NCBI GenBank assembly: GCA_002104905.1
Contig: MCFE01000168.1
Location: 1 to 64,000 of the forward strand
Origin: Basidiobolus meristosporus CBS 931.73
Lineage: Eukaryota > Basidiobolomycota > Basidiobolomycetes > Basidiobolales > Basidiobolaceae
DNA: 64,000 nucleotides
Reading direction: 5' to 3'
In this document: in pieces, positions 1-64,000 of the stretch
Layout of the letters: each line of letters opens with the position of its first letter
Numbering within the stretch: the first letter of the stretch is position 1
The notes under the pieces: model-generated
Seen by the model: only the letters and a program-made list of their open reading frames with translations
Told to the model about the DNA's origin: nothing
Databases searched by the model: none
Position numbers and translations under genes: made by a program

Positions 1-461
1 TTTGAATTCAGGCTACAAGCGCCATTGATAAACGGTCAGCGAGGTTTCCCCGCTTGCCTTAGCTCAGTGAAAGTACCCCGGCAGCAATCTGGCTGCACAC
101 TTCTGTGTTAATATCTTATTGAACTAGAAGTATACCCTTAATTTTCCTCGATTCTCCATAGTTTTGGCTGTAATATTGACCCTAATATTAATAATCTTTG
201 TATTTTCCCCCAATTGCACTGAATGAAATATCTCATATCCATACAAAGACAAGGAGCAAAGTGTGGTTCTGAGTGCGATATAGTGGAATGTTTATTTCCT
301 GAAACACAGAATAGATGGTAGACAAATGAATAATGCAACTAATACGTTAAGGAGTTTGTTTGTGTGTGGACCAACATGTTGAACGAAGGCTAATGTACAG
401 TCATCAAGGTAAAACAAGCCTTGGAATATGGTAAGGACGGCGAGCAAGTGGGCGAAGATGT
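1..461. other. Intergenic, no gene seen
   Basis: The left edge of the window is AT-rich. I see no convincing coding frame and no tRNA-like T-arm. It would hold the 3' flank of the small minus-strand gene that ends at 462. Confidence 0.5.
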
Positions 462-686
462 TTAGCGGAACTTGGCTTTTTCAGCCTCGCTCTTTAGGTT
501 CTCTTTGAAGGTTTGGGCAAAGGTGTTGGCTCTCTTGGAGGCGTCAGCAACGAAAGGGACGCCCTTTTGTGAGATGTTGGTGACGTGCTCGTGAGTTTTG
601 GCGGCAAGACGCTGGAAACCAGCATTTTGGACCAGCTTCTCGGTGATGAATTGGTTAGCCCAGTAGTTGATGAGTTTGCCGAACAT
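462..686 (-). CDS. Small hypothetical protein, 74 aa
   Basis: This is a single-exon frame of 74 residues that starts at ATG 684-686 and stops with TAA at 462-464. The protein is basic and helical in character. It has an amphipathic N-terminal half with aromatic residues (starting MFGKLINYWANQF), then a charged Lys/Glu-rich C-terminus (NLKSEAEKAKFR). There is no signal peptide or clear membrane span. I do not recognise the family. Regular composition and a clean Met start make it more credible than the overlapping frames. The N-terminus could suit a small mitochondrial or membrane-associated protein, but that is a guess. Confidence 0.6.
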   Translation of the reverse strand: MFGKLINYWANQFITEKLVQNAGFQRLAAKTHEHVTNISQKGVPFVADASKRANTFAQTFKENLKSEAEKAKFR

Positions 687-1246
687 GCTTGCGTTAGATT
701 TTCAAGAGTTAGAAAACGAAGAAACAAAATTTGAGTTACTCCCGATTTTATATGATACTGGGCCCATCCCCCAAGAGAATTTTCGAGATGGATCTCCGCA
801 GCCGCTGCGCTGATGCCTTTTTTGTGACCCTGTTATAGCATCCAAAGGAGCATTAGAATTTGATTTGTGAGTAACTGCCGACTCAAGGAAACTCCATCCA
901 ATGAGCTTGATCCCGCCCTCCTTCATACCCCAATCTTCTGATTGTTTCATATCGATTTCGCGCTTTCATACTGTTTCCCATTAGTTTCCCCAGTTTGTAG
1001 GAAATTAATATGGTAATGCTGGGTGTTCCCTAGACCAGAATTGACGGGATTGCGGAGAAAAATTGGACGGATTGTGGTGGACAAAGCAATGAACATCTTA
1101 ATAGTTGGACTTCACTGTCAACAGGATGCACAGTAAAGCATTGATCTATTGGTTGCATGTTTCTCAAACAAACGTACTGGCATCTCCTGAATGGATTCGT
1201 TATATAATCCATTGAGAAGGAGCGGCTGACTGACTTTTCCGTTCTA
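687..1246. other. Divergent intergenic region
   Basis: This is the shared upstream region between the minus-strand 74-residue gene and the plus-strand syntaxin gene. Several CCAAT/ATTGG-like tetramers are present, but no feature is clear enough to name. The frames inside lack coding character. Confidence 0.45.
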
Positions 1247-2453
1247 ATGTCCTTCTATGAGCTGTCTGCTACGGTGGACATACTAGAGTCAGACGAGATT
1301 TCTGACTGCGTACTGAACACTAGCACCCCAGGTAATTCCATGAGCGGTTCCGCGGTCAAACATGTGTACTAATCTGGTACTGTAGATACTGCCACGCGGC
1401 AGTACGACGATTTACTCCAGTCACTGACCCATCGATTGCACACCATATCCGGAAATGTTGCATCGATACGGAAGCAGATTGGTATTTTGGGTACCAAGCA
1501 AGAGAAGAGCAACACACGGGAAGAAATGTAACACCCACAGCCTATATCTTCATGCTTAGCCGAGACTAACTGTCTTTCAGAAATTCTCAAGTTAAAGTCA
1601 CCAGGGAGGTGGTCACGTGGGTCAACGCTGACCTCAAGAAATTGGGAGGGCTCGATTGCAGTCAGGAGAGGGAGGGGGTGCGGGTATGACATCACTGTGC
1701 TTTTCACAACAACGGACTTCCTAATGTAGCCAATGGCCAATTATCTAGCGCCAGAGAAAATCGGAATATCAGAAACTTGTAAAGGATTTCCAGCTTGTGC
1801 TCAAGCAGTTTCAGAATGTTCAGCGCATATCAATCGACAAGACGAGAGACTACGTGACCTCGGTGAAAAGTCAGGATGTCAGAAATGATGAGAGGTAGCT
1901 TGACCTGACCACAATACTGCGGCGCCGTATTAACTTCTCTGGTAGCCTATTACTCTACGAAGAAAGCCAGGAAGTTGAAGTGCCGTTGCTGAATCTATCT
2001 TCGACTAGGTAGCTATGTCCCAGAAGCGCACAAATTGTATCTTTGCTAACGGCTCGCATATAGGTATGAACAGCAGATCCTGTCTAGCGAGCTGGAATGG
2101 CACGAGTCTTTGGTCCATGAGCGTGAAGCAGAGATACGTGAGATAGAAAGAGGCATCGTTGAGCTGAACGAGATATTCCATGACCTTGGCAATATTGTAC
2201 ATACGCAGCAATCCCAATTAGGTACAGTGGCCCATGGACACTTCATATTGGTGCTAGTTGAGTAATACTATTTCACCGCACTCCAGATAACATAGAGCAT
2301 AACGTCACCCTCATGTCGATGAACATATCATATGCAAATGACGAACTCTCGAAAGCCAACCGGTTCGCTCGCAAGAGAAAGAGCTGTTTATCCAGTGTGC
2401 TTATCGCGCTATTCGTAATGTTTATGCTGTTACTTTTGATTGCCATGGTTTGA
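1247..2453 (+). CDS. Syntaxin, Pep12/syntaxin-7-like Qa-SNARE
   Basis: I assembled this from seven exons with GT...AG introns that all keep frame. Donors lie near 1332, 1528, 1685, 1890, 2008 and 2221. The start ATG is 1247-1249 and the stop TGA is 2451-2453. The N-terminal part resembles a syntaxin Habc bundle (RQYDDLLQSLTHRL, then QRKSEYQKLVKDFQ). A SNARE helix follows, opening REAEIREIERGIVELNEIF, with the central layer glutamine expected at HTQQSQLDNIE. A short basic stretch (RFARKRKS) precedes a C-terminal membrane anchor (VLIALFVMFMLLLLIAMV). This is the layout of endosomal/vacuolar Qa-SNAREs, which drive fusion of vesicles with endosome or vacuole. Assignment to the Pep12 branch rather than Vam3 is uncertain. 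Confidence 0.85.
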
Positions 2454-2610
2454 ACGAGTGAGCTAAATAAACCAAACTCCAGCCTCCCATCTGAATATCG
2501 GTGGAGCCCATGCACTGGTCGATGGTAGTTAGTCATTAGTGCGACAACCAAGGAAGCCTCACGTTTATTATTGTTCATGTAGGTTCTTCTAGTGTAGTGG
2601 GGTAGGAATA

Positions 2611-4111
2611 CTATTTATACGGGTTAAAGCGGGATGAGCCGGCAGTGACCTACACACATTCTGATTAGCGCAAAATCCTGGTTCAGTGATTAGAGCAAGA
2701 AAGTACCTTGGCAACTGAAGGCGACTGCTTGGCAGAAAGTGAGTTCATGGCGTTGTTTCCACTGGGATCCCAGTAACAAAGTTTAGCATCCTCTCCTCCA
2801 GAAATCATGGTTCCAGACTAGAATGAAAAGCAGAATCAGAGTCTCGATCCTCGGGATTGGGGTTGGTCTACGGTCCACTTACGGTGATATCCCAGTATAC
2901 ACTTCGGACTATATCGGTGTGGCCACCGCTCAGTACATCACACAATTGAAGAGAGTCCGAGTTGACGTGGAAAATTCCCATATCTCCGCTGATAGAGAAT
3001 CAGGTTAGCTGGTTCGAATTCGGGTGGTTCATGCGGTCCTAACTTACTCTATTGTGCCACCAAGTAGGTACAGTCTTTGAGTAGCGCTATCGTAATGGCA
3101 ATCAATAGCGTAGTTCATTGGGAATTGCTGCTCCACGGCTTGTCGAGTGTCGCCAAAGTTAGCCAGAGTCTCACCCTGGTGGAAAAGAGTTAGTATCATC
3201 CATAAGCTCCACCTCAGACATGAAGCTACCTCATGATTCCAGAGGGAGAAAGTCTCCATATGATTTAGACAATAGATGTACTCGAAAGATGGCCCGAAAA
3301 ATCCGATCTTGGATACAGATGAGCCGGTATTAGCCACGGCCAACAAGGCATCGTCTTCGTTGATCGAAATGTCATAGGTGCATATGAGCCCATCCACTGC
3401 ACCGCTGGTTAATCTTTTCGGGTCGTTTGGATGAAAGCGAACCTGATATGGTGTTTCCAAGCGTGTTATGACATTGAAGCCAAAAGATACAGCGTAAGTC
3501 TTACCTGGGTAATATCGTCATTATGGGATTCGAAAAATTCAGTTACGCAATTGTTTGCGCGAACGTCCCTACAAGCAAATTCAGGTCAGCATTCTTTGAC
3601 ACTATATGCCGACGTTAACCAAGAAGCTCCCACCAGAATAATATCTTGGCGTCGTCGTCAAGCTCGGTTCCGGCGGCAAGAGCAGTGTCGTCCGAGTTGA
3701 AATCAAAGCTAAGCAGCGCTTCATTTTTGCTTGCTAAAGTCGGGGCTGTAAGTATGTGTGGCGCTAAAGTATGGCTCTTCAGCAATTACCCTTGAAAACC
3801 TGTGCCGGGCCATTGTTGTTTCTCAAATCCCATACTGCAACTGAGCCGTCTTTGGAGGAAGAGACCAAAATATTTTCTTGTTTGTATTTTATTTCGGTCA
3901 CGTTGTCTCTGTGGAATTGGAGAGTGTTCAGGATGCTCAACTTTTCTCTGTCGTAGGTTTTAATTTGATGGTTGGAGGCAGACACGGCAAAGTGTGAGGA
4001 ATTGGCCGAGCTTGTCACATCAAAGATATAACTTTGGTCGAGGGAAAAGAGAGTAGATCTCTTCAGCCATAGCTGTGGAAACAAGCTGAAACTCGGCTTG
4101 GTCAGCACCAT
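2611..4111 (-). CDS. WD-repeat protein, WDR89-like
   Basis: This minus-strand multi-exon gene starts at 4111 (MVLTKPSFS...) and stops with TAG at 2611-2613. Exon 1 carries a first WD unit ending SSSKDGSVAVWDLR. Later exons contribute DSDDTALAAG-like, ESHNDDITQ, VRFHPNDPKRLTSGAVDGL, SGGHTDIVRSVYWD and SGGEDAKLCYWDPS segments. The short last exon gives a basic C-terminus (SRFNPYK). The sequence of WD units and the FHPNDP...GLICTYD block match WDR89, a conserved nuclear beta-propeller protein of poorly defined function. Intron junctions were read by eye and are in frame. The gene is divergent from the EF-hand gene at 4506 and convergent with the syntaxin gene. Confidence 0.8.
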
Positions 4112-4505
4112 GTTTAACTATCAAGTCTATAGCCACAAGTCGAGCCTATATCCAAAGATTGGAACTACTTAATACAGATACATCGAAGAATCATGACCGA
4201 GGATTAAAAAAAAAATACTTGAAAAAATTGACGATCTGTTCGTGCAGACAGGCATCCTCATTTTATGGGTTATAGCCAACCAAGCTCAATAAGCCATCTA
4301 ACCTCATTTTACGGATCAATGTTAGGAGTGAGCCCCTTGGGTGGGAACCTGGTTAATTATTAGGTGGATTTGAAACCATCATGTAGCATAAAACGTAATC
4401 AACTCTGAGCTAACAGCAATATAGAGGGTGGCTTAGGGGCAATACCATACCAAACCTCCATTTTCTCTTTGGCTTTATTAGTAGGAAGTTAATACAAGAA
4501 GCAGA
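4112..4505. other. Divergent promoter region
   Basis: This separates WDR89 (minus) from the EF-hand gene (plus). It contains an A-tract at about 4206-4216. No other regulatory element is clear. Confidence 0.45.
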
Positions 4506-5059
4506 ATGAAACTCAATGTGGCGTTACTCTTAGCGTTGTGTGTAAGACCCATTCAGGGAAAATTCGACCCTGAGGATGACCATAGCAACTATGGTGATAT
4601 GGAAAAGGCGCGGTCGTAAGTATCATTCTCTTATACCACCTCTCTCAACTGAAGCAATCTCCGGCGCAGCCAACGATTCACCATGCTTTGCCGCAGATTT
4701 GTCAAGTCGTTCCTGTCCCAAAAGAAGTTGAAGGACCCACTGGAGGTGAACGAGGCGGATACCCCGTATTTTCTCTTCAACGTTTACGATACAGATGGGG
4801 ACGGCTATCTGGACGGGAATGAGCTACGCAATGGCTTCAAGGAGTTTGAGGAAAAGACGAATGGAAAGGCCCACCAATCGTTAAAGGCGTTAAATGAATA
4901 TGTCGACCATGTATTGGGAGAGGACGATGTTGATGGCGAGTAAGTTTCCTATGTTTCCACCAGGTTCTGTTGGTACATGCTAAACACAGTCACTTTCCAA
5001 GCGGAAAAATCTCGATGGAGGAATACCTGGCAAGTCAAGAATATCACGAGTCTGATTAA
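4506..5059 (+). CDS. Secreted EF-hand protein, MCFD2-like
   Basis: Three exons (4506-4615, 4670-4939, 5002-5059) join in frame to give 145 residues, almost the size of metazoan MCFD2. Residues 1-19 form a signal peptide (MKLNVALLLALCVRPIQG). Two canonical EF-hand loops follow: DTDGDGYLDGNE and, across the second intron, DVDGDGKISMEE. The protein ends EYHESD, with no KDEL signal. MCFD2 is a calcium-binding cofactor of the ERGIC-53 lectin in ER-to-Golgi cargo export. The signal peptide, length and C-terminal EF-hand pair fit that family. Other small secreted EF-hand proteins cannot be excluded. Confidence 0.8.
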
Positions 5060-5257
5060 AGGCGGTCGGAAGAGATTTCTAATAAAATGGATTAGCATCA
5101 TTCATAGCACTTCAAATATATATGTTGGATTTGATTTGAACATAGTTATGATCAGCAACAAGCCATGCCAAAAAGAAAAAAAAATTAACCGCATTCTTTT
5201 TTATCCAAGGTAGGCGATGGATATCTAGGACTCCTGCTTCGCTTTATTATCAGCAAA

Positions 5258-5773
5258 ATGTCACAGAAACTGTCCAAAAAGGCCTTGGATGGGCTTCTGC
5301 GAGATCTCAATGGAAACCCTGCCCGTAAAGAAGTAAAGAAAGTGAAGAAGTCGAATAAGCTGCCTGATACCAAGAAAGGGTTGAGAAAATTCAAACTTGC
5401 CCAACTGCTTCAATCGAAGAAAAAAGTGACGAAGTCTCTCGCTAATCCACTTGGTACGTGCTTGCATATTTACCTTTGGGGGATATGAATTGCTGACTTC
5501 TTTCGATCGCCTACTAGACGAACTCCGTAGCGAAAAGAAACTTCAGGAGGAGATTTACAAAAAGAATTTGGAGTACTTCACGAGCACCGCCAGAACTAGC
5601 TCTTCCGAGAAGGAACTCAAGAGACAGGTATCTATCAAGGTTCAGTGTTTGGGCGGTGAATGTGTTTCGTTAAAATGGCCCCTGTTTAGGTTCTTGAGCG
5701 TATGAGAGCTTCCGAACTACCCAAGGAAACGCAAAAACAAATCGATTCTGATGACGACGATCTCTATGAATAG
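5258..5773 (+). CDS. Small basic nuclear-type protein
   Basis: Three exons join in frame: start ATG 5258; introns at about 5454-5517 and 5628-5690; stop TAG 5771-5773. The predicted protein is about 129 residues. It opens MSQKLSKKALDGLLRDL, continues with a strongly Lys-rich middle (KEVKKVKKSNKLPDTKKGLRK) and ends in an acidic tail (IDSDDDDLYE). This basic-middle, acidic-end composition is common in nucleolar ribosome-biogenesis proteins. It has weak general likeness to Rrt14-type proteins, which I do not regard as proof. Function unknown. Confidence 0.7.
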
Positions 5774-6003
5774 ACTCCCCACCATGCACCATATATCAAT
5801 AGAACGTTCTCTTAATTATCCATCAAACGAGCCGTTACGGATGCTCAACCTTTTTGTCAAATAAAGCCACTTAAACTCTGTCGCCTATGAAGGATGATTT
5901 CTATTTATTTGCAGTATCTAATCATGGAAAGAATGCCGAGTTGGCGTTGGTGAAAAAGATGCACCACTCAGAAGTCGGTTGTTGGAGTGTCTACAAAGGG
6001 CGG

Positions 6004-7849
6004 CTATTTAGTGGAAATGCTTGGTGGGAGCGCAGCCAGTCTTACACTACCTTTTCTGGACTGAATGGTGTTGTTGACCATCCGATTCACGAATTCATCA
6101 AACGCCTCGACATACTCTTTCAAGGCAGTCTTCTTATAGTCTGTTACGGCTTGTTAAAAAGAGTTACAGCTAAACGGCAGCCAATCAATCACCATACCTG
6201 GAATCTTCCGCTCGTTATCTTGCACAGGGTTTAGTTGATCATAATCATTGATTTCTTGTATCAGTTGGGTGACAGTAGGGACTTCCAGTGGATTGAATTC
6301 CTCACAAGTACTGGGGTCGATGGGCACGCATACACGCCCTAATAGGTGTTAGCGATGTTCATGTGTATGAGTGGTGCTCAGATGGTGGTCACCTGTTTTT
6401 GGATGCACGCAGAAGGGGCTCTTCAACAAGTGATTCAGTTGAATGGATACATTTCCATCCAGTCTTGGGTAGCAGTACTGGAAAATGATGTCACGCTTAG
6501 CTAACTCCATTCCCTTGACCTTCTGCTTTGGTTTCTACAAGGGTGGTCATGCATGTATTAGCTAAGAAAACTCGCCAACAGGCTATCGCGGTTACCTTTG
6601 TATTACAGGCTGCTTCGATTTCTCTGGACAGATCATCCCAGCGTTCGGTGGATGGACGACCTGGGTTGTCTTGCCATTTCTGTGATAATTCATTACGTAC
6701 ACCTAGGTGCCAGTCAACAACTGCCAATGTAACGGTCCGATGGAAGTAGGTGTACCTTCGTCAGGGATGAGAGCCAGCACCTTCGAGTAATGCTCCTTTT
6801 CGCGGAGAACGTCTTGCTCTCTCAAAATCAAGCGAGGAAAGCTTTCTTTCAAGATGTCCAGGGACGCACTAATCACCCACATCAATGGTTTGCGACTGAT
6901 TTGAATCGGTTCATGGATACTTACACAAGCGCAGGATGCAAAGTCCCTGGTAAATTGACCTTTTTCGTTTGCTGGACGCCACCCTAGTTAATCCAAGCAA
7001 ATCAACGATCTACTCCCCAACACTAGCACACATGTCTCGTTAGGTACCTTGATCACTTCAATAAAACCTACGATGGCCTTGCGCCCTTCGTTGGTAAGCT
7101 TTCGTGCTCGTTCATCGCATACCCAGCAATGGACACCACGACGACCACTGTAAACCCATAGTCGATTCTCGAACCCAAAATCCTCTATACTTCAGGGTTA
7201 GCAAATAACTAACTATGGGTGTGCAACAACAAGAGAGTACCATATAATACCCGGTCTACGACCTTGATGGCAATGGTCATGAATTCCCAGCATTTCAAGC
7301 AAATATCTCCTCCCCTATAAAGCTCTGTTAGCATGAGGGGCCGAGGTGAAAGCAACAAAATACGTACGAGCAGCATGTACGAATCTCATCATAGTCAGTC
7401 ATATCTATATCAAACACTAGCTCCTTTTCGATAGGCTGGAAGGCTCCAGGCTTTATGGCTTTCTTGTCTTTGGGCTAAATACGAGAAAATTAGCAAAAGG
7501 TCCTGCATTTCTCACTCTGCTTTGGCTAAACTGACCTTTGCGGTATATACTGCCCCGATATCTATCTTTGAAGGGCAAAGCCTGAGCAGCTCCTCTTTGA
7601 ATTCTTTCCCGTCTTTAAAGGACAAATAACGAATATATGTATCATTTCCCAAAGTGAAACTAAACTCGCGGTTTGTGAAGGACTTCGTGGGAGCTGGAAG
7701 AAACGTTACGAGTTAATCGGGTGTCTTTTGCTTGATTTTAGTCCAGATATCTTACCATTATCATAGGTTAACCAACGAAAACATGACTTGTGTGGAAACA
7801 ATCTTTGGTAAAACTGGCGAAGTAGTATGGGGAGATTTCCTTCTTCCAT
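6004..7849 (-). CDS. PRI1: DNA primase small catalytic subunit
   Basis: This is a minus-strand gene of about nine or ten exons. The start is [19 protein letters not shown] at 7849 and the stop is TAG at 6004-6006. Family landmarks appear in order: the N-terminal [18 protein letters not shown] block; the catalytic DxD-containing [15 protein letters not shown]; the zinc-site cysteines in [13 protein letters not shown]; the [15 protein letters not shown] basic motif; and [20 protein letters not shown] near the C-terminus. In the polymerase alpha-primase complex this subunit makes the RNA primers that start replication in the nucleus. Introns are short and junctions were read by eye, so exact exon ends are approximate. 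The last exon ends [11 protein letters not shown]. Confidence 0.9.
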
Positions 7850-8135
7850 GTTTTATGTGCTGCACAAAGTATATGGAATTGTATGTTTGCAAAGTGCCGT
7901 TTGGGAACTAGTATTCAAGTATCAAAATATCATTATGCTAGTTGTTTATTGTTTTGATGGTCCATCTTCCATGTTGTCTCGATCCAGAATATAGGAATCC
8001 TACGAGTTCCGTAATAGTTCATTATAGAGGGAACCATCAACAGGAATTATTCTTAATCACAGTGCTTTCTATCCCATAGATGCCTTCACTTTTGACGACT
8101 GGTGGATTTTGAAGTGTTTGTGGGGACTTTAGTAT

Positions 8136-8767
8136 TTATTGAGTTGTTTCGTTTGAGGTATTCACTTCCTGCTTTGGTGGATTGCTAGTGTCGTTGCTGT
8201 CTACACTAGTACTCTCTAATTTGGGTTTTTTATCCTTGGTTTGTTGGTTCTTTTTCCGTTTTTGACGTTTGGCACGGTTCTTGGCGGTTTTTTCGTCTGC
8301 CTTTTGCTGAAGCTCTTCGCGTTTCTGATCGAACTCTATTTGATCTTGTTCCTAGATGGAATGGCATAAATGTGGGAGTTCTCTATTGTAAAGTGAAATA
8401 ACGCCTTTACCGCCTTCATTTCTTCCTCCATAATTTTGGTACGCGCGTATTCACGGCGTCGGTGAGCTCTATAGATGTGAAATTCTCCACTACCCGCACC
8501 AGCACTGGAACCTTAAATATGAACCGAGAAGATTCATTATTTTGACTGGCATTCGAGTAACAGGAGTGCTTATTTCGTACCTGGAACATTGCGAACGATC
8601 TCTTTTGGCGGCTTGAGTGTTTTCTGCTTTAGCTCTGGAATAACAACTGGTTTATCTATGCGTTCTAATAGCTTATCCAACTGCCTTTTCTGTAAGTCGT
8701 AAGGAGTTAGATTGTGCTTTTTTTGAGTCTCTCCTTCGTCGGAATGGTTTGGAGAATCTAGTGGCAT
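8136..8767 (-). CDS. PRKRIP1-like (DUF1168) spliceosomal protein
   Basis: Three exons on the minus strand. I take the start at ATG 8765-8767 (MPLDSPNHSDEGE). The frame stays open a little further upstream but without another ATG. The stop is TAA 8136-8138. The conserved core is KPPKEIVRNVPG, then a Gly/Ser hinge (SAGAGSGEFHIYRAHRRREY) and a long Arg/Lys/Glu-rich helix (KIMEEEMK...EQDQIEFDQKREELQQKADEKTAKNRAKRQKRKKK). This is the pattern of PRKRIP1/DUF1168 proteins, whose human member is a structural helix of catalytic spliceosomes. The C-terminal tail is Ser/Thr/Asn-rich. The identification rests on the core motif and helix. Confidence 0.82.
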
Positions 8768-9028
8768 GTGTCTACAAGGAATAGGTAGGAAGATTATTTT
8801 CACAAGAACAGTGCATGTTATATATATAGGTCGATACGATGAAGGATGAATGGTTCGTCAGATCACATATCCGCAACCCTTACATACTATTCCAGAACAC
8901 CAAAACCAGAATAGCCTGATGCTGACTACCTCTTAATAAAATATATGTTTATTTGTGAGTATCTGCAGATAAATCAATCATCACCAGTGATTTACAAAGA
9001 CTGATGTCAACATCAGTGGCAAGGGTTA

Positions 9029-9679
9029 CTAATTGTGCCAGATAAAGCTCACCCCATTTCCTGGTTTGAAGGTGGCATATTTCTTGATGTAAGGCCCTCC
9101 ATTGTAGTTGTAGTTACTTGTGTACACATTTCCATTGGCCTCAATCCTTTCAACAACAGCGACGTGTCCGGGACTGCCAGTTCCTTGAACTCCAGGCTGT
9201 ATTACTATAATACTAGGCTGCTTTGGTGTACCTGATACTGACCAACCAGGGGTGCTTTGTGCTTTGCTGGCCCAGACGCGAGCATCACCCCACCATTCAA
9301 TATGATGGCCAGTAAGCTGTGCATAGCGGGCATCAGCCCAGTCAGTACATTGACCATTTTTGAAGCGGAACTCCAGAGGCCCATTGGGTTGGGTGGTATA
9401 GCCGTTGTCGTTATCTGAGCTGTCGTTTCCATTCCCACCATAGCTATTATTTTGTTTAGAGTTTCGGTTCCCCTTTCTTGAGTTCTTGTTGTAGCTTGGT
9501 TTGTAGTTCTGGTTGGAATTCTGTGGATTGTAGCCCCAGGAATTCTTATAGGAATAGTACCGTGGCGCCAACTTGGGTTCCTCTTGTTGGATCTGACTCC
9601 CAGCGTCAGATATGCTGACCGGCAAGGCCCGAACCAATGCAACAGCGATCAAAAAGTATAGAACAGCGAATTTGTACAT
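9029..9679 (-). CDS. Secreted CHAP-domain protein 1 (predicted cell-wall hydrolase)
   Basis: This is a single-exon gene for 216 residues. A signal peptide covers about residues 1-19 (MYKFAVLYFLIAVALVRALP). Residues 35-100 form an Asn/Ser/Tyr/Gly-rich low-complexity linker. A CHAP domain fills 102-216, with catalytic Cys111 in NGQCTDWADARYAQL and His172 in SPGHVAVVERI. The SNYNYNGGPY strand probably carries the polar third residue. CHAP domains are papain-like amidases or endopeptidases that cut bacterial peptidoglycan. They are abundant in bacteria and phages but scarce in eukaryotes, so horizontal origin is likely. The absence of introns agrees with that. A palindromic TATA element (CTTATATAAG, 9735-9744) lies about 56 bp upstream. 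A paralogue lies at 12814-13536. Confidence 0.88.
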   Translation of the reverse strand: MYKFAVLYFLIAVALVRALPVSISDAGSQIQQEEPKLAPRYYSYKNSWGYNPQNSNQNYKPSYNKNSRKGNRNSKQNNSYGGNGNDSSDNDNGYTTQPNGPLEFRFKNGQCTDWADARYAQLTGHHIEWWGDARVWASKAQSTPGWSVSGTPKQPSIIVIQPGVQGTGSPGHVAVVERIEANGNVYTSNYNYNGGPYIKKYATFKPGNGVSFIWHN

Positions 9680-10323
9680 GTTTCTTCCACTTTTCCAGAA
9701 AGTTGGTTTGTCCGGACCACATCTGACCAGCTTGCTTATATAAGAATGCTGGTTCTCATACCGTTGTAGCCTAGCCTTTCTAGATGGAATACAGTCTAGG
9801 GAACCTATTTTCGAGAAAAATTAATATGCAGTTACTACTCCAATTAGTAGTATTGCATATTGACAGCTGGGATGGCTGCATGGAAATCGAGTGCTTCTTA
9901 TTTTGCAGTTAATCTCTGCACCGTCCCTTGATTCTACCTAGAAATGCATCTCTCCCTCTGTTCCCTTGAAATGACATGATGTCAAGCACCCTGATAATCT
10001 TAGCTCTGGGATCTACAAGGTTGACGGTAACAGCGAATGGGTACAGCGTAGCCACACGGATGGCAGATAATAGTATTGTTTGTGAAGAATGTGCTATTCT
10101 AGATTAACAAAGCCATCGGAGAAAGAATCAAGACAACGGTTGGCAAGACTGGCGTACTTCTACTCGTTAGGTAACAGTTTCAAACCGGAAATTATCCCAG
10201 GGAAACAACAATGGGTCCACGTGATGTACTCGGAACATCCATATATGTCGTTGGTATGGAGCCTCCAACTGTTGGAGCCACCCCCTAATCCACTTTAACC
10301 TGTTAACCAGCACTAAGCCTTTG
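9680..10323. other. Divergent promoter between CHAP1 and lyase genes
   Basis: The CHAP1 TATA element lies at its left end. The small frame at 10089-10298 has no coding features. No other element is clear. Confidence 0.45.
9735..9744 (-). promoter_or_regulatory. TATA box of CHAP1
   Basis: The self-complementary CTTATATAAG sits 56-65 bp upstream of the CHAP1 start codon. CHAP2 has a TATATAG at a similar distance, so both genes probably have focused, inducible promoters. Confidence 0.55.
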
Positions 10324-11582
10324 ATGAGGACCTTAGGGTATCTTTGGGTGCTGCTTTCGGTGCCGCTCGTGAGATCTCATCCGTATCACTCTGACACGGG
10401 TAGTTCGATTGATGTGGAGGATTTGACCGAGTACCTTAAATCCGACTTCGACGATAAGCCTAAATATGACCTCGATTCTGATAAACTTAAACATGACTTC
10501 GACTCTGATAAAGCCCTATATGACTTCAACTACAACCAACAACCACACGATCAACCAGTCGGGACGAATTGGTTCTTTCCCGAGCTGGACCCTCCCACGT
10601 ACGCTTACAACAAGGCTACTGAAACCTACCAGCGATGGGAATGTCTCAACTTCACCCAATCAGCGCTCCAGACCTGGGGAATAACCAAATTGCGATACGG
10701 TCGTGAAAACAAAGACGTTGTCCCTGACCCAAGTGACCCTACCACATCCGTATTGAGAGTGATTTACCCGAAAGGTAGTCGGAACCCTACCCATCACCCA
10801 CTTGGGGGAACTGGCTTTGATGCCAAGCCGATCTCGGTTGCTGATGGAATAGGCCAGACTGTTCGACTAAACTATCAGGTGTATTTCCCGGAGGATTTTG
10901 ATTTCGTGCATGGTAACAGGACGACTGACCTCCGCGCATACCCAGATCTTCGCTAACCCAACGTCCCCTGTCCAGGAGGCAAGCTGCCAGGGATTTATGG
11001 TGGTCACACCAGCTGCTCTGGTGGGAAATCCGCTCAAGATTGCTTTAGCGCCAGGTTTGTGGGTGTGGTTTCGCATTGGCAGGGAGATTCACTAATCCTC
11101 TCTCTAGATTCATGTGGCGTAAGGAAGGTTTGGGCGAGATTTACCTCTATGTACCAAAAACGGCCCTGCACCAACCTAGCTTCTGCAAGATTGCTCCTTT
11201 GTCGGTCTGCAACCAAAAGTATGGATTTTCCATCGGGCGTGGAAGTTTTCGGTTCAAGAAAGGGGCCTGGAATAAGGTCAGCGTCGCCGTTAGAATGAAC
11301 CAGGTCCCTTCAGAGCCTACTGGACAACTACGAGTATGGTACAATGACGAGATAGTCATTGACTATGACCAGATGGTTTGGAGGGTCAATGACACTGTAG
11401 GCTACGCAGGAATCGACTTCGAGACTTTCTTTGGGGGATCCAGTAACCGGTTTAACACCCCTATTGATACCTTCTCCCTCTTCAAAGACTTTCGGCTTGT
11501 GGTTGGCCAAGATCTGAATCAAACTCAGCTGGAGCCAAAGCCACCGACTGGCGATCAGTCTCTGGAATACGCTGAAGAATAG
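10324..11582 (+). CDS. Secreted polysaccharide lyase family 14-like protein
   Basis: Three exons join in frame, with introns at about 10912-10975 and 11055-11108. The ATG at 10324 gives a signal peptide (MRTLGYLWVLLSVPLVRS). Residues about 38-70 hold acidic tandem units of the form KYDLDSDKL/KHDFDSDKA. The catalytic-type domain follows: GGTGFDAKP, YQVYFPEDFDFVHGGKLPG, a Cys-containing HTSCSGGKSAQDCFSARFMW segment, GEIYLYVP and YGFSIGRGSF. The C-terminal beta strands include GQLRVWYNDEIVIDYDQMVW and FETFFGGSS. The order KLPGIYGG...SGG...RFMWR is that of fungal PL14-type proteins, a family of alginate/glucuronan lyases. Substrate is not proven by sequence. The flanking CHAP genes suggest a role against bacterial polymers. 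Confidence 0.8.
10435..10545 (+). repeat. Acidic tandem repeat in the lyase N-terminus
   Basis: About 11-residue units read YDLDSDK-, HDFDSDK- and YDFNY, placed between signal peptide and enzymatic domain. They are degenerate at DNA level, so the repeat is not recent. The Asp spacing could bind divalent cations, which is speculative. Confidence 0.5.
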
Positions 11583-11720
11583 ATTTTTGGACAATTTTGA
11601 TGTTTCTTGTATAAATATGCACATAGATCGAAAAGCTTTGACAAAACCAACATCCAATGATTCCATTTTATTCGATCTAATATTAATCGCAAGTGCTGGC
11701 GATCAACCTTGCTTTAAACA

Positions 11721-12386
11721 ATGAACTGGTATAGCCTAGCAAGAAGTAGAGCATCTTCCGTAGGCTTCACCAACCTTCCTTTTGCTGCAAGCACGCCGAG
11801 TAAATTGGTGGTCGTTCGCTGCTATACGGGGAAAGGTAGAAGGCGTTTGGTAGAGTGGACTCCTGAAGAGGATGCCAAGCTACTAGCCGGTATTCGAGAG
11901 CACGGCACCCAGTGGACAAAACTTGCGCAAGAATTTCCAAACAGAGGTCGTTTAGCTATTCGGTATCGTTATGTTTTCAATCTTAGGCCGGAGCTCAATG
12001 CACCCCCACCCGTAGCTACTCCCAGTCTCGCTATTGTCGACAAGGATGCACCTTTTCTGTGGACATCAGAAAGAGATGAGCTTCTTAAAGATCTGGTGAT
12101 TCGACATGGTCATCGCTGGCGTATGATTCAACGACTTGGGTTCCAAGGCCTAACGACTGGCAAGATACGTTATAGATACTCCTTGCTCTCGAATCCCGAC
12201 AAGGCGAAGGAGGTTTGGAATTTTGACCAAGACAAAGTACTTGTGGAAGCAATCAGGAAGCATGGATTTAATGCTTGGGACAAAGTAGCTAGTCAGCTAG
12301 CAACAAAGACTGACCAGGACTGTCGCACACGGTGGAGCGAATTGAAGAAGGAGGCGATCGCTTGGGAAAAGAAAGCACAAAAATAA
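11721..12386 (+). CDS. Myb/SANT-repeat protein with mitochondrial-type leader
   Basis: This single-exon gene encodes 221 residues. Residues 46-90 form a Myb/SANT repeat (WTPEEDAKLLAGIREHGTQW...RLAIRYRYVF). A second, looser repeat begins at FLWTSERDELLKDLVIRHG. A third begins at WNFDQDKVLVEAIRKHGFNAW and ends in DCRTRWSELKKEA. The first ~36 residues hold Arg/Lys/Ser/Ala with no acidic residue, and a cleavage-like RCY|T occurs at 33-36. This resembles a mitochondrial presequence. The protein is therefore either an ordinary nuclear Myb factor or a DNA-binding protein imported into mitochondria. The gene lies between the lyase and CHAP2 genes, but nothing shows that it regulates them. Confidence 0.82.
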   Translation: MNWYSLARSRASSVGFTNLPFAASTPSKLVVVRCYTGKGRRRLVEWTPEEDAKLLAGIREHGTQWTKLAQEFPNRGRLAIRYRYVFNLRPELNAPPPVATPSLAIVDKDAPFLWTSERDELLKDLVIRHGHRWRMIQRLGFQGLTTGKIRYRYSLLSNPDKAKEVWNFDQDKVLVEAIRKHGFNAWDKVASQLATKTDQDCRTRWSELKKEAIAWEKKAQK

Positions 12387-12752
12387 TCTCAGTGGATCAC
12401 GCCAATTATTAGGGAGAAACCAATTGATAGAGAATATGCCGAAAAGGAGACCTTCAAGTTGCGAGGAATATATCAACGAAAAAGGAGACAATAAAGCAAT
12501 GAGGCTTGGTAGAAACAATGTCTTATAACTTCATATCCGTTTCTCGATCGTTGAACCACCACTGATGGATGCAATATTAGAGCAGCTCTGTTGATTTGGT
12601 AGTTTGGAACTATTAAACGAATCTCTTGGTTCCTGCATTGATTGGAGATAAGCTTGAATTGGGAGGGCAGTGCACCCTTGGTCGCAATAGACGATGCAAG
12701 GTTCCTTAGACTTCTGGATGTGTGTAGTGCATTCTCGTGGCAACCAGGACAC

Positions 12753-12759
12753 TATATAG
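12753..12759 (+). promoter_or_regulatory. TATA box of CHAP2
   Basis: TATATAG lies 55 bp upstream of the CHAP2 start codon, matching the spacing seen for CHAP1. Confidence 0.5.
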
Positions 12760-12813
12760 ACCGCTAACCATCCACCGACGAACATCAGCTTTCTGGCAAA
12801 GTGACTACATATC

Positions 12814-13536
12814 ATGTATTTTAGTGTTATCATTGCTCTCTATCTTTCCGGCCTTGCTGTGCAAGCCTTACCGCTCAACATCAGATCCTCCGATATCGAT
12901 GCAGTGGCTGGATCAGGCATCAACCGTCGAAGCAGCTATTCGTATGTCCCAAACTACTCGCAAGGGAATAGCCAGTACCAGAATCAAAATCAAAGCCAAA
13001 ACCAGACCCAGAAGAAGCAAGGCAAACAATCTGATGGTCAAACAACTAACAGCAATAACAATGATGGATATGACACGAAGGGGACTTCCAACAGCAGCAG
13101 TAATAATGGATATGGTACGAAGGGGACTTCCAACTCCAAAGGTAAGAGCGACATTGGAAAGAGCCAAGGGTACAGCAATGCGGATGGAGGCCTAGAATTT
13201 CTATTTAAGAATGGGCAATGTACCGACTGGGCTGATGCACGCTATGCCCAACTCACCGGACACCACGTTGAGTGGAGAAGCGATGCCAAAAATTGGGCCA
13301 ACGATGCAAGATCAAATGGGTGGACTGTATCAAGCAAGCCTCAATCACCCTGTATTATAGTTTTACAACCTGGATCCCAAGGAATTGGTGCATCTGGTCA
13401 CGTGGCCGTGGTCGAGAGCATCAACTCGGATGGCAGCGTGTACACCAGCAACTACAACTTCAACGGCGGGCCCTATATCAAAGCGTACACGACCTTTAAG
13501 AGCGGCAACGGAGTTGATTATATTTGGCGCAATTAG
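12814..13536 (+). CDS. Secreted CHAP-domain protein 2 (predicted cell-wall hydrolase)
   Basis: This single-exon gene encodes 240 residues and is paralogous to the gene at 9029-9679. The signal peptide is MYFSVIIALYLSGLAVQALP. Residues 40-125 are a Gln/Asn/Ser/Gly linker, longer than in CHAP1 and containing a 14-residue duplication. The CHAP domain at about 128-240 keeps Cys136 (NGQCTDWADARYAQL) and His196 (ASGHVAVVESI). Identity to CHAP1 is very high in the domain and low in the linker. The domain therefore looks to be under constraint while the linker drifts. Predicted activity is peptidoglycan cleavage outside the cell. A secreted antibacterial or nutritional role is inferred from family and context only. 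Confidence 0.88.
   Translation: MYFSVIIALYLSGLAVQALPLNIRSSDIDAVAGSGINRRSSYSYVPNYSQGNSQYQNQNQSQNQTQKKQGKQSDGQTTNSNNNDGYDTKGTSNSSSNNGYGTKGTSNSKGKSDIGKSQGYSNADGGLEFLFKNGQCTDWADARYAQLTGHHVEWRSDAKNWANDARSNGWTVSSKPQSPCIIVLQPGSQGIGASGHVAVVESINSDGSVYTSNYNFNGGPYIKAYTTFKSGNGVDYIWRN
13066..13149 (+). repeat. 42-bp tandem duplication in the CHAP2 linker
   Basis: Two units begin at 13066 and 13108 with the shared core ACGAAGGGGACTTCCAAC. They encode the related peptides GYDTKGTSNS and GYGTKGTSNS. CHAP1 has no counterpart. Confidence 0.7.
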
Positions 13537-13558
13537 GAAATAAACCAGAGTTATCTAT

Positions 13559-13591
13559 CATTGCAGTACCATTACAGTACCATTGCAGTTC
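13559..13591 (+). repeat. Three 11-bp direct repeats downstream of CHAP2
   Basis: CATTGCAGTAC, CATTACAGTAC and CATTGCAGTTC follow each other without gaps, 23 bp after the stop codon. They would lie in the 3' UTR. Function unknown. Confidence 0.65.
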
Positions 13592-14540
13592 TATTTAGAA
13601 CTGTCACTAGCATTAAGGTTAGGGGAAGGGGAAGGGCTAAGATTGGGCGCCAATATATACTATCTAGGAGGTCCAAGATTGGCCATCATTTAACACATTG
13701 TCGGTGTTACGAAAGTCTAGAGTGAGCAGCAACCAATTTGCCCAGGAGATTTGTTCACCAGCACTGTAACACAAGAACGCGAAACTGAATTAAACACCGT
13801 CTTTTTCTCTTTCAAGATTAGATGGCGCATTCCAACTGTATTCGATAAGTTTGGACATATTGTGAAAGTCTCGCCAATGGGCACTAGTCTCATCCCCCTC
13901 TCTCTCTTGAGTGAATTCTGAGTAGTTGCGTTTCAAGCAAACTTGTCGCGGTCTGGAATATTCCAGCTCAACTTGGACTCGGGTGGATTTCAACCATCAA
14001 CCTGATTTCTAAACAAACATGATGAGTTTAGTTACACGGTGAATCCACCCTTCTCAAGCATAATTAATACAGTCCCGTATTCCAACAATATCCTCAGATC
14101 GACAACTTGGGAATGACAAATTTAATAAAGTAGATGAACAATATTTCGTCGAGTGGAATGCATCGTTTGTATTCTAGGCTTGCGCATCCAAAGTTAAGAG
14201 CATTTGAGGCTCATTCAGCGTCTCACGCCGATGAAATACAAGACCGGATTCAAACACAGGACCTCGTGCTCTGGTTTCTGAGTTCTTCTCTCCTCTTCCA
14301 CAACTCGGCTTTCACACTAGGCCAAAGGAGAATATCAATAAACCGTAGGCACGCATTCAAAATTGAATTACTTGAAATCAAGTGGGACGATTTCTGAGCG
14401 TAAGCGAATAATGTTCTACAAAGTGTAGATGTGATATAGCTCTTCAATACAATGATAGACCACTATATGAAAGTACCAGAATAATGTCTCGTGGACAGAG
14501 GACTGCCTCGGCATTCAACTTAAATCACATGCAACTTCGA

Positions 14541-14549
14541 TATAAATAG
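14541..14549 (+). promoter_or_regulatory. TATA box before the 88-residue gene
   Basis: TATAAATAG stands 61 bp upstream of the ATG at 14610. The same element at the same distance precedes other genes in the window, which supports the short frame as a real gene. Confidence 0.5.
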
Positions 14550-14609
14550 GCCTGTTCAGCAGCAGTCCCCCATCATACATCGCAACTAATCTATAACACT
14601 ACTCATCCC

Positions 14610-14876
14610 ATGGCAATGGCACATTTTCCAATCGAACCACACAAAAAAGCCAAAGACAGCATGCCACTAAAATCCCATCGCTCTGCCAATTACATCACTG
14701 CAGTGAACGCTCAAGCTACTCTGGTTCCTAAAGATTCCTGGAATCCATTCTCGGTGGCCGACATATTACGAAGTCCTCCATCTCGTCGCAAATCCTGTGA
14801 TTTCATAGTATCTGATTATATCTCCTTTCCCCATCATTATGAGGATGAGGAGGAATATCAGACACTAACTGCATAA
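14610..14876 (+). CDS. Small protein with eh1-like FSVADIL motif, 88 aa
   Basis: This single-exon frame has a good start context (CCCATGGCAATGG) and a TATA box 61 bp upstream. The protein opens with a basic stretch (PHKKAKDSMPLKSHR). It then carries WNPFSVADILRSPPSRRKS and ends in an acidic tail (YEDEEEYQTLTA). FSVADIL resembles the engrailed-homology-1 motif (FSI..IL), by which repressors bind Groucho-type WD40 corepressors. The fungal counterpart would be Tup1, though that link is inference. The RRKS just after could be a kinase site. No DNA-binding domain is visible. It could be a spurious frame. Confidence 0.45.
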   Translation: MAMAHFPIEPHKKAKDSMPLKSHRSANYITAVNAQATLVPKDSWNPFSVADILRSPPSRRKSCDFIVSDYISFPHHYEDEEEYQTLTA

Positions 14877-16603
14877 CCTTGCATTTGTCCACTACCGAAC
14901 CTAACTGACCTTGTCCACATAATCTACATTGTATTATATCAAGCATTCATTTAACGGCCGTGAATTTAGCATATGACATTGACATACACTTTGTCAGTTG
15001 GCAGTATAATCCTAACCACCACCACTATTACTTGGGCAGCACGCATAGAAAAATAACACTAGTAGCAGCACCATCACTATCTATCTATCACACACTGGCT
15101 ATCATCACATAATATAGAATCATTCACGGCTCAACACCGCTGCGAAGAAATCAGTCTTTTGACAAGCATGCTTTCTTTGCTGATAACCACATTACCCAAT
15201 ATAAACGTAATCCCACCTCTGAGTCACTGCTTATATCTTTACTTTAACGGAAGCTAGAGAACACCAATTACAGTGCAACACTGAGAACATCCATGAGGAG
15301 TTCCAGACATCTCGTCCAGTAGTATGCGATTCAAGTTCAACACAGTATGGCTTGAATGCATGATTGTGTGGAGATTATCTAAAAATGGAATATCGACATA
15401 TCATGAGGTAGCTCCAAGTGCGGCACCAACTCCATTCTATTCAGTGGAGTAGTTCGAAACAAGATTCGTCCATCGACCAATATCCTGAAGTACCATGGCA
15501 CATCACCTGACCAAGCGAGCCCTAGCCCTTATTGCTGATCAGCCCGAAAACACCCTACACTAAACCATATATGGGATCAGCTTCAAATAGGATATTTTAG
15601 ATCCAAAGTTCAAAGTGTAATTATGTGCAAATAGCTATCTACAGACACGAGCTCATCGTATAGGAGAAACTCGGATAATAATTCCCCAGAAGAGAAATCA
15701 GAAGTGAGGGGCTAGAAAAGGAAATATTAGCAGTTTAATCTTCGCATCATTATATTTCGTAAGAACATTCCTACATCCCTACACTTGAACCGATCCCAAA
15801 CGGAAACATCAGACAAATGAAGAAAATCCAACCAAACACCATATTTTCAAACCAATAGCCTACGACGCGCTGGTGTTCATTTGATTTGTATCGAGATTAT
15901 CAATTTGTCCCCCAAACCAAATTGGCTGCCAACAGAAGTAGCCCCAGAATTGCGCACATTTTCTTGGCCAATCGAGTTTTTTTGGAGCACAAGCTTACTT
16001 TTGTATCTCCCTCAAAGCAAGGTCAACTTAGGGTGAACAACTTGAAGTGCACCTGGTATTCATCTCGTCAAGTATGGAGGATATTGGTCACTCACAAGCC
16101 ACACCACACCGGTACACATCCACCTCAATTCATGAATCTGCACTGGCAAATAGTTGTGCCTGTATGAGGTCCTTCGATTCCCATATTTAAGTGAATCCAG
16201 AGTATTTCCTGCTGTGTTTCCATATCGAATATGTCCCAAAAAATCCGCCATAATAGCAGGACCATTGCCGTATATGGAAGGGGGATTTGACACCGGTCGG
16301 GTATCATGAAGATAGCCCAGGAGATTGACTCTAAATTCTTTTCGGTAAATACCCACGTAAAAGGTTTCAAGCGAGCTGGACGCCGTATAAAAGATCGCGA
16401 GCGCAGACGAGATTTGTCCATTCCTTACAAATCGAATTATTCCTTATCTTCCAGTTTCCCCAATCTAATTCAATCGCACTAGTACAGTGGATTTCTTTTT
16501 CATTCCCTTGAAATTGAGGAGCTTCTCTGTATACATTTTACCCTGTGCTGATAACCTCCTTGAACTAATCGAAAAATATTAACCCCGTGTTAACTCCCTC
16601 ATA
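14877..16603. other. 1.7 kb gene-poor region
   Basis: The sequence is AT-rich without a convincing reading frame on either strand. The frames at 15886-16167 and 16060-16421 lack a real ATG start or coding features. A TATAAAAG at about 16385 may belong to the downstream FHA-RING gene. Confidence 0.45.
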
Positions 16604-17796
16604 ATGGCCACCAGTCAAACACCCCACATTCGAATTGTCCCTCACATCGTGGACATCAACAAGTCCTTGTATTTCCCGATTATCGAGTCCGATGTTCCCG
16701 AAGGGACCGTGCTGAAAGTCGGCAGGTTTACCGAGAAATCGCAATCTCCTCTGAGAATAGCTTTCAAGAGTAAAGTCGTCAGTAGAGGCCATGCTGAGCT
16801 TTGGTCTGAGAAGGGCGAGGTATGTTTTTCATGGTTCGGTAGACCAAAGGCGCTTTGCTAAATGTTACATCTGTCTAGTTTTTTATCCGTGATATTAAGT
16901 CCTCTTCCGGTACTTTCTTGAACAATTCTCGTTTAAGCCCGCCTGGTTGCGAGAGTAAGCCATATTCGCTGAAAGATGGGGATATCGTCCAACTGGGCGT
17001 CGATTATCAGGGCGGTCATGAGGAAGCGTATCGTTGTGTCCGTATGAAGGTTGAATTCAACCATCATGGTAAAATGAAGATGTCCAAGGAGTATAGGTAA
17101 CGTTTGTCTGGAGATTATTGTCAGATATTAGCAATGGAAAACTCATGGTTTCCCAATAGAGAAAACGCTTTAAAAACTCTCAGAACACTCACAGAGGGTA
17201 ACGAAGAGTGCAAGAAGGAGGAGTGCTGTATCTGCTTATATCCTATTGCCCAGCTCCAAGCCTTGTTCGTGGCTCCTTGTTCGCACGCTTTTCACTTCAA
17301 GTGTGTGCGCTCTATGATCGCAACCAAGCCAGGGTTTCTTTGTCCACTATGCCGCCACTTTGCGGACCTGGATGCTGATGTAACCATCGAAGACCCTTTC
17401 CCATTGCCGAAATCTTGCGAACAGGAAATGGCACTGTCCAAGACATTCAGGGCAGAGGAATCCAGCGGATTGGCTGCCATGAGTAGCATTTCCATGAATG
17501 ACGAAAGTGATTCCTCAGATGCTGGTTCTTATAATATCGGCATTGGCAGCTCAACACGACCACTTGCTATCAATACCACCAGAGTGGACACAGCCAATGA
17601 GGCATACCTACTGGATTCGTCAGAAGAGGAGGATCAAGTAATGCCCTTGTCTTCCACGCCCACATCATCGTTGAGCCAAGCTTCACCCAGACCCATTGGG
17701 TTGGTACGAAGAATGTCTAGTAGCAAGAGTGAGACAGTCAAGAGCGCATTAACCTCTCTTTTCCGCAGCCGAAAATCATCAGTCAGCCAGAATTAG
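16604..17796 (+). CDS. FHA-RING E3 ubiquitin ligase, Dma1/Chf-type
   Basis: Three exons join in frame (introns at about 16820-16878 and 17099-17158). Residues about 15-145 form an FHA domain: VLKVGRFTEKSQ, the phosphothreonine-binding SRGHAELW, then DIKSSSGTFLNN and LKDGDIVQLGVDYQGG. A C3H2C3 RING follows, from CCICLYPIAQLQALF through CSHAFHFKCV to FLCPLCRHF. The C-terminal third is Ser-rich with acidic patches and a basic MSSSKSETVKS end. The FHA-then-RING order is that of fungal Dma1/Dma2 and related Chf proteins. These are E3 ligases that act in the spindle-position and septation checkpoint. Confidence 0.9.
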
Positions 17797-18726
17797 CATG
17801 CGCGTCGGTGGCTCTGCCCCCACGCATGTTCAAGTTTGTATTTTTCCCTCCTCATCATCGCATATCCCCTCCATTCAACCCAATATCAAGATCTTTTTGG
17901 ATGTAACAAAAAGCGCGTACTTCCTTATTTAAGGCTATTGGCGAGCCTTTCCCGCCGATAGACTCCGTCCCTATGCTATCCTTCAACCACTTCGTTTCCT
18001 GAATTCCAAGGAAATTTTGTAAAGCACATACTCCACGCACTCCGTTCACCTCAGACAATGCCAAAATTCGCGTACAGCTTCTCTCAGAGCCCGCCAACCC
18101 CGGGCCCAGATTCAGCCATTTGTTATATATGTCTTAGCTGCTTGCCCACAATAAAACGTAAATATACATCATCCTGCCAGATTGCATTTCCAATAAGGTC
18201 TAACCACCAGGGTATAACAATGGGCCCAGTCTGGGATCTGGACACTCCGGATATGCGGATAATAAAATAATCGGTACATGTGCCAGCTGATAGCCATATG
18301 TGGACTCCATTATCAGTGGATCACGCATACCTCATAGCTTATATCTCTTACAGCAAAATTGATATTCCAGCTATCAAGATCTGTAATTGTTATACGTTTT
18401 GCCTTGCGAATCCACGGTTGCTTCATCAGTCAAACCAATCGATCTAGTATTTCCCCGGAGATCATGGACAATTCGGCTGGTGGTGATTTCAAGGACATCA
18501 AGTCTGGTAACTGCATAGCCAAGAATAGAAATACATGGTCATAGCTGACTAGCAAATCCATCTACAGTTGGCCCTATGAGGTATACGATAATGGGATTTA
18601 TTCAATTCAAATGGAAAGCGAAATGGTACAGCCGGTGCGCGAGTGTATAACGTAAAGATATGGGGATGTATGAAAATTATGCGCTAATAGGAGGTCATGG
18701 TGATTTCACCTTTTGGTTAATCGAAA
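17797..18726. other. Convergent intergenic region
   Basis: This lies between the 3' ends of the FHA-RING gene and the ILV5-like gene. The 70-80 residue frames here have no features. Nothing else is visible. Confidence 0.45.
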
Positions 18727-19977
18727 TTAGTTGTTTTCGGGTCGGAGGCTGCGAACAGTCTTGCCGGCACGCCACATTTCGCTTTCGCGAATCTCTTCGA
18801 GCTCCTTCTCGAGATCCTCACGGTAGTTGGATTTGGAGTTCTTGTCCAAGGAGCGACGGGTTTCGCTTCCGTCGGCAACTGAATCGTACAACTTCTCGAA
18901 TACAGGCTTGGTGGCGGTGTAGAACGGCTTCCACCAGTCGAGAGCACCACGTTGAGCGGTGGTTGAGCAGTTGGAGTACATCCAGTCCATACCCTTCTCA
19001 CCAATCAATGGATAGAGTGACTGAGTTGCTTCCTCGACAGTTTCATTGAAAGCTTCGGATGGAGAGTGACCGTGAGCACGCAAAACTTCATATTGGGCCT
19101 GGAAAGCACCTTGGATAGCACCCATTAAGATGCCACGCTCGCCAGTCAAATCGGAGTATACTTCCTTTTCGAAGGTGGTTTCATACAAGTATCCTGAGCC
19201 GATACCTACACCAAGGGCGATGGCTCTTTCTTTGGCATTTCCGGAATAATCTTGGAAAACGGCAAAGGAGGAGTTGATACCGCGACCTTGTTGGAAGAGG
19301 CGACGTACGGTGAATCCGGAGCCTTTAGGGGCCGCAAGGATTACATCGACATCGCTTGGGGGAATCACGCCGGTATCTTCTTTGTACACCACTGAGAAAC
19401 CGTGCGAGAAATAGATCGTCTTTCCTTTTGTAAGGTAGGGCTTAACCACGGGCCACAGTTCTTTTTGGGCAGCATCGGAGAGCAAGTTCATGATAACTGT
19501 GCCCTTATCACAAGCCTCCTCGATGGAAAAGAGATTCTTTCCTGGGACCCAACCCTCTTCAACAGCCTGGTCGTAGGTCTTTCCCTTACGCTGTCCGATA
19601 ATAACGTTGAGACCATTGTCACGCATGTTCAAAGCTTGACCACGGCCCTGAGGTCCATAGCCGAGAACGGTAAGGGTATCGTTGGCGAAGATCTTTTGAA
19701 TTTTCTCTTTGGGATAGTCGGCGCGCTCATAGACTGTTTCATCAACACCACCAAAGTTCAGCGTTTTAATGGTGCGAGATTGAACCTATTCAAGAAATAT
19801 ATTAGCATACTATTCACTGTAGCGGAATGTCTATCCTAGCAGTACCTTGAGGGCAGTAGCTTGGGCAGTAGTTCTGAGAGCAGGGCGCAGAGCGGTAACT
19901 GACATCTGACGAAGAGGCAGACGGGGAGCGAGCTTGGCTCTTGCGAGAGCTCTGAAAGAAGTGCGAGCGGCGTTCAT
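18727..19977 (-). CDS. ILV5: Ketol-acid reductoisomerase, mitochondrial
   Basis: Two exons on the minus strand are joined over an intron at about 19787-19846. I choose ATG 19975-19977 because it opens a classical presequence (MNAARTSFRALARAKLAPR). An upstream in-frame ATG at 20040 lies next to the TATA box. The mature part has the NADPH-binding LGYGPQGRGQALNMRDNG and SDVDVILAAPKGSGFTVRR. The catalytic all-helical domain carries GVGIGSGYLYETTFEKEVYSD and ERGILMGAIQG. The enzyme does the second step of valine/isoleucine synthesis, isomerising and reducing acetolactate or acetohydroxybutyrate in the mitochondrial matrix. It is divergently arranged with LEU2 of the same pathway. Confidence 0.95.
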
Positions 19978-20043
19978 GGTAAATGGGGAGTTGTTGGTTG
20001 ACAGGCACAAGTACTGATGGGACAGAGAGTAGAAACTCATTGG

Positions 20044-20051
20044 TATTTATA
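20044..20051 (-). promoter_or_regulatory. TATA box of ILV5
   Basis: On the minus strand it reads TATAAATA, 67 bp upstream of the chosen ATG. Its position argues against translation from the ATG at 20040. Confidence 0.55.
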
Positions 20052-20315
20052 ATGGCCACAAGCTTCGGCAAACTTGGACGATGGACTGCGTTTTAGGTGT
20101 CCACTCTTTGCGCACATGATATCAAAGTAATATTCAACCCAAAATAAGCCTTGCAAGATCAACTGCTAATTCAGAGAAGAGCCATTGGTTGTCATGGTAC
20201 ACTAAACGGGACAAGTACTGTGGAACATATCCCAGATGTTAGTAGGAAATCTAGGAAAGCGAAGCCCTGTGGTTCGATTATCACCAAAATCATATGTCCG
20301 AAGATGTACAAATTC

Positions 20316-20322
20316 TGAGTCA
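20316..20322. promoter_or_regulatory. Gcn4/CPC1-type site TGAGTCA
   Basis: The perfect TGA(C/G)TCA half-palindrome is known in fungi as the binding site of the general amino-acid control activator (Gcn4, CPC1). It lies 339 bp from the ILV5 start and 729 bp from the LEU2 start, so it could serve both. Confidence 0.55.
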
Positions 20323-20975
20323 TGCCAATTCATGGATCTCTACATTACAGTTGGCAACGAGGTGAGGTAGGTGTCCTGGTGATTCCGAAAGTATGGCTCA
20401 CTTGGATTCATAACATGTAGGTGCTTGTTCGCACGACAACTGATTTTCTCATCGATGCCTTATCATCCCTCTTGTTACAAGGGCCACTGCCCCAGGTGTA
20501 TATTTTAAAGTACACTCGACTACACTATTGCTATAATTGGTATTGGGGTATCAAGAAGCGAACGTGATTCATTGGGAGTCAGTCCGAATACAGCCAATCA
20601 ACTCTGGTTTTCCACCATATTAAGACTCGAGACAACGTTGAAAACTAGATATGGAAGTTCGTTGCTGTTTGCGTTCACGAGGTTGTACTACCTTAACTTT
20701 GCCCGAAGTCGATCCAATATTGCTATGCAATTCTCTAAAATAAAACAAGCAAAGTCAACAGGTCTGCAGTTACCCATAATTCTAATGGCATTTACCTATG
20801 TGTGTTTCTTTGCTAAATGGTCGACTCGACCAATCATCTGCGCAATCTGAATCTATCATCTATGCTACCAGTTCATGTCGTGCAAAGTATGGACGAACAG
20901 GTGCGAGTCATCATACGTCAGAGCTTAGATTCGTTTAAATTCACTTGGCTTGCATAAGCTCTGCGAACACCTTGA

Positions 20976-22272
<1,297 letters not shown>

Positions 22273-22386
22273 GGAGCCACTCAATTCACCGAACCCAATT
22301 GACCGCAGTCATTGGCTTGTTTATATTTCAAAACCCAGCATTCATGATAATACAAACGGGAGAAATTTATTTACATTGAGAAGAGA

Positions 22387-23919
22387 TTAAATTAGAATAG
22401 TAGGTAGAGACATTTTTTCCAACTGCCGGTGCTGCAACAGTGCTTGCAACCCTGACTCGGTGGTCACCATTTCCGGAGCGTACAGCTGCTTCAATAAAGG
22501 ACAATTCTCCAAAATCACGTTCACCATGTGATCCCCGTCCGCTGGCAAATAGCTAGACAACTCGCCAAATGAGAGGTACTTCAGTTTGTGACAGCAACTC
22601 AACAAGTTGGCCAAATCTACGTTGTCAATGCGAATCAGTTCGATTTGGAAGTGTTGGATGTTCCTGCAGCTTTGAGCAATGGCTTCCACGGTTTCAGTGT
22701 CCAGCACATGCTCATGGATTTCCTCAATGACCAGCTTGCGCAAGGCTGGGCCGCTCTTTTGGACCAGCTTTCGGATGCTTCTACAGGTGATTTGATGCAG
22801 TTTACGTAGAGCGATCTTCGCCAGGGGGCTTCCTTTGACCGCGATGGATTCCACATCTCGGTCCCTAAGGAAGCAATCCACCAGCTCCAATGCCTTCAGG
22901 TTCGGGAAGTCGGCGATTTTCGAGAAGGGAATCTGACCAGAGTCGTTGTTGCATATGCTCAAAGACGTGAAACTTCCGCGGTGGTGCTCCACTAGAGCCT
23001 CTAATGTTTCGTGTAGCGGGTCGCTTACTCCAGAGATCTTGAACTCTCTCAGCGAGTTTGGTTGCTGATTTCTTATCACATTGGCAATGTCCCTATCGAG
23101 TATCTGGATCTGTCGATTCTCGGTGGTGAGGTGTAAGACTTCCAGGTTATGACACGACGAGGCCACGTATTCGAGATGGTTTTCGGGGATCTGGCTCGGT
23201 ATGGCATTGGGCTTCCATATTAGCTTCAGCTCGGTCAAAGAATAGAAAGTCAAGGGTTCCGGGAAAATCTCTTTCAGTGGTACGGTGGCATTCCAAGTCA
23301 AACTGGTGATGCATGGGGCGCACCTGCTCCTGGTGACGCTCCAAAGCTTCAACGCCAGCCTCTGGTCCACCAATGCCTCCTCCGGTGTATACTCGAAGCT
23401 TAGAAACGGGAATGGGTCTGCTTTAACCAAGCGTAGAAAGTCCTGCAACGCTACCAAGTCGAACGTACGGGCCAGACAAAGGTAATCATAGAACGGCCTG
23501 TTGAATGCCGAGTAGTACATGGACTCGAAGGCCTCCACGGCAAGTTGGAGTTCCACCTCATCCAAGATTGGGTTCATCTGGTTGAAAAAGTTCTGTATCA
23601 GAAGATAGAAGCGATCGAGATAACCGACGTGGGAGCATAAGGCGTCGATCGTGGTGACCGCGTCCAATTCTTCCGAGTCAAAAGAATCGTACTCTAGACA
23701 ACTGAGGTAGGTTCGAAGTAACTTGGTGAGGGCCAATTTGCGTGTGCTTTGGGGGATGTTTTTGTGGGCAAGTAATGTCCAAGGATCCCGATACAGATAC
23801 ATAACAGCGGCCTCCGACCACAAATGGTTCACAAAGGTGAGCGCGTGGCAGGTGTCTTTATCGGACTTTAGCCACCCGAAAATCTGTCGCAGACATGGTA
23901 GAGGAAGCTGAACAGACAT
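22387..23919 (-). CDS. F-box/leucine-rich-repeat-type protein
   Basis: This single-exon gene encodes 510 residues. The first 40 residues look like an F-box: LPLPCLRQIFGWL, then DTCHALTFVNHLWSEAAVMYLYRDPW, which has the Leu-Pro and Trp landmarks. The C-terminal half has irregular leucine-rich repeats such as LTELKLIW, LEVLHLTTE, LKALELVDC, LRKLVIEEI, LKYLSFGEL and LLKQLYAPE. Proteins of this build are usually substrate receptors of SCF ubiquitin ligases, and they are numerous in early-diverging fungi. The substrate is unknown. The lack of introns across 1.5 kb is unusual here but common for this family. Confidence 0.8.
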   Translation of the reverse strand: MSVQLPLPCLRQIFGWLKSDKDTCHALTFVNHLWSEAAVMYLYRDPWTLLAHKNIPQSTRKLALTKLLRTYLSCLEYDSFDSEELDAVTTIDALCSHVGYLDRFYLLIQNFFNQMNPILDEVELQLAVEAFESMYYSAFNRPFYDYLCLARTFDLVALQDFLRLVKADPFPFLSFEYTPEEALVDQRLALKLWSVTRSRCAPCITSLTWNATVPLKEIFPEPLTFYSLTELKLIWKPNAIPSQIPENHLEYVASSCHNLEVLHLTTENRQIQILDRDIANVIRNQQPNSLREFKISGVSDPLHETLEALVEHHRGSFTSLSICNNDSGQIPFSKIADFPNLKALELVDCFLRDRDVESIAVKGSPLAKIALRKLHQITCRSIRKLVQKSGPALRKLVIEEIHEHVLDTETVEAIAQSCRNIQHFQIELIRIDNVDLANLLSCCHKLKYLSFGELSSYLPADGDHMVNVILENCPLLKQLYAPEMVTTESGLQALLQHRQLEKMSLPTILI

Positions 23920-24602
23920 GAGTGATGTGAGGGAGAAACACTACTACCGGCAGTACAGATGGGGAATCGTGGCAATTTTTCAAGATCTAAAAGGTGCCCA
24001 CCTCAAGGGTGGGTTTTATAAATCCCTGCCAAATACCCCGAGATCCTGACCAATCTGGAGAAATTCGCTCAATTACCCGACGCACATGACTACTGGATTC
24101 ACCCAAACCCTTGATCACGTAGGAGTCGTGTGGAACTGCGCTCAATGAAATCATATGAAATTTACTTGTAGGCTCAGCGGATGGCCGCTCAGGGTCATCC
24201 AAACATACGTGGACCTCCACCCGTTCTCAGGATCATTCATCCGCCGCTGAAATTGATGGAATTCTGATGTTGTCGACTGATGAACAATCCTTTCCCCTCG
24301 GGTCAGCTGATATGGGGGAGTGGAGTGACTTAATGCAACAGTAATGTATGATCTAATAATGAACACCTACTCATAGACCTAATATCCATGTGCCCAAGTG
24401 AAGCCTTCACTAGTTGATGAGATTGAAATTAGAAGCTAGATAATCGGTGGGCTTGGTGATGAAATGAATGTATTTCAACAATGATGGAGATTTCTTTGAG
24501 ATTCAATACTGGCGTTTGAACAACAATGATGTACTATATAACAGGGTTAACATAGGGTATTGCAGGTGAGGTTGAAGAGGGAGATGCTAAACATCCATTA
24601 GA
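23920..24602. other. Intergenic, upstream of the F-box gene
   Basis: This is the promoter side of the F-box gene and the 3' flank of the folate gene. I see no supported frame or element. Confidence 0.45.
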
Positions 24603-27600
24603 TTAGAATAAGCCCATAACTCTGCCGGTTTCCGGATCCAAATCAACATCGTAGAAGCAGGGGCGCTAGAAGGGAGCAAAGAGACGAAAGTCAGCCAACA
24701 GTGATCCTTCAAAAGGAGAGATGAAATCAAGTTACAGTGGGGAGGCCTGGCATTGTTTGCATTTCACCCACGAGAGGGTAGAGGAATCCAGCACCTACAC
24801 TGGCGCGGATATCACGGATGGGTACGGTGAAGCCTAGAGGAGTACGTTGGTTTAATGTATCGGAGAAAGATCGTCCGATGGGCGTGCTTACCAGTTGGAA
24901 CGCCCTTGAGCTTGGGATCGTGGGAGAGACTCAAGTGAGTTTTGGCCATGCAGATGGGAAGATTATCAAAACCCTGAAGTTAAGCGGGATTAGTGATGAG
25001 TATGCTCCAGCCGAGAGGGAGAAGATCCGCTGCTATGAATCCACTTACTTGTTTGGTATATAGTTCAACCTTTTGACGAGCGAGGTCAGAGAAGGAGATA
25101 CCGTCCGCACCGTACATCTCCTTGGCAATAGTTTCAATCTTTTGCTCGATGCTTGTGTTGACATCGTAAAGGAACTTGAAATCGGACTCCCTCGAGCATG
25201 CGTTGACCACGGACTTGGCGAGATCAATGGCCCCGAGACCACCTTGGGCCCAGTGGTTGCAAGACACTGCATCATCCGCACCAGCTGACAATGCCAAGCT
25301 CTTCACCAACTCGATCTCAGCGTCGGTGTCGGTCTTGAACTTGTTGACGGCAACGATGACGGAGATTCCGAACTTCTTGGCGTTTTCGATATGCTTCGCG
25401 AGGTTGCCACATCCCTTTTCGAGGAGCTCGAGATTCTCGCTCTGGTACTCGTCGGGCAGAGGCTTGCCAGGGGTGACGTCGGGTCCGCCGCCGTGCATCT
25501 TCAATGCCTTGATGGTGGCGACGAGGATGACCGCGTTCGGGACCAAGCCAGAAACTCGGCACTTGATGTCGAAGAATTTCTCCATACCAATGTCAGCACC
25601 AAAGCCTGCTTCGGTAATCACGTATCCGGCCGCGGAGTCATCCTCGCTCTCCTCAACACCGGCCAGCTTGAGGGCGATGCGGTCGGCGAGGACCGACGAA
25701 TTCCCGTGGGCGATGTTGGCGAATGGACCGGCGTGGACAAAGACTGGGGTGCCTTCAAGGGTCTGCATCAGGTTGGGCTTGATTGCGTCCTTCATCAACA
25801 CGGTCAAAGCGCCACCAATGCCAATATCATCGGCGGTGACTGGCTCCCCGGACTTGCTGGTGGCAATCACCATGCGACCTAATCTCTCGCGCATGTCGCT
25901 CAGCGAGGTGCTCAATGCCAGAACTGCCATGCACTCGCTGGCAACGGCGATGTCGAATCCGGTCTCGCGGCTGTGGCCAAGCTCGGTGGAGTTTTGGCCA
26001 ATGGTGATCTTTCTCAAGAAGCGATCGTTGGTATCCAGAACCCTTTGCCAAGTGATGGTGTTGGGGTCGATGTCTAGTCGGGCGAAGCGGGCCTTCTCCT
26101 CAGGGGTCAAGGAGTCAGGGTCAGTCTTGTTGATGCCCAACTTCTCGAGGCGAGTGAGCATGACTTTCGAGAACTTGCGGACACCGTTCTTGGCTGGGCA
26201 GAGGCGGTTGAAGAGCGCGTTGTCGCTCTGCGTAGACTCGTGGAACATCCTGGCGTCGATCGCAGCCGCGAGCAAGTTGTTGGCCGCGGTGATGGCGTGG
26301 ATATCGCCAGTAAGATGAAGATTGAACTCATCCATAGGGATAACCTGAGAGTAACCACCACCTGCAGCACCACCCTTGATTCCGAAAGTAGGCCCTTGAG
26401 AAGGTTGTCTAACGCAGGCAAAGGCAATCTTGTTGAGGTGGGCACCAAGGGCTTGGACCAAGCCGATGGTTGTGGTGGATTTTCCTTCACCCAATGGGGT
26501 GGGGGTGATGCCAGTCACCACGATGTATTTACCATCCTTACGGTGCTTCAATCTCTCCAGAATAACTGGGTCGATCTTCGCTTTGTACTGGCCGTAGAGA
26601 TCGTATTCTCCTTCGTAGAGCCCGAGGTCCTTGGCGATATGCTTGACCTTTTTTGGCTTCTGTGCCATGGCAATGTCAATATCGCTAGGAACAGGCTCTT
26701 TGAGTTCAAGATGGAGGGGACAGATCTTACGCTCCCTGCTCTTCTCCAGGAAGCGCTTGGCACTGAGCAAGGTATTGGCCATCAACATGGCAACGGTCAT
26801 GGGACCGACACCTCCAGGAACGGGAGTGATCATGGAGGCTACTTCGGAGACCGAGGCGAAGTCAACATCGCCAGTCCAACGGATACCGGACTTTTTGGTC
26901 GAATCGGGGATGGCGTTGGTGCCCACGTCAATGACAACAGCCCCGGGCTTGACCCAGTCTCCCTTGACAAAGTCAGCCTTGCCGATGGCCACCACGAGAA
27001 TATCGGCGGATTTGACGACCTCGGGGAGGTTCTCGGTCTTGGAATGGCAAAGGACAACAGTGGCGTTAAGGTTGGTCAAGATGTTGAAGATGGGGGTACC
27101 AACGATATCACTGCGTCCGATAACCACGGCTTTCTTTCCGGCAATTTCGACATTGGAGCGAAGTAGAAGCTCCTGGATCCCGTAAGGTGTGCAAGGTAAA
27201 AACATGGGCTCACAGCTACGCTTTGAGAGTCTTCCGATATTGTAAGGGTGGAACCTACGAACACAATGGCATTAGAGGCGGAAGAACGTTTCGAGGGCCC
27301 CGAGTGTCAGCGTACCCGTCAACGTCTTTTTCGGGGCTAATAGCTTCGGTGATTTCAATCTCGTTAATGCCTTTAGGCAGGGGAAGTTGGACCAGGATAC
27401 CGTGGATTTTTGGGTTGCTGTTGAGCTCGTTGACAACTTCCAACAACTAGCAAGGAGTTAGATTATGGTCATTTGCTTCGGGTGACTGAAAATACTCTAC
27501 CTCGTGTTGAGTGATGGTTTCCGGTAGCTTATGGTCAGTGAAGTCAAAATCAATCTACAAACAGAGTTCAGGTTTCAGTATTGCCTCGCGAAGCAAACGT

Positions 27601-28011
27601 ACGGGAGTCTTACCTCTTTGGCACATCTTTCCTTTTGTCTGACATAGAGGGAGGAGTCCTCGCGGTTCCCCACTTGAACAATGGCCAAATGTGGCTTGAA
27701 GGTAGAGTACTTCTGCTTTAGTTCAGCGGTTTCTTCCTTGAGCTTAGCACGGATAGACCTGTAGCAAGCAACACACGGTGAAGAGAGAGATTGGGAGAGT
27801 AAATATGGAGTTGCTGGAAGATTCTAACATAAAGCGAAACATACTGAGCAATACTCTTTCCGTCGATGAGTTGGGCCGGCATATTTTGGCAATGATAATT
27901 GAGGCGCGGTGAGGTTAGACGATAAGGGGGGTTAAGGCTTCGAGTGGAAAGACCTCCTAAAGTTATAGATGGAAGAGCTCTAGATTTTGTACGATGTATC
28001 AAACGTAGCAT
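24603..28011 (-). CDS. MIS1: Trifunctional C1-tetrahydrofolate synthase, mitochondrial
   Basis: This minus-strand gene has about eight exons, starting at 28011 and stopping with TAA at 24603-24605. The first 43 residues form an Arg/Ser/Leu-rich presequence without acids. The dehydrogenase/cyclohydrolase domain follows: [39 protein letters not shown] (split by an intron), [25 protein letters not shown] and [15 protein letters not shown]. The formyl-THF synthetase domain starts [16 protein letters not shown]. It contains the P-loop [20 protein letters not shown] and ends [17 protein letters not shown]. The enzyme interconverts formate, 10-formyl-, methenyl- and methylene-THF. Met44 matches the usual start of cytosolic isoforms, so one gene may serve both compartments. 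Confidence 0.95.
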
Positions 28012-28286
28012 GGGTATGGCAGCCTCCGGAGATATCCATCGCTGATGATGAATTCAATGATATCTGGTGGGTGGGAAAATTTTTTTGACTACTTCATACC
28101 CTGGTATGGTGATGAGCATTGCGAGTGTGATAGCTTCTTACTTGATTTGGGTTTGGTTGACACATATCCAGTCATCCACTCTGAAAGGCTTGTCAATGCG
28201 CGGTTATCACTGTCGAGCCCGTTCAACTTCCGGTCATGGGATGCGTAATAAGTGGCAAACAGCTACATTGCAAGGCTCATGCCAAT

Positions 28287-30174
28287 ATGCTACCAACGCT
28301 TCGGATCATTGTGATGGCTGAATTTGTATTCGAGGCATTGACGCACATCGCGTTCCATAACACCTCGTCCCGCAATACCCCGTCCTATAACATTGAACCC
28401 GGTACTACATCAATTTGGGCCAAGTTTTCTCGTACTTGCGAAATAGTCCCGCTGGATGTGTCTGGCGTAATTGATAAATCAGAGATCATGGTTTATCATC
28501 GATCTTCGAATTATCAGAAATCTGAAAAGGCAAATCACCCACTAAAGGTGCTCTTGGATGGAAACGAGGCAATCGAATATCTCCATGCACCAATAATTCC
28601 TGACATATGTCGAGCTCAGGTAACGTCCTCTATCTTTGGCCATACCGCCTGCTCCCTTGTTGACGTCCTCTGTAGATTATCACTTTACAGTGCAGACTTT
28701 GAATAGCTGGTCGCAAGAGAGTTTAAGTGCCGTCAAGAATAAAGTAGCGTGAGTGCCCTCAGCCACCGACACTGACAACCAAGTTTTACCAATCAATTCT
28801 ACAGACAGATCGAAAGTTCAACAAATACAACAGTACACTTTATCTCTTCCACCAACGTAACTGTATCACATATACCTCCCGTTTACCAGAATGGGTACAT
28901 AACTAAACGTTCTGGCAAAATACAACACAGGCCTTCAAAGTTCAAGGGAGTAGCTACGAAAAAGTAGATGCGGCGTACGTATGTTACATAGAAAAAACAG
29001 AGTGTTCCCGAGCTAATGGGAGTATTATGGGTCTGTATCAAAACCTATCAGTGCCAGAAAGCTTTTAAAGATAATCCAGGTTCTTCAGAGACAAGAGGTA
29101 TTTGTAAGTGTTCGATAAATACGGAAGGCAAGACATTCACCGTGAGTTACATTGTAGAAATTCTCCCAAAATGCTCGTGAACGGGCTCCTACCACTTCAC
29201 TGTACACTTTTACAGGACAAAGACAGCAGGGTACTGAAAGTGCCTCTGTGTACATACAAAATAGAGAGAAACCCTCTAGTGAACATCCGGAGGATACCTT
29301 GTCAAAATCCTTCCAATTTCATGCAGATATAGAAAATCCTTCCAATCTTTTGGTACCACAGAGCGATGTCAACTACCTGGAGGAAATCTCTTCGTCGACC
29401 AAAACAGTCGCGCTGTTAAAGGATAGGGTATTTCCATCTCCAGAACGTCCAACAAATTCCATGATTCTGATTGTTGATTTTTTGCTAGACTATCACAGTA
29501 ACCGGTCAACGCCTTGAGTGTATCGAGGAAGCCTTGGCTAGATTTCAGCACCTGGAGAATCGAGCAGTGAGAACGGTTCATTTATGTGGCGTCGGACACA
29601 CGCTGATGATTGATTTATATAGCTTCAGGCGTCCTATCAAAACACGATACTCTCGCTAGTTCACTACCCATATGTAGAAAAACGTATCAAGCTGTTCTTT
29701 TTCAACTATTCACCCGCTGGCCTGCATCTCGGGGTTCCTTTCACCAGTAAACATGCGCTCTCAAGTATCTACTTTCTTCTTCCCGTTGTAGAGAATCAAG
29801 AGACTGGCATATGGTCCGGGCCTGACAACATCTATTCTTCCGCATTGAGTAAAATCATTGACTGGGAAAACGCACTTGCCACGCGTACTATACCCAGAAA
29901 CGACTCAAGGCTTGCGGCGATGGATGTCCAAACGAACTCGGCTCCCACCGTAAAGATCGCTTGGAAAGACTTTGCAAACTCCGACCCAATGGAGGTTAAC
30001 GAATGTCCAGTCACTACTACATTAACCACCACACCAAACCACCTCGATGACAACATTGAGAGATCAGATATGAACACGAATCCCACCACCTCAGAACCCT
30101 TACAAGCTTGCCAACCAACACAAGATGTACAAGGCAAGAAAAACCCCGAGTGGAGTCTTCCGGGAAAGCTGTAA
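28287..30174 (+). CDS. Multi-exon gene of unknown function
   Basis: I infer a plus-strand gene from several linked open stretches with good splice sites, ending TAA 30172-30174. Not all junctions can be settled by eye. Readable pieces in order: an N-terminal exon to PIIPDICRAQ; TLNSWSQESLSAVKNKVAQ, joined to a segment with N-glycosylation sequons (NTTV, NVTV); ARKLLKIIQVLQRQEV; VNYLEEISSSTKTVALLKDR; and RLECIEEALARFQHLENRA. Then comes a hydrophobic-aromatic part (RIKLFFFNYSPAGLHLG, ALSSIYFLLPVV) and a hydrophilic tail. Lumenal sequons, helical middle and a hydrophobic C-terminal region would suit a membrane protein of ER or nuclear envelope. I recognise no family. Start uncertain. Confidence 0.38.
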
Positions 30175-30260
30175 ATACGACGCTATATTGATAGCACTGC
30201 CTGGGGAACTAAACCACTTCGACTTCTAGACTTCGAGACTACAACTTCAACGAGATTAAA

Positions 30261-31270
30261 ATGGCTTTTCGCAAGAGGTAGGCAGCCGAGCGTATATCCT
30301 GCTTCGTTAAACAGTTATCCAATACGATATCTCCAGCCTAGACCATGTTCGTTATTTCCAGGGCGAAGTTACACTCGAAGCTAGGTCAGTGGTTCGTAAT
30401 AGGGTTGGCTAAAGAGAGCACTCATCCTCATCCCTGCCATTTTCAAATAGATTGGGCAAGATTGCCTATGGCAACGTAACCTCTGATGTTTTGACAAAGC
30501 TCTGGGAACCTCATGAGCTCAATGAGGGGATGAACATCAAACCCATTTTTTCGAACATGTAAGTCGTTTCACTCTCAATCATTCCAACCGCTCTAACCAT
30601 ACTGTCAGAGTGGCAACCGAGTACAGTACAATCAAACACCTGCTGGATCAACTAGGCACTGGCCATTCTCGTCAACCATACTACATCGTTGAAGCAGATG
30701 CGCGATTCAGCCCCAGTAAAAGTTACTCAACAGTACAATTGCACATCAACGCCAATATGGTCAATCTAGAGAAGGTGGTCACCAAGAAAGATCATGTCTT
30801 GGATATCAACTGGAACTCTCTTTCGAGGTAATTTTCTCTCAAGCTTCTTTCACAAAACCCCTGATTAATGGGCGCAGGGTCTACGATTTTCAACTCAAAA
30901 TCTGGACGCGCAAACACCTACGTCACGACATCAAGCCATACACCACCTTCCTGAAGAACATATCGATCAAGTAATGCCATCTTTTAGCCCTCCACCATGA
31001 CGCCAACTAACCAAGCCACACTTGCGACCAAGCCCAAGCGACTTGAAATTTGTATATCGAGACGATGATCGGCACATACGCGTCAAGCAGATCAAGCTCA
31101 AAAGAAAGCAGTTCTACCGAATCGACGATCATCTTACGCTCGAGCTGACCCTTGTCACGATCCTTTCCCCCTTCACGAGCTTCAGCGGGCGAGTAGAAGC
31201 CGATCCGGCACAGGGCAAAAGTTATTTCACTATCCGGGTAAATGTTCCAGGCCTAAAACTAAATGATTGA
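30261..31270 (+). CDS. Multi-exon gene of unknown function, about 260 aa
   Basis: Six exons join in frame from ATG 30261 to TGA 31268-31270, with introns near 30276, 30385, 30559, 30829 and 30972. Conserved-looking segments are YFQGEVTLEARLGKIAYGN, IFSNIVATEYSTIKHLLDQL, YYIVEADARFSP, VYDFQLKIWTRKHL and VYRDDDRHIRVKQIKLKRK. The beta-rich pattern, and the opening strand ending EARLGKI, recall the CYTH-type tunnel fold of fungal mRNA 5'-triphosphatases. The first metal-binding glutamate of that motif is replaced by Thr, and the C-terminal ExE is not visible. This is only a structural suggestion. The spacing to the preceding gene is just 86 bp, on the same strand. Confidence 0.55.
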
Positions 31271-32274
31271 CCGTCACTAATTCATCGAGTCAGGTAAGCA
31301 GCCACACTCTGGATTCTCACATGTGCCATAATATCTCCCTCCGCCCTGGAGATATACCGCCTTGGTCCGTTGATGAGCTCGTTGGAGGCCCTTCCTGTCA
31401 CCACCTTGTACGGCTCATTCGGACCATGATAATCTTGACTGAGCGAGCGCAAGAGAAACCAGGTGGCAACAAGCAAGCTGGCTCGCCGCAATAAGCAGGC
31501 GACACCACATCTTGTGTGGCAATTAACCTGGCACAACCTACCATAGGCGAAGCAAATTGGAGATGCAAATTGAAATAATTCAGCATTATGGAGCAACCGA
31601 TAATTCAAATGGCACAACCAATAAAATCCCTCCGCACCAGACCCAACTATTAGTGAATTATTAGCCACCAACAGGATGCACATGCGGCAGCATCTGGCCA
31701 TTCTTACGGACTCGTGCAATTCACGGGTCATCCAACAATTAGTTGGATCATGCTACAGTGTCAATATCTCCTCAGTTTGCACCCAAATCACCCGACCGGA
31801 TAATTTAGGCTTGTTTAAGAGGCACCTTTGTCAAAAGAGGGGATTGTTACAGAAATCATCGGGATCCCCTGGCACAGACAAACAATAACAACCGTCCCAA
31901 TTCGGTGTCGCAGTCACTGGCAGAGAGAACTGGATGTTATCGAAATCGCAAATCTCCAGTGCAGGTTGAATCATTGTATTAAATGCAAACCGAGTCCCTC
32001 TAGGGATTCCGATTTCCTTGTCAACCCATTTGTGATCTTTAACTGTCTCGCTTCTCCCGCCTCTCCTTTCTCCCTCACCCCTTTTTGGTAACCCTCTGTA
32101 GACTGAGAGAAGTCGTTCCATTCCATACTCTCCGCAACAAAGGCTACACGGTGGCCCAAAACTAGAACGCCAACTATAGTCCGTTAAGGATTTCGGTGAA
32201 ACCACTTGAAGCTAGCTTGATACTGGAATAGAGATTCAAGGAGGCTCCTGAACCCGACCTGAAAACCTCCAGAC
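31271..32274. other. Intergenic, no gene seen
   Basis: About 1 kb upstream of the RGS gene. Frames on the minus strand (for example 31282-31731) lack recognisable features and are probably chance. Confidence 0.45.
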
Positions 32275-33602
32275 ATGCACGAAGGCGAGGTTGAAAAGCA
32301 CCTGAGGTCGCCAGGTTTCGGCGACCTCAGGGTAAAGAAGGAACAAGACCCCCCTAACCTTAAAAGCAACCAGTATGTCATGTGGAATTATATGGACGAG
32401 AAACTTATCATCAACGACCCTCAACTTCCGACCCTTGACCAGGTCCTTTCAAGAAAGACTACCCCGCCAGTCTGTCTTTACAACTACTACCTATTCCTAC
32501 GGGACACCCACCGCTCCGTAGAGAACCTGGACTTTTGGTTGGATGTTGTCGCGCATGAAAACCTATGTAAATTATATTGTAAAGAGCTTCTCCATAACCT
32601 AAACGAAACCCAAAGCCACGGAAGCTCCCTGTCACCTCCGGAAACCTATGGCACCTCCAACAGTTGTAAGCTCAGCCTCCAGGAAGTCTCCAACGAGCTC
32701 CGATACAGTGCAATCAGTGGAACTAGCACCGAGAGGCGCAGTAGTTCCAATGCCAAATCGGAAGATTTGCCTGACCAAGCTTCCTCTTCTATTGGCACAA
32801 ATCCAAATGCACCGTACGCCAAGCCACGCGCCGCTTCTAGCCTACCGCTGCACCAGACTCAGACCAAGGTCAAGCGGGAAGATTTGAGACAGTCAGCGGA
32901 AAAAATCTACTACAAGTACATCGTTTCCGGGGCAGAAAAGGAACTGATACTTCCCGAGATGATCAAGTATCGCATCTCCCACATGATAGAGGTAGACCAG
33001 CGGGACGATCCGGAAGTCTTTCTGGAGGCCAAACTGTTTGTGTTCGATTATATGGCCCAGGACTCTTTCCCAAGATTTATCCGAGCCAGAGCCTACTCCA
33101 ACCTTGTCGCTCTCCATGCCATGTTCCGGCTAGTGCTAGGTCTCTTCATACTCTTCATAGGCTTTACCGTCGAGTTCACCCTCATCTTTCTAGACTACCA
33201 ACCGCGGCTTACGCGGCTCTGGGTATGTTAATCGGCACTCGTTGGTTTGTGACCGACCCTGTTCTAACTCAACTTCATTGCGTAGGGATTTATTCCAATC
33301 TGGGTTGGAACCCTGAACATCTACGTCCATCAAAAGAGATTCTCGCCCCTTCTTACCATTCTGGGGATTAGGTAACACAGGGTCAACTTCCTACTAAGAA
33401 AACCTCAGGCTAACCGAAACTTCCCCCCCACACACACACACACCTTTCTAGCGAAAAAAGCCTACTTCACTTCAACCGTATCAAGGACTCGCATATCCGG
33501 CATCTTCATGTAGTTCAAGCAATTCGTATAGTCTGCCTCACGTTGGTCATTAGCACGGCTGTGGTTGGCATCTTCTATGCAATCCCAGGGTGTCGTCTAT
33601 AA
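32275..33602 (+). CDS. RGS-domain membrane protein, Rax1-like
   Basis: Three exons join in frame (introns at about 33223-33285 and 33373-33451). The N-terminal half carries a split RGS-type fold. LPTLDQVLSRKTTPPVCLYNY and FLRDTHRSVENLDFWLDVVAH come first. A long Ser-rich insertion of about 80 residues follows. The fold resumes at LRQSAEKIYYKYIVSGAEKE and VFDYMAQDSFPRFIRA. The C-terminus has three or four membrane spans (LVLGLFILFIGFTVEFTLIF, GFIPIWVGTLNIYV, IVCLTLVISTAVVGIFY). An RGS domain followed by C-terminal spans is the build of fungal Rax1, a cortical marker in bud-site or polar growth selection. Assignment is by architecture, not by diagnostic residues. Confidence 0.82.
33423..33443 (+). 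repeat. Poly-C and (CA)n microsatellite in an intron
   Basis: A C-run followed by about seven CA units lies in the last intron of the RGS gene. It is next to the acceptor site, where length change could affect splicing. Confidence 0.6.
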
Positions 33603-34221
33603 TAGAGCAAGTCCCATATCCCCCCCCCTCATCCAACTAGGGAGCCATCCATTCCCAGATCCAAAAACTCACTCAGTCATCCCCCCCCCCTCCCCACATC
33701 AAAAGCAGTGAGCAAAACCTGCAGGTCCATCCCATGGATCACTTGACCAGACCAACCGTGAAGTGGCCCCCAACATCGGAGTGTTGATTTAGAACTATGT
33801 ATCTTGAGCATTAACTGCACATATTCGACAGGCACCCCACAACAGTGCCTTCCCCTGATTTGCCAATTGATTGGTTGAGTGTATGTAATTATTCCCCACG
33901 AGCACCTCTCGATCCCCCTCATGAGCATGGAGAATCCTTGTAAATTCGTAACATCCGCCGATATTACCACAGTAGATGTATAAAGGACTTTGCGACCATC
34001 CGGGGCACCGTTACACTTGATACCATGAACAATACGTGTCACACGTGCGAAATAGGTTTCTCTATGTCAAACATGGTCGATATCTTTATTTAGTTTACAG
34101 TTGGTAACGTGAAAGGGATATGGTGGTGGTGGTGGTAGGCTCTAAGGAAAGGAATGCGTGAGAAGTCGATGTTCTTTAGGTCGGGATAGTATATGTGAAA
34201 GTGTAGTCGGTTGACAGTGGA
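33603..34221. other. Convergent intergenic region with simple repeats
   Basis: It lies between the RGS gene and the E2 gene. It holds two poly-C runs (about 33620 and 33680) and a (GGT)n run at about 34121-34136. No gene is supported. Confidence 0.5.
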
Positions 34222-35035
<814 letters not shown>

Positions 35036-35655
35036 GTGTTTGACTTGAAAGAAGGATTGTGACGGTAATTGTGATTTACAAACGCAGAAGTGAAATATAT
35101 ACGAGCATTGCCTCACAAATCTATTTATTGTGTTGCTAACCTCGCCATCCATTGGCTGATAACCAACGAATCAAACGTAAATAGTGAGCGAAGCGATATC
35201 ATTGGAGGATCTCGGGAGAAAGAGCGAGGAAAAACAAACATCAGAAAAATAAACCATTGACAAATGGATGAAAATGGACGCGTTACTACGCGCATTGAAT
35301 TCCCAACGTAATCATTGGGTGAGACTGGGGTCAAATGTTTCGTGTCTATTAATAAGAAACATCGGTAGTTTAAATGGTGGGAAACTGGCTAGTCCCAGTA
35401 GATTCCTTGATCTGGATTCAAACTCAGCCTGGCTTCAACAACTGTATTCAACCTACCTAAAAGCTATTAGAATACACCCAGAGTAGTGATTTTTTTCAAG
35501 ATCAAATCGCAGTTGATTAATCACAAAAACGATTTTTCAACCGATCAATTCACTGAATCTCCAAAGAAAATTCCACTATGAGCTAGCTGTTGTTCCCTCT
35601 GTTTCTTTTCGTTGAGTCATTGTACTTGTTGAAACGTTGGAAATTATATTCAAGC
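35036..35655. other. Divergent promoter region (E2 / eIF2B-alpha)
   Basis: About 620 bp shared by the two divergent genes. The 72-residue frame at 35268-35486 is not supported. No element stands out. Confidence 0.45.
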
Positions 35656-37130
35656 ATGTCTTCAGGTCAGTACTGATATATAACCTATAATACTAGACTG
35701 AGAAGTAGCTTTGCTAAATGTGCTTCCACTTACATAGTACTGGCACAGAATGTTGTTTTCAACGTGAAGAAATACTTCCATGATCTTATGGCTAGTGACG
35801 AGGTAGAGCTATTTATAACCTTGCCACTCTTCTGGTTTAATAATCAATTGAAGTACTAAATGTGGATACGTTTTAGGACATTTCGATGCCTGTAGCCGCT
35901 ATTCTTACCCTCGTTGAAGTGATCAAGCAGAGCAAAGGTTCAGATTTTCGCCTCTTTGAATGAATATATAGCTAGTTATTCATGTCGAGCGTTGTCAACT
36001 ATAGCGAGCACCATGTCAGAGTTTATGGAGATGTTGGAGGATGCTAGTTTAAGCCTAAAGAGCTCTACTCGTAATTTCATCTCCCTGTCTGCTGGCTGCG
36101 ATCTGTACATGCGATTTGTGACCAGAACCATTCACGACTTATCCGTATGATATTTAGCGTTACGTAATCACCTCCAACCCCTATGCTAAGTTCTGTACGT
36201 TAACAGGACTTCGAAGCTTGTAAAAACCACCTGATCGAGCGTGGAAAATTGTTCAAGCAAAAGGCTATTGATTGTCGCCAAAGCATCGCCTCGTTGGGTT
36301 GCCAATTCATCAAAGACGACGCGGTAAACGTTCTTGTGCAAACAGCTTGGTTGTCGCTGATCCTAAAAGTCACCCGCTTTAGACCATTTTGATCCACTCT
36401 TACTCTCGAGTAGTCATGTTATTGTTGCTGCAAGCGGCTTCCCAGAAAAAGCGCTTCAAGGTCTATGTGACCGAGTCGAGACCTTTGAGTCAAGGGTAGA
36501 GCGAACAGTACCTTTGGGATGATTCTTCGAAATTGGCACTGATACATTGTATCTTAGATTGGAAGCTGCCAAGATTCTTCGCAAGGCTGGAGTCCCAACT
36601 ACCGTGATATTGGATTCTGCTGTAGGATATATTATGGAGAAGGTCGATGCAGTCATTGTTGGTGCTGAGGGAGTTGTCGAGAACGGTGGTGTCATCAACC
36701 AGGTACATATGACCAGTGCTCCAAACATTGCTGCATAAATTAACTCAGCTTATCTCAGATCGGAACATACCAATTGGCCATCGTTGCCAAAACCGCCAAC
36801 AAGCCATTCTATGTGGTCGCTGAGAGTTTCAAATTCGTTCGTCTATTCCCACTTAACCAATACGACCTACCCACCATCACACCTACCACACTGAGCTTCG
36901 ACGACATCGATCAACCAAAAGACACCGACGAGCTTGATGAGGCAGCCTATGTCGTAAGTGGACCCACATTGCCGTATGTGTGAATATGTACTCAACCCAA
37001 CCATGATTTCCAGGCAAAGAACCCTTGCGTCGACTACACTCCACCGGAATATATCACATTGCTTTTCACCGATATCGGTGTTCTTACCCCCAGTGGAGTC
37101 AGTGATGAGTTGATCAAGCTTCATTACTAA
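35656..37130 (+). CDS. GCN3: Translation initiation factor eIF2B alpha subunit
   Basis: This gene has at least seven short exons. Exon 1 is only MSS plus one base (ATG 35656), and the stop is TAA 37128-37130. Segments in order: [80 protein letters not shown], and [19 protein letters not shown]. The nucleotide/phosphate-site block follows: [31 protein letters not shown]-like and [20 protein letters not shown]. The gene ends [19 protein letters not shown]...LIKLHY. The alpha subunit belongs to the regulatory part of the eIF2 exchange factor and senses phosphorylated eIF2. It thereby controls translation of Gcn4, whose site type occurs at ILV5/LEU2. Confidence 0.93.
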
Positions 37131-38597
37131 GTCCCGCCCAAACCCACCGCATCCGACGTTGGGCCCTTCCTTCACAAGTTGATATTTGATGATTTTTGTT
37201 AGATATAGAAGCTTTCATTTATACCATTACACCAACGTATGGATTTCATTAATTACATTACTAATTAATAAATCATGGCAATGTAAGTAAGATAACCAGA
37301 CTGCACAAAGATTGACCTCGCACAAAAATCACGCCAGCGAGAAAAATGGTTTCAAGCAAGGGTTCGCCGGCGACGGAGATAATCATTTCTAGGAATCTAC
37401 AACAAACAAACGCAGAGTGAAAAAAAGCCATGTACACATTCGAGCCGGCAGGGATCCCACTGGCCCCTTCACAGCAGTGGTAACAATATTTACCGGTATC
37501 CATTTCCACTTAAGGTGCGGGTGGTGACCCTGATGAATTCGGGTTTGAATGCAATCGTTGCTAATCATGAGTGTGCTCTACAAATCCTGCATCGCCCCTA
37601 TCGTTTGGTGATCAGCCAATTATTGGGTGTGTTTTGTCACGTTTGAAACCACCACCAATCTCGCGCGCTCCACTCACATATCCGGTCGCTGCCACAACCC
37701 TGACATGTGAAGAAAAAAGAAAGGTTAATCATGATTCAATTCATCAGCTGTCGTCAACTTAAAATGGTCATGATGATATCAACCTGCGTGCCTGGTATAT
37801 TTACATGGTCATCCCGACTTTGGCCTCATCTCAGATTCACCGCTTCATGCTTATGTTCATGGTCGCTGGTCAGTCGGCATCTTGCAGGGAAGCAGAGCCC
37901 GAACCCGCTGGTGGCCATGTCCTTTGGATCTCTCGTCTGGCTCTTGTCCTGACGTTTGGTCCACCTATGGACTGTAGTACCTAGCATTTCCCTGACATGC
38001 GAGCTTGCAGGGTCGTTTGCAGCTTATTACATCGGGATTGTACGACCACAAATTAGGCAAATTTCCCAAGTAAAGGGTCCAGAAGGAGATTGAACCCTAC
38101 GGTGGTGACCCTGGAACAGCCCAGCGTTAGCCCCAAATATCTACAAACGCATTAGCATGTGAAAGTCGGCAATAGAAAACCAAAATGACATTTTCATATG
38201 AGAGTATGGGGAGGGCTAGGGTTAGGGGAGTACAGGGATTTGATGATCACTGTGGTAGCATTCCCTACATCGCTCAATGGAAAGTCGTGTGCTCTCACAT
38301 GCCACGCCATTGTCCAATAGGATGTCTATGGGAATCTAGAAAAGCCATCACAAGACTACTCTTGTCAATGGGCAATTCCCGATGTCCAACCAAAAGCCTC
38401 AGCCGATAATTGGATCCAGCTGCATGGAATTGCGGCCAATGGCAGGGCGTGGTCATTGACGTAGCTATTATTGGTACTGAGGATAGAATCCATTGGCTTG
38501 CCGGCCCAGGTGATTGGCCATCGCAATATCACACTACCCACTCCCTACGGTGTAGCAACCGAATGTATATTAATAAAGAATAAGAGGAATCGACTTT

Positions 38598-38603
38598 CAC
38601 GTG
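38598..38603. promoter_or_regulatory. E-box CACGTG upstream of the bHLH gene
   Basis: This is the preferred target of many bHLH proteins, about 444 bp upstream of the bHLH start. Autoregulation is possible but not shown. Confidence 0.4.
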
Positions 38604-38880
38604 CTAGTCATCAGCCATGATCACTTTCACATGTTTCGTCTGAATACGAAAATGTGTAAGCGTGAGTTTGAACTTTATGGCGAAGTAGTCACCCACGACG
38701 GCCATTGGCCCAAAATGGTGCGTATGAAGGGTATCAGAGCAATTCAGAAGCATTGGAAAACAAACAAGTGCTCGCCGTGCGTTGCACCGATATTATTGGT
38801 ATCCATCTTTTTTCCAACATCATATGAAAATTTTGACTCCATACATATGTAATCGATTGAAACGGATGCCCACCAATATG

Positions 38881-38896
38881 GAAATATCGATATTTC
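38881..38896. repeat. 16-bp palindrome GAAATATCGATATTTC
   Basis: A perfect inverted repeat about 150 bp upstream of the bHLH start. A related copy lies at 39937-39950 downstream of the same gene. Confidence 0.65.
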
Positions 38897-39046
38897 AACT
38901 CTGATTTTCATATGCTTTTCATTGCGATCGCCTGCCCAACCCCTTAGCCTCGATTTTCTATATTATGGCCAATGCTGCCGTGCAATTCAGAATTCATTCG
39001 CTTTGTTTTTCACTCACCTCGCCTTGTAGACACCTCACATCCAATA

Positions 39047-39790
39047 ATGGGTAAACAACGTATTCTCCGACCCAACTCTCAGAGCATGTCTCCATTGAGC
39101 CATGCCGAGTGTTCCCCTTCTCCGCCACTTTCTCCCTCGGCCAAAAAGTCGCATTCGGCGTCGCCAACAATCGCTCCAACCCAGCCCAACGCGGCATCTG
39201 GTGGTCGCTACGAGCGCATCCTTCCAAAGTACCATCAAGTTCCCATTGTCCCACAATACGCGATTCCTATGGTGCCTGCGCATCCCGCCTTCCCTTACCC
39301 ATACCCATTCCCGGCTCCAGCGAGCGGTGTGTATTCTCGTGTGTCTGAGGAGCGTCAGGAGAAAGAAATGCTCCGCAAAGTGTCTCACTCTGCCATTGAA
39401 CGCCGCCGTCGTGAGCGCATCAACGACAAGATCTTCCAATTGAAAACGCTGATTCCCAGCTGTGCCAACCAAGTCAACCTTCACAAACTATCTATCTTGG
39501 AGTCTGCCATCGATTATATCCAGGAGCTTCAGAGCCGTCTATCCGAGGCTGGCGATGGCTCTCCAGAAGCACGCGAAAGCATCAAGAGGGAGTCCCCTGG
39601 CTTCAGTACGCCTACTGAATCCAAGGCCAGCGACACTGTGCCCACACCTGTGTACGAAGATGCAAATAACCTGCTCATGTTGGCCGGTAATTCGCCTCAA
39701 TCTAGCTCCGATCAATATTGTTATCAAGAATCAACTGATTTGGACACCATGCGCAAGACCGGGATGAGTGTATACGACCTTTTGTGCTAG
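39047..39790 (+). CDS. bHLH transcription factor
   Basis: This single-exon gene has a preferred start at ATG 39047 (MGKQRILRPNSQ). An in-frame ATG at 38972 would add 25 residues. The N-terminal ~100 residues are rich in Ser/Pro with an aromatic-proline tract (HPAFPYPYPFPAP). The bHLH follows: basic region HSAIERRRRERIND with the E-box-reading His/Glu/Arg pattern, helix 1 KIFQLKTLIPSC, and a loop/helix 2 part KLSILESAIDYIQELQSRL. The C-terminal part is Ser/Thr/Pro-rich and ends GMSVYDLLC. Such factors bind E-boxes as dimers in the nucleus. No orthologue can be assigned with confidence. Confidence 0.9.
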   Translation: MGKQRILRPNSQSMSPLSHAECSPSPPLSPSAKKSHSASPTIAPTQPNAASGGRYERILPKYHQVPIVPQYAIPMVPAHPAFPYPYPFPAPASGVYSRVSEERQEKEMLRKVSHSAIERRRRERINDKIFQLKTLIPSCANQVNLHKLSILESAIDYIQELQSRLSEAGDGSPEARESIKRESPGFSTPTESKASDTVPTPVYEDANNLLMLAGNSPQSSSDQYCYQESTDLDTMRKTGMSVYDLLC

Positions 39791-40796
39791 TCTGCCTCGC
39801 TCAGTCTCGCATCCATCTTTGTTTCTGTGTAGCATACTCCTGGCAGTTGCTTTCTCCTGTATTCAACCCATCATAGACTGATCGTGCGTGTTAAACTGGA
39901 CAGCAATATTCATCTAAGCGCATGCAGTATCTGACCAATATCGATATTTCATACCACATGTACTGCTTGCCACGATCACCCCTCCGTCATCCACTAGCAC
40001 TTATCCAATGTAATATTTCAACTGTATATAGGCGGTCAACAATGTGTAAAATACACGTATATGGAATTTTTGCGCATTTCGAATAATAAATCACCAGATT
40101 ATCAGTCATCGCAGATGAGAGTCATGTAACCGGTGGAATTGGTTTCTCTTTGATGTACGTGTACATATTGTCATCTGGATGGTCAGCCCGTCACTACGTG
40201 GGAGAATTGAATTGGTTTCATGAGAATGTCTCGCACGAACGGATGGTGGAGTACAATGGTTGCCATGTTCCATACAGCATATCCACTGTGTAGGCGGCCT
40301 CTATACAGGGTCCAAAACCCTTAGCTGGTGTCACATGGAGATTTCCGGGAAGAAATTCACTTGGGGTTGAGCATCGTCGTTGGTATACCCCAATTGAATG
40401 GGAAAATCATGAGAGGTATGTGCTAATCGGTTACAAATAAAGCTAGAGATGAAATTAGGACCCTGGGTGCATGGAGTGCGAACATCGTCATGAGTTGATG
40501 GGACTGGTGTTACACAGAGCAACCGCAATTTGGACGGTCGTTGACGTATCGTGGTCTCATACTAAATTATTAATCAAGTCGAGGTAGCCGCCAGTATGGT
40601 GTTACTAGACTAATCGTTTATCCGGGCAGGCACCCCTTCATCGGATATTCTGGTAGAGATCTAGTTTATCAGGTTTACTAATCAGGTCATTAAACAAAAA
40701 GTTTAGCGCAGTTAGAATTTTTCCCGGGTGAAAATTTATTCCTCCTGTTGTACATCGGATCGATTTCCCTCTCACCATTCACACAGTTGCTCTAAC
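39791..40796. other. Intergenic, with a copy of the flanking palindrome
   Basis: Holds the second AATATCGATATTTC (39937-39950). No gene is supported. Confidence 0.45.
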
Positions 40797-41095
40797 ATGC
40801 GTGTGCCAGCCAAATCTACCGCTCCAGTTGTGAACGTGGCGAAGGAGCATATTTGCTCCTTGTATAGAGGGCTACTACGCAACACCCGTGGTTTACGTTA
40901 CTCTGATAAGGATTTCGTCGTTGGAAGAATTCGGGAGGAGTTCAAGAACAATATGGAGGTGAACAAAACACGACAGGAGAAATTGGTCTTGGTATGGGGT
41001 TTGGATATTCCCTATTTTGACGAATATCAACTAACGTATATCGAGTTTAGAAGGCCGAGAAGGTGTTGGAAAACAATTTCGGTGGTCTCTTGTGA
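40797..41095 (+). CDS. LYR-motif mitochondrial protein
   Basis: Two exons join in frame (intron about 40993-41050), giving roughly 80 residues. After a basic start (MRVPAKSTAPVVNVAK) comes the LYR signature in ICSLYRGLLRNTRGL. YSDKDFVVGRIREEFKNNMEVN follows, and the end is KAEKVLENNFGGLL. LYR proteins are small helical mitochondrial adaptors for iron-sulfur cluster delivery, respiratory-complex assembly or acyl-carrier protein binding. Which member this is (Isd11-like or LYRM9-like) cannot be told by eye. Confidence 0.8.
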
Positions 41096-41456
41096 GGTTG
41101 CCACCAGTTCCGTGGAAACAGCATCGTCGACATTATTCTTCCAATGCCACAACCATTCGCTACAACTCACTCCATACTGTACAAAAATCGCAATTTTTCG
41201 TTTCAGTACGCCTGTCGCGCTTACACTTGGCCACTTTGTATTGAAACATGGCTTAGGTTCACTATATTTATTACTTAAAGCATGTCTCCGGGTAGAAAGT
41301 ATGCAAATAAACCACACAAGCATAAACCTAATTCGAATATCCAACCATTCCGAGACGTCCGAGTCTCAGCCAAGAAGCGTGAAAAGTAAATTTATACTAA
41401 AAAGGATCTAGAGGTACAGAAGTAAGTGGTAGAGTCGATTGATATATATTCAACGG
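41096..41456. other. Convergent intergenic region
   Basis: Between the LYR gene and ERG9. The plus-strand frame continues past the LYR stop only in another frame. No feature seen. Confidence 0.4.
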
Positions 41457-43304
41457 TTAGATGCTCTCGTTCTCCTTACGAGATTGACAGTATTGGTATA
41501 CTAAGGCAATAAATATCATGATTGCTGCATATCTAATATAATCCGTCATTGGGTTGTGCTTCATAACTGCAGCCTTGAGCTGGGAATTGGTTTCACAGTA
41601 CTGCAACACCTAAATCCCACCTTCAGTTAGCACACGTCCGAACTATGGCGTCTTCTGACCTTACCTTTCCGTATGTTTGACTAATCTTGATGTAGTTTGG
41701 ATCCTTGGCGTTGTTCTTCAGGACGAATTTGTACATGAATTCCTGGAAAATACTGCGAACATTCTCCATACTGTTGGCCTCGTAAATAAGCTGAGCGTAG
41801 GAAGGGGTATGTTAGTCGAGGATTCAATATCGGCGAGGAATCTCTGATTGAGGCTTACTCTAATGGCGAGCCCCTTTCTAATCTTAACATTCCGGGAGAA
41901 CACGTTGTAATTGTTGAAAACCTCAGCAATGGTAGCGACCGCCATCACCTGTTAGACAAAAGTGAGTTTATGCTCAGTAGTGCCAGGTGATCGACTTACC
42001 TGTGGAATGGCGCAGAAGTTAAATATAGTTTGGTTGCGGATCCGGGACATGTAGTCTAGTGAGTCGGTTACATGTGAAAGAGCATCTAAACACATATGGT
42101 TCAGACAAGCAAGTGCCTGCGAGGGTTTGGATTTGATTAGCGCACTATCATCAAGGGGATGGGGAGGCAAAGTGCTTACCTTGTCCTTGTTTTCAGGCTT
42201 AGGAAGATCGCCGAGATCTTGGACATACTGGCCGTAAATATCTTTGGGCCAGAATGTTCTGCCATCCAGTAGATCCTCGTAGAAGTCGCGAATTATATTG
42301 GTTTTTTGTAGAAAGAGTCCCATCGAGTTTGATCTAGAATCCATGTGAATTAACACGTGCTGTCAAGAAGAGGTGATTATCGTAAACCTACAATTCGTCC
42401 ATATCCCCGAAGCTGGAATCTACGCAAGAGTTGCTATTAGAGATCAGGTAAACAATGTTATGTTTTAGTGACGGTACCTTCCAAACCAGAGGCTGCAAAC
42501 AGCTTGCTTAGCCCAATGCCAACCAAGCCAGCAACATAGTGGCAATAAAGATTATAATCATCCGTGGAGGAGACACGTTTGTCGCAGAAGTCAGCCATGC
42601 CATTGCCCATTCTCTGGGTAATATCCTTGATGACATCTTGGTATCTTCATTGAAGACGTTGGTTGATCAATGGTATTTAGTGAATGATTATATGGCTACG
42701 TACTCCTCCTTCAAGGTCAAAAATTCTTCAATAACAGTATCGAACTGAACCAAAAGCAAGCGGTCCTTTTCTTCTGAGTCATCTTTGGAAGCACAAAGGT
42801 TATACACTGGTGAATGTGAGCGTTTTGTCAAAGAAGAGCCTACTCTCAGTGAAGTTCCAACCACGCAGGTAAATAATCTCGTGGAACGAACGAAGTAAAG
42901 GGAGCTTCTTGGAGTTTGGAATTGACATATCATCCTCTATAAGTATGCAAGAGTGGGCGCATGTAAGTAAATGGTGCCTCACTGTGTTAATTTGTATGAA
43001 TAAGTACCAATTGTATCAAGACCGCGAAGAACCAGATAGAAGATACACACCTAAGATACACACAAGAGTTAGCCAATGGGTTACTCAACAGGAACAACCA
43101 GATAAATATCCTTACAGCATCTCGAAGTTCGTCATCTAATTCCTTGATAACGCTAGCGAACGACCTGGATGTCTGTTCCAAAAAATCATAACATGTGAAT
43201 AATGTAGGGCGAGCATATTCTTGAGGTTTGGGAGTTGCGTGGGAGAAGAACTTGACGATAGAAACCAACTCGCTGGGATGAAAAACAGACTCTAGTAAAC
43301 CCAT
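41457..43304 (-). CDS. ERG9: Squalene synthase
   Basis: This minus-strand gene has about ten exons, starting at ATG 43302-43304 ([14 protein letters not shown]). The stop is TAA 41457-41459. Landmarks: [18 protein letters not shown]; the first Asp-rich site [18 protein letters not shown], assembled over a splice; [28 protein letters not shown]; and the second Asp-rich site [20 protein letters not shown]. Then come [10 protein letters not shown] and [16 protein letters not shown] membrane anchor near the C-terminus ([16 protein letters not shown]) is followed by a charged end. The enzyme condenses two farnesyl diphosphates to squalene at the ER, the first committed sterol step. Confidence 0.95.
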
Positions 43305-44753
43305 TATAAACAGTGAGGTTGAGAAGCGAGGTTTCGAAAGAGAAGTAAAGAGCACGAATATATTACGACTAATATTCTATGATTCAATGGTTTAGGCTGA
43401 AATATCATACCCTATCACCTATTTGAATCCATTTTTGTAACAACGATTAGCCAAAGTGCTCGAATCAAGCTAATTGAAAATCCATTTATTCTTGATTCAA
43501 CTGTCCTTATGCACTTACATTTGTGAACCCTAAGAAGTGGAACTCTATGCGGTTTTCCAATGGTATGGTTAAATGCGTACTAGCACACCGCAAAGTCAAA
43601 CATGGTGCTATATTTGGTGTGCTGTTAAATGCTGCTCAGACGGACAGTCGGCCAATCCGGCCTCTCTAGGCGAACGACTGACAATTCAACATTAAGACAT
43701 TATATTTAATGTACAGATAAATACTGGTAACCAATGAATTTATGGAGCTGGATGATCACATAAACAGACATTAATTGAAGGCATCTTCATGCTACTTGGA
43801 CGAAGCCCATAGCATAAAGTTGGAAATCAAGTCCTCAAGCACAGGTCTGTGTAACGTAAAGGTGGGTAAACTATGGAAACCACATATCCCATGAATGGAC
43901 ACGGGTGATGTACACTATATGCTACCCAGAAATTATTCGCCTGGTATTCATATGGGCGTTAAGCGTTTCTCATCGGCAAGAGACCCAGTCACAACGTGTT
44001 TGTAGAGCACATTGTGGGCCACGAAAGATCTCCTGGAAGTGGTGGCTTAGGATCAATTACCGAACGCGAATTCTCAGACTCATTTCATGCCGCGGCGTGT
44101 AACAGCATTCAAAGTACTGCATGCTGTAGGTAGCCATTTCGATGTAATATATCAGCATTTTCGCTCTATATTCTAGAACCCCCTGAGAGATGGCAGTTGC
44201 CCTTTTTGGTAAATAGGTCCACAGGACTATATCCACTGCCGGCTGACCTTCAGTCGTCTGTTTATGTCAGCTCCATTCCCACACCCATAGCTACTAGTCT
44301 CTTACCCTTATCCATATGTACTTTGATACGGTAGTGAGTCATCCTTCGTCTTTACAACGTGCCAAGTGGTAACGACGTTTTGTATTCAGAAGGTGTCAGC
44401 TTTATCACATACATAGAAGTACTTGCAAGACCCTTGATGATTGGATCGGATCAACTTCATCCAAAAATCATTACCAATCCCGGAAAGCGTTCCATCGTTG
44501 TCAATACTACAATCGAACACAATAGCCACTTTATTCTTATTATATACACAGATTTTGGGGTTGCGCGCTGTTTGGTAAGCTGGTTGTAAGGTTGAAATCC
44601 CAACACCTGGTTGAGGTACATCGCTCGAACCTATATTTATCGCTTTTTTTCAACCTAAAATCCATGGATTGCGGCCACGAGGAGATGAGATACATATAAA
44701 TAGTGTGGATCACCTTCTTGACGTGCTACTATTTCCCATATATCCCCCTCCCA
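43305..44753. other. 1.45 kb divergent intergenic region
   Basis: Upstream of both ERG9 and the arrestin-like gene. A TATAAATAG for the latter lies at its right end. The 65-76 residue frames inside (43905, 44359) have no features. Confidence 0.45.
44695..44703 (+). promoter_or_regulatory. TATA box of the arrestin-like gene
   Basis: TATAAATAG, 51 bp upstream of the chosen ATG at 44754. Confidence 0.5.
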
Positions 44754-45852
44754 ATGCACACCAACAACCTATTAGATATTCAACTAGAGACCGATACATT
44801 AATATTCAATGGGTCCCCTTCTGACTCGGCAGGAGCATTGCTGAAGGGCAAAGTTATCTTGCGATTAAAGGAAGCCACGAAGCTGCGATCGCTAACACTA
44901 AATCTCAAGGGAAGGGCCAAAACTACATGGACTGAATGTAAGTTTCTTTATGATCTGTTCGTTGCCGTATCAAAAGCTTACATAATTCCCAGCATACGGA
45001 ACAAAAGCATTTGCCAACTACGCCAAGAGAAAGCTGGTCGATCACAGCTGGATCCTACTTGAACCCAAAAAAGAAGGATACCAGTTTATGGCCGGAGAGT
45101 ATACGTACATGTTTGAGTATGTTTTCTCCGGTTCCTTACCAGAGACCATCCATATTGACAGCGGAAAAGTCGAATACAAACTTCAAGCTTCTGCTGAAAG
45201 GAGCTTTCTTCAAAGAAATTTGTCCACTGAAAAAGAGATTATCATCAAGCGGTACACTAATTGCCAGAGCAATGAATCAACCGATCTTGTCGGCATCTGG
45301 GAAGGCAAGGTTCGCTACGAAGTCCACGTGCCAGTGAAGTGCTTTGGCCTCGGGGAGTCTGTCCCGATCAGCATCAATGTAGCCTCTTTGGTAGAGCAGG
45401 CCCACATCAAGAGGGTTGTTTGTTTTCTGAAAGAGTCTATTACCAATCGCATACCGGAAATCAACAAGTTCAACGTCGATCACAATTGGTTACGTCTTTG
45501 TTCAGAAAAGCTCACCCCAACCAGTCACCTTGAGACTACACTCCAGCTGCAGATCCCAAATAATTCCAAGTCTGTGCACATCGACTATCGCTCGGAGCTG
45601 ATTCGAATTCGACACATCCTCCAGGTCAAGATTGAGGTGGAGAAGGCGAATCTTGTCGATTATGTGATTCTTGATTTGCCGATATATATTCTTCCCGCGG
45701 CTCATGATGACTTCTTTCAGGATTTGCCTTCATATTCTCCTCAATACCTCGAGCACTTCGCTCTTGATGAATATGAAAATAGCCCTCCACCATACCCAGC
45801 TCAAGATACCTTCACAAATTCTGTTAGATACAACGTTCAGTGCTCTCGTTAA
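44754..45852 (+). CDS. Arrestin-related trafficking adaptor with PY motif
   Basis: Two exons join in frame (intron at about 44939-44993). The N-terminal arrestin half has LLDIQLETDTLIFNGSPSD, GALLKGKVILRLKEA and LRSLTLNLKGRAKTTW. The family hallmark YQFMAGEYTYMFEYVFSGSL follows. The C-terminal arrestin half has KVRYEVHVPVKCFGLGESVP and later beta strands. The tail holds LPSY and, close to the end, NSPPPYPAQ, which contains a PPxY motif. PPxY binds WW domains of Rsp5/Nedd4-type ubiquitin ligases. Fungal ART proteins use it to bring the ligase to plasma-membrane transporters for endocytosis. The cargo is unknown. Confidence 0.88.
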
Positions 45853-46016
45853 GCATCACATATTCACTAATCTAAAGATAAGTTCTAATATGGGCTATCT
45901 ACTAGTAATGTATAGATACCTCGCTTTGTACCATATAACTTTAATACTTTACACATAATAAACCGTCAACTGTAAACGTAGCAGAATTTATTTCTATCAG
46001 TTTGAAAACACTAGGT

Positions 46017-46418
46017 CTAGTAGCCAGAGTCGTTATCATCGGTTTCGTCACTGTTTGCATACGCCGATTTGGCAGGAGCATATTTGTCGAGTGTCAAGAG
46101 TTTGTCGTCGATGTCGTCAGAAAGATCGTTAACATCCGAGTCATATGAATATTTCTTGGAGCTGTTAATTACTCGTTTGAAGTCGTCATTTCCGGGATAC
46201 CAGTAGTCATCATGGTAGTCGTATCCATCATGTAAATCATTATAGGATCTACTGTTACCGTAAGTGTTGCCATACCAATTGCTATCATGACCGGAATATG
46301 AGTTGCCATTGAAGTAGTCACCAGAGTCCTGCCCGTTCCAGGACTTTCGCCTTTGCAATGTGCGAGTGTTCTTGCCACGGTAGCCAGAATACATCTCGTA
46401 TCCATCCATATTTGATCC
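46017..46418 (-). other. Tyr/Asp/Ser-rich tail of giant protein A
   Basis: The C-terminal ~134 codons change abruptly from Gln/Leu coiled coil to low complexity with many YxG, SYN and DY pairs (for example DGYDYHDDYWYPGNDD). The end is acidic (DETDDNDSGY). The tail is the most distinctive part of the protein outside the repeats. Confidence 0.75.
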
Positions 46419-49400
46419 TACCAATATCTCTTTCTGGTTGAACACACCTTTAAGGTCTAGAATGGCCTTATCACATTGTATTATTGACTCTCTAATGGAT
46501 GCAAGCTCTTTTGCGAATCTTCGCGAGTCAGTAGCACCTAGTAGCTCCAGTCGTCTAACGGATTCGTTCAGGCTAGGAATCACGTTCAATAGGAACGCCA
46601 CCTTTGTACGTTGCTCTTCATTTAGCGAGAGTAGTTTGGCTGTACCCTCTGCTTGGATTTCGGCAAGTCGGACCATGATCTGGTCAAGGTGTACCACGCG
46701 CTGTCTCAAGTCCTTGAAATCATTGGAGTGATTGGGGAAGATCAGATCAGGTCTGGTGACGATCTTTTCCAAGACTTTAGTGATTTGATTTAGCCTGGAC
46801 TTGATTTCCCTGTTCTCCCTGGACTGCTGGCGTGAAGCCAGTTCAAATCGGTTGATGAGTGAATTGGCGTCGGTTCCGGCAATTCGCTGCAGTGCAAATC
46901 CAATTTGATCCAGACGATCATCCATGTGCTTGAAGCCTTGATCATTTTGCTTAGAAAGTTCGGTAAATCCTCTTTCGATTAACGAAGTCTGCTCAGTGCT
47001 TAAGCGTCTCGTCAGTTGAGCCAGGTCATTGATGAACCCAGAGACACGCGAGATTGCACCAACAATCTTTTCGTTACTAAGTGTTTGGCGTTTTATATGG
47101 GTCAGGATGATGTCTTGCTCCTGAACGAGATGTGTCATTAAGCTACCCAGTTGGTTGATGCGTTGTTCAAAGTGGGTGATGATTTCTTGGTCATACTGCT
47201 TCGTCTCCACTCGCAACTGGTTGATCTCTCTGTGGAGCAAGGTTTGGTGTTGGCTGATGATATTGGTGACTGCTTCCTTCAGTTGTCCCAAGCGACCATT
47301 CATCTCAGAGAATTCGGCGTGATCGTGTTGCTTAGTGTAGACAAGCAGTTGCTGTTGCTGGGACACGAGCTTTGCAATAACTCCGTTTAAGTTTTCAAGC
47401 GCACCACCCATTTTGTTGATGGCCATGGACTGCTTTTCGACTATACCTGCCAGGCGCATTACGGCATGTTGTTGGTTGATAAGCTGTTTTAGCGCATTCC
47501 CGAACAAGTTCAGCTTTTGATCCAGCTTGGCGAATTGTTCGCGCTGCTCATTTCGACTCAACGTGAACAACTTTCTCTGTTCGTTTAGCAAAAATTCAAC
47601 CACCTCTTCAATTCTCAAAACCTTCGAGCCCAACGCTGCGATCTCTTGACTGTGCTTATTGGAGTTCTGGGTTTCCACTGTCAAGAGTTGGTTTTGTTGG
47701 CGTGTGAGCTGACTCACTAATCTTGCAATTTCCGAGAGTTTGACATTCATATCTTTGGAGAGGACATGTTGCTGTTGATTCAAGGAGCCTAGGCCTTCAC
47801 TTGTGGACTTGAATAGTAACGCATGCTGCTCGATCAATCTGTTGGTTGCGTCGCTAAGATGTGCCAATCTGGCCTTAACCTGGTTCATATCTTGAGGTAA
47901 TCCCAGCAATGTAGAAACCTTTGCATCGATGTTTCGAGTTTCCTTAACCAAAAATTGGACCGCATCATCCAAGTGAATCAGGTTGTTATTCAACTTTTCG
48001 ACACCGCTGAATGTTGCTTTTGTGATTTCTGTATTTTCTTTCTCGATGGCAATAAGGCTTCTTTGCTCCTCAAACAGGCGATCCACCACTTGAGCTAGTC
48101 GTGTTAGCTTCTCGGTAAGGAATCGGGTCGAATCAACGATTTTCTCATCTAGACGGTTTCCTTGTTTTACCAACAGCTCGCTAAATGCTTGCTGTTTTTG
48201 TACAACAAACTGGATACCTTTCTCCAAATCGACCAGGCGGGACAATACTGCATCGATTTGCGCACGAGAGTAGCCGGATTTTTCAAGTTTCTGTAGAATA
48301 GCACCCAAGAGGGAGCGTTGCTGGCTTATCAGAGAGTCAACACTCTTACGAAGATGCTCAACTCTAGTGTCAACGCCGTGAATAGCACCAGATTGCTGAC
48401 GTAAAATTGCAAGTAGCTCCTCACGATTTAGGAGGTTGTCTTGTTTTTGGGCAATATATTTTGCGATGTCATAGAGGTCTGCAGAGCGTTGAGAGATCAG
48501 GTTCAGTCTTTCCAAAATCTGCTTACTGGGGAACTCTTGATGCCCATGGCCCAGAATCTCCTTTTGAATTTCAAATAGTCTTCCGATTCCAGAGTTCATG
48601 ATATCGAATTGTCTATTCAACGACATAATCTGCCCCAGTAACGCTTTCGGAGCCTTTGTCACTACAGTTTCTGACAGTAAAGTGGTCTGCTTCGAAATAA
48701 GTTGACGGACATTACGACTAAACACGTTGAAACCATCGATAATTTGCTTGCTGATGTCGGTGCCAACGCCATACACTTTTTCCACCATTTGTGTAATAGC
48801 GTCCTGTTGGCGGAGCAATACATCAAGTCTTTCATTCACGCCAGACAAATTATGCTTGATGGGTCCCAAATCCCTTAGTCTCTCGGCGATTACTTTCAGA
48901 ACTTGCTCGTCGCGCAGAATATTCTTTTGCTGCTCGAAAATGGCGCGCACCAATCCATGTAAAGCCTGCAGCTGCTGGTTTAGGCCATTGACACTCTTCC
49001 CAAAGTTGACATTTAGCTGCCCTTGGCTTTGGAGAATCATATTTTGCTCTTTTTGTATACGCTTCATATCATCTCCTAAACCAGAAACGCGACCGCCAAC
49101 CGCTCGGATTGCTTCATAGAGGTTTCTGGCCACGGCATTCAATAGTTCCGGTCGTACAAGGTCTTTCTGCTGCTCTATCAATACTTGTAGCATCTTGTGG
49201 AGATCGCCCAATGTTCCAAAAATCTTTCTGTCATCAAGATTGTTTTCCCGTACAAATCTCTGGAACTCTTTGGTGGTGACCAAAGTTCGCTGATTTTCCA
49301 AGATATGCCCAACCAGCTCGCCCATCTGTGATAATCGACCATCAACCCTTTGGAATTCGCCGTAGAATTTCTCAAGGATTGGCCCGACCTTCTCGTTATG

Positions 49401-52400
49401 TAGGATGGCTTGTTGAAGCTCCAAAATATGTCGAACAGATCCGCTTAGTTGATTGAATCTCTCGGATATGATTTGGACATTCTTGGCCAAATCTCCGGTG
49501 ATCTCGTTGTTTTTACTCTGACTATTGAGGAGGACTGCTTGTAGTTTTCTTATTTCTCTAACAGCCTCGGTCAAACCTCGAACTTGTCCGTTCAGAACCT
49601 CGATGTCTTGGACGACGCGTTTGGGGAATTGATTGACCAGTTGAGAATTGGCGAGTAGCTGTTGTTGCTTGAAAAGTTGGTCCACCACACTAGTAAGGTA
49701 CCTGATGTTACCTCCGATTTTTTCTAAGTTTGCGGCTTCGCCTTGATGAATTCCATAGCCTTGTTCCAGCAACTTTTGCTGCTGGTTGATCAACAGGGAG
49801 ATTTCCTTGCGAACTGTGTTGATGTCTAATCCCAGACCTCTTATCTGCTTTGACTGATTACTCAGCAAAGCTACTACCCGATCATCATGGATCAACCTTG
49901 TCTGGACACTTGCGATCTCTTGAAGTGCATTACCAAACTTGCCAATACGTTCGTTAAGAATATTCAACATTTGGCGAACTGATGAGTATTCCTTGTCCTG
50001 TTTCTCAGCAATCGCACGTTGTTGTTGGCTAAGGTCTCCAACATCACCAGTCAATCGAATGATTTTTCCTGAAAGGTCACGAACTATATCAGCCAAGGCA
50101 CGAGGTAGCGAGCCAATTATCTCCGGAAGATTGAGCGACTGTTGCCAATGCAATACACTTGCAACCACGTTTTGGAGCTGCTTAACCCGGTTCAGGATTT
50201 CGCTTAGACCTTTTCTATCGACATCTTCCAAGGTTAGCAATCTCTCAAGTAGTCTAGATTGCTTGGAAAGGAATTCGGTGGTGCGAGCGGCAAAGTTCGC
50301 TAAACGGCCATTGATGTTCTGAATATAACTTAGCTGTTGATCGAGTGCGGCCTTGACTTCTTTGTTTTGGGAAATGATAATATTCTGCTCTTCCCGAATT
50401 TGCCTGACCTCCTTTAGAAGTTCAACAATTCCATGGGATACATCACTGACGCCTTCCCGAATTACGGTGGTTTCCCGTTTTTCAGCTGAAGTCAATTTGA
50501 GCAGTGATTCCTGGCGATTGACCAATACAGAAATGGCTGGCTCGAACTTCTCCAGGCGAGCATTGATTCTATGCACTTGTGAGAGGATTTCTTTGGGAAT
50601 TATTTTGTAAATATCAGAGTTCAACACAATTTGTTGAATATTTACTATTCCTTCAGACAGCTCTTTCAGTTCCGCTAGTCTCTTGATGACATCAGTGTCT
50701 CTAGCTTGAGATCCTTCATTCCCATTCTGAGTCTCACGCAGCAAAGTGTTCTGAATCTCTACAATGCGAACGATGCCATCTCTGAATCGTGCAAGTTGTT
50801 GCTTGATCAATTGAATGTCGCCAGTTTGCACTTTCAAGATCTCCATCACTTCTTCCTTGTGAAGCAGAGCATTCTGTTCCTCCGCAATGCGCTTGACCCA
50901 TTCGGCTACTTGGGCAAATTGACTACGTATTTGGGCCAATTGGCGTTCAACTTGCTTGTAATTTCCTCCTTCGCTTAGAACCTTGAGGATTAGAGATTGT
51001 CCGTCTCGTACATTTCGAATAGTAGTTCCAAGTTGAACCATACGATCGTTTAGATTGGCAATGATCTTGAAAATTTCTTTCCCAACTCTTGAGGCGATTT
51101 CTGGACCTGCAAGGCTCTTCTGTGAATCAACCAAGTGCCTTACAACATCACGCAGCGATCCGAGTTCTTGCGCAATTGCCCGATCACGTTTAGTATCCTC
51201 TGCAGAAACTTCGCCAAGCTGTTTTATGATCAATCCTTGTTCATTGACCATTCTGTTGAATTGATTTCCCAGTTCATTGAGCTGCACCCCAAGGCTGGCA
51301 ATGCGTTGATTCTGTACCTTGAGTAAAGCAGTAATCTCTCTGGTATTCAACACCTTTGTTTGTTCCGCAAAGGTTCGTCGAATAAATTCAAACAGCCCTA
51401 GTAAACGCTTGTTCAATTCTGAAACCTCCTCCTCCAAGTGATGACCTGTTGCATTGCTATCCTGGGATAATTGGAAGAGTGCGTTTTGCTTTGTTGTAAT
51501 CTGGTTGATGATTTCGATCAGCTGGGCATATTTATCATTGAGCATTTCTATCTTGCCAAGAGTAGACTCGGATAATTTGCCAGTTAGTGATGCTGAAACC
51601 AATTTTCTCTGCTGTTCAATTAGCTGAACAATCAAGTTCTGGAGTCCGCTTAGCCCTTGAAGAATACTTCTAGTTTCCTTAGAATCTACCCCGTTTTCTC
51701 CGGTAACTTTTTTCAATAGATCAAATTGAATACGCACAAGGGTCTCTATCTTCTTGTCGAGTCTTCGCACCTGCTCATTCAAAAGGTCCGTTTTCCCCAA
51801 GTTCTGTTTGAGAAGTTCAGTGTTGTGGAGTAGTATTGCTTTTTGCTCAGCATGAAGCTCCTTGACATAAGACCCAAGTTCACCTAGCCTTGCCCCTAGT
51901 TTATCGATACTGTTGATAATTAACCCAGTATCCTCCTTGGATTGAGCAAATAGTTTCTCCTGTAGCTCTTGGACCTGATTAACATCCTTATTCAAGCCGA
52001 TTAGTTTGTTATTGAGTCGCACTATTTCAGCCGGAATCCTTTTTCCCAACGCTTCGTTGAAGTTTCGTGAGAGGATATTAGTCTGTTGACTTGTCAGCTC
52101 GTAAATTGTTTTGCGTAATTCCGCTAGGTTTTGAGCGATTTCTCCTAATTTGCCGTAGTCTATTCTCCCGTCTTTGGAAAATACAGCAATGAGTTTCTGT
52201 TGCTGTCCAACCAAGGATTCTACTTTACGGTCTAATACGTGCAGCCCAGCTTTGATCTCTTCAAGATTCTTGGCCTGTTCAGGTGTAAGGCCGCCGCGTT
52301 TGAGGATCTCCAGTTGGAACTGTGCAACTTTCTCAACCATCTGGGACAACCCCGAAAGACCCTTCTTTACCTCATCTATATCTTTGACAATATACTTAGT

Positions 52401-55400
52401 ATCGCCATCCTGCTGCTGAATGAGATGGTCTTGCTTTTTGGAGATTTGGACAACCGCTTGGCCCAATTGCTTAAGTTGCAAGTGCAAGGCCTCAATATCT
52501 TTCAAAAGTTCCTTCGGTGCCTTGTCCCATCCGCTTTGAAGCAGGATATTCTGCTGTACTAGCACCTTCCGGATACTCTCACTAATCTTGGTTAGCACAT
52601 CTCTCAGAATGTTCAACTCTCCGCTATCCCCTTTCCCCTGGCCCAAGAGGTACTTCTGCTGGTTGAGGAGTTGGACGATGTGATTGCTGATTTCCGCTAA
52701 TTCCAAAGATAGGTTCTTGATATCGCCACCTTGTTTCTTGAAAAGAGCAGCGATCTCTTCACGAGTTACCAAGTGTCTTTGGGTTCCAATTACCTGGGTA
52801 ACCATATCGTAAAGTTTGTTCATTTGGTCGCCAAATACTCGAAGTTCTTTACCATGATTCCTTATCATGGCACTATTCTCTTGTGTAAAGCCTAGTAGTT
52901 TGTTTTGTTGATCCAGTAAGCCTCGGACATATTTTGTTAGTTGGTTCATTCCGTCATCAAGTTTCGAGAGCTCTGCTACTATCTCCTTAGAACCAACTCC
53001 CTTATTTTCGGAAATATGGTAAACAAGCTTGCGTTGTTCATTTATCATAAGCTCAATTGACTTTCTTAATTCCGATAGTTTAGCTCCCGAAATGCCAAAG
53101 AGTTTTTCGACATCGCTGCCATATTTCTCCAAAATCTCTCTTTGCTGAGCTGTCAACTGGTTTATATCCTTTCCAAGCGTGTTCAAGCGCTGGTTGACAA
53201 TATTGAAATTTCTGTCCTGGGATCGTGAGAGCTGCACCGTTAGTTTCAATAAAGAGTCCTGCTTTTTTGAAACTTCCAGAGTTGCTGTGGCCAGCCTTTC
53301 TATCTTGACGTCAATTTGTTTTGTATCACTAGCAATGTTTTTTGTAGTCTCGCCGATCTGAGAAAGTGCGGACTTCACTTCCATAAGAACAGTTTGGGTG
53401 GCTTCAGTTAATAGGCCAATTCTCTTGCTCATCTCTCGGATGCCTTCGATCCCCTTAATAGAGGTGCCACTTTGAAGGTAACGAAGGATTTCTTTTTGGC
53501 TATTAAACATTTTCTCGATGTCTCCATAGATTTTTGATAATCTTTGGGCGGTACCCTTCGCGTATTCCAAGGTTTCTTTGTCGGTGATGGAATTCTCTTT
53601 CTCAAGAGATGTCAATTCTTGGAGAAGCTTTCTCAAATTACCCATTTGACGGTTTATCCTTTTGATATCGGCTGCTTCTTCTTGAATTATTGGAGCAAGC
53701 TCTACCAGTTTGAGGGTGTAGCTCTGTTGCGTATTCAAGATCCTCACAATCTCATCGAGTTTTTCAAGCCTATTGAGAAATTTCCCCAGAGCCATATTTG
53801 TATTGCCCTTGTTTGAAACGCTTAAGAGAGCAATTTGATCCGAAGCTAGTCTCTTGACAAGAGCAGTTAGTTGATCTACTCTTTCTGCCAGCTTCTCTTC
53901 ATTCTCAAGAACTTTCTGTGAAGTACTCTCTTTGGCAACAACTTCAAGTAGTTTCCCTTGGCCGGAATAAAGCGAACTGATTGCTTGTTGGATATTGCTG
54001 AGTCGTTCGCCAAGTTTCAATAAATCGCCTTGGGAGGAGTTTTCAGCATTTTTGAGCGATTTTTCCTGGAGCTCTATCATTTGTGTCGTTTTTTCTCTCA
54101 GAACGCTCAGCTGCTCGTTTAGTTTCTTGATATCTCCTGAGTAGCTCGGCCCGTTGTAATTTCCATTAGACAAACGTCTCTGTTCCTTGAGCACAAGGGC
54201 TATGACATCGCTCAGCTGTGAAAGTTTGCCGTTAATCTTTTTGATATCTTGAGATTGGCCATTTTCGTTCATCAGAATCTGTTGCTGGTCAACTGCAACT
54301 TTCTCTATGATCTGGAGAATCTTCGAGGTCAGCTCCTCGAGTCTATCGACATCTCTATCATACTTCCCTTCATCATTTTTTGGATAGGTACGTCGTTCCT
54401 TGGAGATGCTTTGGATTGATTTACCTAGTCTATCAAGTATACCCCGGAGACTGCTGAATTCCTCACTTTGCTCCTTACTGAGTCGTGAAAAGATAGATTC
54501 CTGTTGCTGGAGTACGAGATCAACTCTTTCACGAAGCTTGGCGAGTCTACTATCCAGACCACCTAGGTTCCATTTCGCAGAGCCCGCGTCAATATTCACT
54601 GGCTTGCCATCAAGCAAATATTTCTGTTGCTTGGCAATCAGTTCTACAACTTCCACCAGCTGCTTCACTCGTGAGTTGAGACCGTTGATAGACTCAGTGA
54701 CACTTTCATCTGTAGAATGTTGATCCTTTCCGGAGCCATATCGCTTTATCAACTCTCTTTGCTCCTTAATCAGTCGGTCCACAATGTTGCTAATATCGGC
54801 GAGTCGGTAATTGATGCTTCCAATATCCTTTGTCAGTTCCTTCGGGATGGTAGCTGTTCGATATTGTTTAAGTAGAGTCTGCTGAGACTCAACCAGCGTC
54901 TGGATTATGGCTCGAAGCCTATCTAATGAGCTCGCTACTTTCCCATTCCCATCTTTAGGATAGTCGTCTCCTGCCTTCATATCCTTGTAATTGAACACCT
55001 TGGCTTGCTCCTCAATCAGGTAGTTGATTCTCTTTCCAAGATCATCCAATTTACCATCCATTTTCGTAATTAAAGTATATTGTTGCTGAAGCCAGGAATT
55101 GTGTTCTGAAAGTGGCGACAAAAGTTTGTCAAACTTGATCAGCTTTTCATTGAATGCTGACCATTTTTCTTCTCCATATGGCGCTTTCGACTTGATCAAT
55201 GCTGCTTGTTCTTTAAACAGACTCTGGACCACGCTCTTAAGAGTCATAATCGCTCGTGTCATGCCCTTGACATCTCGAAGGAATTCAACTGGTACACCAC
55301 TAGAGTGGTGACCTTCTAAAATCTTTTGTTGGCCATCTACAAGACCTTCACATTTGTCTTCAATACGATGGAGTAGATCAACGATCTCGGTTGACCCCGA

Positions 55401-57023
55401 ACTTTCGTTTTTCTCGCTGGAAGTCTCCTTGACATACCCGACTTGTTGTGATACGATCTTGTTGATCGATTCTCTGAGCAACTTGAATTCAGAAAAGATG
55501 GCCTGAATGTTCTTGCCATCCAAGTAGTGATTTCCACCTGAACCTTGCTCACTGGTTAGGGTTGTCTCTCTCTGGACCAAGGAGGCCAGTGAAGAGTTGA
55601 CCTCATTCAGCCGGAGACCAAGACCATTAATATCCTGGAAAATACGCTTGTTGACTTCAGTTTTGGCGGAACCATCATTGCGGATCCCTTCAGCGACAGT
55701 ATTCAGAGTTTCAACCAGTTGACCAATTCTTTCAGAAAGAGCCTTGAAGTTGATGCTTTGATTTTCTCTAACCTCCGATATAAGCTGGATCTCTTTCCTT
55801 TCAGCCGCACGAGATTGCTGGATACTGCCCTGTAGGAGTTGCTTAACCTGATCAAGTTCTTCTTTCAGGCGAACGATACTCGTGTTGTCTTCTTTGGATA
55901 GTTTTGAGACCTTACTAACAACATCGCTAACCTCCCTTGTAATAAGGTTAAGTCCTGATTGTAGCCCACTAAGGTTGTGGCGTATCTCCTTAAGCTCATG
56001 GTCATGTGCAGTATCGCTTTTCTCCGAATTAGTGTACCCGGAATCAATTTTATATGATCCTTCTTTACCAAGTTGGCCGACTGCACGAAGCAGCTCGGTC
56101 AGTCTAGTGTTGATCTCGGCAACATCTTTGGATGATTTTACGATAGCAATACGTTGTTCCTGAGTATTTTGCTGCTGAACGTCCGAAAGCTCAGAAACAT
56201 CACGTCTAAGCTGTTGTAGCTTGTCGTTTAATGCGCCCACTTCGTTGAAGGTCTTGGTGCTAATCGAATATGTCTTTGAAGTCTGCTCTTCAATGACTTT
56301 GTTTTGTTCAGAGATCCCACCCACCGTGCGAATAAGCTCCTCCACCTTTCCAGATAATACCGATAATTCCTTATTCGATCCGCCACCAAAGTTATAACGC
56401 TCTTTAGTGATCCCCTTGTGTCCTACGGCCGCTTCCTGAATTAAACGATCTAATTTTTCTTCAAGCCTGCTGAGGTCCCAACCAGAAGATTGGTCCTGCT
56501 TATGGAATGACAATCCCTTGCCAGCATTTCGTTCATCGATCTCCACTTCATTATCATATTCGAAATCTTCCACCAAGCTGCCGATGCCATAACCACCCTC
56601 ATACCAATCCTGAATTCCTCCTAGGAATCTCAATTGATTATCGGGAAACAGAATAATTTGCTCTTCTGGAACCTCCGTGAGATACACCTCCTCTATCACG
56701 TTGATTGGTTGTGGCGCAATAAGTCTGATGGAGTCACTATTTTGGAACACTCTGGTAACTCCATGCGCTCCTTTTTCTAGAGACTCTTCAGCATCTTCCT
56801 CAGATTCCTCCTGTTCTTTCACCGAAAGAATACTACTGTTGCCGTCATTCTTCTTTCTCAGGTATACTGAAGAGTCGTCACCACCGCCAGTATGCTTTGA
56901 TAACTCTTCACCCAGTATAGTATTGCTCAGAGCGAGTTGGCTGAATAGAAACAAGGCTGTACGCCAGTTCTTACTGGCGTTAGAGTGACGGAATTGGCTA
57001 CGTAAAATAGTGTTGGATAGCAT
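46017..57023 (-). CDS. Giant secreted coiled-coil repeat protein A, 3,668 aa
   Basis: This is one uninterrupted 11-kb frame on the minus strand. A basic N-terminus leads to a hydrophobic leader at about residues 22-37 (TALFLFSQLALSNTIL), with likely cleavage near Gly38. An acidic, non-repetitive region follows to about residue 170 and holds LFPDNQLR (125-132). From about 180 to about 3,500 the protein consists of degenerate heptad-like units of 35-40 residues built on LxxLxxxVxxLxxxQxxLL. I estimate some 80 units. I found only two Cys in the whole chain. The last ~140 residues are Tyr/Asp/Ser/Gly/Asn-rich. No catalytic domain or known family is recognised. A fibrous extracellular or lumenal role is inferred. 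A paralogue faces it at 58078. Confidence 0.9.
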   Translation of the reverse strand: MLSNTILRSQFRHSNASKNWRTALFLFSQLALSNTILGEELSKHTGGGDDSSVYLRKKNDGNSSILSVKEQEESEEDAEESLEKGAHGVTRVFQNSDSIRLIAPQPINVIEEVYLTEVPEEQIILFPDNQLRFLGGIQDWYEGGYGIGSLVEDFEYDNEVEIDERNAGKGLSFHKQDQSSGWDLSRLEEKLDRLIQEAAVGHKGITKERYNFGGGSNKELSVLSGKVEELIRTVGGISEQNKVIEEQTSKTYSISTKTFNEVGALNDKLQQLRRDVSELSDVQQQNTQEQRIAIVKSSKDVAEINTRLTELLRAVGQLGKEGSYKIDSGYTNSEKSDTAHDHELKEIRHNLSGLQSGLNLITREVSDVVSKVSKLSKEDNTSIVRLKEELDQVKQLLQGSIQQSRAAERKEIQLISEVRENQSINFKALSERIGQLVETLNTVAEGIRNDGSAKTEVNKRIFQDINGLGLRLNEVNSSLASLVQRETTLTSEQGSGGNHYLDGKNIQAIFSEFKLLRESINKIVSQQVGYVKETSSEKNESSGSTEIVDLLHRIEDKCEGLVDGQQKILEGHHSSGVPVEFLRDVKGMTRAIMTLKSVVQSLFKEQAALIKSKAPYGEEKWSAFNEKLIKFDKLLSPLSEHNSWLQQQYTLITKMDGKLDDLGKRINYLIEEQAKVFNYKDMKAGDDYPKDGNGKVASSLDRLRAIIQTLVESQQTLLKQYRTATIPKELTKDIGSINYRLADISNIVDRLIKEQRELIKRYGSGKDQHSTDESVTESINGLNSRVKQLVEVVELIAKQQKYLLDGKPVNIDAGSAKWNLGGLDSRLAKLRERVDLVLQQQESIFSRLSKEQSEEFSSLRGILDRLGKSIQSISKERRTYPKNDEGKYDRDVDRLEELTSKILQIIEKVAVDQQQILMNENGQSQDIKKINGKLSQLSDVIALVLKEQRRLSNGNYNGPSYSGDIKKLNEQLSVLREKTTQMIELQEKSLKNAENSSQGDLLKLGERLSNIQQAISSLYSGQGKLLEVVAKESTSQKVLENEEKLAERVDQLTALVKRLASDQIALLSVSNKGNTNMALGKFLNRLEKLDEIVRILNTQQSYTLKLVELAPIIQEEAADIKRINRQMGNLRKLLQELTSLEKENSITDKETLEYAKGTAQRLSKIYGDIEKMFNSQKEILRYLQSGTSIKGIEGIREMSKRIGLLTEATQTVLMEVKSALSQIGETTKNIASDTKQIDVKIERLATATLEVSKKQDSLLKLTVQLSRSQDRNFNIVNQRLNTLGKDINQLTAQQREILEKYGSDVEKLFGISGAKLSELRKSIELMINEQRKLVYHISENKGVGSKEIVAELSKLDDGMNQLTKYVRGLLDQQNKLLGFTQENSAMIRNHGKELRVFGDQMNKLYDMVTQVIGTQRHLVTREEIAALFKKQGGDIKNLSLELAEISNHIVQLLNQQKYLLGQGKGDSGELNILRDVLTKISESIRKVLVQQNILLQSGWDKAPKELLKDIEALHLQLKQLGQAVVQISKKQDHLIQQQDGDTKYIVKDIDEVKKGLSGLSQMVEKVAQFQLEILKRGGLTPEQAKNLEEIKAGLHVLDRKVESLVGQQQKLIAVFSKDGRIDYGKLGEIAQNLAELRKTIYELTSQQTNILSRNFNEALGKRIPAEIVRLNNKLIGLNKDVNQVQELQEKLFAQSKEDTGLIINSIDKLGARLGELGSYVKELHAEQKAILLHNTELLKQNLGKTDLLNEQVRRLDKKIETLVRIQFDLLKKVTGENGVDSKETRSILQGLSGLQNLIVQLIEQQRKLVSASLTGKLSESTLGKIEMLNDKYAQLIEIINQITTKQNALFQLSQDSNATGHHLEEEVSELNKRLLGLFEFIRRTFAEQTKVLNTREITALLKVQNQRIASLGVQLNELGNQFNRMVNEQGLIIKQLGEVSAEDTKRDRAIAQELGSLRDVVRHLVDSQKSLAGPEIASRVGKEIFKIIANLNDRMVQLGTTIRNVRDGQSLILKVLSEGGNYKQVERQLAQIRSQFAQVAEWVKRIAEEQNALLHKEEVMEILKVQTGDIQLIKQQLARFRDGIVRIVEIQNTLLRETQNGNEGSQARDTDVIKRLAELKELSEGIVNIQQIVLNSDIYKIIPKEILSQVHRINARLEKFEPAISVLVNRQESLLKLTSAEKRETTVIREGVSDVSHGIVELLKEVRQIREEQNIIISQNKEVKAALDQQLSYIQNINGRLANFAARTTEFLSKQSRLLERLLTLEDVDRKGLSEILNRVKQLQNVVASVLHWQQSLNLPEIIGSLPRALADIVRDLSGKIIRLTGDVGDLSQQQRAIAEKQDKEYSSVRQMLNILNERIGKFGNALQEIASVQTRLIHDDRVVALLSNQSKQIRGLGLDINTVRKEISLLINQQQKLLEQGYGIHQGEAANLEKIGGNIRYLTSVVDQLFKQQQLLANSQLVNQFPKRVVQDIEVLNGQVRGLTEAVREIRKLQAVLLNSQSKNNEITGDLAKNVQIISERFNQLSGSVRHILELQQAILHNEKVGPILEKFYGEFQRVDGRLSQMGELVGHILENQRTLVTTKEFQRFVRENNLDDRKIFGTLGDLHKMLQVLIEQQKDLVRPELLNAVARNLYEAIRAVGGRVSGLGDDMKRIQKEQNMILQSQGQLNVNFGKSVNGLNQQLQALHGLVRAIFEQQKNILRDEQVLKVIAERLRDLGPIKHNLSGVNERLDVLLRQQDAITQMVEKVYGVGTDISKQIIDGFNVFSRNVRQLISKQTTLLSETVVTKAPKALLGQIMSLNRQFDIMNSGIGRLFEIQKEILGHGHQEFPSKQILERLNLISQRSADLYDIAKYIAQKQDNLLNREELLAILRQQSGAIHGVDTRVEHLRKSVDSLISQQRSLLGAILQKLEKSGYSRAQIDAVLSRLVDLEKGIQFVVQKQQAFSELLVKQGNRLDEKIVDSTRFLTEKLTRLAQVVDRLFEEQRSLIAIEKENTEITKATFSGVEKLNNNLIHLDDAVQFLVKETRNIDAKVSTLLGLPQDMNQVKARLAHLSDATNRLIEQHALLFKSTSEGLGSLNQQQHVLSKDMNVKLSEIARLVSQLTRQQNQLLTVETQNSNKHSQEIAALGSKVLRIEEVVEFLLNEQRKLFTLSRNEQREQFAKLDQKLNLFGNALKQLINQQHAVMRLAGIVEKQSMAINKMGGALENLNGVIAKLVSQQQQLLVYTKQHDHAEFSEMNGRLGQLKEAVTNIISQHQTLLHREINQLRVETKQYDQEIITHFEQRINQLGSLMTHLVQEQDIILTHIKRQTLSNEKIVGAISRVSGFINDLAQLTRRLSTEQTSLIERGFTELSKQNDQGFKHMDDRLDQIGFALQRIAGTDANSLINRFELASRQQSRENREIKSRLNQITKVLEKIVTRPDLIFPNHSNDFKDLRQRVVHLDQIMVRLAEIQAEGTAKLLSLNEEQRTKVAFLLNVIPSLNESVRRLELLGATDSRRFAKELASIRESIIQCDKAILDLKGVFNQKEILVGSNMDGYEMYSGYRGKNTRTLQRRKSWNGQDSGDYFNGNSYSGHDSNWYGNTYGNSRSYNDLHDGYDYHDDYWYPGNDDFKRVINSSKKYSYDSDVNDLSDDIDDKLLTLDKYAPAKSAYANSDETDDNDSGY
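46420..56480 (-). repeat. Coiled-coil repeat array of giant protein A
   Basis: Consecutive glutamine landmarks measured in the middle of the array (QQKYLL, QQNILL, KQDHLI, FQLEIL, QQQKLI) are 35, 40, 39 and 38 residues apart. Larger units are marked by TREE/NREE-like openings followed by LLxxQxxxI. Examples lie at about 52748, 51332, 50846, 49870 and 48412. A second marker is P(K/R)E(I/L)-type openings. DNA identity between units is low, so the array is old. Confidence 0.7.
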
Positions 57024-58077
57024 TACAACGAGCGAGGTTACAAGAATGTGTCAAGAAAAACCGAAATTACTTTCAAGGTCTATTAAAAAAAGGAATGCTA
57101 CGATAATTAAGAATAGTCGGCAAAAGCAAAGGACTCGGAAGTTAAGTTCAAAATTGGTGGGTCCTAGAAGTAAGGTTTTCTCTATACCACCTTAGTAGAA
57201 AAGTATGTTTTAATATAACCCCAAGAGTGACGAAGAAAATTTCTACGCTTGTATGATAGCTAGCTGTGTCTCCCGAGCGAGGCTATTTATACCACATGTA
57301 CAACATTTATTCCCTAAGGATATAGCAATCCTCACAAGGAACATGAAACTTGACAGCCAGGATTTCCTCTAACGTGACGAAGATCCACGGTGTTGAATTC
57401 AACTGTTTTTGAAGTACCATCCGGCCTCGATTGTTTCAGATAATTCGGCGAGAACATATGATGTATTAGCATAGATCTTAGAGCCCACCGATTTCAATGA
57501 ATTCCAAACCAAGTGGCCTGTGGATGCTGTGATATCGATTGGTAATGCGGTGGTCTTGTTGCCTGGTTATTGATGTTAAATTGGACGCACAACCACACTA
57601 TTGTCGGGATGAAATGATCCTAAAGTAAACGATATCTTCATCTTTTGCTAATGTGTGTAAAGCAGCCATCTTCCTTGTTTCAAGGACGAAATGTTTAGAC
57701 GTATGTAACCTTATGTACAAAGGGATCAGAATTGTCTTACACATGCACTTGCGGTTTCTGGATTGTTTTCTAGTAGATATCCATAAGCATTCAACCAGAA
57801 TTAAAGCTGGCACATTGATTGCAGGTGCATATATATATGCCATTCATCGTTGCTGCTATTTTGGTTTCTCTTTAAAAACACTCAGATGGTCCACTGTTCA
57901 TCTATCCTGCAGTGAGATGCTGAATAAACACTGTTACTCTATCAACATGAGCAACTGCATTTTATAAATGCGAGTAGTCATGTGTTGATCCATTAAACCT
58001 TTAATCGCGATATCTATTTGTGTATCCATTTCTATCTTCTCAGGATATTCCACACTGTTTACGTTCGGCTAGTAATT
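57024..58077. promoter_or_regulatory. Divergent promoter of the two giant genes
   Basis: About 1.05 kb lies between the two start codons. TATAAATAG stands on the minus strand at 57283-57291, 260 bp before giant A. The palindromic GCATATATATATGC at 57827-57840 stands 238 bp before giant B. The frames inside (57010-57195, 57653-57967) are not supported as genes. The near-equal TATA-to-ATG distances suggest similarly long 5' UTRs, perhaps with an intron. Confidence 0.5.
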
Positions 58078-61000
58078 ATGACCCATCAAAATGGGATGAA
58101 TACTTTCAAGAGACTGCGTTGCAATTTTTACTTACTATCGCAGTTAGCTGTGGTACAATCCATTCAAGGCTCCATATACCATCACCCGACTAACAATTCA
58201 TTCGTGTCTAATGAATTCGCGCTTCATACAAACTCGAGTAATAGAGCTAACTTGTTAAGCAATATACACCTACGAAGTCAAACACGCTCTACAGATCCCC
58301 TTGACAATTGGAATACTGTCAATTTAGGGCTGGACCCATCGGGTATCGAGCTCTCACCCTATTTAGAGTCTGGGGACTATCCACTATCAGAATATGTTCA
58401 GGCGTTCTCTTGGAAAAATCCAGGCGAGCAGGTCCTACTCTTTCCGGACGGTCAACTGAGATATGTGAAATCAGCTCTACATCCCTACTCTTCTGTTGAG
58501 TCGGATAAGACGAACGTTAGGACTAGCTTGCCAAAAGATCACGGAGCGAACAAAGATGATGGGATTGCCACAAAAGAAGAATCTCTAATGTTGGATGTGA
58601 AATTGGATCAACTCATCCTGGCTTTGTCACCAGCTTTACTACACGAAAGACACCATTCCGGCATTCATTTTCAAGGGTTGCATGAAGATATAACCCAACT
58701 GAAACAAAACGTAGAGAAGCTGGAGAATGCAATCGGGATAACATCGACATCAAATCAATCGAATCAAGCCCATACTCAACTTTATGAGAAACTGAATGGC
58801 CGTAACCATAACTTCGTCGGCGCTCAAAATAATACCGATAGTCTTGAGCAGCTTCGAGATGCGTTCAGCGACATGATAATGGAGCAACAAATTTTACCTA
58901 GGGGGATAGGCGACGTTACGCCAACTGAGCTTAAGAAGATAATCGAAGACTTAACAAGTCTGTTCTCTCGTACTCACAGAATATTAGTAGAGATTGGCAA
59001 TGAAAAAGATATATTCCTTCGCAAAGACTACTCAGAAATGAAAAATTTTCAAGGAATTAACAAGCTGTCGAAACTGAAGGATATATTGGACCTGATAATG
59101 AAACTACGGGACCGCATCTTGGGGGAAGATTTTCATCAAAAACTCAGGAATTACTCGGGAGATATTAGTAAGCTTGGGGAGCAATTTATTAAATTGAAAT
59201 CTACCATGGATCTATTGGTATTGCAGCAACAATGGACATCAAAAGGAGTGAGGGCCAGCCAGCTGACTAATGATCAAGCTACTAAGCAATTAGATGAATT
59301 GTATATGGTGGCTGATCGAATAATGCAGGATCAAGAGAAGCTATTTTCCATCAAAACCAGTGGCAAGGAAGATTTAGTACTGGAAAAAGCTATTCATAAT
59401 TCTCTTAAACAGTTTGCAAAACTGACCATCGTGGTTGAGAGATTAATTGAACCGAGTGGACTTGTAAAACCCCACGGAGATCCCGGAAGTGCTAAGGTTG
59501 TTGAGAGTAGATTAACAATCATTACTCCGAAGCTTGATCTACTGAGAGATGCCATGATACAGATGAATAAGCAGCAAAATATCCTCTTGGATATCTCTAG
59601 ATATCACCAACGGATGGAATCGCAATCCCAAGATATTCGAAGACTTGAAGAACAATTGGATAGGATCCAATCAACTATGCTTGCCTTGGAGAAGAACGGA
59701 CCTCAACACCAACGAGCAAAGTTTGTTAAGGCTCATCTAGAGCAATTTAATAATCTCTTTCAAAAGGCACAACGGCTGGTGAGAGGACAATATCAGTTAC
59801 TATCACTTGTGAAATCCAATAGGTCTGAAAAACGCTTGAATAATGTCGAAACCATGAATCTGAAGCTCTATCTGCTGAACAAAATTATCGAGCAAGTCAT
59901 CAGCAATGAAAGGCCTTTGGTAAATTCAGTTAACTCTAAAGGCAGGAACATGGCGAGCAGGATTTTACAGGTCGATATCAAGATTGGCAAGCTTAATACA
60001 GCAGCTATAGAAATATCTAGACGTCAAGAGCAACTATCGGAATCTCTCAACGTCTCTTGGGGAGAACAAGATAACAACTTCAAGCTTATGAGCTATATAC
60101 TGAATAATCTGGGTTCAGGCATCAATAGATTAGTCACACAACAGCAACGACTTCTCAACGATAAGGGGTATACAAATGAACCAGCAATTAACGGAAAATT
60201 GTTGGAACTGGAGAAATCTGTGAATCGTTTGGTTGATGCACAAAGCAAATTGCTCCTTATCAAGCCAGCCAAACTCTCAGGAGAATTGATGCAAGAAATT
60301 GATTCAATGGGCGAACGTGTCAAAGAGCTCGCCAAACTCATTGAAGATTTGAATTCAAAACAAGAACAAGTTTGGAAGATCTTTAGGAATGGGAATGCAG
60401 TAAATGATTTTGAGAAGGCCCTCGCAAAGGACTTGCATAATCAATTTTTATCGCTTTCTTTTCTTGTTGATAAGTTGACTCAGAAGCAAATAGCATTTAC
60501 CACTCGAGAGGAGGTGACAAGACTTCTGAGTGTCCAAGATAAAGGAATCCAGCAACTATCGTTCGATCTTGGTCAAATTTGCAATAAGGTGGGCCAAATT
60601 TTGCGGCAACAAGAAATTCTAAATGCCAAGAATAATAGATCAAGTTCCTTGAAATTATTGTTGGATATTAGTAAGAATATCTGGCAGCTTCTGAAACAAC
60701 AAAATCTACTAGCCCGGTCCGCACATGAGAAGGATGTAGACAAGCACGCATCAAACTTGCGAAAGAAATTGGACAACCTCAAGATAATTATCAGTAAAGT
60801 ACTTTCGAGCCAAGAAAGTTTCATCCAGCCAGCATTCGCCGGCAGCGAAACTTCTTCTGTTACAAGTACTAGGGTAGGGGAGCTCGAATTGGAATTGACT
60901 GAACTAAACAATGGGCTTGATATTGCTTCCTTTGTGCAGATAGAAATTCTCAAGCAGATTGGTGTTCTCAACGATCAGCAAAACGTCAAAAGCATAAACT

Positions 61001-64000
61001 CAAAAACCTCCACTTTAGGGAAGCGAGTTGATCAGCTAGTCAAAGAGCAAAAGGCACTCATCGATAAAGAGGGCCGCAATGATAAGGTGGCTAAAGACTT
61101 CGAGGAAATTCGGAAGGTTATTTCCAAAATAGTTGAACAACAAGCTACAACTTTAAACGCTACCTGGAGGAGTATATTTGAGGAAAGAATACCATTCGAT
61201 GTATCCGTGGTCAACACCAGGATTGTAAAGCTAGGTGACATTGTAGATCAACTCCTAGTCAAGCAACGTACTCTCTTTCCCCACCATGCAAACAGTGGCT
61301 TGCACAAGAACTCAGTCAAAGGGTTGAGAAGTCTAACAATCTCAATCAGCCAGGTTGGCAAATATGCTAAGAAATTATTATCTGAGCAAACACAGATATA
61401 CCAGAATCATGAAGTCTTGAGACAATCCCTCACCAATACCAGTAAGATCGACAGCCAGCTAATCGGATTAACCAAGAAAATCGACACAGTTGTACGCATC
61501 CAAGCTGCTCTATTACGACGTGCTCGAAAATATAACTATAGGAATACTGAAAGGCTTGGTGACGATCCTATTATCCAAAAACTCTGTGGCTTACAAAGTT
61601 CTGTCAACCAAATTATTTTACGTCAACAGAAATTGACCAGGGCCAAATTAGACGGACGCATTCCAGATGAAACTCTCAAAGAATTTGGGAAACTTGACAC
61701 GCATTTCAAGGAGCTGATAGGCTCAGTGAACCAATTTTCCACCAAGCAGTGGACAGTTATTTTGAAGGACTCGAAAAGCGAATTAACTGAAGACTTGGTG
61801 AGGAATATTTACCGCCTTTCTGAAGAACTCAAAGATATTTCGAACTATGCAACGGAAACCATGAAAATTCAGTCGAGGATTTTTGGCAGTAAGGAAGTCA
61901 CCAGAATACTCCAGCTCCAATCCAGTCAAGTAAAGGACTCTGGTTTAAAGTTAGGCCAGCTAAAGTCAAAATTTCAGGATCTATTAAAGCAACAGGCAAT
62001 GGTGATCAAGGAGTTAGGATACAGCCCAGGTCTAAAGAAAAATTCAAACGATCGCTTGCAAATTATTTATGAAAAGCTTCATGGACTACGTGGCGATTTT
62101 GAAAAGGTTATTGGATATCAAAGAAGTTTTATTAACCTCAAGATTAGATACAACCTGCCGAAGGAGATATCTTTTATAGTTGAAAAATTGAATGAACGTT
62201 TTACGGCTCTAGAAAAACAAATCGTTGACTTATCTAGGGGTCAGGATAACTTCTTGAGACTTGAAAGGAAAGATGAGCAACATCTATACACCATTGAAAA
62301 TTTCGCCTCGAACACAACCAAGGAGATTGGATCCTTGAAGGAATTGATAAACCAAATTATCCTCGAGCAATCAAAACTCTTCAAGCGTAGTGATGTTACG
62401 GCCCTTCTACAGCAACACACAGCAAGTATCGAGAAGATGGATGATCGACTACAGGATCTCAGCGCTCGAGTGATTCAACTTGTCAGTAATCAAAAGGAAC
62501 TGCTGCTTGCTGGTGAAACAGACAGATCTAAAAATTCTGCAAACAAAGACCTAATTAATAGATTTACCGAATTAAGAACAACAGTTCAAACACTTGTCCA
62601 CAAGCAGAATGAGTTATCTAAGCCACAGATTTTCAACCAAATCTCAGGGGATATAGCGCATGAAATTAAGGAGCTAACTGTGCAACTATCCAAACTCAAT
62701 GAAAAGGTCACCGCATTGAACGATAAGCAGCAAGCCATTCTTCTTCAAGTAGATAGCGCTGGTAAACACAATATCAATCCTCACAGACACAACGTTCAAT
62801 ATTTGAATGAACAACTAATTGATCTGGGAAAATCAATCCATGACATCTCCAGTCATCAAGCAAGAATTGCAAACGACCACCGAGTATTGGATGCGCTAAA
62901 GAAGCAAAATACGCAAATACTCTCTTTAGAAACAGGAATGATCAATCTCCGGGGAGAATTGAGGACTTTGATCTATCGTCAACAAACTCTGCTCAATGAA
63001 ACACACAACACTATCCAGCAGAATAGTGGTGAGATTTTAGAAATCCTGGCGAAACTCCAGAACTTGGACGGTAAAACAAATGGCCTATTCGAGCAGCAAA
63101 AAGCACTGATCAATAGAGATGTTTATGCAACTATTCCTAAAGAACTTACATTCCAGATTGATCAGATCGGTACTCGAATCGAGGATCTTCAGCATTTCGT
63201 GACCAAAGTTTCCAGAGACCAGGCAACATATCTTGAGTACAAGACAAGAAACAAGAATGGTGATTCGAAGAAATTACTTCGACTCAATCAACAATTTGAT
63301 CGATTGTTAACCATCATATCTCGGATTCTTGACGACCAAAATAAGATTACTACCAACGAGCATGTAGTCAAGATACTGAAAGAACACTCCAAATCAATCC
63401 AAAAAATTGATATCAGGCTCACGGGTATAAGCACTCTAATTCGAAAAATATTAGATAACCAACTCCGATTCATTCAATCACACAACGATCATAATCATAC
63501 TAGCCGTACTGCTCAGAATTTACCGCCTATAGCTACAGCCTTGTTGAGGATTCAAGAGGAGGTTGAATATCTCATTGAACAGCAGAGGAAGCTTAATCTT
63601 CCAGCAGTTGTGAATGTTCTACCTACAAATCTTCTGGACAAAGTGGTTCAAATCAACTCAGCTTTGGACGGCTGGAACGGGTATATTCAGCGTTTGTTTG
63701 AAAAGCAAGCCGAGTTGATCAAGTCATCAGAGAGCAGACAAGCCCAGGATTATAGGCATGCAATTGACAAGATCAACGAGAATTTGAGCGATTTTGGCCA
63801 CGCAATGCATACTCTGACTGTCCAACAGACGGAAATCTTCAAGAATGAGGAAATTCTAAAGATCGTGGCTGATGAACTCGGGGATCTGAAAGCAGTCAGA
63901 GCAACCATGAGAAAATTCGGCAGTCAGATCCAGAGTGTGATCAACCAACAAAAACACATCCTGGCTAGTATCTCTAATTTATCGAATCGGGATTCAGTTG
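58078..64000 (+). CDS. Giant secreted coiled-coil repeat protein B (truncated by window end)
   Basis: The frame from ATG 58078 has no stop up to the last base, giving at least 1,974 codons of a 3'-incomplete gene. Residues 16-30 form a hydrophobic leader (NFYLLSQLAVVQSIQG) that resembles that of giant A. LFPDGQLR occurs at residues 121-128, against 125-132 in A. Repeats of the same LxxLxxxQxxLL type follow from about residue 160. Both superunit markers are present: TTREEVTRLLSVQDKGIQ, and openings such as LPKEISFIVEKLNERF and IPKELTFQIDQIGTRI. It is a paralogue of A in head-to-head orientation. Repeats are more Lys/Asn-rich than in A. Function unknown; a partner or heteromer of A is possible. 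Confidence 0.85.
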   Translation, partial: MTHQNGMNTFKRLRCNFYLLSQLAVVQSIQGSIYHHPTNNSFVSNEFALHTNSSNRANLLSNIHLRSQTRSTDPLDNWNTVNLGLDPSGIELSPYLESGDYPLSEYVQAFSWKNPGEQVLLFPDGQLRYVKSALHPYSSVESDKTNVRTSLPKDHGANKDDGIATKEESLMLDVKLDQLILALSPALLHERHHSGIHFQGLHEDITQLKQNVEKLENAIGITSTSNQSNQAHTQLYEKLNGRNHNFVGAQNNTDSLEQLRDAFSDMIMEQQILPRGIGDVTPTELKKIIEDLTSLFSRTHRILVEIGNEKDIFLRKDYSEMKNFQGINKLSKLKDILDLIMKLRDRILGEDFHQKLRNYSGDISKLGEQFIKLKSTMDLLVLQQQWTSKGVRASQLTNDQATKQLDELYMVADRIMQDQEKLFSIKTSGKEDLVLEKAIHNSLKQFAKLTIVVERLIEPSGLVKPHGDPGSAKVVESRLTIITPKLDLLRDAMIQMNKQQNILLDISRYHQRMESQSQDIRRLEEQLDRIQSTMLALEKNGPQHQRAKFVKAHLEQFNNLFQKAQRLVRGQYQLLSLVKSNRSEKRLNNVETMNLKLYLLNKIIEQVISNERPLVNSVNSKGRNMASRILQVDIKIGKLNTAAIEISRRQEQLSESLNVSWGEQDNNFKLMSYILNNLGSGINRLVTQQQRLLNDKGYTNEPAINGKLLELEKSVNRLVDAQSKLLLIKPAKLSGELMQEIDSMGERVKELAKLIEDLNSKQEQVWKIFRNGNAVNDFEKALAKDLHNQFLSLSFLVDKLTQKQIAFTTREEVTRLLSVQDKGIQQLSFDLGQICNKVGQILRQQEILNAKNNRSSSLKLLLDISKNIWQLLKQQNLLARSAHEKDVDKHASNLRKKLDNLKIIISKVLSSQESFIQPAFAGSETSSVTSTRVGELELELTELNNGLDIASFVQIEILKQIGVLNDQQNVKSINSKTSTLGKRVDQLVKEQKALIDKEGRNDKVAKDFEEIRKVISKIVEQQATTLNATWRSIFEERIPFDVSVVNTRIVKLGDIVDQLLVKQRTLFPHHANSGLHKNSVKGLRSLTISISQVGKYAKKLLSEQTQIYQNHEVLRQSLTNTSKIDSQLIGLTKKIDTVVRIQAALLRRARKYNYRNTERLGDDPIIQKLCGLQSSVNQIILRQQKLTRAKLDGRIPDETLKEFGKLDTHFKELIGSVNQFSTKQWTVILKDSKSELTEDLVRNIYRLSEELKDISNYATETMKIQSRIFGSKEVTRILQLQSSQVKDSGLKLGQLKSKFQDLLKQQAMVIKELGYSPGLKKNSNDRLQIIYEKLHGLRGDFEKVIGYQRSFINLKIRYNLPKEISFIVEKLNERFTALEKQIVDLSRGQDNFLRLERKDEQHLYTIENFASNTTKEIGSLKELINQIILEQSKLFKRSDVTALLQQHTASIEKMDDRLQDLSARVIQLVSNQKELLLAGETDRSKNSANKDLINRFTELRTTVQTLVHKQNELSKPQIFNQISGDIAHEIKELTVQLSKLNEKVTALNDKQQAILLQVDSAGKHNINPHRHNVQYLNEQLIDLGKSIHDISSHQARIANDHRVLDALKKQNTQILSLETGMINLRGELRTLIYRQQTLLNETHNTIQQNSGEILEILAKLQNLDGKTNGLFEQQKALINRDVYATIPKELTFQIDQIGTRIEDLQHFVTKVSRDQATYLEYKTRNKNGDSKKLLRLNQQFDRLLTIISRILDDQNKITTNEHVVKILKEHSKSIQKIDIRLTGISTLIRKILDNQLRFIQSHNDHNHTSRTAQNLPPIATALLRIQEEVEYLIEQQRKLNLPAVVNVLPTNLLDKVVQINSALDGWNGYIQRLFEKQAELIKSSESRQAQDYRHAIDKINENLSDFGHAMHTLTVQQTEIFKNEEILKIVADELGDLKAVRATMRKFGSQIQSVINQQKHILASISNLSNRDSV

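Follow-up and report, generated by a model that had tools for sequence, protein, structure and literature searches.

A divergent pair of giant repeat-protein genes

The window analyzed here, a 64,000-nucleotide stretch of contig C389 of Basidiobolus meristosporus CBS 931.73, carries two giant genes, A1 and B1, that diverge from a spacer of about 1 kb. A preliminary description of this DNA had reported such a head-to-head pair of giant repeat proteins, and our analysis confirms it: A1 encodes 3668 residues, B1 encodes 2794 residues, and the spacer measures 1054 bp. The features are listed below.

46017..57023, minus strand: gene A1, giant repeat protein of 3668 residues, intron-free single open frame (open reading frame, translation)
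56910..57023, minus strand: putative A1 leader, residues 1-38, with a basic n-region, the hydrophobic core ALFLFSQLAL and a Gly ahead of the likely cut
56616..56669, minus strand: A1 N-terminal motif PEEQIILFPDNQLRFLGG, residues 119-136 (alignment)
46641..56411, minus strand: repeat array of A1 (residues about 205-3461), 81 heptad units in groups of four, with 41 and 39 as modal spacings
50862..51347, minus strand: A1 units 43-46, example super-repeat, residues 1893-2054, whose low-confidence model resembles a single-chain four-helix bundle
50247..50738, minus strand: A1 units 48-51, a super-repeat absent in all four B proteins (164-column alignment gap, unit list)
46179..46205, minus strand: A1 C-terminal motif YWYPGNDDF (pattern search, alignment)
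57024..58077, no strand: divergent A1/B1 spacer, candidate bidirectional promoter, 1054 bp from ATG to ATG
58078..64000, plus strand: 5' part of gene B1, whose frame passes the window edge
58078..58170, plus strand: putative B1 leader, with NFYLLSQLAVVQSIQG at its end (translation, hydropathy)
58426..58473, plus strand: B1 N-terminal motif EQVLLFPDGQLRYVKS (translation)

The public model of A1 (K493DRAFT_351315, 3645 residues) is 23 residues short of the frame that is open in the genome. The open frame of B1 begins with TTG at 58018, and its earliest ATGs lie at 58078, from which the 2794 residues are counted, and at 58096, an alternative start. Following the contig past position 64000 placed the true 3' end of B1 at contig base 66462; this adds to the preliminary description, as do the C-terminal motif, the four-unit super-repeat and the second gene pair presented below.

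The N-terminal motif already thought to be shared, LFPD[N/G][Q/K]LR, was found in all seven known N-termini, i.e. those of A1, B1, their B. meristosporus copies A2 and B2, and P0004, P0005 and P0009, the three B. ranarum proteins with the N-terminus present. L125, F126, P127, D128, L131 and R132 of A1 are invariant in the alignment. Searching with the N-terminal region returned three matches at E <= 1, namely A1, A2 (E 0.013) and B1 (E 0.4), and missed B2 despite its bearing the motif. A C-terminal GY/FWYPxNxxF motif occurs in A1-type and B2-type proteins, the motif end being lost in B1; genome-wide, a DNA pattern for [YF]WYPxNxxF matched A1, A2, B2 and C524:13350-13376.

Repeat array and predicted fold

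Both proteins had been said to carry a long repeat array. We counted 81 units in A1, 58 in B1 and 77 in B2, far above the level of shuffled sequences (50 for each protein), which gave means of 2.5, 1.5 and 1.5 units and maxima of 6, 5 and 4, respectively; the array is thus not a product of chance. Its heptad helices, which contain a core Gln and mostly measure 41 or 39 residues, follow one another in a conserved register. Autocorrelation peaks at every fourth unit in all four proteins tested, and the super-repeat comprises four helices (about 162 residues), with about 20 in each long chain. One entire super-repeat of A (A1 units 48-51) is missing from all four B proteins. Few repeat proteins would be expected to keep the register of some 80 units across two paralogues and two species, and this raises the question of what sets the length of the array.

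The original designation as giant coiled coils stands for the heptad array but is less apt for one long coiled-coil fibre, the units looking more like loop-joined helices in fours. An extended parallel coiled-coil rod, in which each chain would form a nearly continuous helix pairing with a partner into a fibre, would account for the well-defined heptad stripe (positions -3, 0, 4, 7, 11, 14 and 21 are 78-99% hydrophobic), for the register conserved between A and B, which suits side-by-side pairing, and for a helix that runs through two units in the first of our two predicted structures. The chain of such a rod, fully extended, would measure an estimated half a micron. However, at the common spacings the units are separated by about 5-12 residues poor in hydrophobic residues and rich in helix breakers. 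Neither 41 nor 39, the commonest spacings, is a multiple of 7, and one 11-residue step could bridge 39 but not 41; as judged from spacing and breaker-rich linkers, the heptad phase is not continuous through the array. Moreover, apart from the one fused pair, both models give about one helix per unit, positions 15 and 22 broaden the hydrophobic face in the manner of bundles, and the four-unit periodicity, with A and B differing by one super-repeat, also stands against a rod. Because of the linker composition, the spacing and the super-repeat, we rejected the continuous coiled coil as first choice and consider the rod rather unlikely. The model of A1 residues 1893-2054, although of low confidence, matches a designed single-chain four-helix bundle; together with the breaker-rich linkers it indirectly supports a chain of four-helix bundles, which we favour over a continuous rod.

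In a charge test, neighbours at sum 20 had z -5.0 against the first null (shifted partners). With the stricter permutation, which we adopted (1000 permutations per set), sum 20 had z -3.19 and a family-wise p of 0.055 in the pooled set, and family-wise p ranged from 0.12 to 0.80 across six smaller sets. Sum 20 had the lowest value in rA1 and in each of the three pooled sets; in A1, B2 and rB1 taken singly it did not. At lags 2 and 3 p was at least 0.11 in every set.

Searches for known families

Neither A1 nor the in-window part of B1 matched any Pfam or NCBIfam family at its cut-off, in agreement with the earlier statement that they have no recognised catalytic domain. We rejected the sub-threshold matches Cohesin_HEAT, Cupin_NOL9 and KHA (14.5, 13 and 13.4 bits, respectively) and also SMC, for which TIGR02168 (SMC_prok_B) scored 35.6 bits against a cut-off of 567, over profile positions 673-924 of 1181 only; SMC head domains were absent among Pfam matches up to E 0.1 in A1 and the B1 part. 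Single-sequence searches of the PDB returned nothing at E 0.01 (A1) or E 0.1 (B1 part). Pfam matches up to E 0.1 included neither talin, vinculin or catenin domains nor, in A1 or the B1 part, F/FG (FIVAR/GA) modules, and no talin, vinculin or catenin sequence was found in the PDB. By sequence, Pfam, NCBIfam and PDB gave no sign of homology to any known cytoskeletal or tethering family, and word-limited searches found no homologue outside Basidiobolus. A structure search of the models (Foldseek) gave weak matches to talin R11R12, R7R8 and R10, vinculin and catenin, at E 0.05 or worse.

Evidence for secretion

Leaders had been proposed for both proteins, and hydropathy and conservation support this, the assignment resting on these properties rather than on a trained predictor. 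In hydropathy, the A1 leader ranks first among the 3659 ten-residue windows of the protein, and in 6 of 7 known N-termini the hydrophobic core leads into a Gly at the likely cut. Cys is nearly absent from these proteins and N-glycosylation sequons are depleted overall. Entry into the secretory path, as originally suggested, is probable from the conserved leader, the Cys scarcity and the sequon depletion, and the A and B proteins are likely, on this indirect evidence, to be secreted. Alternatively, they could be intracellular scaffolds, tethers or rulers (cytosolic, nuclear-envelope or organellar), the N-terminal stretch being uncleaved or a mitochondrial presequence. In favour of this, the leader is modestly hydrophobic, all seven known N-termini share a Ser-Gln-Leu within it, which is unusual for a plain signal peptide, the distant fold likeness includes talin, vinculin and catenin, and the sequon depletion is missing in B1 and its orthologue rB1. 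Given the core with its Gly, the scarcity of Cys, the overall sequon depletion and the failure of sequence searches to turn up a cytoskeletal or tethering family, we regard an intracellular role as unlikely.

A second pair and its history

A genome search identified one further pair, A2/B2, likewise head-to-head, in a duplicated segment on contig C624. In B. ranarum, A and B genes have consecutive tags and second copies are present; therefore, the pair was duplicated before the split of B. meristosporus and B. ranarum. A1 and B2 are length-matched long chains, whereas A2 (59 units) and B1 are short and fast-evolving. The head-to-head order at both B. meristosporus loci, the consecutive B. ranarum tags and the repeats in register uphold the view of a matched paralogous pair.

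The adjacency might be a by-product of inverted duplication, the second pair having come with the whole segment and functional coupling being absent. The paralogy of A and B, the position of A2/B2 within a duplicated segment and the dissimilarity of the two spacers would all fit. Nevertheless, at both B. meristosporus loci and in the B. ranarum tags the adjacency outlasted the fall of A and B to 25-31% identity (alignments), a period in which certain other neighbours disappeared or changed place; e.g., the frames at 66.5-68.1 kb beside B1 have no match in the compared 50 kb of C624. We thus find a mere by-product improbable.

A shared promoter element was sought in the spacers; a 19-base match (89%, E 0.15) lies at differing distances and points to different genes, and we dismissed it as chance. 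The four genes have codon adaptation values of 0.51-0.54, which fall within the range of 0.38-0.67 given by 19 other frames nearby, some of them unproven as genes; the reference set comprised histones (0.65) and an actin exon (0.80), whose own values are therefore circular. Very high expression was rejected, as these values are unremarkable among local frames. On indirect evidence, A1 and B1 are probably co-expressed, with the spacer as a candidate shared promoter.

Proposed role and known counterparts

We propose that A1 and B1 are sister giant structural proteins of the genus Basidiobolus that probably enter the secretory path and are probably co-produced, the spacer acting as their common divergent promoter. 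Each would be non-enzymatic and of fixed length, with helical modules strung one after another (about 20 in a long chain). A module would comprise four heptad helices, each formed by a single 41/39-residue unit, packed into an up-down-up-down four-helix bundle. The string is flanked on one side, behind the leader, by LFPDxQLR and on the other, in A1, A2 and B2, by GY/FWYPxNxxF near the C-terminus. Beyond this, we infer contact between A and B, site, mechanical role and function: being in the same register, the two may together build an extracellular scaffold or glue of two components in the wall, spore coat or a conidial adhesive, with bundles as rigid spacers able to yield under force. Such a co-regulated secreted structural pair of bundle strings is plausible, if tentative.

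Ebh of S. aureus is a giant surface protein of the same kind as Embp, and FIVAR/GA are names of their F/FG modules. Embp of Staphylococcus epidermidis is a giant cell-surface protein whose F/FG modules are triple-helix bundles (PMC7587433). Such proteins resemble the predicted A/B in being giant, non-enzymatic and elongated through tens of alpha-helical bundles, the surface site being that of Embp/Ebh; unlike A/B, they are bacterial, with triple-helix F/FG modules, and are single proteins instead of a divergent pair.

Collagen IV, of which further gene pairs exist, offers a likeness at the gene level. COL4A1 and COL4A2 are head-to-head paralogues for secreted structural chains with a shared bidirectional promoter (PMC4936713). 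A/B are likewise head-to-head structural paralogues, with secretion and a shared promoter as candidate features; unlike collagen IV, they have all-alpha repeats and much larger chains, with neither a Gly-X-Y triple helix nor any sequence relation to it. The talin rod, vinculin and alpha-catenin are helix-bundle strings with modules of similar size, but these adaptor proteins lack a leader and reside in the cytosol, and only the weak Foldseek matches connect them with A/B. Bee and ant coiled-coil silks and mantis egg cases are secreted all-alpha structural proteins in paralogous sets, like A/B by description; they differ in being small, animal and of a single coiled-coil region.

A far more speculative extension, which we think very unlikely, is that in-register A:B heteromers, with bundles unfolding singly under load, would make an extracellular material specific to the genus, a tough force-absorbing conidial adhesive or wall layer, the long (A1+B2) and short (A2+B1) chains of B. 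meristosporus giving two material grades assembled across loci.

If the proposed pair is real in this sense, it would be a fungal counterpart of paired collagen IV genes and giant bacterial helical-bundle adhesins, with another module and in one genus so far, and its defined units of ~162 residues would be usable for protein-mechanics work. Basidiobolus is a gut-dwelling fungus whose conidia include an adhesive-beaked form, for which our literature search found no named protein; A and B are candidate proteins for these conidia.

Gene models of the divergent pair

The contig that begins with the window (C389) is 145,671 bp long, within a B. meristosporus genome of 89.0 Mb in 1311 contigs. It carries the two head-to-head giant repeat genes, A1 and B1, which are separated by a spacer of 1054 bp:

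46017-57023, minus strand: A1, open frame, 3668 aa
ATG at 58078 (or 58096) to contig base 66462, plus strand: B1, 2794 aa, intact 8.4-kb frame crossing the window end

The preliminary description had followed B1 only to the end of the window and proposed extending the contig past 64000; this extension reached the B1 stop at contig base 66462. The product of K493DRAFT_351315 (B. meristosporus CBS 931.73) is a 99% match to the A1 translation over its full length. The public A1 model (P0003) has 3645 aa, the 23 omitted residues are open in the genome, and this gap in the model is probably a false intron. A protein search with the in-window part of B1 listed a single protein, of B. ranarum, and none of B. 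meristosporus, which suggests that the public annotation has missed or split B1.

Elsewhere in the window, a frame of 216 aa (9032-9679, minus strand) contains a CHAP domain (PF05257, E 3e-15). The CHAP family consists mostly of bacterial amidohydrolases. Acquired bacterial genes have been reported in Basidiobolus (PMC7466969), and this frame could be one of them.

Repeat architecture

A position-specific scan identified 81 heptad-helix units in A1, 58 in B1, and 77 in B2 (the B gene of a second pair), compared with means of 1.5-2.5 in shuffled sequences. Among 531 units from eight proteins, the core positions -3, 0, 4, 7, 11, 14, and 21 are 78-99% hydrophobic; glutamine occupies position 18 in 85% of units (seven proteins), and the commonest unit spacing is 41 or 39. 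Linker similarity peaks at lags of 4, 8, 12, 16, and 20 units in all four proteins tested (A1, A2, B2, and the B. ranarum protein rA1), and nine successive four-unit super-repeats of A1 measure 152-164 aa.

The A and B arrays are collinear. In B2, 76 of 77 units coincide with an A1 unit column, and the B. ranarum protein rB1 has 76 of its 78 units so placed. Unit identity between A and B is 30-33% in matched register vs 17-19% otherwise, and between A1 and B2, 39 of 76 units find their best match in the unit of the same register. This collinearity indicates that the array was essentially complete before A and B diverged. One whole super-repeat, A1 units 48-51, is absent from all four B proteins.

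A second pair in a duplicated segment

Genome searches with P0006 (the second A protein of B. meristosporus) and with the in-window part of B1 gave at least 11 and at least 15 matches, respectively, all inside A1, B1, and a second divergent pair, A2 and B2, with a spacer of 1519 bp:

C624 132699-140942, plus strand: A2, from the genome search
C624 120428-131179, minus strand: B2, 3583 aa

The DNA pattern for the C-terminal [YF]WYPxNxxF motif has one further genome match, at C524:13350-13376 (minus strand).

The frames flanking both pairs are also duplicated, in mirrored order:

PKA catalytic subunit (identified by eye), 92% over 217 aa
arrestin-domain gene, 73% over 287 aa
143-aa frame, 96%

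Further flanking frames are duplicated as well. The giants now match at 40-49% between the two loci, vs 73-96% for these flanking duplicates. The mirrored segment spans C389 41460-45849 and 68120-82882 vs C624:113131-147420, an arrangement that may reflect duplication of a large segment or of the whole genome. For B. ranarum, duplication of genes or of the genome had been suggested before (PMC3281927).

Counterparts in B. ranarum

B. ranarum encodes two A proteins, rA1 (P0004) and rA2 (P0005), and two B proteins, rB1 (P0009) and rB2 (P0007). From their consecutive tags (K7432_000010 for rA1, K7432_000011 for rB1) and the 92,976-base contig listed for each, we infer that rA1 and rB1 are adjacent; rA2 and rB2 sit on short contigs. 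An eight-protein tree joined A2 with rA2 (100/100), B1 with rB1 (99/96), and B2 with rB2 (98/98), a grouping which indicates that the pair was doubled before the two species split. The A1 and rA1 branch was not resolved in this tree, nor was the B branch in an earlier seven-protein tree that left out rB1. At E <= 0.001, every match from protein searches of 5.8 billion sequences (4, 1, and 3 matches, depending on the query) was a Basidiobolus protein; these searches were word-filtered and thus of limited reach for distant homologues.

Unequal evolution of the two pairs

End branches in the eight-protein tree are 0.35 for A1, 0.72 for A2, 1.13 for B1, and 0.46 for B2, and 0.17-0.23 for the B. 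ranarum proteins. Tajima tests found A2 faster than A1 (unique changes 255 v 158, chi2 22.8) and rA2 (120 v 68, chi2 14.4), and B1 faster than B2 (354 v 196, chi2 45.4) and rB1 (338 v 155, chi2 67.9); chi2 was at most 1.0 for rA1 v A1, rB2 v B2, rA1 v rA2, and rB1 v rB2. A2 is missing units 1-22 of A1, a loss not common to B. ranarum, since these units are present in rA2. B1 has none of A1 units 1-14 and is also missing 17, 18, 21, 23, and 32. Branches, tests, and missing units together separate slow, long A1 and B2 from fast, short A2 and B1 in B. meristosporus. The latter may represent decay or a second product grade.

Putative secretion signals and possible function

The leader cores are ALFLFSQLAL in A1 and FYLLSQLAVV in B1. 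Among all 10-residue windows of each protein, ordered by hydrophobicity, the leader core ranks first in A1, rA1, rA2, B2, and rB1, second in B1, and fifth in A2 (rB2, whose N-terminus is missing, was left out). With 19-residue windows the ranks are 1 in B2, 2 in A1, 2 in rB1, 3 in rA1, 10 in B1, 13 in rA2, and 53 in A2, indicating a short hydrophobic core. Ser-Gln-Leu lies within the hydrophobic leader in all seven known N-termini, a conservation unusual for a plain signal peptide. No membrane-anchor-like segment was found beyond the first 60 residues (best 19-residue mean 1.46). Cysteines number 2 in A1, 1 in A2, 2 in rA1, 3 in rA2, 3 in B1, 0 in B2, 1 in rB1, and 1 in rB2. The proteins contain 139 NxS/T sequons, against 184.0 ± 12.2 expected from permuting residues at each unit position; the values for eight control patterns are 0.95-1.22. 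The deficit occurs in A-type proteins (observed/expected 16/22, 14/20, 16/27, and 10/17), B2 (21/27), and rB2 (8/15), and is absent from B1 (22/23) and rB1 (32/33) under the same permutation.

No enzyme family appeared among the Pfam and NCBIfam profile matches of A1 or the in-window part of B1. We found no description of the giant proteins among the matches listed for the open-licence literature on Basidiobolus, capilliconidia, conidial adhesives, and giant or secreted coiled coils. Embp, collagen IV gene pairs, and talin-type rods come nearest among known systems; sequence or module sets A and B apart from Embp and from talin, and collagen IV gene pairs are an analogue only. We file A and B as giant, probably extracellular repeat proteins, unusual in both module and paired gene arrangement.

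RNA-seq exists for strain CBS 931.73 (PMC7466969). Capilliconidia of Basidiobolaceae are elongate, with adhesive material covering the beak, according to a source treating a new genus of the family (PMC13370150), and adhesive-beaked Basidiobolus conidia appear in titles in the reference list of PMC7913143. That A and B are fixed-length, collinear, twice-paired, secreted-looking structural chains suggests an extracellular material of A and B together, for which the capilliconidial adhesive is a candidate site, picked from the biology of the fungus rather than from data, with a wall layer, a zygospore coat, and gut adhesion as equal alternatives.
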